From a virus, in the IMG/VR virus record IMGVR_UViG_3300027719_000028, positions 1 to 47,968 of that record: a DNA stretch of 47,968 nt, one strand, 5' to 3'. Numbering within the stretch: the stretch's first letter is position 1; every line of letters starts with the position of its first letter. The notes below the pieces were generated by a model. That model saw nothing but the letters and a program-made list of their open reading frames with translations, was not told the origin of the DNA and searched no databases. Below are positions 1-47,968 of the stretch, in pieces. A program made the translations under genes and the position numbers.

Positions 1-5
1 TTAAT

Positions 6-131
6 AAAATGCCAAGAGAGAAGAAATATGGCTCAAGATTAAAAAGAGATATCCTTCTATCACCTTCGTTCCTATCGGTGGTTCTATGACTGGTCGATGT
101 GAAGCTGGTAAGTATCTCTATTGTGATGACT
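6..131. repeat. Terminal direct repeat, left copy (circular overlap)
   Basis: These 126 bases recur exactly as 47843-47968. Joining the two copies gives one uninterrupted terminase large subunit frame, so the window is a circular or circularly permuted molecule opened in that gene. The first five bases (1-5) do not match the other copy; they look like the same sequence with one C missing, which puts stop codons in the terminase frame at 2-7. I treat that as a contig-edge artefact. Whether the virion DNA is headful-permuted or cos-ended cannot be told from this. Confidence 0.9.
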
Positions 132-1057
132 TGGTTTCTGGAATTGAGGAGGCTATGTCACTCACAAGGCTTGAAAAACTCTGGCAGATGTATACAGTTA
201 ACTGTAAACAGAGAAAGAGGGATGGTTGTAAGGAAATTCATGTTGCTACTAGATGGTCGGTGCATGATGTTATAACCAAGCTTGGAACTGACCATGCTGA
301 TAATCCTAGATGCAAAATAATCAACCTTTCCTGTTATAATGAAGATGGAGAAAGTAATTTTGACTATCTCGGTGGATTTAGTACAAAGTATTACAATGAA
401 CTAGAGCAGACAATGGATGAGGCTAGTTTTAATGCCCTGTATAGACAAGAGCCAATCGAGAGAGAAGGTATCTTGTACAATCATGATGAACTGCAATATT
501 ACTTCGAATTACCGAATGAAAGACCAGATGCAATTATTGCTATATGCGATAGTAAAAATATGGGAAAAGACTTTGTTTCATCCCCTATTGGTTATGTATA
601 TGGAGATACGGTTTATATCGAGGATGTAGTGTATCATGATGGACTTCCAGAGATTACTCGACCAATGGTTGCAAATAAATGGATTGCCCACAACGTAGTT
701 AGGGCTGATGTTGAAATGAATAACGGTGGTAACTACTATGCCGAGGACTTAAACGAGTTGATTAAACTTGGTGGTGGAAAGACCAGTATTAGAATGTTCT
801 TTAGTAGCAATAATAAGAATGTTAAGATAATTACCTATTCTGATTTTGTCAAGAAGAACTTTGTATTCAAACATCCCAGCACTTATCCTAAAAAGAGCCA
901 ATATGCACAGTTTATGAAAGACTTATGCAAGTGGACTCAGAAGGGACAAAATGCCCATGATGATGCTCCCGATTCCATAGCCATGTTAGCACAGCTTGTG
1001 CAAGACTTGAACTTTATTGGAATCAAATTCTTAAATAGAAAGGAATTGAAGATATGA
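8..1057 (+). CDS. terL: Terminase large subunit, C-terminal part (residues 172-520)
   Basis: This is the DNA-packaging motor and nuclease that fills procapsids through the portal. It continues the frame that starts at 47332 on the other side of the circle junction; the whole protein is about 520 aa, a usual TerL length. Visible here are a Walker B-like segment (LYCDD) and an RNase H-fold nuclease: an Asp in AIIAICDSKNMG, an Asp/Glu pair in VRADVEMNN, and HDDAPDSIAML near the C-terminus, the classic third acidic cluster. The ATPase Walker A lies in the 47332-47968 piece. The stop overlaps the portal start by 4 bases (ATGA). Confidence 0.93.
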   Translation, partial: NAKREEIWLKIKKRYPSITFVPIGGSMTGRCEAGKYLYCDDLVSGIEEAMSLTRLEKLWQMYTVNCKQRKRDGCKEIHVATRWSVHDVITKLGTDHADNPRCKIINLSCYNEDGESNFDYLGGFSTKYYNELEQTMDEASFNALYRQEPIEREGILYNHDELQYYFELPNERPDAIIAICDSKNMGKDFVSSPIGYVYGDTVYIEDVVYHDGLPEITRPMVANKWIAHNVVRADVEMNNGGNYYAEDLNELIKLGGGKTSIRMFFSSNNKNVKIITYSDFVKKNFVFKHPSTYPKKSQYAQFMKDLCKWTQKGQNAHDDAPDSIAMLAQLVQDLNFIGIKFLNRKELKI

Positions 1058-2565
1058 CGATATATAAAGGTAGGCGAAAGATAACAACTGAGTTCTCCTC
1101 AGAAGACTTGCGAGATATATCAAACGTCATAAAGCTACTTAATTCAAGTAGAACAATTCATCTTTATAATAAGGCTGAAATCGACTATCTTATGAACTAT
1201 AAGAATGGCGACCAGCCTATTCTTTATAAAGAGAAGGTTGTGCGTGACGAGATTAATAACACAGTTGTTATGAACCATGCCCAGATGATAACCAGAAATA
1301 TAATTGGGTACTTCCTTGGAACACCAATCCAGTATATACAGAATGGTCTGGTAGAAAATAAGGAAGAAATTGACATGCTCAATAAATTCGTGTCATACGA
1401 AGATAAGGCTTCTACCGATAAGGAAATCGGAGAATACCAGAGTATTGTTGGAACAGCTTATAGAATAGTGTACACAGATGGTGCATTAGGTGATGAAGTG
1501 CCATTTGAGGAAAAGGCTCTAAACCCAGCGACCACTTATGTTGTTTACGAGAATAACATAGCTGAAAAGCCTGTATTGGGTGTAACTTACTACAATCTAC
1601 TTGATGAAGAAGGTCAAGTTATTGGAGTTAAGATATATGCTTATACTGATTTTGGTTTGTATGAGTTTGCAACTTCTGATGTAGGTGGACTCATAAATGA
1701 GGAAACACTTTCAGACTTTTCAGAATATTCAGTTGGTGGAGTTCCTATCATAGAATACCCAAACAACATGTGGCGATTAGGTGACTGGGAATTATGCCTT
1801 GGACTTATGGATGCTATCAACATGTTACAGAGTGGTAGACTTGATGATATTGACCAGATAGTACAATCATTGATGGTGTTTATAAATGCTGATGTAGATA
1901 CTGAAACTTATGACAGTATGCGTAAGATGGGTGTTATATCACTTAGAAATGGTAGTGGTAATCCAGCAGACGTTAAAACTGTTATCAACTCACTTGACCA
2001 GTCTGGTATGAATCTATACTCACAGGAACTAGAAGATATGCTTTATGCCCTTATAGGTATACCAAGCAGAAACAATCGTTCTGGTGGTGGTGGAGATACT
2101 GGACAGGCTGTTGAACTTAGAGATGGATGGGCTGACCTTGAGATTATAGCTAGAAATAAAGAACTGGCATTTAAGAAGTCTGAAAAGCAGACATTGAGAA
2201 TATTGCTTAGTATCATGAACGCAAAACTCAAAACTAATCTCAGCCTTTTAGATATAGACATCAAATTCTCAAGAAATAAGAGCAATAACCTTCTTGTTAA
2301 GACTCAAGCATATCAAACACTTATCGCATCTAAGACACTTGACCCAGCAGATTGCTTGACAATCGTTGACCTTGTATCTGATGTTAATGAGTATATTGAT
2401 AGAGGTAGAAAGTTCTGGGGCAGTGCGTTTGCTGGATTGGAACAGGCTCAAACAGCTGTTGAATCTAGTAAGGTAATGTTGGATGTTCAGAAGAACCCAC
2501 CAGAAGTAGACCCAGCAACTAAGACTGAACCTAAACCTACTCCACCAAAAGGAGATGAGAAATAA
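1054..2565 (+). CDS. Portal protein (SPP1 gp6-like)
   Basis: This 503-aa protein forms the dodecameric ring at the unique capsid vertex through which DNA enters and the tail attaches. The N-terminal pattern (RDEINNTVVMNHAQMITRNI, then GYFLGTP) and a central SGGGGDTGQAVE segment match the SPP1-type portal family. The C-terminus is Pro/Lys-rich (PPEVDPATKTEPKPTPP). It directly follows terL with a 4-base overlap, and its stop overlaps the next start by one base, so the genes are translationally coupled. Confidence 0.9.
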   Translation: MTIYKGRRKITTEFSSEDLRDISNVIKLLNSSRTIHLYNKAEIDYLMNYKNGDQPILYKEKVVRDEINNTVVMNHAQMITRNIIGYFLGTPIQYIQNGLVENKEEIDMLNKFVSYEDKASTDKEIGEYQSIVGTAYRIVYTDGALGDEVPFEEKALNPATTYVVYENNIAEKPVLGVTYYNLLDEEGQVIGVKIYAYTDFGLYEFATSDVGGLINEETLSDFSEYSVGGVPIIEYPNNMWRLGDWELCLGLMDAINMLQSGRLDDIDQIVQSLMVFINADVDTETYDSMRKMGVISLRNGSGNPADVKTVINSLDQSGMNLYSQELEDMLYALIGIPSRNNRSGGGGDTGQAVELRDGWADLEIIARNKELAFKKSEKQTLRILLSIMNAKLKTNLSLLDIDIKFSRNKSNNLLVKTQAYQTLIASKTLDPADCLTIVDLVSDVNEYIDRGRKFWGSAFAGLEQAQTAVESSKVMLDVQKNPPEVDPATKTEPKPTPPKGDEK

Positions 2566-4367
2566 TGGCAGAACAAAGAATAATTGCCATTGATTTGAAT
2601 GATATATCCACAACTCTATACGAAGATACTTTGATAAGACAGGGTGAGAGTAAAGCTTCTAAGCTTGAAATCACTCTATCACCAGAGTTTGAAGGATATG
2701 ACTATGTATTAGTATTTCAAACCAATGACAATGTACCATATGCTACAACTCAATTAACACCAGTTCAAGACCCTGTTACGTTGTTATACACACTTGAATA
2801 TGAAGTTACAAATGCTGTTACGTTTGAAGCTGGATATCTCAGAGTTGAGTTACAAGCTTTTGAACAGTTAACTTCAATTCTTGTTAAGACTTGCGTATTC
2901 ACATTCAAAATAAAAAGAGCAATCGAAGGTACTGCTGTTCAGATTCCAAGTGACTATGAGGTTTATATTCAACTGGTTGAACATTATATGGATAGAGATA
3001 TCTATGACCCTCAAGGTATTTATGCTGATGCGTTTGACATGGACAACATGACTGATGGATTGGCTAAAGTTGCTATGACATTGGCTGAGAGAATCAAGTT
3101 AACCAATCTTCCAACCGATGGATTCGGTACTGGTGATATGACTAAAACCATGTATGACCCAAACCTAGTTGAAGATGATGCTTTTGACATGGCTAATATG
3201 GTAGAAGCCCCAAATGCCAAGATTCTTACTGCTTCTGAACGAGTAATCTTGGATTCAATGGCTGTAGTTGATGTTAACCCTACACCTAATACAATGCCTA
3301 TTAGAAATGATGAGGGAGGTATAGCTGTTGATGAGGTTGTACTTGACTTGACTCCAGTTGGTCTACTTTCAGAAGGTAAGATTCAGTGGAATCCAAATAG
3401 ACACACAGCAGACGTTGGATTGACTGGTGTACAGGGAATAGCTATGCAAGTATGTCAAGATGTATTGATATGGGCTAAGAATATTAGTGGGCAAGTGATG
3501 CCTGTTGGTACTGCTGTTGCTATAGCTGGAACTTCTGATGGTCTACCATCTATAATGATGGCTGATGCTGATTCTAGTCCAGCAGAACGAAATTGTATAG
3601 GTGTCATAGCTGGTTATACTATTCCAATTGGTGGTATGGGTTATGTATCACTAGCTGGATTGATAAGTAATATCACAACTATAGACTGGAATGAAGGTGA
3701 TGTTCTTTACCTTAGTAGTGAGGCTGGTAGAATAACAAATGTTGCTCCAGCATTTCCATCGGTTCCAGTTACCGTTGGTTGGTGTATAAAACAAGCTGGT
3801 GCTGGTCTTGGACAGATATATGTAAAGGTATCAGTTAAGCAGATAGCAGAAGAAGTGCCGTTAAGAGATTCTGGATTATTGTATACTGCAACCGATATTG
3901 AAGGTGCTTTAGCTGAGATAGCTGGAAGGTTAAAACCAGCATATGCAGAGATATATACGTTTAATAATCTAACACCACAATCTGTTCCCAATGGTGCGAC
4001 TTATACAAAGTTAACAACTTTTATGGCAAATGGTGCGTCTTCAAACTGTACTGCTGATGCTAGTAATCAGCGAATTGTTATTGGTGTCACTGGTGCGTAT
4101 AAAATCACCTTTGGATTCTCAAGTACAGTTGGTTCAAATGGTAAAACTCTAGAAACTACAATATTTAAAAATGATTCAGAAGTTCAGAATATTCACACTA
4201 ATAGATATATTCAGTCGGCTAACACTATGAGTTCAGTTAGTAGAAGTGGTATAGTAAACTGTTTAGCTGGAGATATACTGGATATAAGAGTGCGACATAA
4301 TGATACTGGTGCTATGAATGTTGTAACAGCTTATGGTAACTTAAATGTTGAAAGATTAGTTGGTTAA
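2565..4367 (+). CDS. Fibre-like structural protein with BppU-like N-terminus, candidate head fibre
   Basis: This 600-aa protein lies between portal and scaffold. Residues 1-115 are beta-rich and resemble the N-terminal domain of baseplate-upper/fibre proteins (FEGYDYVLVFQTND, then FEAGYLRVELQAF). The middle (about 270-420) has a Gly-rich domain typical of phage appendages. The last ~135 residues (from AEIYTFNNLTPQSVPNGATY) look like a C1q/TNF-type jelly roll. Fibre genes normally sit after the tape measure, so this position suggests a capsid- or neck-attached fibre; that is inference. The gene ends inside a hairpin that overlaps the next promoter. Confidence 0.6.
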   Translation: MAEQRIIAIDLNDISTTLYEDTLIRQGESKASKLEITLSPEFEGYDYVLVFQTNDNVPYATTQLTPVQDPVTLLYTLEYEVTNAVTFEAGYLRVELQAFEQLTSILVKTCVFTFKIKRAIEGTAVQIPSDYEVYIQLVEHYMDRDIYDPQGIYADAFDMDNMTDGLAKVAMTLAERIKLTNLPTDGFGTGDMTKTMYDPNLVEDDAFDMANMVEAPNAKILTASERVILDSMAVVDVNPTPNTMPIRNDEGGIAVDEVVLDLTPVGLLSEGKIQWNPNRHTADVGLTGVQGIAMQVCQDVLIWAKNISGQVMPVGTAVAIAGTSDGLPSIMMADADSSPAERNCIGVIAGYTIPIGGMGYVSLAGLISNITTIDWNEGDVLYLSSEAGRITNVAPAFPSVPVTVGWCIKQAGAGLGQIYVKVSVKQIAEEVPLRDSGLLYTATDIEGALAEIAGRLKPAYAEIYTFNNLTPQSVPNGATYTKLTTFMANGASSNCTADASNQRIVIGVTGAYKITFGFSSTVGSNGKTLETTIFKNDSEVQNIHTNRYIQSANTMSSVSRSGIVNCLAGDILDIRVRHNDTGAMNVVTAYGNLNVERLVG

Positions 4368-4376
4368 TTCCAACTT
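4358..4376 (+). terminator. Weak hairpin overlapping the fibre gene stop codon
   Basis: A 6-bp stem AGTTGG/CCAACT with loop TTAATT is followed by TTTCT. It spans the TAA of the preceding gene and lies within the promoter of the next one. The U-run is short, so termination would be partial. Confidence 0.4.
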
Positions 4377-4388
4377 TTCTGTTATAAT
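4360..4388 (+). promoter_or_regulatory. Promoter of the 178-aa cassette gene
   Basis: TTGGTT, 17-base spacer, TATAAT, with an extended TGT before the -10. It is one of only two promoter-like sites inside the late region. Confidence 0.6.
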
Positions 4389-4420
4389 GTATATGAATAA
4401 ATAACAAGGAGTGATTTTTA

Positions 4421-4957
4421 ATGGCGATAGTTAAAATATCAATAGATAATACCTCTACTAATGTTAAACATTATGTATGTATTCCAACTGATGCCGTTTC
4501 AACTTTTCCAACCGATTGTGGAGTAGGTTCTACTATGGTGGTTAGACACGCATCAACCAAGAAACAGATATCTAGGTTAAAATTCGATGGTATTACTTGG
4601 CAATATATTGATGAACCAGAAGTCGAGGATTTATTTGACGTAGAAATAGTTGCTGGTAGTGGCACTGGCTCAGACACTTATGCTATTGATTTGGAGAATA
4701 AAGCATTTAAGTATATCCAGATAGCAATAGATGATACGGATTCCAAGTCTTTGACAGTGGCAAATGTTCCTACAGAAGCACAGTTTGAACTTAAAATAGT
4801 TACAACTGCTACTGGTACAATGGGTTCATGGATGTCTGGAATAGTATGGGATGCTGGAACTGCTCCAACTCTTACAACTGGTAAAACAATTAGACTTAAA
4901 TTTTATACTGTCAATGGTGGAACTGCTTGGCATGGTAAGATATTAGGTACTTGGTAA
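4421..4957 (+). CDS. Fibre-domain protein in its own transcription unit (moron-like)
   Basis: This 178-aa protein is preceded by CAAGGAGTGATTTTTA before its ATG. The C-terminal half (about residues 95-178) has the pattern of a phage receptor-binding or fibre tip domain: FKYIQIAIDDTDS, then ATGTMGSW, TAPTLTTGKTIRLKFYTVNG, and a final GGTAWHGKILG. The N-terminal half is beta-rich and unassigned. The gene has its own extended -10 promoter and is closed by a good terminator, unlike its coupled neighbours. A head-decoration or accessory adhesin role is likely but not shown. Confidence 0.6.
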   Translation: MAIVKISIDNTSTNVKHYVCIPTDAVSTFPTDCGVGSTMVVRHASTKKQISRLKFDGITWQYIDEPEVEDLFDVEIVAGSGTGSDTYAIDLENKAFKYIQIAIDDTDSKSLTVANVPTEAQFELKIVTTATGTMGSWMSGIVWDAGTAPTLTTGKTIRLKFYTVNGGTAWHGKILGTW

Positions 4958-4961
4958 CAAC

Positions 4962-4992
4962 TAGGGAGATTAATTTCTCCCTAATTTATTTT
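4962..4992 (+). terminator. Rho-independent terminator after the cassette gene
   Basis: Perfect 8-bp stem TAGGGAGA/TCTCCCTA, loop TTAATT, then ATTTATTTT. It separates the 178-aa gene from the scaffold gene. Confidence 0.75.
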
Positions 4993-5022
4993 ACCATAAA
5001 TGTGTGCTTTTGTCAAGAAATA

Positions 5023-5031
5023 TGTTATAAT
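5023..5031 (+). promoter_or_regulatory. Extended -10 promoter before the scaffold/capsid genes
   Basis: TGTTATAAT, an extended -10. The only TTG-like hexamer (TTGTCA, 5010-5015) is 10 bases away, too close to act as a normal -35. Compared with the other promoters the spacer looks shortened. It would restart transcription after the 4962-4992 terminator. Confidence 0.5.
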
Positions 5032-5089
5032 GATATTGAATAATGAGTTGGGCAGTGTACTGAATGACTTGGGATTTAGGAGGATGAAA

Positions 5090-5695
5090 ATGGAAGAAAT
5101 TAAATTAACACAAGAACAGATTGATGCTTTAGTAGCTGAGAAGGTTGCAGAAGCCAAAAAAGGTTTGTTTACAGAGGATGAACTCAGTAAAAGAGTTAGT
5201 TCGGAAGTAGATAGACGAGTAGAGAGTGGAATCCAGAAAGGTCTGGAAACTTATAAAAGTAAATGGGAAACAGAGGCACAGGAAAGAGCAAGAATGTCGG
5301 CAGAAGAAATTGCTCATAAAGAATTTCAAGAAAAGATGGAAGGTCTTACTGCTAAAGAAAGAGAAATCCAGAAGAAAGAGAATTTGATATCTGCCAAGGA
5401 TATGCTTTCAAGTGCAAATGTCCCTAAAACGCATTACGATAAATTCATTGGTATGCTCGTTACTGATAACCCAGACACTACAACATCGAATGTTCAAAGC
5501 TTCATTGATATGTTCAATACAACAAAGTCTGAATTGGAAACAACTCTAAAGAGTCAGATGTCCAATATCAAGCCTCCCAACACTGGTGATGGTGACGATG
5601 TTGTAACATTGGAGAAATTCAAGAAGATGGGATATGCTGATAAACTTAAATTTAAGCAGACTAATCCCGAACTGTATACAAAGTTTATGAAATAG
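5090..5695 (+). CDS. Capsid scaffold protein (GP20-like)
   Basis: This is a 201-aa, highly charged, mainly helical protein with Glu/Lys-rich coiled-coil sequence at about residues 20-110 and a Lys-rich C-terminus (FKKMGYADKLKFKQTNP). Size, composition and position immediately before the major capsid gene fit the phage minor structural/scaffolding family, which templates procapsid assembly and then leaves. I chose the ATG at 5090 because AGGAGG (5078-5083) is 6 bases upstream; the in-frame ATG at 5084 touches the Shine-Dalgarno and the frame could extend to 5000. Confidence 0.82.
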   Translation: MEEIKLTQEQIDALVAEKVAEAKKGLFTEDELSKRVSSEVDRRVESGIQKGLETYKSKWETEAQERARMSAEEIAHKEFQEKMEGLTAKEREIQKKENLISAKDMLSSANVPKTHYDKFIGMLVTDNPDTTTSNVQSFIDMFNTTKSELETTLKSQMSNIKPPNTGDGDDVVTLEKFKKMGYADKLKFKQTNPELYTKFMK

Positions 5696-5717
5696 AGTAA
5701 AAGGAGATTGATAAATA

Positions 5718-6737
5718 ATGGCTGGAACAAATCTTAGTTTCCCTTATGATGCGGAAATATTTAATTATGATTGGAAAAATACCCCAGACGTAGTTCTTAC
5801 AAGTCTGTTAGACTCTGGTGCCATGGTACAAGATGGCGAAATCGCAAGAATGATAGGTAATGGTTCTAACTTCTTCACAGTACCATTCTATGATGTTCTT
5901 GGTGGAACAGAGGACGTTTACAATGGTGTTGCTAACTTTACTGGTGCTTCACTTACTGGTGGTAGCTATAGTGGTTGTGTATTCGGTAGAATGTCAAAAT
6001 GGACTGCTAAATCGTTCATAAAAGACTTCAACTCTGGTGCAGACCCAATGGCTCAGATAGTTGCTGGTGTTGCTGGTTTCTGGCATAAAGCTAGACAGAC
6101 AAGACTCATAGCTATCCTTGAAGCAGTATTTGGAATAACTGGTGATGCTGATTGGACTAAGCACATCACTGATATAACTACAACTGGTTCAACAACTGCT
6201 GATTCAAATAGAATTGGTGTTACTACTATCAATGATGCTTGCATCAAAGCTTGTGGTGATATGGCTACTGACTTTACACTTGCTATTATGCACTCAAATG
6301 TTGCTAATAGGCTTGCAAACCTCCAGCTTCTTGAGTACAGCAAGTACACTGACCCAGCTGGAATCACTAGAAACTTACCACTTGGTACTGTAAATGGTAA
6401 AATCGTCATCATAGATGATGGTGTTCCTGTTATCAGTTCACCACACGATACAGACGAGTTTGAGTACACAACTTATGTTCTTGGTCTTGGTGCTATCAGA
6501 TATGCTCCAGCCCCAGTTGACGTTCCTTCTGAAATGGACAGGAATCCAGATACTAATGGCGGACTTGATATGATATACACTAGAATCAGAGAATGTATCC
6601 ACCCTTATGGATTCTCATTCAAGGGCGATGTTACAACTGACGTTGGTGTACCAGATGCAGTCCTTACAGTTGCCGCTTCTTACGAAAGAAAGTTGCCAGC
6701 AAAGGCTATAAAGATGGTTAAAATCGTCACTAACTAA
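5718..6737 (+). CDS. Major capsid protein
   Basis: This 339-aa protein follows the scaffold gene and has an AAGGAG ribosome site. Features fit an HK97-fold coat protein of the Firmicutes siphophage type: a long central helix region (MAQIVAGVAGFWHKARQTRL), then AILEAVFGI, and a late beta segment with IRYAPAPVDVPSEMDR and IHPYGFSFKG. It forms the capsid shell. Codon choice is more GC-rich than the tail-tip genes, as expected for a highly expressed protein. Confidence 0.88.
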   Translation: MAGTNLSFPYDAEIFNYDWKNTPDVVLTSLLDSGAMVQDGEIARMIGNGSNFFTVPFYDVLGGTEDVYNGVANFTGASLTGGSYSGCVFGRMSKWTAKSFIKDFNSGADPMAQIVAGVAGFWHKARQTRLIAILEAVFGITGDADWTKHITDITTTGSTTADSNRIGVTTINDACIKACGDMATDFTLAIMHSNVANRLANLQLLEYSKYTDPAGITRNLPLGTVNGKIVIIDDGVPVISSPHDTDEFEYTTYVLGLGAIRYAPAPVDVPSEMDRNPDTNGGLDMIYTRIRECIHPYGFSFKGDVTTDVGVPDAVLTVAASYERKLPAKAIKMVKIVTN

Positions 6738-6755
6738 TAAAGGAGATTTTTGAAT

Positions 6756-7031
6756 ATGTACTATTATCAGAAAGCTACTGGTAAGTTGTACGTTCAAAAT
6801 GAAGATAAGCTAGTCGGAGTGGATTTCTGCTCCGACAAAACTTTAATGGTGAAAGGTACGGAGATAGAAATATCCACTGACCTTCAACCACTATCTTTAT
6901 ATGAAGTGCGACATAAATTCCAGATTATAGAAGGTAAAGATTACAAATTCCCTAGAGAGAAAACAGAGGTGGTAACAGATGAGCCAATTGAGCCTGTTAA
7001 AAAGCCTGCTAGGAAATCCACCAGAAAGTGA
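6756..7031 (+). CDS. Small structural protein between capsid and connector genes
   Basis: A 91-aa protein starting MYYYQKATGKLYV and ending in a basic tail (VKKPARKSTRK). I chose the ATG at 6756, about 10 bases after GGAG; a TTG two codons earlier is possible. Position after the capsid gene suggests a capsid accessory or head-completion role, but I do not recognise a family. Its 3' end overlaps the next gene by 53 bases in a different frame, and both frames look genuinely coding. Confidence 0.7.
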   Translation: MYYYQKATGKLYVQNEDKLVGVDFCSDKTLMVKGTEIEISTDLQPLSLYEVRHKFQIIEGKDYKFPREKTEVVTDEPIEPVKKPARKSTRK

Positions 7032-7299
7032 TGATGTTCTTCAATTTTATTTAGATAATGCAACGGATATCATATGTGACTTGAGAAACACAAATTTAGT
7101 TGAACCTCAATATTCAACTATTCAAATTAAAATGGCTATCGAAATGTACAATAAACGAGGAGCAGAAGGTCAGATTGGACATAGTGAAAATGGTATATCC
7201 AGAACCTATGAAGCATCTGATATTTCTCCAAGTTTAATGAGTAAAGTTACTCCAGTAATTCGAACTCCATTTACAAGTGTTAGGATAGTAGATGTATGA
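6979..7299 (+). CDS. Head-tail connector (gp6/gp15-like)
   Basis: A 106-aa protein with the usual start of the phage adaptor family: LLGNPPESDDVLQFYLDNAT, IICDLRN, IQIKMAIEMYNKRGAEGQ and a SRTYE segment. Adaptors of this type dock on the portal. GAGGTGG lies just before its ATG, and it starts inside the preceding gene. The stop overlaps the next start by 4 bases. Confidence 0.8.
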   Translation: MSQLSLLKSLLGNPPESDDVLQFYLDNATDIICDLRNTNLVEPQYSTIQIKMAIEMYNKRGAEGQIGHSENGISRTYEASDISPSLMSKVTPVIRTPFTSVRIVDV

Positions 7300-7649
7300 G
7301 AACCTTGAGTCTAAATAAAACCAAACTGTGGAAGGTGACACAGCTAGGTGTAGAAGAAAAAGTCGATTCTGATGGATTTTTTACTGGAGAGTTCTTAAAA
7401 ACTTATAGTGTTCCAAGTATCGTGTATATAAATATCTATCCAGCTAATGGTGATATAGTAGAGCGAATATTTGGAAAAGATGCTTCATTCGATATGATAG
7501 CCATTAGTAACGAAGAATTGTTATTAAAAGACGATTTAATTTTCACCAGTAGCCCAACATCAAATTATGATGAAACTTACTCATATAAGGTTGACTCTGT
7601 AAAGAAAAGCCTTAATGTAGTTAATTATGGGTTGAAAGCCAATGTATAA
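7296..7649 (+). CDS. Head closure / connector protein
   Basis: A 117-aa beta-rich protein in the position of SPP1 gp16-like stoppers, between the adaptor and the HK97 gp10-like gene. IVERIFGKDASFDMIAIS and KDDLIFTSSPTSNYDE are typical of such head-closure proteins. Overlaps on both sides (4 and 8 bases) show a coupled operon. The call rests mostly on synteny. Confidence 0.65.
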   Translation: MRTLSLNKTKLWKVTQLGVEEKVDSDGFFTGEFLKTYSVPSIVYINIYPANGDIVERIFGKDASFDMIAISNEELLLKDDLIFTSSPTSNYDETYSYKVDSVKKSLNVVNYGLKANV

Positions 7650-8130
7650 GGATATTGAAATTAACTTGGATATATCCAACTATGAGGTTGGTGTTAAGAA
7701 ATTATTAGAAGTCGAACGAGCAATTCAACGTGGTTTGGATGCTGGTCTTGAGGAACTAGCATATAGATTAGAAGAAAAGATGCTTGAAAATCTTGTAAAG
7801 TATGGACTTGGTAGTTCTAAATTAGCAGATACTATTTTCATAGAAGATATTGGAAATGCTTTTAGAATATCAGTAGGTGCTGATTATGCCATGTATGTTG
7901 AGTATGGTACTGGTATAGTTGGTTCTGAGAACCCTCACCCACACCCTTGGGCATACGATATTAAAGAACATGGTGAAGCTGGTTGGATATACAAAGGTGC
8001 TGATGGTAAACTCCATTGGACTGCTGGTTCTCCAGCTAAACCGTTTATATATGATACTTGGTTATGGGGTAGTAGAAGTGCAAACAATATTATAAGAAAA
8101 CACATAAGACGAGCATTGAAGGAGGTATAG
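7642..8130 (+). CDS. HK97 gp10-like tail/neck protein
   Basis: A 162-aa protein. Recognisable are an N-terminal helical half (LDAGLEELAYRLEEKMLENL), the YAMYVEYGTG motif characteristic of the HK97 gp10 family, and PAKPFIYDTW near the C-terminus. Members act at the head-tail joint or in tail completion. Confidence 0.85.
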   Translation: MYKDIEINLDISNYEVGVKKLLEVERAIQRGLDAGLEELAYRLEEKMLENLVKYGLGSSKLADTIFIEDIGNAFRISVGADYAMYVEYGTGIVGSENPHPHPWAYDIKEHGEAGWIYKGADGKLHWTAGSPAKPFIYDTWLWGSRSANNIIRKHIRRALKEV

Positions 8131-8132
8131 GG

Positions 8133-8525
8133 TTGATAGTTGATATAACAAATGAAATTATAACTGAATTGAAGTCAATAGTGAATCCTATTCCAGTAAT
8201 GGCAACCTTCCCTTCAATTCAAACTCAGTTCCCATGTGTGGTTGTAGATGAACTTTCAAATATTACCTTGGAAGGTACAATAGATTCAAACGGACACAAT
8301 CATTGTGAAGTATCTTTACAAGTTGACATATTCACAAAAGGAGATTCTCAGATTAGTGATGCAAAACAGATTAGGGGTTTAATAGACACCCAATTAAGTG
8401 GAGTACACAGGATGGTGAGAAACTTCTCTGGGTCTACACCGAATTTCGCAGATGCAAGTATATATAGATATACAATGCGATACACATTCATTGTTGACTC
8501 AAATAGAAAGATTTATAGGAGGTAA
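8133..8525 (+). CDS. Tail terminator / tail completion protein
   Basis: A 130-aa protein starting at TTG, 7-8 bases after AAGGAGG that lies inside the preceding gene. The pattern FPCVVVDELSNIT, VSLQVDIFTKGDSQISDAKQ and a beta-rich end match gp17-like tail completion proteins that cap the tail tube at the neck. It sits directly before the tail-tube genes, the expected place. Confidence 0.75.
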   Translation: MIVDITNEIITELKSIVNPIPVMATFPSIQTQFPCVVVDELSNITLEGTIDSNGHNHCEVSLQVDIFTKGDSQISDAKQIRGLIDTQLSGVHRMVRNFSGSTPNFADASIYRYTMRYTFIVDSNRKIYRR

Positions 8526-8530
8526 ATATA

Positions 8531-8950
8531 ATGGCAGTAAGTACAGCTATTACTACTTTAATGTATACAACTGACTTAGTAGCACCTTATGACGCACCAG
8601 CACTTTCAAAGCTGGTTGACATAACATCGTACCCAGATATGGGTTCTGCTCCTAGTAAGTTGGACACAACTGATTTAAGTGCATTGGTCATGAAAACTAA
8701 TATACTTGGATTACAGGAATCACCAGATTTGACATTCGAAGCTAATTACACTGAGGCATCGTATAACACAATAAATGGATTAACTGCAACATATCACTTC
8801 GAACTTCAACTTGGAACTGCTGGAGCAGATGGTAAGTTCTCATGGGATGGACAGATTAGATGTTATCTCAATGGTGCTGGAGTTGACGAAGTTAGAAAAA
8901 TGACAGTAGTTTGTTCTGCAAGCACAGCAATAGCATTTGCTCAAGGCTAA
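8531..8950 (+). CDS. Major tail (tube) protein, copy 1
   Basis: A 139-aa protein with the usual tail-tube pattern SYPDMGSAPSKLDTTDLSA, NILGLQESPDLTFEANY and a conserved C-terminal LNGAGVDEVRKMT. It polymerises into the tail tube around the tape measure. The next gene is a clear paralogue, so this phage has two tube-type subunits in tandem. Confidence 0.88.
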   Translation: MAVSTAITTLMYTTDLVAPYDAPALSKLVDITSYPDMGSAPSKLDTTDLSALVMKTNILGLQESPDLTFEANYTEASYNTINGLTATYHFELQLGTAGADGKFSWDGQIRCYLNGAGVDEVRKMTVVCSASTAIAFAQG

Positions 8951-8967
8951 TAAGGAGGTAATGATAG

Positions 8968-9378
8968 ATGGCTCTTAGTACAATAAATACCACTCTTAAA
9001 TACTGTGCCACTCAAGGTGGAGTATATACAGAGTTAAGTAAAATAACGAGTTACCCAGATATGGGTTCTTCACCAAGTAAACTTGATACTACTGACTTAT
9101 CAGCAACAACTGTTAAAACTTATATATTCGGTTTACAAGAAGCCCCAGACTTGACATTTGAAGCCAATTATGACGAAGCAACCTATAATACTATAAAAGG
9201 CTTTGCTGGAACAACTTATTGGTTCAATCTTATGTTAGGTGCAAATGGAGCAGATGGTATATTCGAATGGTCTGGTCAAGTTGCAGTTTACTTGAATGGT
9301 GCTGGAGTAGATGAGGTCAGAAAGATGACTATAGTTTGCTCATGTGCATCGGCAGTAACTTTTGAATACTCAGCTTAA
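8968..9378 (+). CDS. Major tail (tube) protein, copy 2 (paralogue)
   Basis: A 136-aa paralogue of the preceding protein, sharing SYPDMGSSPSKLDTTDLSA, GLQEAPDLTFEANY, NTIKG and LNGAGVDEVRKMTIV over the whole length, with good AAGGAGG. N- and C-termini differ (extra Cys residues here). Either a tube of two subunits or an alternative decorated subunit would fit. Confidence 0.88.
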   Translation: MALSTINTTLKYCATQGGVYTELSKITSYPDMGSSPSKLDTTDLSATTVKTYIFGLQEAPDLTFEANYDEATYNTIKGFAGTTYWFNLMLGANGADGIFEWSGQVAVYLNGAGVDEVRKMTIVCSCASAVTFEYSA

Positions 9379-9397
9379 TAAATGATGTTGTAGGAGG

Positions 9398-9727
9398 ATG
9401 GAAATGTTTATTAATATAAATGGTCAAGAGGTAGAGTTAAAATATTCATTCAATTCATTCAAGTATATGGAGGAACTGGACTTAGGTGCTTTGGCAGTAA
9501 TGGAAAGCAAACCATTCAAGATTGTACCAGTTGTCAGACTTCTGTTACTTGGAGCATTGAACTATAACGCAAAAGTAAAATACCCAATGAATGTGGTTGA
9601 TGACTTTATAGAAGATTTCATAGTTGAAGGCTCACTTGGAGAACTGCTTGAAGATTTGATGAAGTTGTTAGAAGCATCATATTTTTTCAAGTCCCTTCAA
9701 AAGAAGACGAAAGTGGAAGTCGAGTAA
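9398..9727 (+). CDS. Tail assembly chaperone, short form (gpG-like)
   Basis: A 109-aa protein between the tail-tube genes and the tape measure gene, where all siphophages carry the tail assembly chaperone. It is helical and acidic, starting MFININGQEVELKYSFNSF. Near its 3' end the heptamer TTTTTTC (9682-9688) lies in the register required for -1 slippage, giving the extended form described next. The chaperone keeps the tape measure soluble during tail assembly. Confidence 0.85.
   Translation: MEMFININGQEVELKYSFNSFKYMEELDLGALAVMESKPFKIVPVVRLLLLGALNYNAKVKYPMNVVDDFIEDFIVEGSLGELLEDLMKLLEASYFFKSLQKKTKVEVE
9682..9688 (+). promoter_or_regulatory. Programmed -1 frameshift heptamer (TTTTTTC)
   Basis: Zero-frame codons read TAT TTT TTC, so the heptamer is T TTT TTC, the X XXY YYZ form. 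Slipping back one base enters a frame open from here to the stop at 10098. No strong downstream stem is obvious within 10 bases. Confidence 0.8.
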
Positions 9728-10098
9728 TTGCCGACTCTTTTGAAGGTCAAGATTCAACATCTGATGACCAATCTATGCTAGACACAATATATAATGATGT
9801 CTTACCAAAAGCCTTAATGATTGGGGTTGATTATGATTTATTCTGGACACTCAATCCTAAATCATTATCCCCTTTCACTAAGGCTTTTTCTTTAAAACAA
9901 GATTATGACAATACAGTAGCATGGTCACAGGGATTATATATAAGATTGGCAATTGCTAGTTGTTTGGATGGTAAAGTTAAATATCCAAATAAGCCATTAA
10001 ATAGAGGTTCATCAGAGCCTATGAGTACAGAAGAAATCAAGCGAAGGATGCTTGCTCAAATGGCATTAGTTAACGAAAGATTTAGAAAGGAGGGATAA
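9688..10098 (+). CDS. Tail assembly chaperone, frameshift extension (gpT-like)
   Basis: This -1 frame extends the chaperone by 136 aa, giving a fusion of about 233 aa (97 residues of frame 0 plus the extension). The frame is open through the short-form stop, reading KEDESGSRVIADSFEGQDS and on to LWTLNPKSLSP-like helical sequence ending RFRKEG. A separate start at ATG 9775 is possible but has no ribosome site. The arrangement is the conserved G/GT system. Confidence 0.8.
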   Translation, partial: QVPSKEDESGSRVIADSFEGQDSTSDDQSMLDTIYNDVLPKALMIGVDYDLFWTLNPKSLSPFTKAFSLKQDYDNTVAWSQGLYIRLAIASCLDGKVKYPNKPLNRGSSEPMSTEEIKRRMLAQMALVNERFRKEG

Positions 10099-10099
10099 C

Positions 10100-12559
10100 A
10101 TGGCTGACAACAATATAGGTGTAAAGGTTACTGGTACTTCCAAAGATGCTGAGTCTGCGGTTCAAAGAGTTGCTAAAAGCTTTACAAATGCTGGTAGAAA
10201 TGCTAAGACTGCAAATAAAGAAATGGCTGGATTTTATGACACAACTAGAAAGCTTAACAATCAGTTTGGTAATATAGCTAAGGATGCAAATAGAGCATCA
10301 CAGTCAATAGCTGGTATGGGTAAGACTATGAATCAGTTAGCTGGTGCTACTGGAATATATGCTATAGGAAATGCTATGGCACAGTCAATACAATCTGCTA
10401 TGGATATGATAGAAACAATCAACTTATTCAGTGTATCTATGGGAGAAACTGCTGATGAGGCTCAAGGATTTGTTGAAGCATTTAGTGGTGCTACTGGATT
10501 TGACCAGACCAACATACAGAGTGCTATTGGTAATTTCACCTTGCTGGCTAGGTCAATGGGATTTAGTACAGAACAAGCCAAAACCCTCGGAGAACAGACA
10601 TATCAACTCGGTGGAGATTTGTCTTCATTGTTCAATATACCAATAAATCAAGTTATGGCAGATTTACGTTCTGGTCTTATAGGTCAGACAGAAACAGTTT
10701 ACAAGTATGGTATCGACTTAACAGAGGCTAGTTTGGCTCAAGAGGCTATGAGTCAAGGTATAGAGAAATCTGTACGAAATATGAGTCAAGGTGAAAAGAT
10801 GGCTTTGCGTTACTCGTTAATGATTAAGCAATCAGCACTTGCTCATGGTGACTTGGCTAGAACAATAGACCAACCAGCCAACCAGATGCGTATACTTGGT
10901 GAGAGATTTGTAACACTGGCTAGAAGTATAGGTACTGTATTTATAGGTGCTATCTCAATGGTTGCTCCGTATATAAATGCACTACTTCAAGTATTAATAA
11001 ATCTATTCAACGGTCTTGCTAAACTTACAGGATTTGTAAAACCAGAAGTAACAGAAGGTCTTGGAAACCAGATGGGTATGATATCAGAAGAAGCTGATGG
11101 TGCTAGTGACTCAATTGATGGAACAACAAAAGCTTTGAAGGATATGAAAAAGGCTCAACTTGGAATAGACGAACTTAACTTAATTCCAGATAAAGCCAGT
11201 GATGGTGGTTCTGGTGGTAGTGGTGCTGGTGGTGGAGCATCAATACTTCCAGACTTTGACTTGCCGACATATGATAGTATGTTTGGTAATATACAGAGTA
11301 AATCAAAAGCTATCGCTGATAATATGCAGAAGGTAGTTGACAACTTCATCAAATTGTCAAATCCGTTAATAACTGCTAATTGGGGTTCATTCAACTATAG
11401 TGTACAACAATTATGGGAATCTCTTAAAAAGTTAGGTGGAGTTGCACTAGATGGTTTAGTAAAACTGTATACAGATGTAATAATGCCTATTGGAGTATGG
11501 TTAATCGAAAAAGGATTACCAGCAGTAATAAATGTACTGGCAACTGCATTTGATGGATTAGCGAATATGTTCATTGCACTTGCTCCGTACTCAGAGAAGT
11601 TTGTTGAGAATGTATTAGTACCACTTGGAAACATTGTTGGTAGTGCTATATTAGATGGACTTAATTTGCTCAATGGTGCGTTAAAGACATTTAGTGACTG
11701 GGCAAAGAACAACAAGAGGGATGTTCAACTTACTGCCGAGGCTATAGGATTATTCTTCACTATGTTTGAGATAGGTAAAGTTGTAAACTTTGTAACTGAA
11801 TCTGGTGGAGTAATAAAAGCCATAAAAGGTATAGCTGATGGATTTAAGTTTGCAACACTGTGGCAAAATGCTATGACAGTTGCTACAACAATCTATACTG
11901 GTGCTTGTTGGTTACTTGAAACAGCTATGAAAGCAGTAAACTTTGTAATGAATATGAATCCTTTCATGAAGGTTGTTGCAATTATCAGTTTATTAGTTGG
12001 TGCGTTTGTATATGCCTACAACAACGTACAATGGTTTAGGTATGGTGTAAACAACGCATTTGAAGCTATTCCTAAGGCTATAAAGGGTGCTTTAAATGGT
12101 ATCATTGGAGTAATGAACAATATGCTAGGAGGATTCGAAGGATTCCTTAATGGTATAATAGATGGAATCAATGACTTGATTTTGGCGGCTAATATGGCTA
12201 AATCAGCATTGGGAATATCTGGATGGACTTACCCAATACAAAAGGCTAATATACAATCTATACCATATCTCGCAAGAGGTGGTCAACTAGATGCTGGTCA
12301 AGCATTTGTAGCTGGTGAAGCTGGTGCAGAACTTATAGGTAGTCACCAAGGTAAGACAACTGTTATGCCACTTGAAAACACTGACTTCGTAATGGCAATC
12401 CATGATGCTGTTCTATCCGCCATGACTGCTAGTGAAGGTTCTGGTGGAAAGATAATAGAAAATGTATTAATGATAGATGGTGACGTATTGTATAGAAGTG
12501 GTAAAAAAGCTGAACGTAATAGAGGAAATGATTTTGGAATGGGGGTATTCGCAAGATGA
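10100..12559 (+). CDS. Tail tape measure protein
   Basis: An 819-aa protein that sets tail length and is ejected ahead of DNA. The N-terminal ~250 residues are Ala/Gln-rich and helical (NKEMAGFYDTTRKLNNQFGN). A Gly/Ser linker (DGGSGGSGAGGG) lies at about 370-385. Hydrophobic helices follow (VVAIISLLVGAFVYAYNNVQ at about 630), as usual for tape measures. The C-terminal part has FVAGEAGAELIG, a motif often seen near the end of Firmicutes tape measures. At 819 aa the tail should be of modest length. Confidence 0.92.
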   Translation: MADNNIGVKVTGTSKDAESAVQRVAKSFTNAGRNAKTANKEMAGFYDTTRKLNNQFGNIAKDANRASQSIAGMGKTMNQLAGATGIYAIGNAMAQSIQSAMDMIETINLFSVSMGETADEAQGFVEAFSGATGFDQTNIQSAIGNFTLLARSMGFSTEQAKTLGEQTYQLGGDLSSLFNIPINQVMADLRSGLIGQTETVYKYGIDLTEASLAQEAMSQGIEKSVRNMSQGEKMALRYSLMIKQSALAHGDLARTIDQPANQMRILGERFVTLARSIGTVFIGAISMVAPYINALLQVLINLFNGLAKLTGFVKPEVTEGLGNQMGMISEEADGASDSIDGTTKALKDMKKAQLGIDELNLIPDKASDGGSGGSGAGGGASILPDFDLPTYDSMFGNIQSKSKAIADNMQKVVDNFIKLSNPLITANWGSFNYSVQQLWESLKKLGGVALDGLVKLYTDVIMPIGVWLIEKGLPAVINVLATAFDGLANMFIALAPYSEKFVENVLVPLGNIVGSAILDGLNLLNGALKTFSDWAKNNKRDVQLTAEAIGLFFTMFEIGKVVNFVTESGGVIKAIKGIADGFKFATLWQNAMTVATTIYTGACWLLETAMKAVNFVMNMNPFMKVVAIISLLVGAFVYAYNNVQWFRYGVNNAFEAIPKAIKGALNGIIGVMNNMLGGFEGFLNGIIDGINDLILAANMAKSALGISGWTYPIQKANIQSIPYLARGGQLDAGQAFVAGEAGAELIGSHQGKTTVMPLENTDFVMAIHDAVLSAMTASEGSGGKIIENVLMIDGDVLYRSGKKAERNRGNDFGMGVFAR

Positions 12560-12939
12560 TAAGTAACGGATTTATTAAAATAAACGGTGTGGTGCTCCCA
12601 TACCCTTCCTATGGGATAACAGTACAACGACAACAATTTGTTGATAGTGCTAGAAATGCTTTTGGACAAGTTGTGGCACAAAAGGTAAATAGAAGGATTT
12701 TAAAATTTGATTCATTGGAATGGAAACATCTAACAGCATTAGAGTGGCATGATATATTAGTTGAAATAGAAAAATTTACTGGTACACTTGAATTTTGGGA
12801 TTCATTAAGTATGTCATATATTACTAGACAAGTGTACTGGGGTGACGCATCAGAAGAAATATTTAAGATTAATCCATCTACTGGTGAGATTCTTGAATAT
12901 ATAAACTGTAAATGTAACTTAGTTGATATGGGTTATTAA
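12556..12939 (+). CDS. Distal tail protein (Dit-like)
   Basis: A 127-aa protein right after the tape measure with a 4-base overlap. The pattern ISNGFIKINGVVLPYPSYGI and RRILKFDSLEWKHLTALEW fits small distal-tail/baseplate hub proteins. It would form the hexameric hub joining tube and tip. Confidence 0.65.
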   Translation: MISNGFIKINGVVLPYPSYGITVQRQQFVDSARNAFGQVVAQKVNRRILKFDSLEWKHLTALEWHDILVEIEKFTGTLEFWDSLSMSYITRQVYWGDASEEIFKINPSTGEILEYINCKCNLVDMGY

Positions 12940-12953
12940 GAAAGGAGGTAAGT

Positions 12954-15287
12954 ATGTATAGTGTTTCTACTGAATATAAAGAACAAATAAAACAACCTCT
13001 TAGAAATCCATCTAGGGTTAAGGTTCTATTGGACATGGAGAGTGATGAAGCTAAGAATGATTCTATATTAAGTGCGTCTACTGAACACGCAATATCTAAC
13101 ATATCAGTATTAAATAATGATTATTTTATAAATGATAGAATTGGTACGTTTGAAGCTAATAGATTTGTTCTTGATGGAGAGTCAAGTCTTGCGTTATATA
13201 ATGACCCAGCTATATATCAAGGATATTTAAGTAACGTTACAGCAAATGTTGCTCGTAATTTTACAACTCCACCAACTATAAATATAGCATTTGGTACAAA
13301 GAAATATGAACTTGATGGTATATCATTTATATTTGATAGTTTTATGTATTCCTATCCAAATGTAATGAATATAACGGCTTACGATGGAGCGAGTGTTGTT
13401 TTAAATGTAGATGTAGTTCCAGATAACTATGAGTGGACATATGACTCACCAATACCTTTGTGTTCAAGTATAGTGGTAACTGCTAGTAATATGGATGTTC
13501 CCGCACAGAAATTTAGAATAGAAAAAATAATATTTGGAATCGTTAAAGAGTTTGATTCAACTGTTATAACTGACTGTAACTGGAAAAGAGATGTTGACTT
13601 GGTTGATTCTAAACTACCAGTATTTGATTTTGATTTCACATTCTTGGATATAAATAAAGAGTTCAATCCAGATGATGATTCAAGTTTATATAAATATTTA
13701 TCTGATAAACAGAGGGTACGATTTTATTATGGATATGATGTTGGTGATATAAATACTGTAATGACTGTATTTAACAATGACACTGATAATAGTGCTGGAC
13801 TTGGTATAGGTACTGATTTAGAATATGTTGAAACTTCACTTGGAAAAGATATATCAATAGTTCCAACTTATGCAAGATATGTAAGATTATATAGTAATGG
13901 TAGTTATGCTAATGCGTATAATCACTACGTTGAAGTGGAAGTATATAGTAATGAAACTGGTAGTACAAATCTAGCTAGTGGAAAAGTAATAAGTAGTTCT
14001 TGTGCGTTTACGGTTCCTTCTAGAATTACAGATGATATTCTTGGTACAGAGTCCACAAGTAATCCAAATACTGGTTTACAGTGGATACAGATAGATTTAG
14101 GAGATTTCTATAATATAAATGATATAAAAGTATGGCATTATTATACTGATGGAAGAAAGTATAAAGATGTTATAGTTCAATTATCAAATAATTCTGACTT
14201 TTTAAGTGATACTACTTATATCACTGAATGGATGAAAGGTAGTGAATATTTTACAACTGGTGATATATCAGTTGACTCACAGTCTTCAATTTCAACGGTT
14301 ACTATAAAGAGTTCGTCAAGGCTTGCATTTTTAACACAGGAATATACTGATGGTAAATATCTCAACAATCCTTGGTCACTTCATGCTTTATTAAGTTTAG
14401 TAATAGAGTTTATAGGTATAAATTCGTTGTATACAGATTACTCATATATATTAGGAGATTATGATGCGTTAAGTATACAAACAACTTCTCCATTACCCAA
14501 TATTCCAATAAATCAATTATTGCAATTAATAGCAAATGCTGGAATGTGTGTATTAGATGTTGATAGAGATGGTAAAATAATTATATCACCTAGAAAATTA
14601 GAATCAGAAGATTTTTCATTAACTTTTAGCGATATGATGAAACCACCATTAATAACTAAATATCCTCAGTTACAAGGTGTAGATAGTGCAATAAATATAA
14701 TATCAAAAGAATCAACTGAAACAACAATTATTGATGAAAGTATATCAGTTACCACACCAACTATATTTGAATATAGATATGATGGTTTCACAGATGTAAA
14801 TGTATCTGATGTTGGATTAACTATTACAAATGAAGAAATTTATGATACTCTATATAGGGCTACTATAAATGGAACTGGAACCTTAACCATTAAAGGTAAA
14901 AAATTAATAACTGTTGAAAGAGCGTATTCATATGAATATCAATCAAATGGAGAACGATGTCCAATAAAAAATGAACTAGTTTCTACAGAATCTCATGCTG
15001 ATTTATTTACAAAATGGATAGCAGATTATGCTTCATGTAGTAATCAATATGAAATTGAAGATAGAGGATTTCCAGAAATTGATATTACTGATAACATTGT
15101 ATTTGATACACTTCTTACTAAGAATTTATATGGTACTATATTCTATAATGAAATATCATATAATGGTGCTCTAAAAGGTAAGACTAAAATTTTAATGGCA
15201 AAAGGATTATTTACAACTGTTATAAATACTTCTGGAACTTTTAATTGTGGACAGAGTTTTATACTTCCAATCGGTTATAATAAGTAG
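12954..15287 (+). CDS. Tail-tip protein with F5/8 type C (discoidin) domain
   Basis: A 777-aa protein in the tail-associated (Tal-like) position. Residues about 300-420 have a discoidin/F5-8C carbohydrate-binding fold: YARYVRLYSNG, NLASGKVISSSCAF, LQWIQIDLGDFYNINDIKVW. The following section (LHALLSLVIEFIG, IPINQLLQLIANAGMCVL) matches the hub-like core of tail-tip proteins. The C-terminus ends SGTFNCGQSFILPIGYNK, a short motif repeated in the next protein. Likely function is host surface binding and tip structure; no peptidase motif is seen. Codon use is more AT-rich than the capsid genes. Confidence 0.75.
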   Translation: MYSVSTEYKEQIKQPLRNPSRVKVLLDMESDEAKNDSILSASTEHAISNISVLNNDYFINDRIGTFEANRFVLDGESSLALYNDPAIYQGYLSNVTANVARNFTTPPTINIAFGTKKYELDGISFIFDSFMYSYPNVMNITAYDGASVVLNVDVVPDNYEWTYDSPIPLCSSIVVTASNMDVPAQKFRIEKIIFGIVKEFDSTVITDCNWKRDVDLVDSKLPVFDFDFTFLDINKEFNPDDDSSLYKYLSDKQRVRFYYGYDVGDINTVMTVFNNDTDNSAGLGIGTDLEYVETSLGKDISIVPTYARYVRLYSNGSYANAYNHYVEVEVYSNETGSTNLASGKVISSSCAFTVPSRITDDILGTESTSNPNTGLQWIQIDLGDFYNINDIKVWHYYTDGRKYKDVIVQLSNNSDFLSDTTYITEWMKGSEYFTTGDISVDSQSSISTVTIKSSSRLAFLTQEYTDGKYLNNPWSLHALLSLVIEFIGINSLYTDYSYILGDYDALSIQTTSPLPNIPINQLLQLIANAGMCVLDVDRDGKIIISPRKLESEDFSLTFSDMMKPPLITKYPQLQGVDSAINIISKESTETTIIDESISVTTPTIFEYRYDGFTDVNVSDVGLTITNEEIYDTLYRATINGTGTLTIKGKKLITVERAYSYEYQSNGERCPIKNELVSTESHADLFTKWIADYASCSNQYEIEDRGFPEIDITDNIVFDTLLTKNLYGTIFYNEISYNGALKGKTKILMAKGLFTTVINTSGTFNCGQSFILPIGYNK

Positions 15288-15302
15288 GAGGGGTTATAGT
15301 TT

Positions 15303-15800
15303 ATGGCATGGATAGAACCAGTGACAGATAGGACTTTAGCAGATGTTGAATATATAAAATCAATAATAAATAAGATACGAATTGTTGGTTATGATAATTT
15401 ATCATCTGCTGAAAAAACTTTTTTTACAAATAGAACAAGTAAAGGAAGTTGGAACACAGGAGATATAAATAGAATAGAAGATAACATTGATGTTCTAGTA
15501 GCTACGTTGGCTACTTATGGATATGATATTAGTATTACAGTTCATGGTTCTTGGAGTACAGCAAATGTTCCACTTCTTGCAGATATAGATAGATTGAAAA
15601 ATAATATTCAAGCAATAATTGATGGTTTCTATGATGACCCTAATAATCCAACACTAGTTGTTGGGTCTAGGGTTATGGATTATCAAGTTGCAAATGATAT
15701 TGAACAAGTAATTGCAAATCTAAAAGTATTAGTAGATGGATTGGAATTGAGTATGAAACCTTGTGGCACATTCAATTGTGGTGCAACAATATTTTTATAA
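15303..15800 (+). CDS. Baseplate-type protein with GTFNCG terminus
   Basis: A 165-aa protein of the family beginning WIEPVTDRTLADVEYIKSII followed by GSWNTGDINRIEDNI, common in Clostridia phage tail modules. It contains three weak helical repeats (INRIEDNIDVL, IDRLKNNIQAI, ANDIEQVIANL). It ends CGTFNCGATIFL, echoing the end of the preceding protein. Confidence 0.65.
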   Translation: MAWIEPVTDRTLADVEYIKSIINKIRIVGYDNLSSAEKTFFTNRTSKGSWNTGDINRIEDNIDVLVATLATYGYDISITVHGSWSTANVPLLADIDRLKNNIQAIIDGFYDDPNNPTLVVGSRVMDYQVANDIEQVIANLKVLVDGLELSMKPCGTFNCGATIFL

Positions 15801-15814
15801 TGGAGGAATGTTAG

Positions 15815-16321
15815 ATGGCTTATACTAAAACAACATGGATAGATAGGGTAGTTCAATATCCTACAAAATATACTGCATCTGGTGCGGTTACTGGAGATAT
15901 AACATTAACTGCAAATCCCGGTACGGTTACACAGGCTGGTACACCAGTAAATGCAAGCAACCTTAATAAAATTGAAACTGCAATATTTGATTTGGATGCA
16001 AAAGTAAACTTTACAGAAGCATGGGCAACACCAACACTATCGAATAGTTGGGTAGCTTATGATACTTTAAATGGTTCATTTGCTTATAAAAAAGATGGTA
16101 ATGGAGTTGTTTGGGTTAGAGGTGCTATAAAAAGTGGTACTCTTGGTGCTGTTATATATACAATGCCTAGTGGATATAGACCAACCAAAGTTCAAAACTT
16201 TTCTGGATGTTCTGGTGACTATGGTGGTGCTAGAATAAAAGTTGGAACAGATGGTACAGTGGAAGTTAATGGTGGTAGTAATACACTGATAACTACTTGT
16301 TTCTGTTATAGAACAGATTAA
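15815..16321 (+). CDS. Tail fibre / receptor-binding protein
   Basis: A 168-aa protein. The N-terminus has TTWIDRVVQYPTKY and GTPVNASNLNKIE, a widespread anchor of short tail fibres. The C-terminal ~100 residues (AWATPTLSNSWVAYDTLNG, KDGNGVVWVRGAI, YTMPSGYRPTK) are the fold found at receptor-binding tips. It is the most downstream fibre gene before lysis, so a host-range determinant is plausible. Confidence 0.72.
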   Translation: MAYTKTTWIDRVVQYPTKYTASGAVTGDITLTANPGTVTQAGTPVNASNLNKIETAIFDLDAKVNFTEAWATPTLSNSWVAYDTLNGSFAYKKDGNGVVWVRGAIKSGTLGAVIYTMPSGYRPTKVQNFSGCSGDYGGARIKVGTDGTVEVNGGSNTLITTCFCYRTD

Positions 16322-16346
16322 TTAATTTGATGGAGGATGGTTAATA

Positions 16347-17219
16347 ATGGTAAATGAAATATTATATATTAATCCATCCCATCAGCACTCTAATGTGGGT
16401 GTTGCTGGGTATGGTACTGAGGCTGAAAATGCCTTTTATGTAGCAAAGAAAGTTGTTGAAATTTTAAAGTCTACTGGACTATTTAAAGGAGTTCATCTTG
16501 GTGAGTTTAACTTAACACTTTCAAATGCTATAGCAGAAGCAAATAAACTTGGTGCTACACTTATACTGGACATTCATACGGATGCTGGTGGTGGTAGAGG
16601 ATGTACTGGATTGTATAAAAGTACAACTGGTAAATCATTTATAACTGCTGTTTATAATAGAGTGTCTGCTATGACACCTACTACTGATAGAGGTATTGCT
16701 CGTAGAACTGACCTTGGTATACTGAATCAGACAACTGGAGTAGCTGGATTAATTGAGTTACTGTTCCATGATAACGCAGACGATGTTGCTTTCTTCAAGG
16801 CACATAAGGATGATTTAGCTAGGGCAGTGGCACATGGTATATGTGATTATTGCAAAGTTGAAATTCCTGTAAAGCCTGTCGAAGTTCCTAAAGTTGAAAC
16901 TTCATATTCAATAAAGCAGTTCGTAATGGATTTACAAGCTGAATGTAATGGTGTTGGACTTAGGGATATAAGAGATATGAAATTAACAGTAGATGGTATT
17001 GCTGGCAATCATACTCTTGAGGCTTTGTCTAAGATTGTATTAAAAGAAGATAGTCACAACTACTTTGTAACACTAATGCAGAAAAGACTTGGTGGACTTG
17101 GAACTGATGGAATATTTGGGGCTAAGACAAAAGCAAAAGTCATTGAGTTCCAAAGGTCAAAGAATTTGAAGCCAGATGGTATCGTTAGATATGGTACTTG
17201 GTTCTGGTTAACTAGATAG
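16347..17219 (+). CDS. Endolysin: N-acetylmuramoyl-L-alanine amidase with wall-binding domain
   Basis: A 290-aa lysin. Residues 1-172 are an Amidase_3 catalytic domain: Zn ligands are likely His in INPSHQHS, Glu in YGTEAENA and His in LILDIHTDA, with catalytic Glu in GLIELLFHD. Residues about 190-290 resemble peptidoglycan-binding repeats (LKLTVDGIAGNHT-like, LGTDGIFGAKTKAKVIEFQ, LKPDGIVRYGTW). No signal peptide is seen, so export depends on the holin. It cuts the glycan-peptide amide bond to release progeny. Confidence 0.9.
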   Translation: MVNEILYINPSHQHSNVGVAGYGTEAENAFYVAKKVVEILKSTGLFKGVHLGEFNLTLSNAIAEANKLGATLILDIHTDAGGGRGCTGLYKSTTGKSFITAVYNRVSAMTPTTDRGIARRTDLGILNQTTGVAGLIELLFHDNADDVAFFKAHKDDLARAVAHGICDYCKVEIPVKPVEVPKVETSYSIKQFVMDLQAECNGVGLRDIRDMKLTVDGIAGNHTLEALSKIVLKEDSHNYFVTLMQKRLGGLGTDGIFGAKTKAKVIEFQRSKNLKPDGIVRYGTWFWLTR

Positions 17220-17231
17220 GAGTGTGTTAAT

Positions 17232-17378
17232 ATGAAACAGGGTATGATAGTTGAACACATACTTTCCAAAGATTGGTTAGTATTTCTTGCTGAAACCGAA
17301 GATGGATTTTTGGCTTGTAGGAGAAAGGATTTTGAAATTGTATACCTTTATCCATTTGAGGTAGTTGAAAGGAAGTAA
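17232..17378 (+). CDS. Small protein in the lysis region
   Basis: A 48-aa protein, MKQGMIVEHILSKDWLVFLA..., ending VVERK. AGGAGTG lies upstream of the ATG. It lies between the endolysin and a one-helix membrane protein, so a lysis-related or unrelated small role is possible. I recognise no family. Confidence 0.6.
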   Translation: MKQGMIVEHILSKDWLVFLAETEDGFLACRRKDFEIVYLYPFEVVERK

Positions 17379-17383
17379 TAACA

Positions 17384-17698
17384 ATGCCAGAATGGGTCAC
17401 TAAGTATTGGGTTGAATTTGCATTTGGTTTAATTACCACTGGTATGGGATTTGTCATAAGGAAGTTGGGAAAAAAAGTAAATGAACAAGAAGCTATTAAA
17501 CTTGGAGTACAAGCACTACTAAGGGATAGAATAATACAAGCATATAATCATTATATGGAAAAAGGATTCTGTCCAATATATGGTAGGGAAAGTGTATTGC
17601 AATTAGCTGAACAATATTATAATCTAGGTGGCAACGGAGTTGTTCATGACCTAATGGATAAACTCATGGAACTACCAACTGAAAGAGTTAAGGAGTGA
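17384..17698 (+). CDS. Putative holin-associated membrane protein
   Basis: A 104-aa protein with one membrane helix at about residues 8-26 (WVEFAFGLITTGMGFVI) and a cytoplasmic tail with MEKGFCPIYGRESVLQLAEQ and YYNLGGNGVVHDLMDKLMEL. The pattern recurs in Clostridia phage lysis cassettes next to phi-LC3 holins. A holin or holin partner role is inferred from position. Confidence 0.6.
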   Translation: MPEWVTKYWVEFAFGLITTGMGFVIRKLGKKVNEQEAIKLGVQALLRDRIIQAYNHYMEKGFCPIYGRESVLQLAEQYYNLGGNGVVHDLMDKLMELPTERVKE

Positions 17699-17706
17699 TT
17701 TAATTG

Positions 17707-17907
17707 ATGCAAGAGTTTATTAAAAGATTTATGAATTATGGTTCTTTGGTTGCATTTCTTGGTATAGTAGGATTCTTCTTACCATATCTTGGAGTACACA
17801 TAGTTCCAGAGCAGTTTGATTTATTAGTTCAATTAATATGTTCGTTCTTCATATCTGCTGGTATAATTAATAATCCAGCAAGTGGAACTGGATACAAAGA
17901 CCAATAG
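17707..17907 (+). CDS. Holin, phi-LC3 family
   Basis: A 66-aa membrane protein with two hydrophobic stretches (LVAFLGIVGFFLPYLGV and LLVQLICSFFISAGII) and the family ending GIINNPASGTGYKDQ, comparable to the GII.DPTT.G..DS signature. It would permeabilise the membrane to release the endolysin. I give the ATG at 17707; the TTG just before it is equally well spaced from AGGAG. Confidence 0.8.
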   Translation: MQEFIKRFMNYGSLVAFLGIVGFFLPYLGVHIVPEQFDLLVQLICSFFISAGIINNPASGTGYKDQ

Positions 17908-17912
17908 AAATT

Positions 17913-17938
17913 AGGGTGCAGAAATGCACTCTTTTTTT
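17913..17938 (+). terminator. Terminator of the late operon
   Basis: Stem GGGTGCA/TGCACTC (one GU pair), loop GAAA, then seven T. It closes the structural and lysis genes. Confidence 0.88.
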
Positions 17939-18385
17939 ACTTTCAAATTTTATAACCTTACTTTCAAAAAATAAAACCCCATCTACTTTCAAAAAATTCA
18001 ACCCCTTTCAAATTTTATAACCTTCATTGAAAATAAAGATTCAAATATATGTTAACATTTTATTAATTTTTACAAATCATGATTACATAATCTGACAATC
18101 TGAATAGTCTGAATATTCATATAAATTACAGGTTACAGGAAAATTACAGGAAGTTATCCACAGATGACCAAACCTGTAATCTCTGAAAGCCTTGATATGA
18201 CTCACTTTGTTATATATAAATTACTAATTACACCTTTTTCTTAATAAATAAAGTATTATAATAGTATAGAATAAGAGTAGAATAGCAAATTCCTGTAATC
18301 CCGTAATTCCTAGCACATGAATGGCTCAACCATGCGATTTGTTGGCATTACAACTTGATTTAATGGTTGTACGCAAAAGTAATTG
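17939..18385. other. Non-coding repeat-rich region, candidate replication origin
   Basis: This 447-base segment has no plausible gene. It holds ACTTTCAAA-type repeats (17939, 17960, 17985 and 18005), a 19-base repeat TTTCAAATTTTATAACCTT (17941-17959 and 18006-18024), TCTGA(A/C)-type repeats at 18091-18120, five copies of TTACAGG (18126, 18133 and 18144 direct; 18173 and 18292 inverted), a perfect DnaA box TTATCCACA (18154-18162), TTGATATGACT at 18192-18202, and a very AT-rich stretch to 18290. Iterons, a DnaA box and an AT-rich stretch are typical of an origin; this is inference. Confidence 0.55.
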
Positions 18386-18414
18386 TTGACTTTGGTTGCT
18401 GGATATGATATAAT
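18386..18414 (+). promoter_or_regulatory. Promoter of the sigma-like gene
   Basis: TTGACT, 17-base spacer, TATAAT. It opens the early/middle region directly after the repeat-rich segment. Confidence 0.85.
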
Positions 18415-18448
18415 TGTATTAAGACAAAGAATTATAAAGGAGGTTATT

Positions 18449-19015
18449 ATGAGTACCATTAAAACATCAGCAGAAGAAATTGTATCCACAGTATGCAACA
18501 TACTTAGTGGGTGTGACCAACCTTATATTGAACGCACAAAGTTAACACCAGAACAAAGTCAGCTAGTGGCAGATAATCATAATCTCATATATTGGTATCT
18601 TAATATGCGACATCTTAATGAAGCCGATTGGTATGATATGCTGGCAATAGAATTATGTCAAGCAGTTATGTTCTACAATCCAGAGAAGGGTGCTATATCA
18701 ACTATATTCAAGCAGAGGGCTGACTGGATGATAAACAGAGAATGGACTAAGAGTAAGACCCAAAAGAGGGATTGTGTTAGTGTAAGGTTCACTGAGGGAG
18801 TCCATGACTCTGAATGTCCCACTAATGTAGAGGAGTTTATGGCAATCAAGGATTGGATTGATTCAGATGATACTGGAATATTACAACTAAAGTCAGAAGG
18901 ATTCAAGAACAAGGAAATAGCTAAAATGCTGGGAATCACACCAAATACAGTATATAGAATATTGAAGAAGAAAAAGGAGGAATTTACCCTTGACAGAAGA
19001 ATGGAAACCTATTAA
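18449..19015 (+). CDS. Sigma-70-like RNA polymerase factor
   Basis: A 188-aa protein with AAAGGAGG before its ATG. The N-terminal ~110 residues resemble region 2 of small sigma factors (NLIYWYLNMRHLNEADWYDM, then FYNPEKGAISTIFKQRADWM). The C-terminus has a region-4 helix-turn-helix (LKSEGFKNKEIAKMLGITPN, TVYRILKKKK). It is the first gene after the candidate origin and could redirect host polymerase to late promoters. The late region has few consensus -35 boxes, which fits that idea. Confidence 0.72.
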   Translation: MSTIKTSAEEIVSTVCNILSGCDQPYIERTKLTPEQSQLVADNHNLIYWYLNMRHLNEADWYDMLAIELCQAVMFYNPEKGAISTIFKQRADWMINREWTKSKTQKRDCVSVRFTEGVHDSECPTNVEEFMAIKDWIDSDDTGILQLKSEGFKNKEIAKMLGITPNTVYRILKKKKEEFTLDRRMETY

Positions 19016-19361
19016 GGGATTTGAAGGATTGTATGAAGTAAGTAATTTTGGAAACATACTATCTCTTAAATGGAGAGGTGGTAGTAAACCAAAACTAATG
19101 ACTCCTATAATTCATAAAAATGGATACTGTAATATGGCATTATCTAAGAATGGAGTGATTAAACGATGTCTAGTGCATAGATTAGTAGCCGAGGCATTTA
19201 TATCAAATCCCTACAATCTACCACAAATAAACCATAAGGATGAAATTAAAACCAATAATCATGTGAGTAATTTAGAATGGTGTACACAAGCCTATAATAA
19301 TGTATATGGTACAAGGTTATCTAAAATAGCTAGAAAAAAGAGGTGTAAAAGTATTGACTGA
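18990..19361 (+). CDS. HNH homing endonuclease (NUMOD4 + HNH)
   Basis: A 123-aa free-standing endonuclease. Residues 1-25 have the NUMOD4 pattern (EEWKPIKGFEGLYEVSNFGN), followed by an HNH core (LVHRLVAEAFI, INHKDEIKTNNHVSNLEW, then TQAYNN). It starts at TTG, 9 bases after AAGGAGG, and overlaps the sigma-like gene by 26 bases and the next gene by 8. It probably spreads itself into phages lacking it. Confidence 0.88.
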   Translation: MTEEWKPIKGFEGLYEVSNFGNILSLKWRGGSKPKLMTPIIHKNGYCNMALSKNGVIKRCLVHRLVAEAFISNPYNLPQINHKDEIKTNNHVSNLEWCTQAYNNVYGTRLSKIARKKRCKSID

Positions 19362-19857
19362 TAGACAAATAAGTGATATACTTAAAGACATAAGGGTGGT
19401 GATAGACACAAGAGAGAAAAAGAATGAACACATTATAGCTTATTTGGAAGAAAATAATATACCATATGAAGTTTCCAAGCTTGATACGGCAGATTATTCA
19501 TTTGTAATCCCTAACTACCCAGAACTCAACATGGATAGAAAAGTCCTTATAGAGAAGAAAAACAGTCTTACAGAGATTGCTGGAAATTTTACTTCTGGAA
19601 GAGAGCGATTCGCTAGGGAATTTGAGAGGGTTGTGGATGAAAGGATTCATTTGGTCATTGAGGACGCAACATGGAAGAAAGTTAAAAACGGTTCATATAG
19701 GTCACAGTTCCCACCTAGGTCGATGATGGCATCCTTGCTCACTTGGAACATCCGATATAACTGCCCTGTATGGTTTGTAACAAAAGAAGAGAGTCCAGAG
19801 TTAATATACAGGCTCATGTATTATGAACTCATGGAGGAATTAAAAAGGAGGAAGTAA
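19354..19857 (+). CDS. ERCC4-domain nuclease
   Basis: A 167-aa protein with the XPF/MUS81-type nuclease pattern: VVIDTREKKN near residue 16, TADYSFVIPNYP, MDRKVLIEKKNSLTEI and a RERFAREFERV helix. The family motif is GDX(n)ERKX(3)D; here the ERK position reads IEKK. Such phage nucleases are thought to process branched or recombining DNA. TTG start after GAGGTG, inside the HNH gene end. Confidence 0.85.
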   Translation: MTDRQISDILKDIRVVIDTREKKNEHIIAYLEENNIPYEVSKLDTADYSFVIPNYPELNMDRKVLIEKKNSLTEIAGNFTSGRERFAREFERVVDERIHLVIEDATWKKVKNGSYRSQFPPRSMMASLLTWNIRYNCPVWFVTKEESPELIYRLMYYELMEELKRRK

Positions 19858-19858
19858 T

Positions 19859-20095
19859 ATGATAAAGTATACTGATTTACAAGTAGGTTCAATCATAAAA
19901 ATTAACTGGTCGCAAATTGGTAATGTGTACTATATATTAAATACAGATGATAGTTGTAAAATAGGTCTTAAAAATATAAATGGAATTTCAACTGCCAATG
20001 GTAGATTTAGAAGTAAGATTAAAATGATTGATGACTTGAATGAATCAATCCATGACGGATGTATAAGTGAATTTGAGATATTGGGGTGTGTATAA
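19859..20095 (+). CDS. Small SH3-like phage protein
   Basis: A 78-aa protein with AAAGGAGG before its ATG. It reads YTDLQVGSIIKINWSQIGNV and is beta-rich. A protein with the same pattern (VGDLVQIDF) is encoded at 22997, so the two are probably distant paralogues. No specific function can be given. The stop overlaps the next start. Confidence 0.65.
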   Translation: MIKYTDLQVGSIIKINWSQIGNVYYILNTDDSCKIGLKNINGISTANGRFRSKIKMIDDLNESIHDGCISEFEILGCV

Positions 20096-20364
20096 TGGAA
20101 CGTATAACTCATATATTTGAAAAGGATGGTATTACACCTAGACCCGATGTACAACACAGGATAGGTATGGAGGGTCAAATAATGCCATTGATTCGTGATT
20201 GTAGTATGACATTTATAGCATCATTGCCAGTAGAGGGAATATTAACAACAAGTAGAGTAGTTGAGTGGTATGAGGATGATGGTTCAGTAACAGTAGAAAC
20301 TACAAATAGTATATATCATTTTGAAAAGTTAACTTCAAAGGAGGAAGTAAAATGTCATTTTTAA
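20095..20364 (+). CDS. Hypothetical protein
   Basis: An 89-aa protein starting MERITHIFEKDG, with a mixed beta pattern in its second half (VEGILTTSRVVEWYEDDGSV). The start overlaps the upstream stop by one base and the end overlaps the next small gene by 13 bases. An upstream in-frame GTG (20086) is possible. I recognise no family. Confidence 0.65.
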   Translation: MERITHIFEKDGITPRPDVQHRIGMEGQIMPLIRDCSMTFIASLPVEGILTTSRVVEWYEDDGSVTVETTNSIYHFEKLTSKEEVKCHF

Positions 20365-20519
20365 TAGGGTTAAAGTTTGTATCATTGATATTAAGCTTAG
20401 TTTATGGAATATGTATAATTGGTAGAATACACTATAAGGTAGTGGTTGATTCTGAACATTTATTTATGTTCGCAATATCGTTTGCAACATTCATATTTTT
20501 ACAATTTAATTTATTTTAA
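20352..20519 (+). CDS. Small two-helix membrane protein
   Basis: A 55-aa protein whose ATG follows AAAGGAGGAAGTAAA inside the preceding gene. Two hydrophobic stretches are seen (FVSLILSLVYGICIIG and MFAISFATFIFL). Function unknown; small membrane proteins of early phage regions often act on host envelope or exclusion, but nothing here shows that. Confidence 0.6.
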   Translation: MSFLIGLKFVSLILSLVYGICIIGRIHYKVVVDSEHLFMFAISFATFIFLQFNLF

Positions 20520-20528
20520 TAAAAAGTG

Positions 20529-20557
20529 TTGACAGTATAATTTATATGTGATATAAT
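20529..20557 (+). promoter_or_regulatory. Sigma-A promoter
   Basis: TTGACA, 17-base spacer, TATAAT with TG upstream of the -10. Drives the 143-aa gene and the recombination genes. Confidence 0.9.
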
Positions 20558-20590
20558 TAAAGTATAGTAAAGATTGGGAGGTAGTGTAAT

Positions 20591-21022
20591 ATGAAAAAGG
20601 AAGATTTAAGAACTGGTGACTTGGTACAGTATAGGAATGGTGGAATTAGAAAAGTAATGCTCAATACTGGTGTTAGTGGTTTTGAGGATGTAGTAATAGA
20701 CAGTAATGGAGTGAGTTATCTTTACCTACACCAGTTAGAAAGATATCTTGACACTCAGAGTGGTGATGATATTGATATCGTTAAAGTGTTTAGACCAGAC
20801 TCTAAATATAAGTTATTCTCATTCGATATCAATGATATGGAACTTATATGGGAATTAAAGTCTACCAGAGTATTTGATGCTGAATTGTTCATAAAAGAAA
20901 CTGGATATGCTCATTATATGGCACATAGGTCATGGGTAGATAAGTGTCATGGTAAAGTAGTAGTTGATGGTGAATGTGGTATATACTCAATAGATGACTC
21001 ATGGACTAAGGAGATAAAATAA
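20591..21022 (+). CDS. Conserved phage protein of unknown function
   Basis: A 143-aa protein beginning MKKEDLRTGDLVQYRNGG, a start shared by many Clostridia phage early proteins with an SH3-like N-terminus. The rest is mixed alpha/beta with YAHYMAHRSWVDKCHGK. It is first in the operon ahead of the RecT-like gene. No function assigned. Confidence 0.65.
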   Translation: MKKEDLRTGDLVQYRNGGIRKVMLNTGVSGFEDVVIDSNGVSYLYLHQLERYLDTQSGDDIDIVKVFRPDSKYKLFSFDINDMELIWELKSTRVFDAELFIKETGYAHYMAHRSWVDKCHGKVVVDGECGIYSIDDSWTKEIK

Positions 21023-21666
21023 TGGAAGAAAAGATGGAAGTAATTGTACCAGATAGTCTTGGAGTTGAAGTTAAGAATCCAAAGAAGGTAATAGAGGTTG
21101 CCAGAGAAGTCCTTCCAATAGAGAAGTTGATGGAAATGGCATCTACCTTGTCGAAGTCAACAATAGTGCCAGTAGCATACCAACACAGGGCTGAGAACTG
21201 CTTTGTAGCTATGGACATGGCATCCAGAATGGGTGTTTCCGTTATGATGGTCATGCAGAACCTTCATATCATACAGGGTAAGCCATCATGGAGTGGACAA
21301 GCTATGGCTTCAATGATAAGGTCAAATCCACAATTCAGAAACGTAACCTTGCATTATGTTGGTGAAGAAGGTAAGGATACTCATGGTGCGTATGTAACTG
21401 TTGAGAGAGTGTCCAATGGTCAGACCATGAAGGGTGGTACTGTAACAATTGCTACTGCCAAAAAGGAAGGTTGGTATCAGAAAACTGGTAGTAAATGGCA
21501 GACCATGCCAGAGATTATGCTTGCTTATAGGGCTTATGCGTGGTTCGCAAGAGTTTATTGTCCAGAAATCATGATGGGTCTACAGACAACTGACGAGGTG
21601 TACGATGTGTCTACAGAGTCACTAAAAGAGTCAGAGCCCCTTAATCCATACGGAGGTGCTAAGTAA
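21022..21666 (+). CDS. RecT-like single-strand annealing protein
   Basis: A 214-aa protein. The core CFVAMDMASRMGVSVMMVMQ, IIQGKPSWSGQAMASMI, the GWYQKTGSKWQTMPEIMLAY segment and RVYCPEIMMGLQTTDE match the RecT-type annealing protein layout, ending in a flexible tail. It would pair complementary single strands in phage recombination. The next larger gene encodes a PD-(D/E)XK nuclease, the usual partner, which supports the call. Confidence 0.75.
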   Translation: MEEKMEVIVPDSLGVEVKNPKKVIEVAREVLPIEKLMEMASTLSKSTIVPVAYQHRAENCFVAMDMASRMGVSVMMVMQNLHIIQGKPSWSGQAMASMIRSNPQFRNVTLHYVGEEGKDTHGAYVTVERVSNGQTMKGGTVTIATAKKEGWYQKTGSKWQTMPEIMLAYRAYAWFARVYCPEIMMGLQTTDEVYDVSTESLKESEPLNPYGGAK

Positions 21667-21845
21667 TGGCAACATTCATACTGGCACTATATGTGTTCGT
21701 TATATTTGGGGCATCATACAACTATGTCATGAGTATAACAGAAGGTACAAGGGATAAGGCAATAGGTATATTCTTGCTTTATCTCCCAGTAATGGGACTA
21801 GCTTTCATAAATATGGTAGAGAAGGTGATTCTATGGACATCTTAA
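21666..21845 (+). CDS. Small membrane protein between recombination genes
   Basis: A 59-aa protein with two hydrophobic stretches (ATFILALYVFVIFGASYNYV and AIGIFLLYLPVMGLAFINMV). The start overlaps the recT-like stop by one base and its end overlaps the exonuclease start by 13 bases. Function unknown. Confidence 0.6.
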   Translation: MATFILALYVFVIFGASYNYVMSITEGTRDKAIGIFLLYLPVMGLAFINMVEKVILWTS

Positions 21846-22597
21846 CAGCCGAGAATTATTTTGAGGATACTCACTTTATGTCAGTGTCCTCTTACAAACT
21901 CTTTAAGAAATGTGAAAAACTGGGACTCCAAGGATTTAAGTCAGAACCTTCAAAAGATATGCTCATTGGCTCTTATGTTGATGCGTATGTTGAGGGTACT
22001 CTGGATAAATTCAAAGAGGAACACCCCGACCTCATATCCACAAGAGGTGCTAGTAAAGGTGGCTTAAAGGCTGAATTTGTATTGGCTGACAAGATATGCG
22101 AGTATATAGATGCAGACCCTGTATTCAAGCAGTTCATGTCTGGAGATAAGCAAACCATAATGACTGGAGAGATTGCTGGAATACCATTCAAAGGTAAACT
22201 GGATAGTTATTCTCCACATATTGCCATAAATGATTTAAAGGTTATGCGTACTGTAACTGACAGATATGGTAATTATTACGACTTTATAACACAGTGGGGA
22301 TATGATATCCAGATGGCAGTTTACCAAGAACTAGTTAGACAAAATACTGGTGAACAGTTGCCTTGTTATATTTGTGCTGTTACCAAGGAGAATCCAATCA
22401 ACTCAGTAATTGTCAAGATTCCACAGAACATACTCAATATAGCTTTATATGGAGTTGAGAGCAACGTAGAGAGGTTCTACAAGGTTAAGAAGGGTATTGA
22501 TACACCAGTAGGTTGTGGTATATGTTCAGCTTGTATAACAGAACGTAAAGCAACACCAATCATATCATTGGATGAAATAATAGGAGGGGAATATTAA
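21833..22597 (+). CDS. PD-(D/E)XK exonuclease (RecE/Cas4-like, DUF3799 type)
   Basis: A 254-aa protein. It has the family start SVSSYKLFKKCEKLGLQGF, then MLIGSYVDAYVEG, the nuclease core FKGKLDSYSPHIAINDLKV with Asp and the DLK motif, and a helix with ITQWGYDIQMAVYQELV. Near the end GCGICSACITERK is a Cys cluster, as in related exonucleases. It likely resects ends to provide strands for the RecT-like protein. Confidence 0.83.
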   Translation: MDILTAENYFEDTHFMSVSSYKLFKKCEKLGLQGFKSEPSKDMLIGSYVDAYVEGTLDKFKEEHPDLISTRGASKGGLKAEFVLADKICEYIDADPVFKQFMSGDKQTIMTGEIAGIPFKGKLDSYSPHIAINDLKVMRTVTDRYGNYYDFITQWGYDIQMAVYQELVRQNTGEQLPCYICAVTKENPINSVIVKIPQNILNIALYGVESNVERFYKVKKGIDTPVGCGICSACITERKATPIISLDEIIGGEY

Positions 22598-22801
22598 ATG
22601 AATGAATTATTTTTAGTTGGTATATTTGATAGTGATGATAGATTTATAAGATATGCTGTAAGCGGTAGGAGTGGTGGAAGGTCGTGTTTCACAGAATTAA
22701 TTAGTGCCAAACGGTGTAGAGCACAATTAATAAGTTGTAGTAGAGATAATTTCATATATAAAATAATAGTTGCACACAATATTACAATATTGGAGGATTA
22801 A
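22598..22801 (+). CDS. Hypothetical protein
   Basis: A 67-aa basic protein, MNELFLVGIFDSDDRFIRYA, preceded by GGAGGGG. It resembles short early phage proteins that begin with a beta hairpin (hydrophobic strand, then DSDDRF). No family recognised. Confidence 0.6.
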   Translation: MNELFLVGIFDSDDRFIRYAVSGRSGGRSCFTELISAKRCRAQLISCSRDNFIYKIIVAHNITILED

Positions 22802-22803
22802 TG

Positions 22804-22950
22804 ATGAGTGATAAAGTAGAATTGAATTGGGAAAATCCAGATAAACTTAATCCATGTAATTTCAATTGTAAAGAATGTGAAAATCGTTGTGAAGACGACA
22901 AGTCGATATTTGGTTGGGATGAATCAAAAAAAGTTGTTGACAAAGAATAA
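22804..22950 (+). CDS. Small Cys-rich protein
   Basis: A 48-aa protein with NPCNFNCKECENRCEDDKS, giving four Cys in 13 residues, suggestive of a metal site. GGAGG lies 7 bases before the chosen ATG; another ATG is one codon earlier. The next promoter's -35 lies within its last codons. Confidence 0.55.
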   Translation: MSDKVELNWENPDKLNPCNFNCKECENRCEDDKSIFGWDESKKVVDKE

Positions 22951-22965
22951 TATCCATGTTATAAT
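22937..22965 (+). promoter_or_regulatory. Sigma-A promoter within the preceding gene's end
   Basis: TTGACA, 17-base spacer, TATAAT, extended TGT; followed by TATTATAAGGTTGAAAGG, a leader shared by other promoters here. Confidence 0.9.
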
Positions 22966-22996
22966 TATATTATAAGGTTGAAAGGGAGGGTACTTA

Positions 22997-23278
22997 ATGA
23001 ATATTAATGTTGGAAAAGTAGGTAAAGTAAATCCAGAAGTTGAAGTAGGTGACTTAGTACAAATTGACTTCACATGTCTTGGTACTAAATTCTTCATCAT
23101 AACTAAGAGGGCTGGAAAGCATTTCTTACAGGGTATTTCTGGCGAAAACTATGCGTTTGAATCTGCTAATTGTAACACACTTGGTGAATTAGTTATAGAT
23201 ATACTAAATTATGGTTCTCCAAGCAAATTTTATCCAAAATCAGAATATGAGTTTAATCTTGTAAAGAGAGAGGTGTAA
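22997..23278 (+). CDS. SH3-like small phage protein
   Basis: A 93-aa beta-rich protein with VEVGDLVQIDFTCLGTKFFI and AGKHFLQGISGENY, similar in pattern to the protein at 19859. First gene of a three-gene unit ending in an HD hydrolase. Function unknown. Confidence 0.65.
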   Translation: MNINVGKVGKVNPEVEVGDLVQIDFTCLGTKFFIITKRAGKHFLQGISGENYAFESANCNTLGELVIDILNYGSPSKFYPKSEYEFNLVKREV

Positions 23279-23280
23279 CT

Positions 23281-23523
23281 ATGAACACATTTGATATGTT
23301 AGTGAGAGCCAGTATTGATGGTAAAACTTATATCCACAATGATTTAAGGTACAACATGGATAAGGGGTTCTGTGATATGGATGGAATGCCTTGGAAAGCA
23401 TCAACATTTAAAACCCTTGATGAATTTATTGAGTTAGAGGGTTGGAAACTAGTTAAAGTAAAGAAACTGACCATAGCTGAGATTGAAGCTAACCTAGGAT
23501 ATCCAATTGAGGTCATATCGTAA
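23281..23523 (+). CDS. Conserved small phage protein
   Basis: An 80-aa protein ending LTIAEIEANLGYPIEVIS, a C-terminal motif (LTxxEIExxLGYxI) seen in many Firmicutes phage and prophage proteins. N-terminal half is a beta domain (YNMDKGFCDMDGMPWKA). Role unknown. The stop overlaps the HD gene start. Confidence 0.65.
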   Translation: MNTFDMLVRASIDGKTYIHNDLRYNMDKGFCDMDGMPWKASTFKTLDEFIELEGWKLVKVKKLTIAEIEANLGYPIEVIS

Positions 23524-24092
23524 TGTCACACAATGTAGCACAGCTAAAAGCTGAATTTGAATCATTGTGTAGAACATATATCAAGCGAGAAGGTATTGAG
23601 CAGTTACTAGAAAGACTATCCAAGTCAGACTTTTATACTGCTCCAGCATCTACCAGATATCATGATTCAGAAGAAGGTGGACTTGTATACCATTGTATCA
23701 AAGTATTTAAAAATCTTAAACATGATTTATTTGGTAGATATCCAGATGAAACTCTTGCGATTGTGGCACTGTTCCATGATTTATGCAAGATTGGATTCTA
23801 CAAGGTGTCATCCAGAAATGTTAAGAATGAGGTTACTGGTAAATGGGAGAAAGTTCCATATTATGAAGTTGACGATAAACTACCATTTGGTCATGGAGAA
23901 AAGTCAGTATTTCTTTTACTTGAGTTTTTGAAACTTGATATTCAAGAGTCTATGGCTATAAGGTGGCACATGGGGGCATTTGTGGGTCAGCAAGACTGGC
24001 TTACACTCGGAACAGCCTTTGAACAGTATCCATTAGCTATGTATTTGCATTTTGCTGATATGAAAGCAACATATATTAAGGAGGAAATATAA
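23523..24092 (+). CDS. HD-domain phosphohydrolase
   Basis: A 189-aa protein with the HD metal-binding pattern: His in GGLVYHCIKVF (about residue 57), the HD pair in ALFHDLCKIGF (85-86), GHGEKS further on, and a RWHMGAF segment with Asp in HFADMKA. HD enzymes hydrolyse nucleotides or phosphodiesters; the substrate cannot be inferred. The location near dNTP genes suggests nucleotide handling. Confidence 0.8.
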   Translation: MSHNVAQLKAEFESLCRTYIKREGIEQLLERLSKSDFYTAPASTRYHDSEEGGLVYHCIKVFKNLKHDLFGRYPDETLAIVALFHDLCKIGFYKVSSRNVKNEVTGKWEKVPYYEVDDKLPFGHGEKSVFLLLEFLKLDIQESMAIRWHMGAFVGQQDWLTLGTAFEQYPLAMYLHFADMKATYIKEEI

Positions 24093-24403
24093 TGGAATTA
24101 ATACAAGTATTTACAACTCAAAGTGGATTAGAATTAGCATTGGTAATATTAGGTGGTATATTATTAATCGGTTCATTGGCTATTGGTATAGTCGCACTAT
24201 CAGAGGAATCAGTTAAAGTATCATTAATATGCTTGACAATATGTATTATTGGTGTTATAATGATATATATGGGAGTGATTATTCCAGACTATATCGTAAA
24301 GACATTCATTGTAACTGACCCAAACCAATATACAGATATGCTGAATGATGGTTGGAAGGTTTATGCACAGGATGGAAGAATAGTTTCATTATTTCAAAAA
24401 TAA
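24092..24403 (+). CDS. Two-helix membrane protein
   Basis: A 103-aa protein with two strong hydrophobic helices (LALVILGGILLIGSLAIGIV and SLICLTICIIGVIMIYMGVI) and a soluble tail (PNQYTDMLNDGWKVYAQDGR). The tail pattern is common in Firmicutes phage membrane proteins. Starts at the HD gene stop (ATAATGG overlap). Function unknown. Confidence 0.65.
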   Translation: MELIQVFTTQSGLELALVILGGILLIGSLAIGIVALSEESVKVSLICLTICIIGVIMIYMGVIIPDYIVKTFIVTDPNQYTDMLNDGWKVYAQDGRIVSLFQK

Positions 24404-24416
24404 TTTAAAAAAGTAG

Positions 24417-24445
24417 TTGACAAGTAAATCAAACCATGTTATAAT
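24417..24445 (+). promoter_or_regulatory. Sigma-A promoter
   Basis: TTGACA, 17-base spacer, TATAAT, extended TGT. The leader then forms AGGTTG-AAAA-CAACCT, a 6-bp hairpin. Confidence 0.9.
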
Positions 24446-24504
24446 AAGTATATAAGGTTGAAAACAACCTAATAAATAAAAAAAAATAAACGGAGGTATT
24501 TAGT

Positions 24505-25383
24505 ATGAAATTTAAAGTGGGCGACAAGGTAGTAGTAAAAAAGGATTTGAAAATAGGTGAAACTTATAATTCAAAGGAGTTAGGCAATAGTGACTCAGTG
24601 GTATATCAAATGGTGGAGTTTGCTGGCAAAGAAGTTACCATATCAAGTATTACCAGTGCAAACAAGTATCGTGTAGCAGAGTGTAGTGGTTGGAATTTCG
24701 TAGACACAATGTTCGAAGAAATTAAGAAGTTCAAGGTTGGTGATATCGTAACTGGTACTGAACTTGCAATAGAAGAATACAGCATAACTACTGATAAGGG
24801 AACATTCAAAGTGCTTGACATCCATGATGAGGATGATTATGGTGATACTATGAAAATAGAGTGTGTATCACACAAAGAATCAACAGTTTATATTGGTCAC
24901 ACCTACGATGTTAACGATAAATATTTTAAAATTGTTGAGGAGGTAGTTGCTGTGAAGTTTGAAGTTGGTGATATAGTAACTGGAAATAGCAAGTCTGGTA
25001 TATATGGATATACTACAAAGGCTATGACAAGAGGAAAGGTTACTAAACTGTTTGATGATGGTGACATTATGGTTGAAATTCTTGAACAGGAAAAATATCC
25101 TAATCAGATTGGTAGAGAGTATAGAGTTGAGTCTGCAAGATTTAACCTTGTAGAAAAAGCCAAAGTTGAAGTACCAGTAGTTGAGCCAATAACACCAGTA
25201 GTTGAAGAACCAGTTCTTATGGTTAAAGATGCTCTTGGAGCAACATTCTTCAAGATAGGTAGATACACAATCTGTGTTGAAGGTGCGTTTGGTGTATCAC
25301 TTAGACATCCAGATGACAGGGACGTTGAAGAAATCGGTGAGTCACTTGCGTTCAAAAGAATGGTAGAACACGAAAAATTTTAG
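24505..25383 (+). CDS. Protein with repeated SH3-like (FxVGDxV) modules
   Basis: A 292-aa protein. Three modules start MKFKVGDKVVV (residue 1), KKFKVGDIVTG (about 73) and VKFEVGDIVTG (about 150), followed by a Pro/Val linker (VEVPVVEPITPVVEEPVL) and a C-terminal beta domain (FFKIGRYTICVEGAFGVS). A larger relative with the same modules is encoded at 38271. SH3-like beta barrels of this type bind proteins or nucleic acid; no enzyme motif is seen. Confidence 0.65.
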   Translation: MKFKVGDKVVVKKDLKIGETYNSKELGNSDSVVYQMVEFAGKEVTISSITSANKYRVAECSGWNFVDTMFEEIKKFKVGDIVTGTELAIEEYSITTDKGTFKVLDIHDEDDYGDTMKIECVSHKESTVYIGHTYDVNDKYFKIVEEVVAVKFEVGDIVTGNSKSGIYGYTTKAMTRGKVTKLFDDGDIMVEILEQEKYPNQIGREYRVESARFNLVEKAKVEVPVVEPITPVVEEPVLMVKDALGATFFKIGRYTICVEGAFGVSLRHPDDRDVEEIGESLAFKRMVEHEKF

Positions 25384-25393
25384 TAAAAAGGTG

Positions 25394-25422
25394 TTGACAA
25401 AGTAGTTTAAATCTGTTATAAT
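25394..25422 (+). promoter_or_regulatory. Sigma-A promoter of the SSB-like gene
   Basis: TTGACA, 17-base spacer, TATAAT, extended TGT. The leader holds a GAGGGAA/TTTCCTC hairpin. Read-through may also supply the tRNA cluster, which has no clear promoter of its own. Confidence 0.9.
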
Positions 25423-25498
25423 AAATATGTAGGGTTGAGGGAACAAGATTTCCTCCCCTTCATAAAACAAATAATAAAGTAAAGAGAGGTAATAAAGT

Positions 25499-25987
25499 AT
25501 GAGTTTATGGGAAAGATTTGATGGTATAGTAGATGCGACAGAGGTTGAGGAAGTAAAGAATAGTTTCACACCACTTGAAGCTGGTGATTATGAAGCTAAG
25601 TTAGAGGAACTGATTGCTGGAGAGTCCAAACAGGGTCTTCCAATGTTGAAGGGTAGATTCAGATTGATGAATAACAGGATTGTATTCTACAATGTACTGT
25701 TACAGAACATCAACTATCCAGATATGACTGCTAAGAATGTAGCAAAGGCTGTTGCCGATATATCAGTAATAATGGGTGAGGAAATTAAGTTCGAATCACT
25801 TGGTGCGTTGGGTGGTCTGGTAGCTTCACTGGCTGACATGGAAGGAAAAGTTATTCCAGAGTTTTCTGAAAAAGTATTCAAGATAAGGCTTTCATACAGA
25901 AAGAATGACCTTGAAATGAAGTATCCAGAAGTTAAGGTTTTGAATGAAGTAGTAATTAGCGAGGATGATGGTGACATCCCTTTCTAA
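25499..25987 (+). CDS. DUF669-type single-stranded DNA-binding protein
   Basis: A 162-aa protein with the DUF669 pattern (LWERFDGIV, FTPLEAGDYEAKLEEL, LKGRFRLMNNRIVFYNVLLQ) and an acidic tip DDGDIPF like the C-terminal peptide of bacterial SSB that recruits replication proteins. The role as the phage SSB is inferred from this tail and from the replication context. Strong own promoter; last protein gene before the tRNAs. Confidence 0.8.
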   Translation: MSLWERFDGIVDATEVEEVKNSFTPLEAGDYEAKLEELIAGESKQGLPMLKGRFRLMNNRIVFYNVLLQNINYPDMTAKNVAKAVADISVIMGEEIKFESLGALGGLVASLADMEGKVIPEFSEKVFKIRLSYRKNDLEMKYPEVKVLNEVVISEDDGDIPF

Positions 25988-25999
25988 GATAGAAGACAA

Positions 26000-26016
26000 G
26001 GGGGTGCGAGTCCTCC
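26000..26016 (+). other. T-arm-like hairpin, possible tRNA remnant
   Basis: Stem GGGGG/CCTCC with the 7-base loop TGCGAGT, resembling a tRNA T-arm, then ...AATACAT as before other tRNAs in the cluster. No matching acceptor or anticodon arm upstream, where the SSB-like gene ends. Confidence 0.35.
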
Positions 26017-26023
26017 AATACAT

Positions 26024-26100
26024 GGCTCATTAGTGTAGTGGTTTCTGTACACTTGACTGTCTATCAAGTAGCGAGGGTTCAATTCCCTCATGAGTCGCCA
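26024..26100 (+). tRNA. tRNA-Asp (GTC)
   Basis: Acceptor GGCTCAT/ATGAGTC (one GU), discriminator G, encoded CCA. Anticodon arm CTTGA-CTGTCTA-TCAAG gives anticodon GTC. T-arm GAGGG-TTCAATT-CCCTC. Confidence 0.95.
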
Positions 26101-26104
26101 ATAG

Positions 26105-26142
26105 TAGGTTGTCACCATAAACTTCCAATAGTAAGAATGGTG
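26105..26142 (+). repeat. Spacer hairpin repeat, copy 1
   Basis: GGTTGTCACCATAAACTT (26107-26124) with a stem CACCAT/ATGGTG closing at 26142. The same 18-base unit recurs at 26495 with one change, and the stem is kept through a GU pair. Confidence 0.5.
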
Positions 26143-26175
26143 GGGTTTACGCACGAACCTTATCGTGTGCTACAT

Positions 26176-26248
26176 GGTGAGAGTAGTCCTCTGACGAGAG
26201 CAGTAATGATATTGGATAATGGGAGTTCAATCCTCCCCTCTCCCATCA
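26176..26248 (+). pseudogene. tRNA-like element, probably defective
   Basis: It follows the same TACAT spacer as its neighbours. It has a normal T-arm (GGGAG-TTCAATC-CTCCC) and an acceptor GG(T)GAGAG/CTCTCCC that pairs fully only if a T is bulged out; the 3' end is ATCA, not ACCA. The D and anticodon arms are irregular (CTCT-GACG-AGAG; CAGTA..TATTG with a short loop). A GAT (Ile) anticodon is conceivable but unsupported. Confidence 0.4.
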
Positions 26249-26253
26249 TACAT

Positions 26254-26329
26254 GGACAGTTAACTCAATTGGCAGAGTGTCGGTGTGAAGTACCGAAAGT
26301 TGCAAGTTCGACCCTTGCATTGTCCACCA
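26254..26329 (+). tRNA. tRNA-Phe (GAA)
   Basis: Acceptor GGACAGT/ATTGTCC, discriminator A, encoded CCA. Anticodon arm TCGGT-GTGAAGT-ACCGA gives GAA. T-arm GCAAG-TTCGACC-CTTGC. Confidence 0.95.
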
Positions 26330-26334
26330 TACAT

Positions 26335-26409
26335 AGGAGATTCGTCAAGTGGTTAAGACACTAGATTGCAAACCTAGTTTCAAGAGTTCAAATCTCTTAT
26401 CTCCTTCCA
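26335..26409 (+). tRNA. tRNA-Cys (GCA)
   Basis: Acceptor AGGAGAT/ATCTCCT, discriminator T (the Cys identity base), CCA. Anticodon arm CTAGA-TTGCAAA-CCTAG gives GCA, with an A-C mismatch next to the loop. T-arm AAGAG-TTCAAAT-CTCTT. Confidence 0.92.
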
Positions 26410-26413
26410 ATAT

Positions 26414-26488
26414 GGTGTTGTGGCTCAATGGTAGAGCAAGTCACTTGTAATGACTAGGTTGTCAGTTCGATTCTGACCTTCACCTCCA
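26414..26488 (+). tRNA. tRNA-Thr (TGT)
   Basis: Anticodon arm AGTCA-CTTGTAA-TGACT gives TGT. T-arm GTCAG-TTCGATT-CTGAC. Acceptor GGTGTTG/CTTCACC has two adjacent T-T mismatches at positions 5-6, which may weaken it. Discriminator T, CCA encoded. Confidence 0.85.
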
Positions 26489-26494
26489 TGCGTT

Positions 26495-26528
26495 GGGTTG
26501 TCACCGTAAACTTTTGAGGGAATGGTGA
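26495..26528 (+). repeat. Spacer hairpin repeat, copy 2
   Basis: GGTTGTCACCGTAAACTT with stem TCACCGT/ATGGTGA (one GU) between tRNA-Thr and tRNA-Lys; second copy of the element at 26105. Confidence 0.5.
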
Positions 26529-26534
26529 GTATAC

Positions 26535-26611
26535 AGGAGTATAGCATAGCTGGATAATGCACTTGGCTTTTAACCGATAGACCAAGAGTTCAAATCTATT
26601 TACTCCTACCA
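26535..26611 (+). tRNA. tRNA-Lys (TTT)
   Basis: Acceptor AGGAGTA/TACTCCT, discriminator A, CCA. Anticodon loop CTTTTAA in stem TTGG/CCGA gives TTT. T-arm AAGAG-TTCAAAT-CTATT has one mismatch. Confidence 0.9.
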
Positions 26612-26615
26612 ATAA

Positions 26616-26693
26616 TGTTGAGTAGACAAACTGGTAAAGTCACCAGCCTTTGAAGCTGGGGTTATGTAGGTTCAAAGCCTACCTCAACAACCA
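26616..26693 (+). tRNA. tRNA-Gln (TTG)
   Basis: Acceptor TGTTGAG/CTCAACA, discriminator A, CCA. Anticodon arm CCAGC-CTTTGAA-GCTGG gives TTG. T-arm GTAGG-TTCAAAG-CCTAC. Confidence 0.95.
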
Positions 26694-26700
26694 AGTGGGT

Positions 26701-26828
26701 CTTGCCATTATCTATGTGAATGAGCAAGTAAAGAAACTGACACAAAAGAGTCCTTGATGAAAACTAGTGAGTAGTCTTGGAAGTATATGTCACCTATTCA
26801 GTTTGATTGCTATTTGGGATGCGTCCCA
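26701..26828 (+). ncRNA. Candidate structured RNA between tRNA-Gln and tRNA-Trp
   Basis: Three pairings can be drawn in this 167-base spacer: CTTGCCATT with AATGAGCAAG (26701-26728, one bulged A), AAACTGA (26734-26740) with TCAGTTT (26798-26804), and TGGGA-TGCG-TCCCA (26815-26828). No gene or tRNA fits. It could be a processed spacer, a small RNA, or a highly decayed tRNA pair. Confidence 0.4.
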
Positions 26829-26860
26829 GCACCTTTCGATGGGTTGAATATACACAATAT

Positions 26861-26934
26861 GAGGGCTTAGTTTAGTGGTAAAATGGTGGACTCCAAATCC
26901 ACACACAGAGGTTCGATTCCTTTAGCCTTTGCCA
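26861..26934 (+). tRNA. tRNA-Trp (CCA)
   Basis: Acceptor GAGGGCT/AGCCTTT (two GU), discriminator G, CCA. Anticodon arm GTGGA-CTCCAAA-TCCAC gives CCA, reading UGG only. T-arm AGAGG-TTCGATT-CCTTT. Confidence 0.95.
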
Positions 26935-26935
26935 A

Positions 26936-27008
26936 GGAAGTTGGTTTTTGTTTTTCATAGTTAGTTTCCTCCCCTTTCTGACTATGATTTTGTTTTTTCC
27001 CAACTTCC
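26936..27008 (+). other. Nested two-stem element after tRNA-Trp
   Basis: Outer stem GGAAGTTGG (26936-26944) with CCAACTTCC (27000-27008); inner stem CATAGTTAG (26956-26964) with CTGACTATG (26978-26986, one GU); T-rich bulges between. It begins two bases after the tRNA CCA, so it may guide 3' processing or protect the transcript. Confidence 0.55.
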
Positions 27009-27015
27009 CTTACAT

Positions 27016-27044
27016 ACCATGCTTTATTGCGTGGTTATTTTTTT
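27016..27044 (+). terminator. Terminator of the tRNA operon
   Basis: Stem ACCATGC/GCGTGGT (one GU), loop TTTATT, then TA and seven T. Confidence 0.8.
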
Positions 27045-27059
27045 CCTCAAAAATAGTAG

Positions 27060-27088
27060 TTGACAAGTGTACATATAAGTGATATAAT
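27060..27088 (+). promoter_or_regulatory. Sigma-A promoter ahead of HNH remnant and polymerase
   Basis: TTGACA, 17-base spacer, TATAAT, then AGTATTATG. Confidence 0.9.
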
Positions 27089-27112
27089 AGTATTATGAAC
27101 AGTAAGGGGTTG

Positions 27113-27613
27113 ATGAATGTGACAGAGGTATGGAAAGATGTAATTGGTTATGAAGGTGATTATAAAGTTAGTAACTTTGGAGTAGTTAAAAGTTTAAAGT
27201 ATGGTAAAGAGCGAATATTACAACCAATTGAAGACAAAGATTGATATTTATATATTACTTTAATGAAACAAAACATAAAACAAACCAAACGTATTCACCG
27301 ATTAGTGGTTGAAACATTTATTTCAAATATTCCAAAGAATAAGGTAATTAATCATATTAATTCTAATCGTAAAGATAACAGTTTATATAATTTAGAAATA
27401 ATTACACAATATGAGAATGTAATACACTCAATACAACATGGTTCGTTTGGTTGTAAATGTAGTATTACAAATAAGCATACAGATGAACAATTATTTTTTA
27501 AACAACAAACAGAGTTATCTAAGTATTTTGGGTTTTCCAAAAATTGGTGCGTTACTCGAAAAAAACGATACGGCAATATATTTGAATATGGGGAGTGGAT
27601 TATATCATGTTAA
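27113..27613 (+). pseudogene. HNH homing endonuclease interrupted by an in-frame TGA
   Basis: One frame runs 167 codons from ATG 27113 with a single TGA at 27242-27244 (codon 44). Upstream is NUMOD4-like (TEVWKDVIGYEGDYKVSNFG); downstream is the HNH core (RIHRLVVETFI, VINHINSNRKDNSLYNLE) and a C-terminal DNA-binding part. Relatives usually read DGYLxxTL where this has D-stop-YLYITL, so a GGA to TGA change explains it. The downstream 116-aa part could start at ATG 27263 but lacks a ribosome site. The end overlaps the polymerase start. Confidence 0.8.
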
Positions 27614-29328
27614 TATATGATTTCGAAGTATTTAAACACGATTGGGTAGTATGCTGGTTGGACACTAAAACTAGAAAAATATATCATATACACAACGATA
27701 AATCAAAACTAGAAAAATTCTATGAATATTATAAACATAGAATAATGGTTGGGTATAACAGTAGAAACTACGACCAATATATACTCAAAGCAATTTTATG
27801 CGATTTCTCAGCTTGGGATATGAACAATCACTTGATTCGTGATGGTAAGAAGGGTTTTGAGTTTTCCAAATTGCTTAATAAGTTTCCAATAATGAACTAT
27901 GATTGCTCAGTTGGATTCAGAGGTTTGAAAGAACTTGAAGCATTTATGGGACACGATATCAGAGAGAGTTCGGTGCCTTGGGATATCGACAGACCACTAA
28001 CAAAGAAGGAAATTGAAAGTGTACTTTCATACTGTAAGCATGATGTCATGGAAACATTTCATGTGTTCGTGGAAACCAGTGAAGAATTTGAGTCGCACAT
28101 GGGTCTTATAAGAGAGTTTAAGTTACCATCTTATGAGGTGTCAAGGACTAAGGCTCAGTTGTCAGCTAAGATTCTTGGAGCAGTAAAGAAGGTATATAAA
28201 GATGAGTTTGATATCATTCTTCCAGATACAAAGGATTTAGGTAAGTATAGTTGGATTGCTGACTGGTATGTTAAGTGGGCAACAGAGGAACGTAACTATG
28301 AAACCATGAGTCTGGAAACAACGATTGCTGGTGTTCCACATAAGCTAGGTATTGGTGGGCTTCATGGTAGTGTTGATAAGTATTATGGTGAAGGATATTA
28401 TCTTATGGCTGACGTAAGTTCGTACTATCCAGCATTGATGATAGAGTATGACTTTCTATCCAGAAATGTAGCCAATCCAAGGAAGTACCGACAGATTCGT
28501 GACGAGAGATTGATTATGAAGGCTCGTAAAGACCCTAGACAACAGCCTAGGAAGATTGTACTCAATGGTACGTTTGGAGCATCTAAAGACCAGTACAACG
28601 CATTATATGACCCTCGACAGGCTAACAATGTATGTATTGGTGGACAGTTGCTACTCATAGACTTGATAGATAAGTTAGAAGGGCATTGTGAGTTGATACA
28701 GAGCAACACAGATGGTATCTTGGTTAAGTTATTTGATAAATCAGATAAGGATAAGATTATAGAAATATGCAATAACTGGACAAAGAGAACTAGGATGGAG
28801 TTGGAGTTTGACATGTATCGCAAAGTTGTCCAGAAGGATGTTAACAACTATATAATCATTCCAGAGGGTGACTTATACTATGAGAAGAATGGTGTATTGT
28901 ATGAGAAGTTCAAACGCAAGGGAGCATGGGTAAAGCAGTTAAGCTATCTGGATAATGACCTTCCAATAGTTAATAGGGCAATAGTGGAATATTTTGTAAA
29001 AGGTATACCAGTAGAGCAAACTATAATGGCATCTGATAAGTTGATTGACTTCCAGAAAATTACAAAGATATCCAACAAATTCCTTCATGGAGTATACAAT
29101 GGAGAACCAGTATTTGGAAAGGTTCATCGTTGTTTTGCAAGTTTAGATTCAAAAGATGGAACATTGTACAAGATTCACAAGGAGAAGGGTAATCTACAAA
29201 AGACTGCTGGAACACCAGATAGATGCTTTATAATCAATGAGGATATAACCTCTATGCCAATTCCCAGAAAACTGGATAAACAGTGGTATATAGACTTGGC
29301 AAAAGACAGAATAAAAGATTTCGTATAG
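27607..29328 (+). CDS. Family B DNA polymerase with 3'-5' exonuclease
   Basis: A 573-aa replicative polymerase. Exonuclease motifs: Exo I DFEVF (Asp5, Glu7), Exo II GYNSRNYDQ (Asn51, Asp56), Exo III YCKHD (Tyr142, Asp146). Polymerase motifs: A DVSSYYPALM (Asp269), B KIVLNGTFG (about 316-324), C SNTDG (367-369), where the usual first Asp of DTD is Asn. It is short for family B. No terminal-protein gene is apparent, so primase-based priming is likely. ATG 27607 has GGGAG 11 bases upstream; a GTG at 27595 is less likely. Confidence 0.9.
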   Translation: MLIYDFEVFKHDWVVCWLDTKTRKIYHIHNDKSKLEKFYEYYKHRIMVGYNSRNYDQYILKAILCDFSAWDMNNHLIRDGKKGFEFSKLLNKFPIMNYDCSVGFRGLKELEAFMGHDIRESSVPWDIDRPLTKKEIESVLSYCKHDVMETFHVFVETSEEFESHMGLIREFKLPSYEVSRTKAQLSAKILGAVKKVYKDEFDIILPDTKDLGKYSWIADWYVKWATEERNYETMSLETTIAGVPHKLGIGGLHGSVDKYYGEGYYLMADVSSYYPALMIEYDFLSRNVANPRKYRQIRDERLIMKARKDPRQQPRKIVLNGTFGASKDQYNALYDPRQANNVCIGGQLLLIDLIDKLEGHCELIQSNTDGILVKLFDKSDKDKIIEICNNWTKRTRMELEFDMYRKVVQKDVNNYIIIPEGDLYYEKNGVLYEKFKRKGAWVKQLSYLDNDLPIVNRAIVEYFVKGIPVEQTIMASDKLIDFQKITKISNKFLHGVYNGEPVFGKVHRCFASLDSKDGTLYKIHKEKGNLQKTAGTPDRCFIINEDITSMPIPRKLDKQWYIDLAKDRIKDFV

Positions 29329-29330
29329 GG

Positions 29331-29359
29331 TTGACAAGAACAACCAACCATGCTATAAT
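29331..29359 (+). promoter_or_regulatory. Sigma-A promoter of the primase-helicase
   Basis: TTGACA begins just after the polymerase stop; 17-base spacer, TATAAT, extended TGC, then AGTATTATAG. Confidence 0.92.
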
Positions 29360-29390
29360 AGTATTATAGTGAACAGGAGGGAGTGGTTAA

Positions 29391-31316
29391 ATGAACCTTT
29401 TTAAAGGATATATTCCAAGTAAAGGTAAAATGCCCTTGTCTAGTGTTAAGACAGGGGAAATCCTCTCCGAGCCACCAACAACAGGAGATTATGTTGGGGT
29501 TTTGAGAGAGGATATAATACAACTTGACTTTGATGATGAGGGTAGTGCTAGAATCGTTTTAGATATAGTGGCATCATATAAATTGCGTTGTGATATATTG
29601 AAAACTGGCAGAGGAGTCCATCTGTATTTCATGGATGATGGTTGGATTAAGTCCCAGAGTGTAGGAGTTTTCAATGCCATAGGCTTATCTTGTGATATTG
29701 GATTGGGTATAAAGAATAGAGTTATACCTTTGAAAATAACCAGAGATAGAGAGGATGTAAGGATTGTCGATGGAGAGGAAATGGTAAGTGTTACCAAAGA
29801 AACTGTACTCAGAGAATGGCTACAGACTTATCCAGAACTCGATGTATTACCAGCTTTCCTAAGACCTATTGGTAAAACTGATTATGACCTTAAAAAATGC
29901 AATTCCAGAAATCAGACATTATTCAATTATATCTTGACATTACAATCACACAATTTCACCAAGGACGATATAAGGCGAACAATAAAGATAATCAATAAGT
30001 ATGTACTTTATGAACCATTGGACGATAAAGAGATAGATACCATAACGAGGGATGAGGCTTTTTCAGAGGAGTTATTCTACACAGATAAGGGTTCATTCAT
30101 GCACGATAGATTTGGTAATTATATGTTGACAAATTGCAATATACTCATGATAGATAACCAGCCACACATATATACCAAAGACCATCTGTATTCCAATGAC
30201 CCAAATGAGTTTGAGAAAATAATGCTTGACAAAATCCCAAGTTTGAAGGATGCCCAGCGAAAGGAAGTTTACAAGTATATTGGCTTGAAATGTGCGTTAA
30301 GAGGTGAGTTCGCAAATCCAAGATACGTTGGTTTAAAGAACACTATATTGGACATAGAAACAGGAGAGGAATTTCCATATTCTCCTAAATGGATAATCAA
30401 TAACAGGATTGACCATGACTACAATCCAGATGCCTACCATGAACAGATGGATAAAACACTTGATAAGGTGTGCTGTTATGATAAGCAGATAAGGATATTG
30501 TTGGAGGAAATTATTGGATATACTCTGTATCGTAAAAATTCAATGCAAGTATGTTTTATACTAACAGGAGAGGGTAGTAATGGAAAGTCAACGATTCTCA
30601 ATTGCATTAAAAGATTGCTTGGAAAACAAAACTATACTTCTTTGGACTTGCGAGAACTTGAAGAAACTTTCAAGCCAGCAGAGTTGTACAACAAACTGGC
30701 TAACATCGGTGATGATATATCTGCCAAATACTTGGAAAATTCTTCCGTATTCAAAAAAGTGGTTACTGGAGAATCTTTTATGGTGCAACGAAAATACGCA
30801 CAACCCTTTGAGTTGGAATGTTATGCCACACAGATATTTTGTGCCAATGAACTTCCACAAGTGCATGATAAGTCTGATGGATTCACACGAAGAATAGTCA
30901 TACTTCCGTTCAATGCCAAGTTTACAAAGCTGGATGCTGACTATGACCCATTTGTAGAAGACAAATTGATGGCAGATGAAGCTATGCAGTATATGTTAAA
31001 GTTGGCAATAGAGGGTCTTAAAAGAGTCATATACAACAGACAATTCACTAAATCTGATAAGGGTGAAGGTGAAAAAGCTGACTATATGAAACTCAATAAC
31101 AACATCCTTGAATGGTTTGAAAGTGAACCTTCAATAGAGAACGAAAGTGTAAATGACGTATACCTTGCATATCAAGTTTGGTGTACTCAGAATGGCTGTA
31201 TGCCAGTTAAAAAGCTTAATTTTAGCAAGGAAATCAAGAAGGAGTTTGGATTAACCTCTAAACCTAAGACGATACAAGGAAAGTCGGTGAGAATTTATGC
31301 TAAAGATATTGACTAA
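29391..31316 (+). CDS. Primase-helicase (PrimPol N-terminus, D5/P4-type SF3 helicase)
   Basis: A 641-aa protein. The N-terminal domain has PrimPol acidic and His motifs (IIQLDFDDEG near 46, GRGVHLYF near 77). A D5_N-like linker leads to an SF3 helicase with Walker A GEGSNGKST at about 393-401, Walker B-like IGDDISAKYL and TQIFCANELPQVHDKSDG. The C-terminal ~60 residues (VNDVYLAYQVWCTQNGCMPV) are a winged-helix domain, repeated as a separate protein at 41937. It unwinds the fork and makes primers for the family B polymerase. Confidence 0.9.
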   Translation: MNLFKGYIPSKGKMPLSSVKTGEILSEPPTTGDYVGVLREDIIQLDFDDEGSARIVLDIVASYKLRCDILKTGRGVHLYFMDDGWIKSQSVGVFNAIGLSCDIGLGIKNRVIPLKITRDREDVRIVDGEEMVSVTKETVLREWLQTYPELDVLPAFLRPIGKTDYDLKKCNSRNQTLFNYILTLQSHNFTKDDIRRTIKIINKYVLYEPLDDKEIDTITRDEAFSEELFYTDKGSFMHDRFGNYMLTNCNILMIDNQPHIYTKDHLYSNDPNEFEKIMLDKIPSLKDAQRKEVYKYIGLKCALRGEFANPRYVGLKNTILDIETGEEFPYSPKWIINNRIDHDYNPDAYHEQMDKTLDKVCCYDKQIRILLEEIIGYTLYRKNSMQVCFILTGEGSNGKSTILNCIKRLLGKQNYTSLDLRELEETFKPAELYNKLANIGDDISAKYLENSSVFKKVVTGESFMVQRKYAQPFELECYATQIFCANELPQVHDKSDGFTRRIVILPFNAKFTKLDADYDPFVEDKLMADEAMQYMLKLAIEGLKRVIYNRQFTKSDKGEGEKADYMKLNNNILEWFESEPSIENESVNDVYLAYQVWCTQNGCMPVKKLNFSKEIKKEFGLTSKPKTIQGKSVRIYAKDID

Positions 31317-31818
31317 ACCATTATTTGGATATGAGTCAGAATATAATATATGTGAAGATGGAACTATAATTAAAATCAATCCTTGGAGATTACAAGAGGG
31401 TGGAATTGTAAAAGCTAATATTTGTGAAAAGGGATATGTATATGTAAACTTATTTAAAAATGGTAAACATAAAAGACATAGATTGCATAGATTAATGGCA
31501 CAAACCTTCATACCTAACCCAAATAACTTACCAGAGGTCAACCATAAGGATGAAATTAAAACAAATAATAAGATTGATAATTTAGAATGGTGTGATAGAA
31601 AATACAATAATAATTATGGTACAAGAACTAAACGAGCAACTACACATTGTATTGGAAATAATTATAATAGAAAAGTTTCAATAGAAGATGATGTTCCCAA
31701 ATTTATACAATTATATGATAGTGGATTAAACTATTCAGATATTGGACATATAATGGGTTTTAGTAGAAGAACTGTATCAAATTATATTAAGAAATATGTT
31801 GGGGAGGATGAAGTATGA
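31297..31818 (+). CDS. HNH homing endonuclease with C-terminal HTH
   Basis: A 173-aa protein with an HNH core (RHRLHRLMAQTFI, VNHKDEIKTNNKIDNLEWCD) and a C-terminal helix-turn-helix (DSGLNYSDIGHIMGFSRRTV). Its ATG lies inside the primase 3' end (20-base overlap) and its stop overlaps the next start by 4 bases. The HNH core is close to that of the 18990 protein. Confidence 0.88.
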   Translation: MLKILTKPLFGYESEYNICEDGTIIKINPWRLQEGGIVKANICEKGYVYVNLFKNGKHKRHRLHRLMAQTFIPNPNNLPEVNHKDEIKTNNKIDNLEWCDRKYNNNYGTRTKRATTHCIGNNYNRKVSIEDDVPKFIQLYDSGLNYSDIGHIMGFSRRTVSNYIKKYVGEDEV

Positions 31819-32423
31819 AGACTATAATTAATGGTATAACAGGCACATGGAAAATGGCTAAAAATAAATGTAGAACAACGGTAAATAAGGAATATTCGGA
31901 TGTTGAACCATCCCCTTCCTTTATTTACAAGTTACTCATATCAGAACATTCACCAATAAGGCTTATATCAGTTGACTGGAGTTGGAAATCAATGCCATAT
32001 TGGTTATCCACAGAATGGTCGAGGCATAAGTTTGAGAAGTATATCTCTACCCAGAGGACAGACCGAACAGGAGTTGATAGGTCAGAATTACCACAGGGAG
32101 CGAGAGTTAACTTTGATGGGTATGCCAATGCACAACACCTCATAGATGCTTGGAGAAAGCGATTATGTAGACAAGCAACCAAAGAGGCACAGGAGTCTGC
32201 TATGGACTTTAAACGTAAGCTTCATGATGTGGAGGAACAGTTATCTGATGTACTCGTTCCAAATTGCGTATATCGTGGGGGATGTCCAGAATTTACACCA
32301 TGTGCATTTTATAGTCAGTTCGTTAATTACTGTTATGAGAACAGTGTCAACATGAGTTATATCAAGGCTCGATATGATGCTTATAATGAGTTTATAGATA
32401 TTCCAGAATGGTTAAGACAGTGA
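31815..32423 (+). CDS. ThyX-like (flavin-dependent thymidylate synthase) protein, divergent
   Basis: A 202-aa protein. EHSPIRLISVDWSW and WSRHKFEKYISTQRTDR resemble the ThyX pattern (EHS..., then RHRxxSxNExSxR), with LPQGAR after it, and CRQATKEAQESAMDF fits the second helical part. Key ThyX motif positions differ (KFEKYISTQ in place of RxxSxNE), so activity is uncertain. It would make dTMP from dUMP, matching the dUTPase and RNR nearby. Confidence 0.62.
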   Translation: MKTIINGITGTWKMAKNKCRTTVNKEYSDVEPSPSFIYKLLISEHSPIRLISVDWSWKSMPYWLSTEWSRHKFEKYISTQRTDRTGVDRSELPQGARVNFDGYANAQHLIDAWRKRLCRQATKEAQESAMDFKRKLHDVEEQLSDVLVPNCVYRGGCPEFTPCAFYSQFVNYCYENSVNMSYIKARYDAYNEFIDIPEWLRQ

Positions 32424-32428
32424 ACTAT

Positions 32429-32680
32429 ATGAATAAATTGCGTCCGACATTGGAGGTGAGAAAAACGAAACAACAATGTATATTTAAGCAAAAAATAATA
32501 CTTTTAATTATGTTTTTAACAAAATACTCAAAGTTTAAGGCAACTATAGTTTGTTGCGGTAAATGTGGGAGTATAAAAATTAAATATATCAACGGAAAAC
32601 AAAACAAATATATTTACACATCGACTTATCAATGCTTGAATTGCGGGGCAACAGCTTCATGTACTGAAATATGGAAGTGA
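32429..32680 (+). CDS. Small zinc-ribbon-like protein
   Basis: About 83 aa with CCGKCG and CLNCGATASC, a typical four-Cys zinc ribbon. The start is unclear: ATG 32429 is close to the upstream stop, and 32408 and 32510 are also in frame. No strong ribosome site, so coupling is likely. Confidence 0.5.
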   Translation: MNKLRPTLEVRKTKQQCIFKQKIILLIMFLTKYSKFKATIVCCGKCGSIKIKYINGKQNKYIYTSTYQCLNCGATASCTEIWK

Positions 32681-32703
32681 AAAAATGGCGAAGGAGTTTT
32701 TTT

Positions 32704-32850
32704 ATGAAAATATATCTATATAGCACAGAAGTTTTAGATGAAGTGTATAGAATAACTTTTGGAGAAGATGCAGTAAACATAGAGTTTAATGAAATTGGAA
32801 GTGAAACCGTAGATGTTCCAATTAAGTCTATTATGACAATAGAAAGTTAA
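32704..32850 (+). CDS. Small acidic protein
   Basis: A 48-aa protein, MKIYLYSTEVLDEVYRI..., acidic and beta-rich, with GAAGGAG 8 bases before the ATG. It is just upstream of the MazF-like gene but on the other side of that gene's promoter. It does not resemble known MazE antitoxins. Confidence 0.55.
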   Translation: MKIYLYSTEVLDEVYRITFGEDAVNIEFNEIGSETVDVPIKSIMTIES

Positions 32851-32875
32851 TCGCAATACAAAAAATATTGTGATT
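32849..32875. promoter_or_regulatory. Inverted repeat upstream of the MazF-like gene promoter
   Basis: AATCGCAATA (32849-32858) pairs with TATTGTGATT (32866-32875), one GU, loop CAAAAAA. It ends 8 bases before the -35 and has no U-run, so an operator is as likely as a terminator. Confidence 0.45.
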
Positions 32876-32883
32876 GATGTATG

Positions 32884-32912
32884 TTGACAACCTTTTAAAA
32901 CTATGATATAAT
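32884..32912 (+). promoter_or_regulatory. Sigma-A promoter of the MazF-like gene
   Basis: TTGACA, 17-base spacer, TATAAT, then AATATTATAG. Confidence 0.9.
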
Positions 32913-32944
32913 AATATTATAGTAAACGAAAGGGAGTTGTTAAT

Positions 32945-33265
32945 GTGTTAAGGGGAGAAATTTATTGGGTGGATTTAGGTATAGGGAAGGGTTCAGAACA
33001 GGCTGGTCACAGACCATGTTTAGTAATCCAAAATGATAGGGGGAACAAGTTTTCCCCTACTACCATCGTCCTTCCAATCACAAAGGCTACAAAGAGATTC
33101 ACAGAAACACATGTTCCAGTTGAGGGTTTGAGAGAGCCATCCAACATATTATGCGAACAGATTAGGACAGTTGATAAGACTAGATTTGGTAAGTACATTA
33201 CTAAAGTAAGTGATGGCACAATGGTTGAAGTAGCGAAGAAAATGTGCTTGACATTTGGTATGTAA
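32945..33265 (+). CDS. MazF/PemK-like toxin (endoribonuclease)
   Basis: A 106-aa protein matching the MazF family along its length: RGEIYWVDLGIGKGSEQAGH, RPCLVIQNDRGN, TTIVLPITKATKR, ILCEQIRTVDK. Residues implicated in catalysis in MazF (Arg in the RP loop, Thr in PIT) are present. MazF enzymes cut mRNA at short sites. GTG start with GGGAG. No MazE-type gene lies beside it. Confidence 0.85.
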   Translation: MLRGEIYWVDLGIGKGSEQAGHRPCLVIQNDRGNKFSPTTIVLPITKATKRFTETHVPVEGLREPSNILCEQIRTVDKTRFGKYITKVSDGTMVEVAKKMCLTFGM

Positions 33266-33276
33266 TGTGATATAAT
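33248..33276 (+). promoter_or_regulatory. Sigma-A promoter inside the MazF-like gene end
   Basis: TTGACA, 17-base spacer, TATAAT; the -35 is within the last codons of the toxin gene. Drives the nrd genes. Confidence 0.88.
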
Positions 33277-33298
33277 AGATATATAAGGTGGTGATTGA

Positions 33299-33499
33299 GT
33301 GATATTATATAGTAATGATTGCATCAAGTGTAGAATTCTAAAATCTGAATTAGATGTAAATGGTTTTGAATATGAAGTTTCAAGTGACTATAGGAAATTA
33401 CTTGAAAAGAACATTAGGTCAGCACCATGTCTTGAGTTAGAAGATGGGAGTATTCTTCTGTTTGAAGAAGCCCTAGAGTATGTACAGAAAGGAAGATAA
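33299..33499 (+). CDS. Glutaredoxin-like protein
   Basis: A 66-aa protein, ILYSNDCIKCRILKSELDVN with a CxxC active site, then VSSDYRKLL, IRSAPCLELEDG (the cis-Pro region) and EEALEYVQKG. GTG start after AAGGTGGTG. It overlaps the region before nrdD and may reduce the anaerobic reductase or a partner. Confidence 0.72.
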   Translation: MILYSNDCIKCRILKSELDVNGFEYEVSSDYRKLLEKNIRSAPCLELEDGSILLFEEALEYVQKGR

Positions 33500-33500
33500 T

Positions 33501-35270
33501 ATGGAAAAACAATTATTGGATGCAAAGAAGTTAGTTGAAGATTACTTATTCGACAAAGATTGGAGAACCAAGGAAAACTCAAACGCACCCAGAAGTTTTG
33601 GGTCGTTAAATAAATATATAATAGGTGAGGTTTCCAAGAACTACTGGTTGAATGAAGTATATCCTAAGAGAATAAAACGAGCATATTTAGATGGTGAAAT
33701 GCACATCCATGATTTAGGGGCGTTGACACTATATTGTGTTGGGTATTCACTTGAAACAATTCTATTAATGGGAGTTGTTGGAGTAAGTAATATACCAGTA
33801 TCAAGTCCAGCTAAGCATTTTAAGAGTGCGTTATCACAAGTAGTTAATTTAGCTACAGTATACCAAAACGAACAAGCTGGAGCAGTTGCGTTCAATTCAG
33901 TTGATACGTTGCTTGCACCATTTATAGCTTATGATTCCCTTTCCAAAGAGGATGTTAAACAGGAATTACAGAATTTTATATTTGCATTAAACAGTAATTC
34001 TAGGATGGGGGCAGAGCCAGCATTTACAAATATAACACTAGACATAACACCATCCCCAGATATGCTGGACAAGAAGATAATAATAGGTGGTAAATATAAA
34101 CCAGAAGTATATGGTGACTTCCAAAAGGAGATGGATTTATTCAACGAATGTTTCACTGAGATAATGTTAGAGGGTGATGCCAAAGGTCAACCATTCTCAT
34201 ATCCAGTATTAACCTATAATATAGGTAAGAGGTTTGATTGGAATAATCCCAAGAATGACAAAATATTTGAAATGGCTGGTAAATTTGGATATCCGTATTT
34301 TTCAAACTTTGTAAATTCAGATATGGATGAAAGTGATATACGTTCCATGTGTTGTAGATTGAGGTTAGACCTTACTGAATTACGAAAACGTAATGGAGGA
34401 TTGTTTGGTGCTGGTGATTCTACTGGAAGTATTGGAGTAGTAACCATTAATATGCCAAGAATTGGATATGTGTCCAAAAGTGAAAAGGAGTTTTTCAAGA
34501 GATTAGATTTAGTATTGGAGTTAGCTAAAGAAAGTCTTGAATTAAAACGAACCTTCTTAAATGATATGATATTAGGTGGTGAACTATTACCAGCTTATAT
34601 GAAATATGTAAGTACCATTGATAATCATTTTAGTACGATAGGTATAATTGGGTTCAATGAAATGTGTGAAAACTTCTTAGGTAAGGATATACTGTCACAA
34701 GAAGGTAGGGATTTTTCAATAAAAGTCGGTAATTATATTCTGGATAAGATAAAGGATTTCCAAGTAGAAACTGGTCATTTATATAATTATGAAGCCTCTC
34801 CCAGTGAGTCCACTTGTTATAGACTTGCTAAGAAGGATAAAGAATTATTCCCAGATATAATAACACAGGGTAAAACAGTCCCATATTATACAAACTCATG
34901 TCACATTCCAGTGTCTAAAGTAACTACTATAAATGATATGATAGCACACCAAGAACCGTTACAGACTCAGTTTACTGGGGGATGTGTAAATCACATTTAT
35001 TTAGATGGTGCAATATCTGGAGAACAAGCTAAACATATTGTTAAAACTTGTTTAACTAAGTATAGAAATCCATATATAAGTCTATCACCAGTAAATAGAT
35101 ATTGTCCAGAACATGGATATATTGAGGATAGAGTTGAGATTTGTCCTAAGTGTGGTGAGAAGTTGGATATCATGCAACGTATAACTGGTTATTTAAGAAA
35201 AGTAGATAACTTTAATGCTGGTAAAAAGGAAGAGTTTTATGAGAGAAAACAGTTTACTGGTGAAGATTAA
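33501..35270 (+). CDS. nrdD: Anaerobic (class III) ribonucleoside-triphosphate reductase
   Basis: A 589-aa enzyme converting NTPs to dNTPs with a glycyl radical. Seen are the N-terminal barrel (INMPRIGYVSKSEKEF), PYYTNSCHIPVSK, the GGCVNHIYL segment, a C-terminal zinc site (RYCPEHGYIEDRVEICPKCG) and RITGYL carrying the radical glycine. Oxygen destroys this radical, so the host is anaerobic when infected. The ATG at 33501 follows GAAAGGAAG. An HNH gene separates it from nrdG. Confidence 0.93.
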   Translation: MEKQLLDAKKLVEDYLFDKDWRTKENSNAPRSFGSLNKYIIGEVSKNYWLNEVYPKRIKRAYLDGEMHIHDLGALTLYCVGYSLETILLMGVVGVSNIPVSSPAKHFKSALSQVVNLATVYQNEQAGAVAFNSVDTLLAPFIAYDSLSKEDVKQELQNFIFALNSNSRMGAEPAFTNITLDITPSPDMLDKKIIIGGKYKPEVYGDFQKEMDLFNECFTEIMLEGDAKGQPFSYPVLTYNIGKRFDWNNPKNDKIFEMAGKFGYPYFSNFVNSDMDESDIRSMCCRLRLDLTELRKRNGGLFGAGDSTGSIGVVTINMPRIGYVSKSEKEFFKRLDLVLELAKESLELKRTFLNDMILGGELLPAYMKYVSTIDNHFSTIGIIGFNEMCENFLGKDILSQEGRDFSIKVGNYILDKIKDFQVETGHLYNYEASPSESTCYRLAKKDKELFPDIITQGKTVPYYTNSCHIPVSKVTTINDMIAHQEPLQTQFTGGCVNHIYLDGAISGEQAKHIVKTCLTKYRNPYISLSPVNRYCPEHGYIEDRVEICPKCGEKLDIMQRITGYLRKVDNFNAGKKEEFYERKQFTGED

Positions 35271-35638
35271 TGTATGGGGAATGGATTAAAGGTTATGAAA
35301 ATAAATACTCTATCACTACTGATGGTAGAGTATTTGCTCATGATTATCATAGACAAGGTATAATAATGGAAATGAAATGTAAACTATCTAATCGTGGATA
35401 TACTAGAGTTGGATTAAGAAAAGATGGTGGTAAACAACAATTTTATAGTGTTCACAGATTAGTAGCTGAAACGTATATTGAAAATCCATTAAACTATGAC
35501 CAAGTAAATCATATTGATGGTAATAAAAACAATAATAATGTGTCTAATCTGGAGTGGTGTAATCATAGTCAAAATGTAAAACACGCATATAAAACAGGGT
35601 TGATGACACCTTGGAATAAAAAGTTGGAGGTTGTATAA
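35270..35638 (+). CDS. HNH homing endonuclease between nrdD and nrdG
   Basis: A 122-aa protein with NUMOD4-like start (YGEWIKGYENKYSITTDGRV) and HNH core (FYSVHRLVAETYI, VNHIDGNKNNNNVSNLEWCN). Its start overlaps the nrdD stop and its stop overlaps the nrdG start by one base each. The endonuclease sits in the operon without breaking either gene. Confidence 0.88.
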   Translation: MYGEWIKGYENKYSITTDGRVFAHDYHRQGIIMEMKCKLSNRGYTRVGLRKDGGKQQFYSVHRLVAETYIENPLNYDQVNHIDGNKNNNNVSNLEWCNHSQNVKHAYKTGLMTPWNKKLEVV

Positions 35639-36201
35639 TGCAGATACGTTATAAATATATAGAACATGAGAGAACTCAAGACGCACCATGGATAGGAGCA
35701 TTAATATGTGCCATAGACTGTAAATTAAAATGCAAAGGATGTTTTAATCGTGACCTCAAGAAGATGGAAACGAAGAAAGCTACTGCAACGAAAATCATTG
35801 ATGAAGTGCTGGAGAACCCATTTAATGAAGGGATTATACTCGGTGGACTAGAATGGTCAAGACAGCCAGAAGAACTCATAGAACTCGTCACAGAGGCATC
35901 TGAGAGGGGTCTAAAGGTAATGATATATACTGGACTCAATCTAGGTGAGTTTGAAATGGTTATTGGAAAGGCTTGTTGTGATAAGGTTGGAGTCAAGGAA
36001 TTACCAAAAGACTATGCTGAGAAGGACATGATGTATGCTTGCATTGGTGGAATGGTTCTTGACAATGCTATCCATGATGACTATTATATCAAAACTGGAA
36101 GATACAATGCAGATAACCTAACGTATGATAGGGTACAATTTGGTGTTAAATTAGCTTCAAGTAATCAGAATGTTATAAAAATACAGAAAACGGAGGAATA
36201 A
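35638..36201 (+). CDS. nrdG: NrdD-activating radical SAM protein
   Basis: A 187-aa protein with the radical-SAM cluster motif CKLKCKGC (CxxxCxxC, Cys28, 32, 35), GLEWSRQPEELIEL, and a C-terminal RVQFGVKLASSNQNV. It transfers an electron to S-adenosylmethionine to generate the glycyl radical on NrdD. Preceded by GGAGG inside the HNH gene end. Confidence 0.92.
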   Translation: MQIRYKYIEHERTQDAPWIGALICAIDCKLKCKGCFNRDLKKMETKKATATKIIDEVLENPFNEGIILGGLEWSRQPEELIELVTEASERGLKVMIYTGLNLGEFEMVIGKACCDKVGVKELPKDYAEKDMMYACIGGMVLDNAIHDDYYIKTGRYNADNLTYDRVQFGVKLASSNQNVIKIQKTEE

Positions 36202-36204
36202 TAT

Positions 36205-36627
36205 ATGAGAGTGAAGTTGGTGTTGGAGAACGCAAGATTACCAAAGAGGTCAAACCCTACGGATGCTGGGGCAGACTTATTCAGTCCAATAGATATAGTC
36301 ATACCAGCACATGGTTTTGGATTCATAGACCTAGGATTCCAGATGGAATTACCAGCTAATACTGCTGGATTTATAGTTGCTAGAAGTGGAATAGGCACTA
36401 AGAAGGGTATAGTACCTAGACAGTGCATTGGAACAGTAGATGAGCCTTATAGAAACAATGTAGGCATCATGGTAGAGAACAAGGGTGACGAGGACTTTCA
36501 AATTAGCATAGGTGATAGGATAGCACAACTTGTTATCGTGCCTGTACTATATGAGGAAATGGTAGAATCTGACAATCTTGATATGACACAGGATAGAATG
36601 GGTGGATTCGGTAGCACTGGTAAATAA
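36205..36627 (+). CDS. dut: dUTPase
   Basis: A 140-aa trimeric dUTP pyrophosphatase with all five motifs: DAGADLF, RSGIGTKKGI, GTVDEPYRNNVGI (motif III slightly varied from GxIDxxYRG), GDRIAQLVIVP and RMGGFGSTGK. It turns dUTP into dUMP, feeding thymidylate synthesis and keeping uracil out of DNA. Confidence 0.93.
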   Translation: MRVKLVLENARLPKRSNPTDAGADLFSPIDIVIPAHGFGFIDLGFQMELPANTAGFIVARSGIGTKKGIVPRQCIGTVDEPYRNNVGIMVENKGDEDFQISIGDRIAQLVIVPVLYEEMVESDNLDMTQDRMGGFGSTGK

Positions 36628-36629
36628 TT

Positions 36630-36656
36630 GAAGGGGTTAATTCCCCTTCTTTTTTT
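36630..36656 (+). terminator. Terminator after dut
   Basis: Perfect 7-bp stem GAAGGGG/CCCCTTC, loop TTAATT, then seven T. Confidence 0.92.
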
Positions 36657-36667
36657 ATACATTTTTA

Positions 36668-36696
36668 TTGACATGGTAGATTATACATGATATAAT
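36668..36696 (+). promoter_or_regulatory. Sigma-A promoter
   Basis: TTGACA, 17-base spacer, TATAAT, then AGTATTATAAGGTTGAAAGG, the commonest leader form here. Confidence 0.92.
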
Positions 36697-36728
36697 AGTA
36701 TTATAAGGTTGAAAGGGAGGAAAATAAA

Positions 36729-37367
36729 ATGGCAAGTATAAAACCAATGATAGAAAATTTAGAGGTTCTTTTCAAAAGCTTGAATGACGAGTATTTCAAT
36801 GGAGAGTTGCAGAAAGCAGTAATAACAATTAGCCCAGATACAACTAGAGGTGCGTATGGTTGGTGTACATCATGGAAAGCATGGCAAGAAGAAGGTTCAG
36901 ACGAGGGATACTATGAAATCAACTTGTGTGCAGAGCATACTGCAAGAGGTTACAAGGCATTAACTGAAACACTACTGCATGAAATGGTTCATCTGTATAA
37001 CCTCCAGATAGGTGTACAGGACACATCCAGAGGTGGCACATACCACAACAAGAAGTTCAAAACAATGGCTGAGTCCAAGGGTCTTATCGTTGAGCAGAGC
37101 CAGAAGTACGGATGGGCTTACACACAGCTTACTCCAGAGGTTAATGCGTTCCTTGATACTATAACTGGAATTGACTTTACACTGTTCAGAGCAAAAGTTG
37201 AAAATTCATCTTCAAAAAAGAAGTCAAGTTCAAGGAAGTACACATGCCCATTGTGTGGTAAGTCAGTAAGAGCAACAAAAGAAATAAGAATATTGTGTGG
37301 AGAGTGTTCCAGTGAGGATGAATTGGTATTGATGGAACTTGAAGCTACTGAGGAGGATGATGTATAA
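36729..37367 (+). CDS. SprT-like zinc metalloprotein
   Basis: A 212-aa protein with HEMVH at residues 84-88 (HExxH), a following THYHNKKFK-type helix (TYHNKKFKTMAES), and a C-terminal zinc ribbon (YTCPLCGKSV, LCGECS). It belongs to the SprT/Spartan family of zinc proteases linked to DNA-protein crosslink repair. A phage role near replication is likely but undefined. Confidence 0.85.
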   Translation: MASIKPMIENLEVLFKSLNDEYFNGELQKAVITISPDTTRGAYGWCTSWKAWQEEGSDEGYYEINLCAEHTARGYKALTETLLHEMVHLYNLQIGVQDTSRGGTYHNKKFKTMAESKGLIVEQSQKYGWAYTQLTPEVNAFLDTITGIDFTLFRAKVENSSSKKKSSSRKYTCPLCGKSVRATKEIRILCGECSSEDELVLMELEATEEDDV

Positions 37368-37510
37368 TGACTATATTCTTTGTGTATGATACCCAATATC
37401 AAGAGGTCTGGGGTTCTGGGTCTACTGATTTAGATGAAATGAAATTGAAATTGGATGGGTTAGTCAAAGCCTATGGTAATCATTTTAAAATTCATTCAGT
37501 TTATGTTTAA
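37367..37510 (+). CDS. Small protein after the SprT-like gene
   Basis: A 47-aa protein, MTIFFVYDTQYQEVWGSGST..., whose ATG overlaps the SprT stop and which has GAGGAGG upstream. Function unknown. Confidence 0.6.
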   Translation: MTIFFVYDTQYQEVWGSGSTDLDEMKLKLDGLVKAYGNHFKIHSVYV

Positions 37511-37518
37511 ATAAGGGG

Positions 37519-37547
37519 TTGACAGCCCCTCCTACATATGTTATAAT
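37519..37547 (+). promoter_or_regulatory. Sigma-A promoter with inverted repeat around -35
   Basis: TTGACA, 17-base spacer, TATAAT, extended TGT. The -35 lies between AGGGG and CCCCT (37514-37530). Confidence 0.9.
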
Positions 37548-37579
37548 AAATTATAGAGTTGATTAAGGGAGGTTATATT

Positions 37580-37864
37580 ATGTCAAAGTATCATTGTTTA
37601 GATTGTAATAAGGTATTCAGCAAAGCTGGTCAGAGGGATGAAGGAATAGGTCACTATGAGTTTTGGGGAAGTTGTGGGTGTGATATACAGATGGTTAACT
37701 GCTGTCCAGAATGTGGTGGTGATTATGAGGAAGTTGTAGAGGCTTTTAATTGTCCAGAATGTGGATGGGTTGGATTCGATGATGTCTGTCAAGATTGTGG
37801 ACATGAACTAGTTGACATGGTTTGGTTGGGTGAAGAAAACGATATATATGAGAGGGAGTGTTGA
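37580..37864 (+). CDS. Multi-zinc-ribbon protein
   Basis: A 94-aa protein with many Cys pairs: CLDCNK, CGCD, CCPECG, NCPECGWVG and CQDCGHEL. This gives two or three zinc sites. It starts at ATG 37580 after GGGAGG. Such rubredoxin/zinc-ribbon proteins act as protein or nucleic acid adaptors; specific function unknown. Confidence 0.65.
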   Translation: MSKYHCLDCNKVFSKAGQRDEGIGHYEFWGSCGCDIQMVNCCPECGGDYEEVVEAFNCPECGWVGFDDVCQDCGHELVDMVWLGEENDIYEREC

Positions 37865-37865
37865 T

Positions 37866-38069
37866 ATGGGACGTAGACCAAAAGAGGATTTATCATATTT
37901 TACAAATGATGCTGGTGAAATACAGTACAATAAACATTGTATGGAATGTCCATATCCATGTAAACAATCATTTAGAGCAGTTATAAGCTGTCCAAGATAT
38001 GATGTTTGTAAGAAAAGTTTAAGAAAACCAAGAAAAAGTGTTGACAAAGTATCCCCTCGCATGGTATAA
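37866..38069 (+). CDS. Small Cys-rich basic protein
   Basis: A 67-aa protein with HCMECPYPCKQ and SCPRYDVCKKS, five or six Cys, and a basic tail. GGGAG lies 8 bases upstream. Its 3' end contains the next promoter's -35 and -10. Confidence 0.6.
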   Translation: MGRRPKEDLSYFTNDAGEIQYNKHCMECPYPCKQSFRAVISCPRYDVCKKSLRKPRKSVDKVSPRMV

Positions 38070-38070
38070 T
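38041..38070 (+). promoter_or_regulatory. Promoter inside the preceding gene's end
   Basis: TTGACA, 18-base spacer, TATAAT. Confidence 0.85.
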
Positions 38071-38097
38071 TAGTTATAAGGTTAAGGGAGGTAATGT

Positions 38098-38271
38098 ATG
38101 AAAGAAATTAAAGTCGGTACAATAAGTGGTATAGAACTACTTATGCACAGAAAAGGTAAATTCAATCGAACTCAAGATGATGTTAAAAGAGGTGTTGGAG
38201 TTTACACACCACTTAAACATAAAAAGAAAACCAAACAAAAATTAAAAAATGAAATTAGGGGGGTTTATTAA
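38098..38271 (+). CDS. Small basic protein
   Basis: A 57-aa protein, MKEIKVGTISGIELLMHRKG..., with a Lys-rich C-terminus (KHKKKTKQKLKN). GGGAGG lies upstream; the stop overlaps the next ATG. Likely nucleic-acid contacting by charge only; no family seen. Confidence 0.6.
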   Translation: MKEIKVGTISGIELLMHRKGKFNRTQDDVKRGVGVYTPLKHKKKTKQKLKNEIRGVY

Positions 38272-39629
38272 TGAGTAACTTCAAGATAGGTGATAAGGTA
38301 ATAGGTGTAACATCGATAGCATCGTATAATGGATTCACAGGAACAGTTGTGGGTGATGATGGTACTGAGGAATGTAACTTACTGGTAGATTTCGAGGGTT
38401 GGCATGGTGGTCATGATGGACATGGTGTAGCTAAACTTACACATAGTGTAGATGGTTGCTACTTTGTATATGACCATCATATAGAAAAAATAGAGGAGGA
38501 TATAAAAGTGGGAATTAAAGTTGGAGACATTGTAGAAGTAGTAAATACTGGAGCAACTTACGATACTTATAAAGATTGGTACGATACTCATTTAGCCGAT
38601 AAAGGATGGTTTATGAATGACGCTTCACCAGATAAAGAAAGGTTTTATGAAGTGGTTGCGATTGCCCCACATTCATTAAAATATGCAGATAGTGAACTTA
38701 TTTATGGTATATCGGATTTGTCAGTGGACGACCCACAAGTATTCATAATTGGGTATTATGGTATTAACTTAGTAGAGTCTAAAAAAGAAGAAATAAAGGA
38801 GGAAGTTGTTATGGAATTTAGAGTTGGGGATAGAGTTAAAGGGATAAATGGTTGTATTGGTAATAGAATAGGAATAGTTCGGGCAATTGATGAGATAACT
38901 TGTTTAGTTCAGTTTGCTGAGGATTTTGATGGGCACAATGCCTCTGGTACACATCCAGAATTAGAATTGTCTGGTATGAACAGCTGGAACTGTATGAAGG
39001 GTGAATTAAAGATACTATCAAGAGAAGTTAAGATATATGAAGTTGGTGACTTTGTAAAGTGCATTGATATCACCGAAGAAAACCATGAGAGGCTTATAAG
39101 AGGTACTGTATACACTGTTGCGGGTGTGTCAGTATTCGATGGCAACATAGTATATGCTGTCAAGGATTCAAGTGGTAACTTATTCCACACAATGGATAGG
39201 TTTGAAAAGGTAGGACAGTCTGATGTTGAGCCAGAAATTGGTTGGATAAGATGTGATGTTGGTGTTGAAGGTACTGAAAAGAAACAGATGACATGTGGTG
39301 CTGGATTCACTGCTCTCGACTTTGAACCAACAAATGCTGAGAGATTCTATATGGTAATGGATGAAATGCTCACTACCTACACAGCTAAGAACTCAGACTA
39401 TGGTAATTCGTTTGAGAAGACATTTGAGGACTATGGAATGACTAGCATAGCTGTTAGACTTAGCGACAAGTACCTTAGACTTAGACAGCTTACTATGACT
39501 GGTATGGCAGAGGTCAAGGGTGAATCAGTAAGAGATACCCTTCTGGATATGGCAAACTACTCAATCATGGCAATAATGGAAATGGATAAGAGGGTTGGTG
39601 TTCCAGTACCTTCACATGGAGGTAAATAA
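38271..39629 (+). CDS. SH3-like repeats fused to a DUF1599 nucleotide-modification domain
   Basis: A 452-aa protein. Four modules begin FKIGDKVIGV (3), KVGDIVEVV (about 84), FRVGDRVKGI (about 185) and YEVGDFVKCI (about 262). The C-terminal ~100 residues (ERFYMVMDEMLTTYTAKNSD, YGNSFEKTFEDYG, AVRLSDKYLRLRQL, RDTLLDMANYSIMAIMEMD) match DUF1599, a MazG-like family linked to modified nucleotides. Inferred role: handling a nucleotide, with SH3-like parts as adaptors. Confidence 0.72.
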   Translation: MSNFKIGDKVIGVTSIASYNGFTGTVVGDDGTEECNLLVDFEGWHGGHDGHGVAKLTHSVDGCYFVYDHHIEKIEEDIKVGIKVGDIVEVVNTGATYDTYKDWYDTHLADKGWFMNDASPDKERFYEVVAIAPHSLKYADSELIYGISDLSVDDPQVFIIGYYGINLVESKKEEIKEEVVMEFRVGDRVKGINGCIGNRIGIVRAIDEITCLVQFAEDFDGHNASGTHPELELSGMNSWNCMKGELKILSREVKIYEVGDFVKCIDITEENHERLIRGTVYTVAGVSVFDGNIVYAVKDSSGNLFHTMDRFEKVGQSDVEPEIGWIRCDVGVEGTEKKQMTCGAGFTALDFEPTNAERFYMVMDEMLTTYTAKNSDYGNSFEKTFEDYGMTSIAVRLSDKYLRLRQLTMTGMAEVKGESVRDTLLDMANYSIMAIMEMDKRVGVPVPSHGGK

Positions 39630-39630
39630 T

Positions 39631-39735
39631 ATGTTTTTGAAAGTTATCTTTCACTTATTCATGATTGGAATTACAGGCGGATTATGGATATGGATTATGT
39701 TGATAATGTTGTTCGTAAAATTGATGAGGGGGTAG
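39631..39735 (+). CDS. Small membrane peptide
   Basis: A 34-aa peptide, MFLKVIFHLFMIGITGGLWI..., one membrane helix, close after the preceding stop. Translation is likely but start context is modest (GGAGG 9 bases upstream). Confidence 0.5.
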   Translation: MFLKVIFHLFMIGITGGLWIWIMLIMLFVKLMRG

Positions 39736-39739
39736 TCAA

Positions 39740-39955
39740 ATGGAAATGTTTATTGAGAGGTTAATAGAACAGGGTAAGTTGCTGGAGGTGGCTATAGATG
39801 CTCTAACGAGCAGTATGGAGGAGTTTGCTGAACTTGCCAAGATTGGTCTAGAAAATCCAGATATAGATAGGAAAGCTGTTGCTGATGTAATTGACAACCA
39901 TGAAGTATTCATAAGAATTAATGAGAAGTTTGAAAAGCTGGAGGAAATCATTTAA
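39740..39955 (+). CDS. Small helical acidic protein
   Basis: A 71-aa protein, MEMFIERLIEQGKLLEVAID..., entirely helical and acidic. GAGGGGG precedes the ATG. Function unknown; it could dimerise by coiled coil. Confidence 0.6.
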   Translation: MEMFIERLIEQGKLLEVAIDALTSSMEEFAELAKIGLENPDIDRKAVADVIDNHEVFIRINEKFEKLEEII

Positions 39956-39974
39956 CCAGAAGGAGGTGATTTCA

Positions 39975-40019
39975 ATGGGATGTGGAGCAAAGAAAACTAA
40001 GAAAAAGAAGAAAAAGTAG
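39975..40019 (+). CDS. 14-residue polylysine micropeptide
   Basis: MGCGAKKTKKKKKK. It has an almost perfect ribosome-binding sequence (AAGGAGGTGATTTCA) 5-8 bases before the ATG, and its stop is directly followed by the next promoter. The strong initiation signal supports real translation; the function is unknown. Confidence 0.5.
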   Translation: MGCGAKKTKKKKKK

Positions 40020-40048
40020 TTGACAGTCATCCTTGGCTATGGTATAAT
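40020..40048 (+). promoter_or_regulatory. Sigma-A promoter
   Basis: TTGACA, 17-base spacer, TATAAT, then TATATTATAG. Confidence 0.9.
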
Positions 40049-40095
40049 TATATTATAGTCAAGGAAATACATTAAATAAAGGGAGGATGTTGGTT

Positions 40096-40215
40096 ATGGA
40101 AAGAATTGAAGAAATGATGGGTGAGTATTTAACTCCAATGATTGACTTGATAAGTGAGTTCATAGTACCAGATACAAATGGATTTGAATATATGGTAGAG
40201 GAGGTTGAGTTTTAA
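40096..40215 (+). CDS. Small acidic protein
   Basis: A 39-aa protein, MERIEEMMGEYLTPMIDLIS..., acidic. GGGAGGATG lies upstream. The stop overlaps the next start by one base. Confidence 0.55.
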   Translation: MERIEEMMGEYLTPMIDLISEFIVPDTNGFEYMVEEVEF

Positions 40216-40376
40216 TGGTAGAAAAACATGTAGTAATAAGAGCATTGAATGATATTAAAACAGTTTGCAAATTAAGCAACTGTTCAGAATGCCCATTCTC
40301 TAATATTGTAAATAATATACCAACATATTGTCCATTTGATGATGTTCCAGAAGATTGGGAAATAGATGAGTTGTAA
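40215..40376 (+). CDS. Small Cys-containing protein
   Basis: A 53-aa protein with VCKLSNCSECPFSN and YCPFDD, a possible four-Cys site. AGAGGAGG is just before the start. Overlaps the next gene by 11 bases. Confidence 0.58.
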   Translation: MVEKHVVIRALNDIKTVCKLSNCSECPFSNIVNNIPTYCPFDDVPEDWEIDEL

Positions 40377-40584
40377 AAAATGTGCAAGTTGTGTTTGTAC
40401 TTCTTGCAGAAATAGAGTTATTGGAACATGTGACAAGTGTTTTGATTGTGGTACTGGCTCATATAAAATTCCAAGAAAGCCATTGACAAGCTGTGAAAAG
40501 CATGTTATAATTATATTAAAGGATAAGAAAGGGAGGAAAAATAATGGAAAGAGAAATAGCAAAGCATTACTGTATGAGGTGTAA
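40366..40584 (+). CDS. Cys-cluster protein
   Basis: A 72-aa protein with nine to ten Cys in the first 45 residues (CKKCASCVCTSC, TCDKCFDCG, SCEK). The tail is basic. A full promoter lies in its last third, and it overlaps the next gene by 41 bases, so its C-terminal part could be fortuitous. Confidence 0.52.
   Translation: MSCKKCASCVCTSCRNRVIGTCDKCFDCGTGSYKIPRKPLTSCEKHVIIILKDKKGRKNNGKRNSKALLYEV
40483..40511 (+). promoter_or_regulatory. Sigma-A promoter inside the Cys-cluster gene
   Basis: TTGACA, 17-base spacer, TATAAT, extended TGT. Confidence 0.88.
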
Positions 40585-40672
40585 ATATGAGTCATTCTGT
40601 GAAAGAGGTTCTGAGAGGGTTGCTAAAGTCGAGGAAATACTGTTGGAATCGGCTAAGGAATATGTTAAATAG
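40544..40672 (+). CDS. Small Cys-containing protein
   Basis: A 42-aa protein, MEREIAKHYCMRCKYESFCE..., with CMRC and one more Cys, then a helix. GGGAGG is 8 bases upstream and the promoter just before it supports expression. Confidence 0.6.
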   Translation: MEREIAKHYCMRCKYESFCERGSERVAKVEEILLESAKEYVK

Positions 40673-40675
40673 GGG

Positions 40676-40704
40676 TTGACAAACCCCTCTACATACTGTA
40701 TAAT
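40676..40704 (+). promoter_or_regulatory. Sigma-A promoter with inverted repeat around -35
   Basis: TTGACA, 17-base spacer, TATAAT. The -35 lies between AGGGG (40671) and CCCCT (40684-40688). Confidence 0.9.
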
Positions 40705-40737
40705 AGTATTATAAGGTAGAAAAAAGGAGTGATTGAA

Positions 40738-40914
40738 ATGGAAGTATGTATTGGAGGAGTATGGAAACCGTTAGTTGATATCACAGAGCATGACATTGTT
40801 ATACCAGAAGGTGGTATGAATGTCCACAGACCTATGTTCCAAGAATTGAAGTTTAGATTTCAAAACGAGGATGAAGAATGGGTATACTTTAGATTAGTTA
40901 AGGGGGAAAAGTAA
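40738..40914 (+). CDS. Hypothetical protein
   Basis: A 58-aa protein, MEVCIGGVWKPLVDITEHDI..., beta-rich. AAAGGAG lies upstream of ATG 40738; a GTG three codons earlier is possible. The stop overlaps the next start. Confidence 0.62.
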   Translation: MEVCIGGVWKPLVDITEHDIVIPEGGMNVHRPMFQELKFRFQNEDEEWVYFRLVKGEK

Positions 40915-41138
40915 TGAACATGTTAACTGTATTGACCCAGAATGGCATGGATGTAATTGGTAGCACATCGTTTGTATCGGTAACAGGGGGCTATGTAAGG
41001 GCATGGATAGACGAGGGATGGTATGATGTTGCTAAGTATGATACAGTAGAGGATGCCTCAATCGTTGTTCGTAGGATGTTTAGTGTAATGCAGAATGGTG
41101 GTAAAGTATTTATGATGCCACAAAAGGGTGAGGTGTAA
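40914..41138 (+). CDS. Hypothetical protein
   Basis: A 74-aa protein, MNMLTVLTQNGMDVIGSTSF, with YVRAWIDEGWYDVAKYDTVE. The ATG overlaps the upstream stop and follows GGGGGA. Function unknown. Confidence 0.62.
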   Translation: MNMLTVLTQNGMDVIGSTSFVSVTGGYVRAWIDEGWYDVAKYDTVEDASIVVRRMFSVMQNGGKVFMMPQKGEV

Positions 41139-41139
41139 T

Positions 41140-41409
41140 ATGTCAAAATTCAGAATCAAAATCAAATGCGATTTAGAAACACATGAAAGAATCATTAAAA
41201 TAATGGAGTGTCCATTCCTTAGAATAAAAGAAATAGACTGCATTGGATTCACTTGTGAAAACTGCAAGAGGACGTTCATAGTGTGGGATGTAAATGACAT
41301 AAATCCAACTGTTCCAGTAATAAAAGTTAGAGGTAACTTAGAAAAGATTGAGGATGCCAGAGTGCTGTTTGCTAAACTGGGTTATTTAATCAAAGAGGAA
41401 ATAGTGTAA
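41140..41409 (+). CDS. Small protein with CxxC pairs
   Basis: An 89-aa protein, MSKFRIKIKCDLETHERIIK, with CPFLRIKEIDC and CENCKRTF. GAGGTG lies before ATG 41140. A zinc site is possible. Confidence 0.6.
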   Translation: MSKFRIKIKCDLETHERIIKIMECPFLRIKEIDCIGFTCENCKRTFIVWDVNDINPTVPVIKVRGNLEKIEDARVLFAKLGYLIKEEIV

Positions 41410-41440
41410 ACTGTACTACTTTTAAAAATAAACTGTACTA
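41408..41440. promoter_or_regulatory. Paired direct repeat AAACTGTACTA
   Basis: AAACTGTACTA occurs at 41408-41418 and 41430-41440, start-to-start 22 bases (two helical turns), just before the next gene's ribosome site. Operator-like. Confidence 0.45.
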
Positions 41441-41458
41441 ATTTAGGAGGATGTTAAT

Positions 41459-41611
41459 ATGAATTGTGGAATAAAGGAAATTATAAAAGAGTGTAAGAAG
41501 GACGTAATTAGTGGTAAATGTGGTGATTGTTGGTATAATGATAAACCACTATGTTGTTTTGAATCATTAGAAGATGCCAAAAATAGACTTGAAGGGAAGG
41601 GTAAAATATAA
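41459..41611 (+). CDS. Small Cys-rich protein
   Basis: A 50-aa protein, MNCGIKEIIKECKKDVISGK, with CGDC and PLCCF. AGGAGG is 7 bases upstream. The stop overlaps the next ATG. Confidence 0.62.
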   Translation: MNCGIKEIIKECKKDVISGKCGDCWYNDKPLCCFESLEDAKNRLEGKGKI

Positions 41612-41784
41612 TGGACTGGATTATGAAATGGAAATGGGTAATAATGTTAGGAGCATGTGTATTAGCAAACCTCGGTACGTTGGTTCTGGGGCTTGCAAAT
41701 ATTTGGACTATCATAGCATTACTGATGTGTGCATATACTCTTAGAATTGAGATAAGGACGATTAAAGCCAATGACGAAGTTTAG
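41611..41784 (+). CDS. Small membrane protein
   Basis: A 57-aa protein with a long hydrophobic region (VIMLGACVLANLGTLVLGLA and IWTIIALLMCAYTL). Starts on the previous stop and overlaps the next gene by 14 bases. Confidence 0.6.
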   Translation: MDWIMKWKWVIMLGACVLANLGTLVLGLANIWTIIALLMCAYTLRIEIRTIKANDEV

Positions 41785-41944
41785 TAAGGTGTTAAGTATA
41801 GTAAATATGTGTCTAGTTGCTCTGGTATTCATGTCAGCAATAGCTACAGGGTCATATATAGAACCATATTGGTTACTAGTGCTGTTCCTGTATCAGTGGA
41901 CAGATTATCAATGTGATAAGATGAGGGATGAGATAGATGGCTAG
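41771..41944 (+). CDS. Small membrane protein
   Basis: A 57-aa protein with two hydrophobic stretches (IVNMCLVALVFMSAIA and YWLLVLFLYQW). Overlaps neighbours by 14 and 8 bases. Function unknown. Confidence 0.6.
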   Translation: MTKFSKVLSIVNMCLVALVFMSAIATGSYIEPYWLLVLFLYQWTDYQCDKMRDEIDG

Positions 41945-42272
41945 ATACACTTATAGAGATATATATGGAAAGGCTAGATTAGGGCATGGAGTTACACTAC
42001 AAGAGGCTACAGATGCTCTTTGCGAGTTAGAGGAAAAGTTAAATAAAGAAGTATATAAGACAAATTCAGTTAATTACTGGCTTGCTAAAATGCCCAAAAT
42101 AAGTGGTAGAATTGTAAATGATGTTTATGTTGAGTACAGGACATATTGTTATGAAACAGGAAAGCGAGCAGTAAATAAGATAGAGTTTTCCAGACAACTT
42201 GTAAAATTTGGATATCATTCTAAGGTTGTAAATATTGGTGGTAAGAGTTTTAGGGAATATTATCTCAAATAA
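41937..42272 (+). CDS. Standalone primase-C-terminal-like (D5 winged-helix) protein
   Basis: A 111-aa protein. Its second half (VNDVYVEYRTYCYETGKRAV, then FSRQLVKFGYHSKVVNIGGK) matches the last ~60 residues of the primase-helicase at 29391 (VNDVYLAYQVWCTQNGCMPV, FSKEIKKEFG, GKSVRIY). No helicase motifs are present. That domain is a DNA-binding winged helix in D5-type primases. The gene directly precedes a repeat-rich non-coding region. An origin- or operator-binding role is inferred. Confidence 0.7.
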   Translation: MARYTYRDIYGKARLGHGVTLQEATDALCELEEKLNKEVYKTNSVNYWLAKMPKISGRIVNDVYVEYRTYCYETGKRAVNKIEFSRQLVKFGYHSKVVNIGGKSFREYYLK

Positions 42273-42613
42273 ATTACAGCTTTTTTGATAAAATTACAAG
42301 AAATTACAAGTAGACTGTCATTCCCCTTAAACCTAGTCATATCAATGGTTTGAGGGGATAATTCTTCTACAGATGTTGAAAACAATGTGTAACCTTCTGT
42401 AACCCTTGATATGACTGGTGTTAGACTATGTTAATTACTAATATTCTTTATTATTTATAAAAATAGAATAGTAAAATAGTAGTAGTATATAAGAGAGTAG
42501 GGGAAAAAGTGAGTAATTAGTAATTTAAGGCTGTGAAGCAAGTCATATCAACATGTTAGGGACATTACAGCTTTTTATCGGGTTGTACGTTAGTTGTAAC
42601 TTGTAATTTAATA
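42273..42613. other. Non-coding region with exact repeats and a large hairpin
   Basis: No gene fits these 341 bases. They hold TTGATATGACT at 42406-42416 and its complement at 42335-42345 and 42541-42551, an 11-bp hairpin (42323-42357), AAATTACA(A/G) repeats, and an AT-rich stretch (42430-42500). The overall order resembles 18.12-18.30 kb, before the sigma-like gene. Confidence 0.55.
42323..42357. other. 11-bp hairpin with TTGATATGACT complement in the loop
   Basis: CCCCTTAAACC (42323-42333) pairs with GGTTTGAGGGG (42347-42357), one GU. The 13-base loop is TAGTCATATCAAT, containing the repeat AGTCATATCAA. Confidence 0.75.
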
Positions 42614-42642
42614 TTGACTTCTAATTGTAAATCTGTTATAAT
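42614..42642 (+). promoter_or_regulatory. Promoter of the small terminase gene
   Basis: TTGACT, 17-base spacer, TATAAT, extended TGT. Confidence 0.88.
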
Positions 42643-42667
42643 GTATATGTAAAGGAGTTGATAATAA

Positions 42668-43195
42668 ATGCCTAGAACATATAAAAAGAAAGGTGTTCAT
42701 ACAAGCCCAGAAACGGCTGGTAAGCAGAACTTGGATGGGGTAGATTTACCTAAAGATGAAAGTGGATTGATGGCTAAGATTATGCCTGTTTACAAACATG
42801 GTAATGATAATAGAGGAATATATAAAGGACTTTGGACAGAGGATGCGTTGCGTGAGGAGATTGCAAAATTCTTCGATTATTGTGCAGAGGTTGAGTTGAA
42901 GCCTACAGTCCCAGCACTTCAATTGTGGTTGGATATAAATCGTTCCACATTATGGGAATGGCGAACAAAGCCCGAACGTCATGGGGTGAAATCCGACATT
43001 ATCGAACAGGCTTACAGGATTATGGAAATGTATCTTCAAAGTAACATCGACAAATATCCAACAGGCTCAATATTCCTACTCAAAACTACACATGGTCATG
43101 TTGAAACCAGCAAACTGGACATCACATCAGATGGCAAAGCAATATCAGACGTTGCAGATGTCAAGGACAGACTTTCACAACTTGGATTGGAGTAA
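42668..43195 (+). CDS. terS: Terminase small subunit
   Basis: A 175-aa protein. It has a helical N-terminal DNA-binding part (FFDYCAEVELKPTVPALQLW and LDINRSTLWEWRTK, a helix-turn-helix) and the family C-terminal pattern TGSIFLLKTTHGHVETSKLD, comparable to AGAIFNLKNNFGWKDK of other TerS proteins. It selects the packaging site for TerL. It is about 4.1 kb before terL, unusually far, with small genes between. Confidence 0.82.
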   Translation: MPRTYKKKGVHTSPETAGKQNLDGVDLPKDESGLMAKIMPVYKHGNDNRGIYKGLWTEDALREEIAKFFDYCAEVELKPTVPALQLWLDINRSTLWEWRTKPERHGVKSDIIEQAYRIMEMYLQSNIDKYPTGSIFLLKTTHGHVETSKLDITSDGKAISDVADVKDRLSQLGLE

Positions 43196-43201
43196 CAAAT
43201 T

Positions 43202-43225
43202 GCACTCAGAAATGGGTGCTTTTTT
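43202..43225 (+). terminator. Terminator after terS
   Basis: Stem GCACTC/GGGTGC (one GU), loop AGAAAT, then six T. Confidence 0.85.
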
Positions 43226-43677
43226 CATCCAGTAAAATAGTGGGGTTATATGCCCAAAAACAGCATTTTAAGAATGGGGCTATAGGCTGATTCCCAGACT
43301 CGACATTTCACGAATCTCAATTCTAAGCATATCTAAATATCTCCAACGTATACTTTGTTGACTAAGGGGGTCAAATCGCTTAGAAGGGCTGAAAATCGCA
43401 TAAATAATTATTATCCATTAGTAATCACTTTCAAACCCTTATTGAATGTTTACTTTCAAACTCTATACCTCTTTCAAACCCTACTTTCAAACCCCTTACT
43501 TTCAAACCCTATATATGGGTGTTTGGATATGGCTGGGAGGAACTGGGACTTCCAATAAATGTATATTAGTAATTGCTCATATACTAATTGTCTGAATATT
43601 AGTACAGTTCTGAAAATTTACTAGTACAGATGTTAATTGTCAGAATAATTTTAATATTGCGACTATTTAAAAATGAC
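43226..43677. other. Non-coding region with ACTTTCAAAC iterons
   Basis: No credible gene. Five copies of (A)CTTTCAAACYC start at 43427, 43452, 43470, 43483 and 43498. AATTGTCTGAATATTA at 43586-43601 is repeated at 44658-44673; AATTGTCAGAATAATT is at 43635. TTGAC-TAAGGGG-GTCAA forms an inverted repeat around 43358. It adjoins terS, so a packaging-site function is also possible. Confidence 0.5.
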
Positions 43678-43706
43678 TTGTGTTACTGTGATATCCATGT
43701 TATACT
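43678..43706 (+). promoter_or_regulatory. Weak extended -10 promoter
   Basis: TTGTGT, 17-base spacer, TATACT, extended TGT. Confidence 0.6.
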
Positions 43707-43755
43707 ATATTTAGAGGTTAGGGAAACCGCCTACTAATACATAGGGGTGTTAGAT

Positions 43756-43941
43756 ATGAAAAAAGAAATGGCAGTATCAATTAATGGAATTGTGGTGGCT
43801 TGTGATAAGATGGAGAAAGATAACGGAAGGGTTTATGTCTGGAGAAAAAACATTATTGTTTTCAGCTTTAATCCAGAATTACACCAGTTAACATATTTTG
43901 GACAGTCAGAACTAATCCATTTTGACTTAATAAGAAAATAA
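43756..43941 (+). CDS. Hypothetical protein
   Basis: A 61-aa protein, MKKEMAVSINGIVVACDKME, ending FDLIRK, beta-rich. The ATG at 43756 follows a weak GGGGTG. Function unknown. Confidence 0.55.
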   Translation: MKKEMAVSINGIVVACDKMEKDNGRVYVWRKNIIVFSFNPELHQLTYFGQSELIHFDLIRK

Positions 43942-43961
43942 AAATAATTTAATAAAAGGGG

Positions 43962-43990
43962 TTAACAAGTGTTAGCCCTTGATATATAAT
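43962..43990 (+). promoter_or_regulatory. Promoter with inverted repeat over the -35
   Basis: TTAACA, 17-base spacer, TATAAT. AAGGG-G-TTAAC (43956-43966) is mirrored by GTTA-G-CCCTT (43971-43980). Confidence 0.75.
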
Positions 43991-44035
43991 AAGAGTATAG
44001 AAACAAACAATACATATTGAAAGGGGTAACAAATT

Positions 44036-44203
44036 ATGATTACATCACTAACAAATGTCTGGAGCGACTGCAAAGTTTACAAAGTAGAGGACGTTGAGAA
44101 GTACAACCCAATGACTGATGAGGGCTTGACTTTGATAAGAGTTGAAAACAAAAATGGTAAAAAAATATGGGAACTTGAAGAATTAGAAAGCGAGGTAGTA
44201 TAA
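44036..44203 (+). CDS. Hypothetical protein
   Basis: A 55-aa protein, MITSLTNVWSDCKVYKVEDV..., acidic C-terminus. AAAGGGG upstream. First gene of a three-gene unit. Confidence 0.6.
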   Translation: MITSLTNVWSDCKVYKVEDVEKYNPMTDEGLTLIRVENKNGKKIWELEELESEVV

Positions 44204-44204
44204 A

Positions 44205-44507
44205 ATGAAAGTATCTAATATAGTAAACTCAAGTGGTAACACAGTAGCAAATCAGTTTGAAATACATCACGATGGAGTGGTATTATTCCAGTCTTACAAT
44301 TCATTGATAGCTAAATATAAGGATGGTGTATTAACACTAGGGCTTGATTGGGACTACTCAGTTACTACATTAAGGCACTTGTACACATGGTTAGACAACA
44401 ACTGCTGGAGGCTTTACAACGGTCTAGAGAAGGGTAAAAGTGGAAGGGATACAATCCAGAAAGCAATTGATAAGGGAATAATAAAATATGATGAGAATAT
44501 GTATTAA
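44205..44507 (+). CDS. Conserved phage protein (DUF8033-like pattern)
   Basis: A 100-aa protein: NQFEIHHDGVVLFQSYNSLI, LTLGLDWDYSVTTLRHLYTW, and a C-terminal KGKSGRDTIQKAIDKGII. The pattern recurs in many gut phage genomes as a protein of unknown function. The start is two bases after the upstream stop. Confidence 0.65.
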   Translation: MKVSNIVNSSGNTVANQFEIHHDGVVLFQSYNSLIAKYKDGVLTLGLDWDYSVTTLRHLYTWLDNNCWRLYNGLEKGKSGRDTIQKAIDKGIIKYDENMY

Positions 44508-44541
44508 ACAGTAATATATACTACATAAAGGAGGACATTAC

Positions 44542-44607
44542 ATGTTATTAAATATACTTATACTACCTATCATAATTGCTTATAAGCTTATTAAGTGGAA
44601 CATGTAA
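44542..44607 (+). CDS. 21-residue membrane peptide
   Basis: MLLNILILPIIIAYKLIKWN..., one membrane helix with a basic end. AAAGGAGG is well placed 7 bases upstream, and a terminator follows, supporting real expression. Confidence 0.5.
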   Translation: MLLNILILPIIIAYKLIKWNM

Positions 44608-44619
44608 CATATATAATTA

Positions 44620-44649
44620 ATAGTGCATGAAATATTGCACTATTTTTTT
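44620..44649 (+). terminator. Terminator
   Basis: Perfect 8-bp stem ATAGTGCA/TGCACTAT, loop TGAAATAT, then seven T. Confidence 0.9.
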
Positions 44650-44956
44650 ATACAATCAATTGTCTGAATATTATGTATATTGTATATTGATGAATTATTA
44701 TAATTGTGTGTAATTTATGAATATTCACTTGCATGTATAAATATACAATTGTCAGACAATTCAGAACATTCAGAACCCTCCCACTATTCTGACAATTGCC
44801 TCGCCCCTTATCACCCCTCCTACCACCTCCGAGTTTTTTGTAACAATCTGCAAGTTGAAGTTGTACTATCCGTCATTTTACCTACCCCTACTTATATGTA
44901 GAAGTCACTTTCAAAAATAGTGACCTCCAAAAATCCCGCAAAAATTTCTATAACAG
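44650..44956. other. Non-coding region with dispersed repeats
   Basis: No credible gene. Contains AATTGTCTGAATATTA (44658-44673), an 11-bp inverted repeat CAATTGTCAGA (44746-44756)/TCTGACAATTG (44788-44798), CAGAACATTCAGAACC, a C-rich stretch (44776-44830) and GTCACT-TTCAAAAAT-AGTGAC (hairpin near 44904-44924) that includes the CTTTCAAA repeat. Confidence 0.5.
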
Positions 44957-45019
44957 TTATATTGAAGCACATATGAAAAATGCCAAGGTCATAAGGCTTA
45001 CTGCGATATAGCACTCCAT
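44957..45019 (-). CDS. 20-residue membrane peptide, minus strand
   Basis: MECYIAVSLMTLAFFICASI, one hydrophobic helix. GGGAGGGG precedes the ATG by 5-6 bases. Last gene of a minus-strand unit. Confidence 0.42.
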   Translation of the reverse strand: MECYIAVSLMTLAFFICASI

Positions 45020-45077
45020 TATAACCCCTCCCTTAAATCCTGTATTCTGGTGTATACTCCAATAAAGTAGTTTAATA

Positions 45078-45266
45078 TTATACGCATACTTCGCCCCTCA
45101 CAATCCAACCTATTGCGATATTGGTTGCCCAGTCTAATGCCTTTTCGTAAGATATTTCAGTACAATGTTCTCTGGAATAGAAATATTCACCATCCCAAAA
45201 TACTGTTTCCTTCTCATAGTGGTCATCAATAGTGTCTTTGATTGCCTTAATTATAAATTCATTCAT
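45078..45266 (-). CDS. Small protein, minus strand
   Basis: A 62-aa protein, MNEFIIKAIKDTIDDHYEKE..., acidic, ending IAIGWIVRGEVCV. GAGGAGG lies 6-7 bases upstream, inside the end of the previous minus-strand gene. Function unknown. Confidence 0.62.
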   Translation of the reverse strand: MNEFIIKAIKDTIDDHYEKETVFWDGEYFYSREHCTEISYEKALDWATNIAIGWIVRGEVCV

Positions 45267-45267
45267 A

Positions 45268-45435
45268 TTACTTCCTCCTCAAATGTTTTGGTTGATAACG
45301 AAACGGTTCTTTGGATTTATATAATCGCAAATACTTGCACTTCTTATGTGTGTTCTGCATACATTCACACCCTTTTGTTTGGGCATACTCTTTTGAAATT
45401 TGCTTTCTGTGAAATGTGCAATACCCTATATCCAT
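45268..45435 (-). CDS. Small Cys/Lys-rich protein, minus strand
   Basis: A 55-aa protein, MDIGYCTFHRKQISKEYAQT..., with CECMQNTHKKC and a basic tail. GGAGG is 9 bases before the ATG, and the start overlaps the upstream gene by 10 bases. It fits between two better-supported minus-strand genes. Confidence 0.55.
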   Translation of the reverse strand: MDIGYCTFHRKQISKEYAQTKGCECMQNTHKKCKYLRLYKSKEPFRYQPKHLRRK

Positions 45436-45632
45436 ACAGTGTGTCCTCCATGAAAATAAAATTCCATATCGTAGATTAATATACTGGAAATTGGTATACC
45501 CTCATTTGAGAATGATTTTTTGGCAATTTGCTCACCTTGTTCTATACATTCAGCTTTAACTAATATTACATGTCGCATTTCTGGAGTATCCTCAGTTTCA
45601 TCTTCAATCCCATAAACCATATATATTGTCAT
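45426..45632 (-). CDS. Small protein, first gene of minus-strand operon
   Basis: A 68-aa protein, MTIYMVYGIEDETEDTPEMR, with a KAECIEQGEQIAKKSF helix, alpha/beta. AAGGAGG is 7 bases upstream and a good minus-strand promoter lies just before it. Function unknown. Confidence 0.68.
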   Translation of the reverse strand: MTIYMVYGIEDETEDTPEMRHVILVKAECIEQGEQIAKKSFSNEGIPISSILIYDMEFYFHGGHTVWI

Positions 45633-45654
45633 ATCTTAACCTCCTTATAATACT

Positions 45655-45683
45655 ATTATACCATATATTTTATGTAAAATCAA
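45655..45683 (-). promoter_or_regulatory. Minus-strand sigma-A promoter
   Basis: On the minus strand TTGATT, 17-base spacer, TATAAT, then AGTATTATAAGG, the same start-site module as many plus-strand promoters. Confidence 0.82.
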
Positions 45684-45724
45684 GCAAATTTTAATGAAAT
45701 TTAAGTAAAATTTTAGGTTAAATG

Positions 45725-45733
45725 TGGTATAAT
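45725..45733 (+). promoter_or_regulatory. Extended -10 promoter, divergent
   Basis: TGGTATAAT with no good -35. It lies 40 bases from the minus-strand promoter and points to the phosphoesterase and terL. Confidence 0.65.
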
Positions 45734-46541
45734 GATAATGAGAAACAGATTGGAGGAGATTACCATAAAGAAAGATTTTGAAATGATAGTCCATAAGTTC
45801 GGTAGAGATATCGACCACATAAATGTATACACGTTGGGTGACTTACACATAGGTTCAAGTGAATTTTCGTTCGCTCAATGGGGTATTTGGAAACAAAAGG
45901 TGCTGGATGACCCAAACGGTTATGTGGTTATACTGGGTGATTTGATGGATAATGGCTTAAAGAACAGTAAAACTGATTGTTTTGGGGCTACAATGCGACC
46001 AAGAGAACAGAAAGAGTGGTTGGCACAGGAACTTATGCCTTTAAAGGATAGAATATTGTGCATTACCAGAGGGAATCATGAGAAACGGTCTGCTGACTTG
46101 TCAGATGAGTGTCCAATATACGATGTGGCTTGTAAACTTGGAATTGAGGACTTATATCGTGAGAATATGTGCTTCGTAAAAGTATCTTTGGGTGAAAAAC
46201 GAAGTGATAGGCAGTATTCTTATGGAATTGCTGTTGGACATGGTGCGTCAAGAGGTAAAACTAAGAATTTTAGCTATGCTATTGACAGTATGGATGTGTT
46301 TTTTACTGGACATACCCATCAACCAGAGGAGAGTTATCCAGCTAAGATAGTGATGGACTTGAGGAATGAAACAGTTACACAAGTAGGATTTGTTCATATC
46401 ACAGTTCCTAGTTTCTTGGAAATGGGTGGATATGCCCTTGCTGGAATGTATATGCCTACTGATTTTAGGAGAATACCGTATGTAACATTGTCTGGTGTTG
46501 GTAAGAATGTTGATGTTCATAATTTAGGAGGAATGTTTTAA
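45732..46541 (+). CDS. Calcineurin-like metallophosphoesterase
   Basis: A protein of up to 269 aa with all family motifs: LGDLHIG, ILGDLMDNG, TRGNHEKRS, VGHGAS and FTGHTHQ, which bind two metals. Substrate unknown; relatives hydrolyse phosphodiesters in nucleic acids or nucleotides. The start is unusual: ATG 45732 lies in the -10 itself, so it cannot be in the message; GGAGGAG at 45752 points to an in-frame ATA (45765) or ATT. The first normal in-frame ATG is 45783. Confidence 0.85.
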   Translation: MIMRNRLEEITIKKDFEMIVHKFGRDIDHINVYTLGDLHIGSSEFSFAQWGIWKQKVLDDPNGYVVILGDLMDNGLKNSKTDCFGATMRPREQKEWLAQELMPLKDRILCITRGNHEKRSADLSDECPIYDVACKLGIEDLYRENMCFVKVSLGEKRSDRQYSYGIAVGHGASRGKTKNFSYAIDSMDVFFTGHTHQPEESYPAKIVMDLRNETVTQVGFVHITVPSFLEMGGYALAGMYMPTDFRRIPYVTLSGVGKNVDVHNLGGMF

Positions 46542-46783
46542 TGGATATAAGAAATGTTTTCATATTGTTTAATGAAAGTGAATTTACAAAAGATGGTATA
46601 ATCAAGGAGTTGAAAGAGGAAGGTTATCAGCATAACTTTATCTTTGGATTTAAGCTTACACAGAGTAACCTCGGTGATTATCTTAGGAAATGTGATGAAT
46701 TGTGGTGTTTTGGGGATTGTTCCCACATGAACGCATATAAAGTTGCTACTGAATTTGGGATAGATGTCTGGAATATGGGATAG
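46541..46783 (+). CDS. DUF4406/DUF1937-like small protein
   Basis: An 80-aa protein, MDIRNVFILFNESEFTKDGI, with KCDELWCFGDCSHMNAYKVA and EFGIDVWNMG. This Rossmann-like pattern (hydrophobic strand, DELW.FG, then an ExxxA-type helix) is that of nucleoside 2-deoxyribosyltransferase relatives. The catalytic role is uncertain. Overlaps the preceding stop. Confidence 0.55.
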   Translation: MDIRNVFILFNESEFTKDGIIKELKEEGYQHNFIFGFKLTQSNLGDYLRKCDELWCFGDCSHMNAYKVATEFGIDVWNMG

Positions 46784-46793
46784 AGGTGATTTA

Positions 46794-47342
46794 ATGTGGA
46801 CATTATATATTCATATATCACCTAGTAATAAATATTATGTAGGAATTACTAGTAGAACAACCTATGAACGATGGGGTAAAAATGGGATGCGATATAGAAA
46901 ACAACTTAAATTTTGGAGAGCAATACAAAAATATGGATGGAATAATTTTAAACATATTGTAGTTTCTAATAATCTCCCTAAGTGGTATGTATTAGAACTT
47001 GAGAAATATTTTATAGAATTATTAAAGTCAAATACCAAGTATGGTGGATATAATATATCAAGTGGTGGTGAACATCCTACACTTGGATTAACGTACTCAA
47101 GTGAAACTAGATTGAAAATATCAAATGCTAATAAAGGTAGAAGTATTAATAAAGGTGTTTTGAATGGGATGTATGGTACTTTACCAACTACGGTAAGGCG
47201 AGTAAAATGTGTTGATACTGGTGAAATTTTTGAAAGTATAAAATCAGCATCAAAAACTATTGGTAGACATCCATCTACTTTATCTGATGGTATAAAAAAA
47301 GGGTTTAAATGTGCTGGAATGAGGTGGGAATATGTTGAATAG
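46794..47342 (+). CDS. GIY-YIG homing endonuclease
   Basis: A 182-aa protein. GIY-YIG core at the N-terminus (LYIHISPSNKYYVGITSRTT, YIH/YVG as GIY/YIG), then RAIQKYGWNNF, ELEKYFIELL with the catalytic Glu, followed by NUMOD3 (SSETRLKISNANKG) and NUMOD1 (FESIKSASKTIG) DNA-binding modules. ATG 46794 after GAGGTG. It overlaps the terL start by 11 bases. Confidence 0.9.
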   Translation: MWTLYIHISPSNKYYVGITSRTTYERWGKNGMRYRKQLKFWRAIQKYGWNNFKHIVVSNNLPKWYVLELEKYFIELLKSNTKYGGYNISSGGEHPTLGLTYSSETRLKISNANKGRSINKGVLNGMYGTLPTTVRRVKCVDTGEIFESIKSASKTIGRHPSTLSDGIKKGFKCAGMRWEYVE

Positions 47343-47968
47343 CGATGGGTTAAGCATACAAGAAGTTGAACACTATGTTGATGTAATTATTCCTAAACTT
47401 GAAACTGAACTTTCAAGAAAAGACTTAGGTGATACAGAGGTTGTTGATTTATACAACCTCTACGTTGACATATTGAAGCTTGTAGCACCCCATAACTTTC
47501 ATTGTTACAATAAGTATCTTGAACTGGATGATGACCACAACTCACCAAACAAGGCTTTCTATCATCATAGGAAGAATCACATGTGGGACATGTTTGAGTC
47601 ATTTAACAGGATGGAGATATATGATGACTATGACCTATTGCTGATATCCATGCCACCTCGTTGTGGTAAGACCACTACTGGAATACGATTTCTTTCTTGG
47701 ATAATCGGTAGACATCCAGAGAGTACAGAACTTGCAACATCATACTCAGACTCAATCACCACATCGTTCTATATTGGTGTAATGGAGATTGTAGAAGGTC
47801 AGAGATTTAAAGAGGTATTCCCAGATGCTCCATTGGTTAATCAAAATGCCAAGAGAGAAGAAATATGGCTCAAGATTAAAAAGAGATATCCTTCTATCAC
47901 CTTCGTTCCTATCGGTGGTTCTATGACTGGTCGATGTGAAGCTGGTAAGTATCTCTATTGTGATGACT
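47332..47968 (+). CDS. terL: Terminase large subunit, N-terminal part (continues at 8)
   Basis: Residues 1-212 of the packaging ATPase. Walker A is MPPRCGKTT at about 107-115. GAGGTGG lies 5 bases before the ATG, within the GIY-YIG gene. The frame passes the circle junction and ends at 1057, about 520 aa in all. Confidence 0.93.
   Translation, partial: MLNSDGLSIQEVEHYVDVIIPKLETELSRKDLGDTEVVDLYNLYVDILKLVAPHNFHCYNKYLELDDDHNSPNKAFYHHRKNHMWDMFESFNRMEIYDDYDLLLISMPPRCGKTTTGIRFLSWIIGRHPESTELATSYSDSITTSFYIGVMEIVEGQRFKEVFPDAPLVNQNAKREEIWLKIKKRYPSITFVPIGGSMTGRCEAGKYLYCDD
47843..47968. repeat. Terminal direct repeat, right copy
   Basis: Identical to bases 6-131. The correct reading through the join is the one present here. 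Confidence 0.9.

Follow-up and report, generated by a model that had tools for sequence, protein, structure and literature searches.

The locus raises the question of why a phage that encodes a P4-family primase-helicase should also carry the C-terminal winged helix of that enzyme as a separate small protein beside a region of short repeats, and what that protein might do there. The window, i.e. the whole stretch of DNA analysed, comprises 47,968 nt. Its ends overlap by ~130 nt and the large terminase gene crosses the ends of the record (47322–47968 + 1–1057); the record is thus circular and probably complete. The 641-aa primase has its nearest relative among sequenced phages in Paenibacillus phage LincolnB (43%). 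The small protein, of 111 aa, is encoded by the last gene of the early operon, 5′ of the gene for the terminase small subunit (terS). Coordinates are collected in Table 1.

Table 1. Features of the window discussed in the text.
Feature	Position	Strand	Remarks
Origin-like module, region 1	18070–18385		Similar to region 2; start of early operon
Box AGTCATATCAAGGCTT	18187–18202	−	Region 1; one mismatch
Promoter-like TTGACT-17-TATAAT	18386–18414	+	11/12 consensus; before early operon
Helix-turn-helix protein	18449–19015		Another candidate regulator
P4-family primase-helicase, 641 aa	29391–31316	+	TIGR01613, DUF5906, D5_N
Primase-helicase C-terminal winged helix	31077–31313	+
Small gene preceding the 111-aa ORF	41771–41944		End overlapped by start of the 111-aa ORF
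Free-standing winged-helix protein, 111 aa	41937–42272	+	ATG start
Origin-like module, region 2	42273–42612		TTACA/TGTAA iterons flanking an AT-rich core
Box AGTCATATCAATGGTT	42335–42350	+	Region 2
Second box, inverted (AGTCATATCAAGGGTT)	42401–42416	−	Region 2
AT-rich core	42425–42500		83% A+T; possible unwinding element
Third box AGTCATATCAA	42541–42551	+	Region 2
Promoter-like TTGACT-17-TATAAT	42614–42642	+	11/12 consensus; before terS; TGTAA in spacer
terS	42668–43195	+

The 111-aa protein comprises a lineage-specific helical N-terminus (residues 1–41) and a winged helix (residues 42–111). In a BLASTP comparison with the 641-aa primase, 27 of 67 positions are identical to primase residues 570–636 (40%, E = 2e-13). 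The first-pass annotation had recognized the relationship from three motifs and had noted that the small protein has no helicase. Two of the motifs, VNDVYxxYxxxC and IxGKS, are indeed exactly common to the two proteins; the third, FSxxhxxxF, is present in both, with one residue fewer in the 111-aa protein (FSRQLVKF compared with FSKEIKKEF). An independent profile, PHROG 864 (DNA primase), matches residues 44–104 with E = 2.4e-6. Searches of Pfam and NCBIfam returned no significant match; Pox_D5 (PF03288) does not match the 111-aa protein, and the primase itself lies just below the cut-off for that family (20.0 against 21.4). Profile searches found neither an AAA+ helicase with Walker motifs nor a primase domain in the 111-aa protein, which is not a primase-helicase of the TIGR01613 family. 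Besides the primase and the 111-aa protein, none of the ORFs of the window contains the domain. The N-terminal 45 residues have no PHROG match and no significant match in phage genomes, and these searches thus lend no support to a resemblance to a common small protein of phages.

Both domains were modelled with AlphaFold2, and they are predicted to share the same winged-helix fold. The models each contain three helices and a two-stranded wing in identical order, with pLDDT values of 88 for the 111-aa protein (87–98 from residue 41, and about 95–98 in residues 51–110) and 78 for the primase C-terminus. The first 40 residues of the 111-aa protein are predicted with lower confidence as two helices (pLDDT about 64–87) and are not conserved. 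The best structural match of both domains is the DNA-binding domain of RFX bound to the X-box (1dp7; Z = 8.0 and rmsd = 2.1 for the 111-aa protein, Z = 7.9 and rmsd = 2.3 for the primase domain), with RFX5 (8zjr) also at or near the top for both, and the origin-binding domain of phage P4 (1ka8) gives Z = 6.3 for both. These Z values are modest, and the same matches lead for the two models. At the sequence level a profile built from the domain detects the C-terminal part of SaPI5 Rep (7ola, E = 4e-4) and, weakly, RFX5 (E = 1e-3). The resemblance of such a tail domain to those of P4 and RFX had been pointed out before in another viral helicase (PMC10516667). The half-site of the RFX X-box, GTTACC, is similar to the GTTACA iteron described below (PMC2375033), a likeness that is suggestive only, and RFX differs in being a eukaryotic transcription factor family.

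By homology and predicted fold, the 111-aa protein belongs to the P4/D5-type origin-binding winged helix family. Its closest known counterparts are the C-terminal winged helices of P4 gp-alpha (1ka8), SaPI5 Rep (7ola) and SCCmec Cch2, the likeness resting on the profile for SaPI5 and on the predicted fold for P4. The C-terminal domains of SaPI Rep and SCCmec Cch2 bind iterons located directly downstream of the gene (PMC7581432), and in the P4 family the origin-binding domains are likewise encoded beside iterons that flank an AT-rich core. In contrast to the P4-family primase-helicases, the domain is here a separate 111-aa protein lacking primase and helicase. Homology gives good support for DNA binding by the 111-aa protein.

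A sister lineage, represented by the records G001 (52.6 kb) and G005 (21 kb) with near-identical copies in other contigs, encodes primases 79% identical to that of the window. Its counterpart of the free protein has 109 aa from a GTG start and shares 42% identity across 71 codons. The gene order is that of the window: small early genes, the free copy, ~370 nt of intergenic DNA and terS. The start region of the gene is similar in the two phages, and the N-terminal 40 residues are not conserved. Judged by this counterpart in the same gene order in another lineage, and by a dN of 0.51 against a dS of 1.83 (near saturation), the 111-aa ORF is not a chance ORF. The rates indicate that the free copy is under purifying selection, constrained far less than the domain of the primase itself, for which dN is 0.14 and dS 1.55. 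The free copy evolves much faster, with 42% identity between the two phages compared with 81% for the primase domain, and the adjoining terS is strongly diverged as well (48%). In a tree the two free copies form a clade of their own (support 96/93), and the copy therefore predates the split of these phages; a copy of the primase winged helix it is, as first proposed, but an old and separately evolving one. The recognition helix of the free copy differs between the lineages while the iterons remain similar, so the free copy could have a different DNA target.

Free copies are rare. A search of IMG/VR with the single 111-aa protein gave no match, and with the alignment of the pair only the sister lineage was found; a DNA pattern scan, too loose and returning mostly chance matches, revealed no free copy besides that of the sister phage (L193). 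The profile E-value of the window protein is not counted as evidence, as the protein is itself in the profile. Among 37 further records with related primases, other free copies occur only in L073 and a fusion in L080; the function is therefore dispensable in most relatives. In the unrelated phage L073 (15272–16870) three ORFs for free winged helices, one of them carrying the domain twice in tandem, surround a 510-nt iteron-rich and AT-rich stretch shortly 5′ of terS. This iteron region also contains ATCAATGTGTCA inverted repeats. The same winged helix forms the C-terminus of a Bro-N protein (L080:1–690), where it passes the Pfam cut-off for RFX, and of a Rha protein (L117:432–1154).

The gene does adjoin a repeat region, as the first-pass annotation stated. 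TTACA/TGTAA occurs eight times in 42273–42613 (1.4 expected) and nine times in 17939–18385 (1.8 expected), and regions 2 and 1 are the two densest sites in the genome for these pentamers (10 and 9 per 400 nt, where the genome averages 1.6). In both regions short repeats surround cores of 83% AT, as in iteron origins of the SaPI/P4 type. Regions 1 and 2 can be aligned, as can region 2 and the DNA that follows the primase gene in the relative L025, in both cases beyond all 300 shuffles, which attests similarity but not function; the 29 nt around the region 2 box (AAACCTAGTCATATCAATGGTTTGAGGGG) match a site in that L025 DNA at 25 of 29 positions. The two densest sites of the sister phage lie at corresponding places. 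Detrended cumulative GC skew turns at 18714 (minimum) and 42901 (maximum), near both regions, but these turns equally mark the border between early and late genes. From their repeats and AT-rich cores regions 1 and 2 are putative replication origins, and the proposal that a free DNA-binding domain adjoins an origin gains support both from the common predicted fold and from the match of the adjacent region to the primase-linked module of relatives. A region 1 type module is also present at the start of the early operon in a relative of 67% identity (L174, about 5650–6100), and the TTACA cluster at 3004 in L013 is of the same type. A further cluster at 19760 in L111 was rejected as an origin, since it resembles coding sequence and has no AT-rich core. 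To the left of region 1, at 17939–18030, there are (T)ACTTTCAAA(A) repeats, distinct from the iterons and also found in the sister phage.

In relatives the module, consisting of iterons, AT-rich core and a AGTNATATCAANGGTT box, is located 40–600 nt downstream of the primase gene. Directly 3′ of the primase, many phages of the family have an AT-rich core surrounded by TTACAG/GTTACA repeats of either orientation, at densities of up to 16 in 450 nt where fewer than two are expected, and GTTACA is the commonest repeated hexamer with at least two G/C downstream of primases but not upstream. With up to one mismatch AGTNATATCAANGGTT gives 46 matches in relatives, compared with 4.8 in shuffled sequence, and 21 of the 46 lie within 1.2 kb downstream of a primase; the motif was seen first in relatives and then searched for, so that part of the 46 matches defined it. 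The elements proposed here (GTTACA iterons, AT core and AGTNATATCAANGGTT box) would apply to a large family of phages of Gram-positive bacteria, in which replication origins seem to be unannotated.

In the clade of the window no such iteron cluster is present downstream of the primase. Measured from the end of the primase gene, one module lies 11 kb downstream and the other 13 kb upstream, and neither is directly 3′ of the initiator gene. An HNH gene (31297–31818) overlaps the stop codon of the primase gene. It is missing in the sister phage, which also has no origin at that place, and its insertion was therefore rejected as the cause of the separation. Region 2 begins at the stop codon of the 111-aa gene with a + strand box 63 nt further on, so that the 111-aa gene takes the place, relative to the module, that the 3′ end of the primase gene has in relatives.

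This position suggests a reading in which the 3′ end of a primase gene was carried along with the origin in an acquired primase–origin–terS segment and has no important role now. The unconserved N-terminus and the divergence of the adjoining terS fit such a history. However, the gene is intact in two lineages, with the dN and dS values, conserved start region and clade support given above, and the separate occurrence of three ORFs in L073, including the tandem repeat of the domain, suggests selection. A mere by-product of recombination is consequently improbable. The distance between origin and primase gene also invites the idea that the free protein is pre-bound at the detached origin and recruits the primase-helicase through protein contact, with L073 offering a second example of a putative origin that is far from the primase gene and next to free domains. 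Yet the primase retains its own conserved DNA-binding domain, and most relatives have no free copy, including two (L091 and L145) in which the origin is shifted from the primase; we consider a loading platform of this kind very unlikely.

Each module abuts a strong promoter, and for region 2 this is the promoter of terS. The main alternative, possible but rather unlikely, is that the primase winged helix has become a regulator of late transcription, an early-to-late switch that activates or represses terS and the early promoters through the iterons. The 111-aa gene is the last of the early operon and lies directly 5′ of the terS promoter, the position occupied by late regulators of the ArpU/RinA type, and TGTAA repeats are found within the spacer of that promoter and just upstream of it. 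Two relatives (L091 and L145) encode between origin and terS a protein labelled ArpU-like from its sequence and position, rather than by a profile search, and the window has no such gene there. The domain is moreover fused to regulatory domains in the Bro-N and Rha proteins described above. Against this, activation seems needless for a terS promoter that is near consensus as it stands (that of the sister phage is weaker, judged by eye), and the iterons, which have matches at the origins of relatives without a free copy, are explained by the primase alone. The helix-turn-helix protein offers another candidate for a regulator. The ArpU/RinA profiles in Pfam, PHROGs and NCBIfam do not match the 111-aa protein, which belongs to a different family.

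The reading we prefer, to which we would give an even chance, is that of a helicase-less origin-binding protein that modulates or competes with the primase-helicase and may affect both promoters. The free protein would be the origin-binding winged helix of a P4/SaPI5-type primase-helicase, produced from the last gene of the early operon. It would bind the GTTACA/TTACAG-type iterons of the adjacent region 2, and probably those at 18070–18385 too. Lacking the AAA+ helicase it would occupy the origin sites without opening them, and after expression of the early genes would compete or mix with the full primase-helicase on the iterons; the same binding could also adjust transcription of the early operon and of terS. 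These steps differ in strength, and the reading has points against it: the fast divergence of the free copy and its changed recognition helix could point to a different DNA target, and most relatives do without such a copy. Binding to the iterons is likely, given the properties of the isolated Cch2 C-terminus and the biochemistry of the P4 origin-binding domain. Since sites would be occupied but left unopened by a protein with no AAA+ motor, a modulator of initiation is the most likely role, although whether initiation is in fact affected we would call evenly poised. Since the primase retains its own intact domain (81% identical between the two phages), recruitment seems less probable than competition or modulation. 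That the effect is negative, restraining initiation, is put forward tentatively, with the balance slightly against it. Because each module abuts a strong promoter, promoter activity may be adjusted too, and control of terS is possible because the consensus promoter abuts the right-hand iterons; an effect on the two promoters is more doubtful than restraint of initiation.

There is precedent for a partial initiator acting at its own origin. RepR′ of plasmid pIGRK, a short variant of the initiator, is an antagonist or helper at the same origin and operator (PMC6854812), and antagonism by the phage protein is proposed by analogy with it. RepR′ arises at an internal start site of the initiator gene itself, whereas the phage copy is a separate and diverged gene far from the primase. 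In P4, Cnr (DUF5375) is likewise a small phage protein, controlling the copy number of the gp-alpha replicon, and P4, too, has its iterons in two separate places (crr and ori1); Cnr differs in that it adjoins the primase gene. Homology of the 111-aa protein to Cnr was rejected, there being no alignment and no Pfam match. Initiator domains can also be turned against other replicons: the ICP1 nuclease Odn borrows the origin-binding domain of a satellite (PMC8263062). By extension the free domain might block the iteron origin of a parasite or competitor with a related primase, and its fast evolution would fit an arms race. But the 111-aa protein has no nuclease domain, its gene is located in the early operon at the phage's own origin rather than in a defence locus, and that origin would be blocked too; a role as an anti-satellite weapon is extremely improbable.

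The small gene is best described as encoding a free paralogue of the initiator's origin-binding domain, next to one copy of a duplicated origin-like module that is linked to a promoter at both places. Little is known of how phages with self-loading helicases of the P4/SaPI type limit initiation and move to packaging; here a helicase-less paralogue adjoins a putative origin fused with the promoter of terS, and one small gene with two short stretches of DNA would suffice to test the question. In its most extended and unlikely form, the preferred reading makes the domain a free switch that accumulates with early expression, occupies the two duplicated iteron origins that form part of the early and the late promoter, shuts off initiation and early transcription and sets late transcription. 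If so, one domain in two proteins would time both replication and packaging.

The window also contains four genes resembling homing endonucleases, three HNH and one GIY-YIG (27263–27613, 31297–31818, 35270–35638 and 46764–47342), and seven tRNA genes located together at 26024–26934, specifying Asp, Phe, Cys, Thr, Lys, Gln and Trp.

Follow-up and report, generated by a model that had tools for sequence, protein, structure and literature searches.

The window analysed here is a circular phage record of 47,968 nucleotides (IMGVR_UViG_3300027719_000028), whose ends repeat each other (6-131 = 47843-47968). Its noncoding region B, upstream of terS, follows by about 50 bp the gene for a lone winged-helix domain rather than the gene for the primase-helicase, and carries iterons, an AT-rich tract and a hairpin with a repeat displayed in its loop (Table 1). 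A second noncoding region, A, shares the whole architecture of B, with the parts in the same order, a correspondence overlooked in the initial annotation. The two regions lie 24.2 kb apart, i.e., 51% of the genome.

Table 1. Features of the window, with positions numbered along its full length
Feature	Position	Strand	Description
Region A	17910..18448		second noncoding origin-like region; iterons, AT tract, one TTGATATGACT (18192-18202)
Consensus DnaA box TTATCCACA	18154..18162	+	in region A
Region A AT tract	about 18215-18290		aligned with the relative G001
P4-family primase-helicase	29391..31316	+	641 aa; D5_N, DUF5906, C-terminal winged helix
Lone winged-helix domain gene	41937..42272	+	111 aa; homologue of the primase-helicase C-terminus
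Region B	42273..42667		noncoding, origin-like; CTGTAAC/GTTACAG-type iterons at 42273, 42387, 42397, 42564, 42594
Hairpin	42322..42358	-	minus-strand reading TCCCCTCAAACC-A-TTGATATGACT-A-GGTTTAAGGGGA
Hairpin arms	42322-42333; 42347-42358	+	TCCCCTTAAACC; GGTTTGAGGGGA
Hairpin loop	42334-42346	+	TAGTCATATCAAT
Conserved core AAACC-N-TTGATATNACT-N-GGTTT	42329..42351	-	common to origins of phages, satellites, plasmids
Second TTGATATGACT copy	42406..42416	+	faces AT tract; same place in the relative G001
Region B AT-rich tract	42429..42503	+	ends TATATAAGAGAGTAGGGG; aligned with the relative G001
Inverted TTAATTACTAAT elements	42431-42442; 42517-42528		flank the region B AT tract
Third TTGATATGACT copy	42541..42551	-	faces AT tract from opposite side

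The stem of the hairpin comprises 12 bp, counting a flanking T-A pair and including one G-T pair, and closes a loop of 13 nt. The initial annotation had described the same structure with an 11-bp stem, and its count of four repeat copies in the genome likewise holds, with AGTCATATCAA present exactly at 18192 (-), 42335 (+), 42406 (-) and 42541 (+), three of these within 217 bp. Additional pairing of GTAGA with TCTAC (42310-42314/42366-42370) closes symmetric 7-nt internal loops, and the folding z-score of the 61-nt plus strand is -5.2 as RNA and -2.9 as DNA. Under strict criteria (at least 12 bp, at most one G-U pair and at least 6 G/C) this is the sole hairpin in the genome, as against a mean of 0.07 and a maximum of 1 in shuffled sequences; a looser search with unlimited G-U pairs returns many 12-bp hairpins. 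The minus strand of the core reads AAACC-A-TTGATATGACT-A-GGTTT, such that both the loop sequence and the inner arms of the conserved element are present. We regard the hairpin as quite probably the version of a conserved origin element that this phage carries. The copies at 18192, 42406 and 42541 lack good arms; those at 42406 and, in mirrored orientation, 42541 both face the AT tract, followed by TTAATTACTAAT-like steps. Since, read along one strand, the copy in the loop is complementary to that at 42406, the local hairpin would compete with a long-range stem in a longer RNA or single-stranded DNA.

When YTGTAAY was counted in 400-bp windows over the genome, the two densest were found to be those of B (7) and A (6). 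The iterons and the AT-rich unwinding tract typical of an origin served by a P4-family initiator-helicase are both present, and AT tracts similar to that of B are found in the relatives G001 and G003 and in the origin of phage Sfi21. The consensus DnaA box in region A is genuine, but the window as a whole shows no enrichment of such boxes (69 versus 98 expected), and its GC skew has no clear sign change of the origin kind. Neither region occupies the usual, albeit non-obligatory, site directly 3' of the primase/helicase gene; that gene ends at 31316, and the next ORF starts earlier, at 31297. The first gene past region A (18449-19015) encodes a helix-turn-helix/sigma-like protein that is kept in G001. 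A second repeat family, TACTTTCAAA (window 17940-18020 and 43425-43510; loci L013 and L101), is found next to region A in three phages of this kinship and 3' of terS in two. Elsewhere in the window, eight similar strong sigma-A-type promoter-like sequences (TTGACA...TATAAT, a 62-nt family) are spread across the early genes (22922-40722). The TTGATA of the repeat was also considered as a promoter -35 box and set aside, the -10 partners being weak.

The primase-helicase scores 177.8 bits against TIGR01613, with a cut-off of 108.7, which places it in the P4 family; the primases of Sfi21, the satellite Javan727 and the locus L148 also score above this cut-off. Its C-terminal winged-helix domain, for which DNA binding is predicted, could be aligned across 38 primase C-termini. 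The initial annotation had singled out the product of the gene at 41937 as a candidate binder of the hairpin, and its sequence shows it to be a stand-alone winged-helix homologue of the primase C-terminus. Its structural model is a winged helix with a helix-helix-beta-hairpin arrangement, with pLDDT of 91-95 over most of the domain and an unreliable N-terminal part. Matches of the modelled fold are weak and include the Orc1/Cdc6 initiator on origin DNA (E 3e-3) and RFX, with the P4 origin-binding domain appearing as a weak match far down the list. The profile of the 41937 product matches a DNA primase (PDB 7ola, E 8.5e-4). The P4-family primase-helicase of this phage is the likely initiator, and region B is preceded by the lone winged helix as if a unit comprising the primase 3' end and the origin had been copied there.

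Among the relatives of the phage, G001 (52.6 kb; 76% identity in terL and 48% in terS) also has a gene for a lone primase-C-terminus-like domain upstream of B, together with a similar AT tract and iterons, and carries two exact copies of TTGATATGACT, one in its equivalent of A and the other in that of B. The initial annotation had proposed conservation of both the loop and the stem in relatives as a check on its reading, and the outcome goes partly against it: G001 keeps the 11-mer at both equivalent sites, and the hairpin is absent from its region B equivalent at terS. None of the near relatives shares the long outer stem of the present phage. In a third phage, G003, the A-like region resembles the others in its AT tract, differs in its iterons (GCTACGAGTT) and contains no exact TTGATATGACT, and the lone domain is absent. 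No relatives were recovered with terS alone as the query, nor did phage records give any blastn match to the 1-kb terS region; a search with a conserved noncoding pattern from downstream of terS retrieved the same relative only. This noncoding DNA 3' of terS (window 43180-43510; L009 5190-5520) is highly conserved with G001, without any change in GGGGCTATAGGCTGATTCCCAGACT, and gives way to TTACTTTCAAA repeats; it is a candidate packaging (cos/pac) site or RNA. G001 also has, about 0.6 kb 3' of terS, a stretch of about 41 bp (L009 5774-5815) holding three perfect DnaA boxes (TGTGGATAA), which are not seen at the equivalent spot of the window.

The element was further traced beyond these relatives. 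A 49-nt query gave short noncoding matches in Streptococcus satellite phages, directly 3' of the primase gene, as well as in phage 2638A and several plasmids, one of them beside a primase-family gene, although each match is individually weak (E 0.08 to 3). An exact search for the inner arms and loop (AACCNTTGATATGACTNGGTT) recovered 21 viral contigs and 61 genome stretches, with a P4-family primase within 500 bp at 12 of these 82 loci as opposed to none of 74 control loci (p = 3e-4), the controls deriving from a looser 11-mer pattern with 79 matches, mostly due to chance. Within the same distance, a tyrosine recombinase is found at 11 others of the 82 loci and at none of the 74 controls, mostly on account of one groEL-integrated element family, and serine recombinases lie near three pattern loci. 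In elements integrated at the 3' end of groEL, AACCCTTGATATGACTGGGTT lies in the interval that separates the tyrosine integrase gene from the attachment core, and in other elements with serine recombinases it is found near their ends (loci L194, L195, L207, L216, L219, L171, L180 and L211). Additionally, a type II-A CRISPR repeat of Lactobacillus plantarum contains TTTGATATGACTA (PMC5484467, PMC8066128), which is probably a coincidence.

A test independent of the motif started from 80 loci fetched on primase similarity alone, 65 of them distinct. Exact TTGATATGACT is present in eight of these 65 P4-family primase loci versus 0.67 expected from 300 letter permutations, several of the eight being related phages, so that the effective number is below eight. 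Six of the eight copies share the strand of the primase and follow it at a distance of 160-313 bp; of the other two, one follows it at 254 bp in the opposite orientation and the second is inside the gene. CTGTAAC-type iterons and AT tracts are mostly close by. Near-variants of the form TTGATAT[A/C/G/T]ACT keep the AAACC/GGTTT arms and add further primase loci. The most enriched 7-mer within 500 bp downstream of 61 primases is CTGTAAC (17 loci versus 2.3 expected), accompanied by AACCCTT (14 loci versus 3.7) and TATATA runs, and several phages of this set have four to seven CTGTAAC copies downstream of the primase. The closest primase relatives of the window, like the window itself, have no such repeats at this position, a pattern consistent with the origin having moved in this group. 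Our literature searches, incomplete in their coverage, placed the 11-mer in no origin paper and turned up no account of the element.

Taken together, these observations indicate that the hairpin, as a copy of an element recurring beside primase-helicase genes, most likely marks a replication start rather than a switch for the packaging gene. Judged by comparison with other replicons, region B can very probably be counted as an origin-type module of a P4-family primase-helicase system; that the hairpin belongs to this second origin module as its initiation element, and that the module is used by the phage's own primase-helicase, is probable, and is the best explanation of the data as a whole. 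The earlier suggestion of recognition by a protein, perhaps an initiator, fits with the presence of the element in origins of P4-family primase-helicases and with the iterons and AT tract of B, while the suggested strand-specific switch finds no favor, the association being with replication modules and not with terS. The proximity to terS is probably incidental or reflects a coupling of module borders. Mechanistically, the iterons would be bound by the primase-helicase through its winged helix, or by the lone homologue of that domain, following which the AT tract would melt and the inverted repeat could extrude on melted or supercoiled DNA. The extruded loop might then offer single-stranded TTGATATGACT for helicase loading or for the first primer, and the lone winged-helix protein might either compete for the same iterons or assist at them. 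Several observations sit uneasily with the origin reading: the recombinase-adjacent copies of the core in other elements are not explained by it, A and B are not directly downstream of the primase as is the case in many relatives, G001 lacks the hairpin at B, the 11-mer of A has no proper arms, and the GC skew gives no clear origin signal.

The use of the loop as a single strand for loading or priming is the more doubtful part of this proposal, and is weighed against the reading in which the core is a duplex operator, i.e., an AAACC...GGTTT inverted repeat around the asymmetric 11-mer that serves a phage or host protein as a binding site in double-stranded DNA, with the hairpin never formed and the long stem of the window incidental. 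The mean fold energy of 26 family members (-6.11) is no better than that obtained with swapped outer arms (-6.13, p 0.51), and in a looser test that took in all pattern loci, pairing was slightly in excess (1.24 versus 0.87 bp). The stem covariation proposed earlier as a check is thus not clearly seen in the wider family, whose outer arms pair no better than swapped ones in the former test, and the inner arms, being conserved in sequence, are unable to show covariation. Accordingly, an inverted-repeat protein site in duplex DNA explains the core equally well, and the conservation in G001 of the 11-mer, which at 18192, 42406 and 42541 in the window lacks good arms, points in the same direction. 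Against this, the stem in the window is far stronger than expected by chance, and unrelated loci (L191, L193, L198 and the plasmid pND103) have long alternative stems around the same loop. We therefore regard the duplex operator as a serious contender, albeit one that falls short of being the probable reading.

The other alternatives are much less plausible. Transcription of the hairpin, with pairing of its loop to the downstream 42406 copy so as to control terS expression or an origin transcript, would accord with the strong fold of the plus-strand RNA noted above and with the long alternative stem that the two copies can build. However, the core is linked to primase genes and not to terS, and the single copy retained by G001 at B means that the loop/42406 pairing is not conserved, making such an RNA element improbable. 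Further, no intrinsic terminator (a stem followed by a T run) is predicted in 42200-42700, and Rfam models match only tRNAs, seven of whose genes form a cluster at 26024-26931. Still less probable is a nick site for a rolling-circle (HUH) initiator, with TTGATA displayed in the loop. This hexamer resembles the sequences nicked in the pC194 and phiX174 families, and is also looped on the 3.5-kb Streptococcus thermophilus plasmid pND103, which has a gene annotated as 'protein rep'; however, the element associates with P4-family primase-helicases and iteron origins, and no Rep_1 match was obtained among the proteins scanned, though the Rep_1 positive control also gave none. Least probable of all is an attachment or recombination site with inverted arms and a short overlap for a tyrosine recombinase: despite the above-mentioned enrichment of such recombinases, the present phage has neither a tyrosine nor a serine recombinase (PF00589 and PF00239, both of which matched their controls), the motif of the groEL elements lies beside the shared core and not inside it, and the motif recurs at origins far from integrases.

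In its broadest form, the origin reading would cast AAACC-N-TTGATATNACT-N-GGTTT as a hitherto undescribed signal for initiation by P4-family primase-helicases, transferable among phages, satellites and plasmids and perhaps used near the ends of integrative elements as well, and would give the present phage two antipodal origins, one of them beside a detached initiator DNA-binding domain that tunes their use; as a whole, we offer this as a speculative and rather unlikely extension. P4-family primase-helicases replicate a very large number of phages, satellites, pathogenicity-island-type elements and plasmids, and their cis elements beyond the iterons are little defined. A recurring short hairpin, that of the Sfi21 origin included, could hence provide a sequence handle for finding origins in uncultured phages, and renders testable the question of what the hairpin contributes on top of the iterons. 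The window contributes a phage in which two such regions are separated by half the genome and the initiator DNA-binding domain also exists free-standing beside one of them.

Several known systems offer points of comparison. Hairpins near the origin serve a primase-helicase or primase in pRN1, which requires its stem-loop, and in RSF1010, whose ssi hairpins are primase start sites (PMC4234260). The pRN1 structure is larger (a stem of 21 nt and a loop of 58 nt) and is not accompanied by iterons, and no sequence relation to either system has been shown. In SaPI and SCCmec, the related helicases Rep and Cch2 read the origin iterons via a C-terminal dsDNA-binding domain, and the SCCmec origin also holds inverted repeats able to form hairpins (PMC7581432). 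These elements differ in having a single origin, downstream of the helicase gene; a role for the SCCmec hairpins is putative, deletion of the repeats having left binding unaffected. Phage P4 uses two separated cis regions, as proposed here for the window, differs in the Toprim-type primase of its alpha protein, and to our knowledge has no hairpin of this kind. The winged-helix domain of alpha binds the repeats of the P4 origin (ori1/crr), a likeness to the role proposed here (PMC4234260).

The origin of Sfi21 is annotated in the phage record (NC_000872 34487-34784) as a noncoding region of 302 bp after the primase gene, and is described as an independent origin that becomes active upon infection (PMC6356513). 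Unlike this origin, which is directly 3' of the primase gene, the window has two regions, both away from that gene and one of them following the lone winged-helix gene, and the loop and iteron sequences differ. Nevertheless, the two systems share iterons, an AT tract (ending in ATATATATAGAGAGAG in Sfi21) and, within the module, a primase gene of the P4 family (TIGR01613), as well as AAACC...GGTTT inverted repeats with TTGA loops, which in Sfi21 take the forms AAACCC-ATTGAAAATAAA-GGGTTT and AAACC-TTGATATATAAGG-GGTTT, one on each side of its AT tract.
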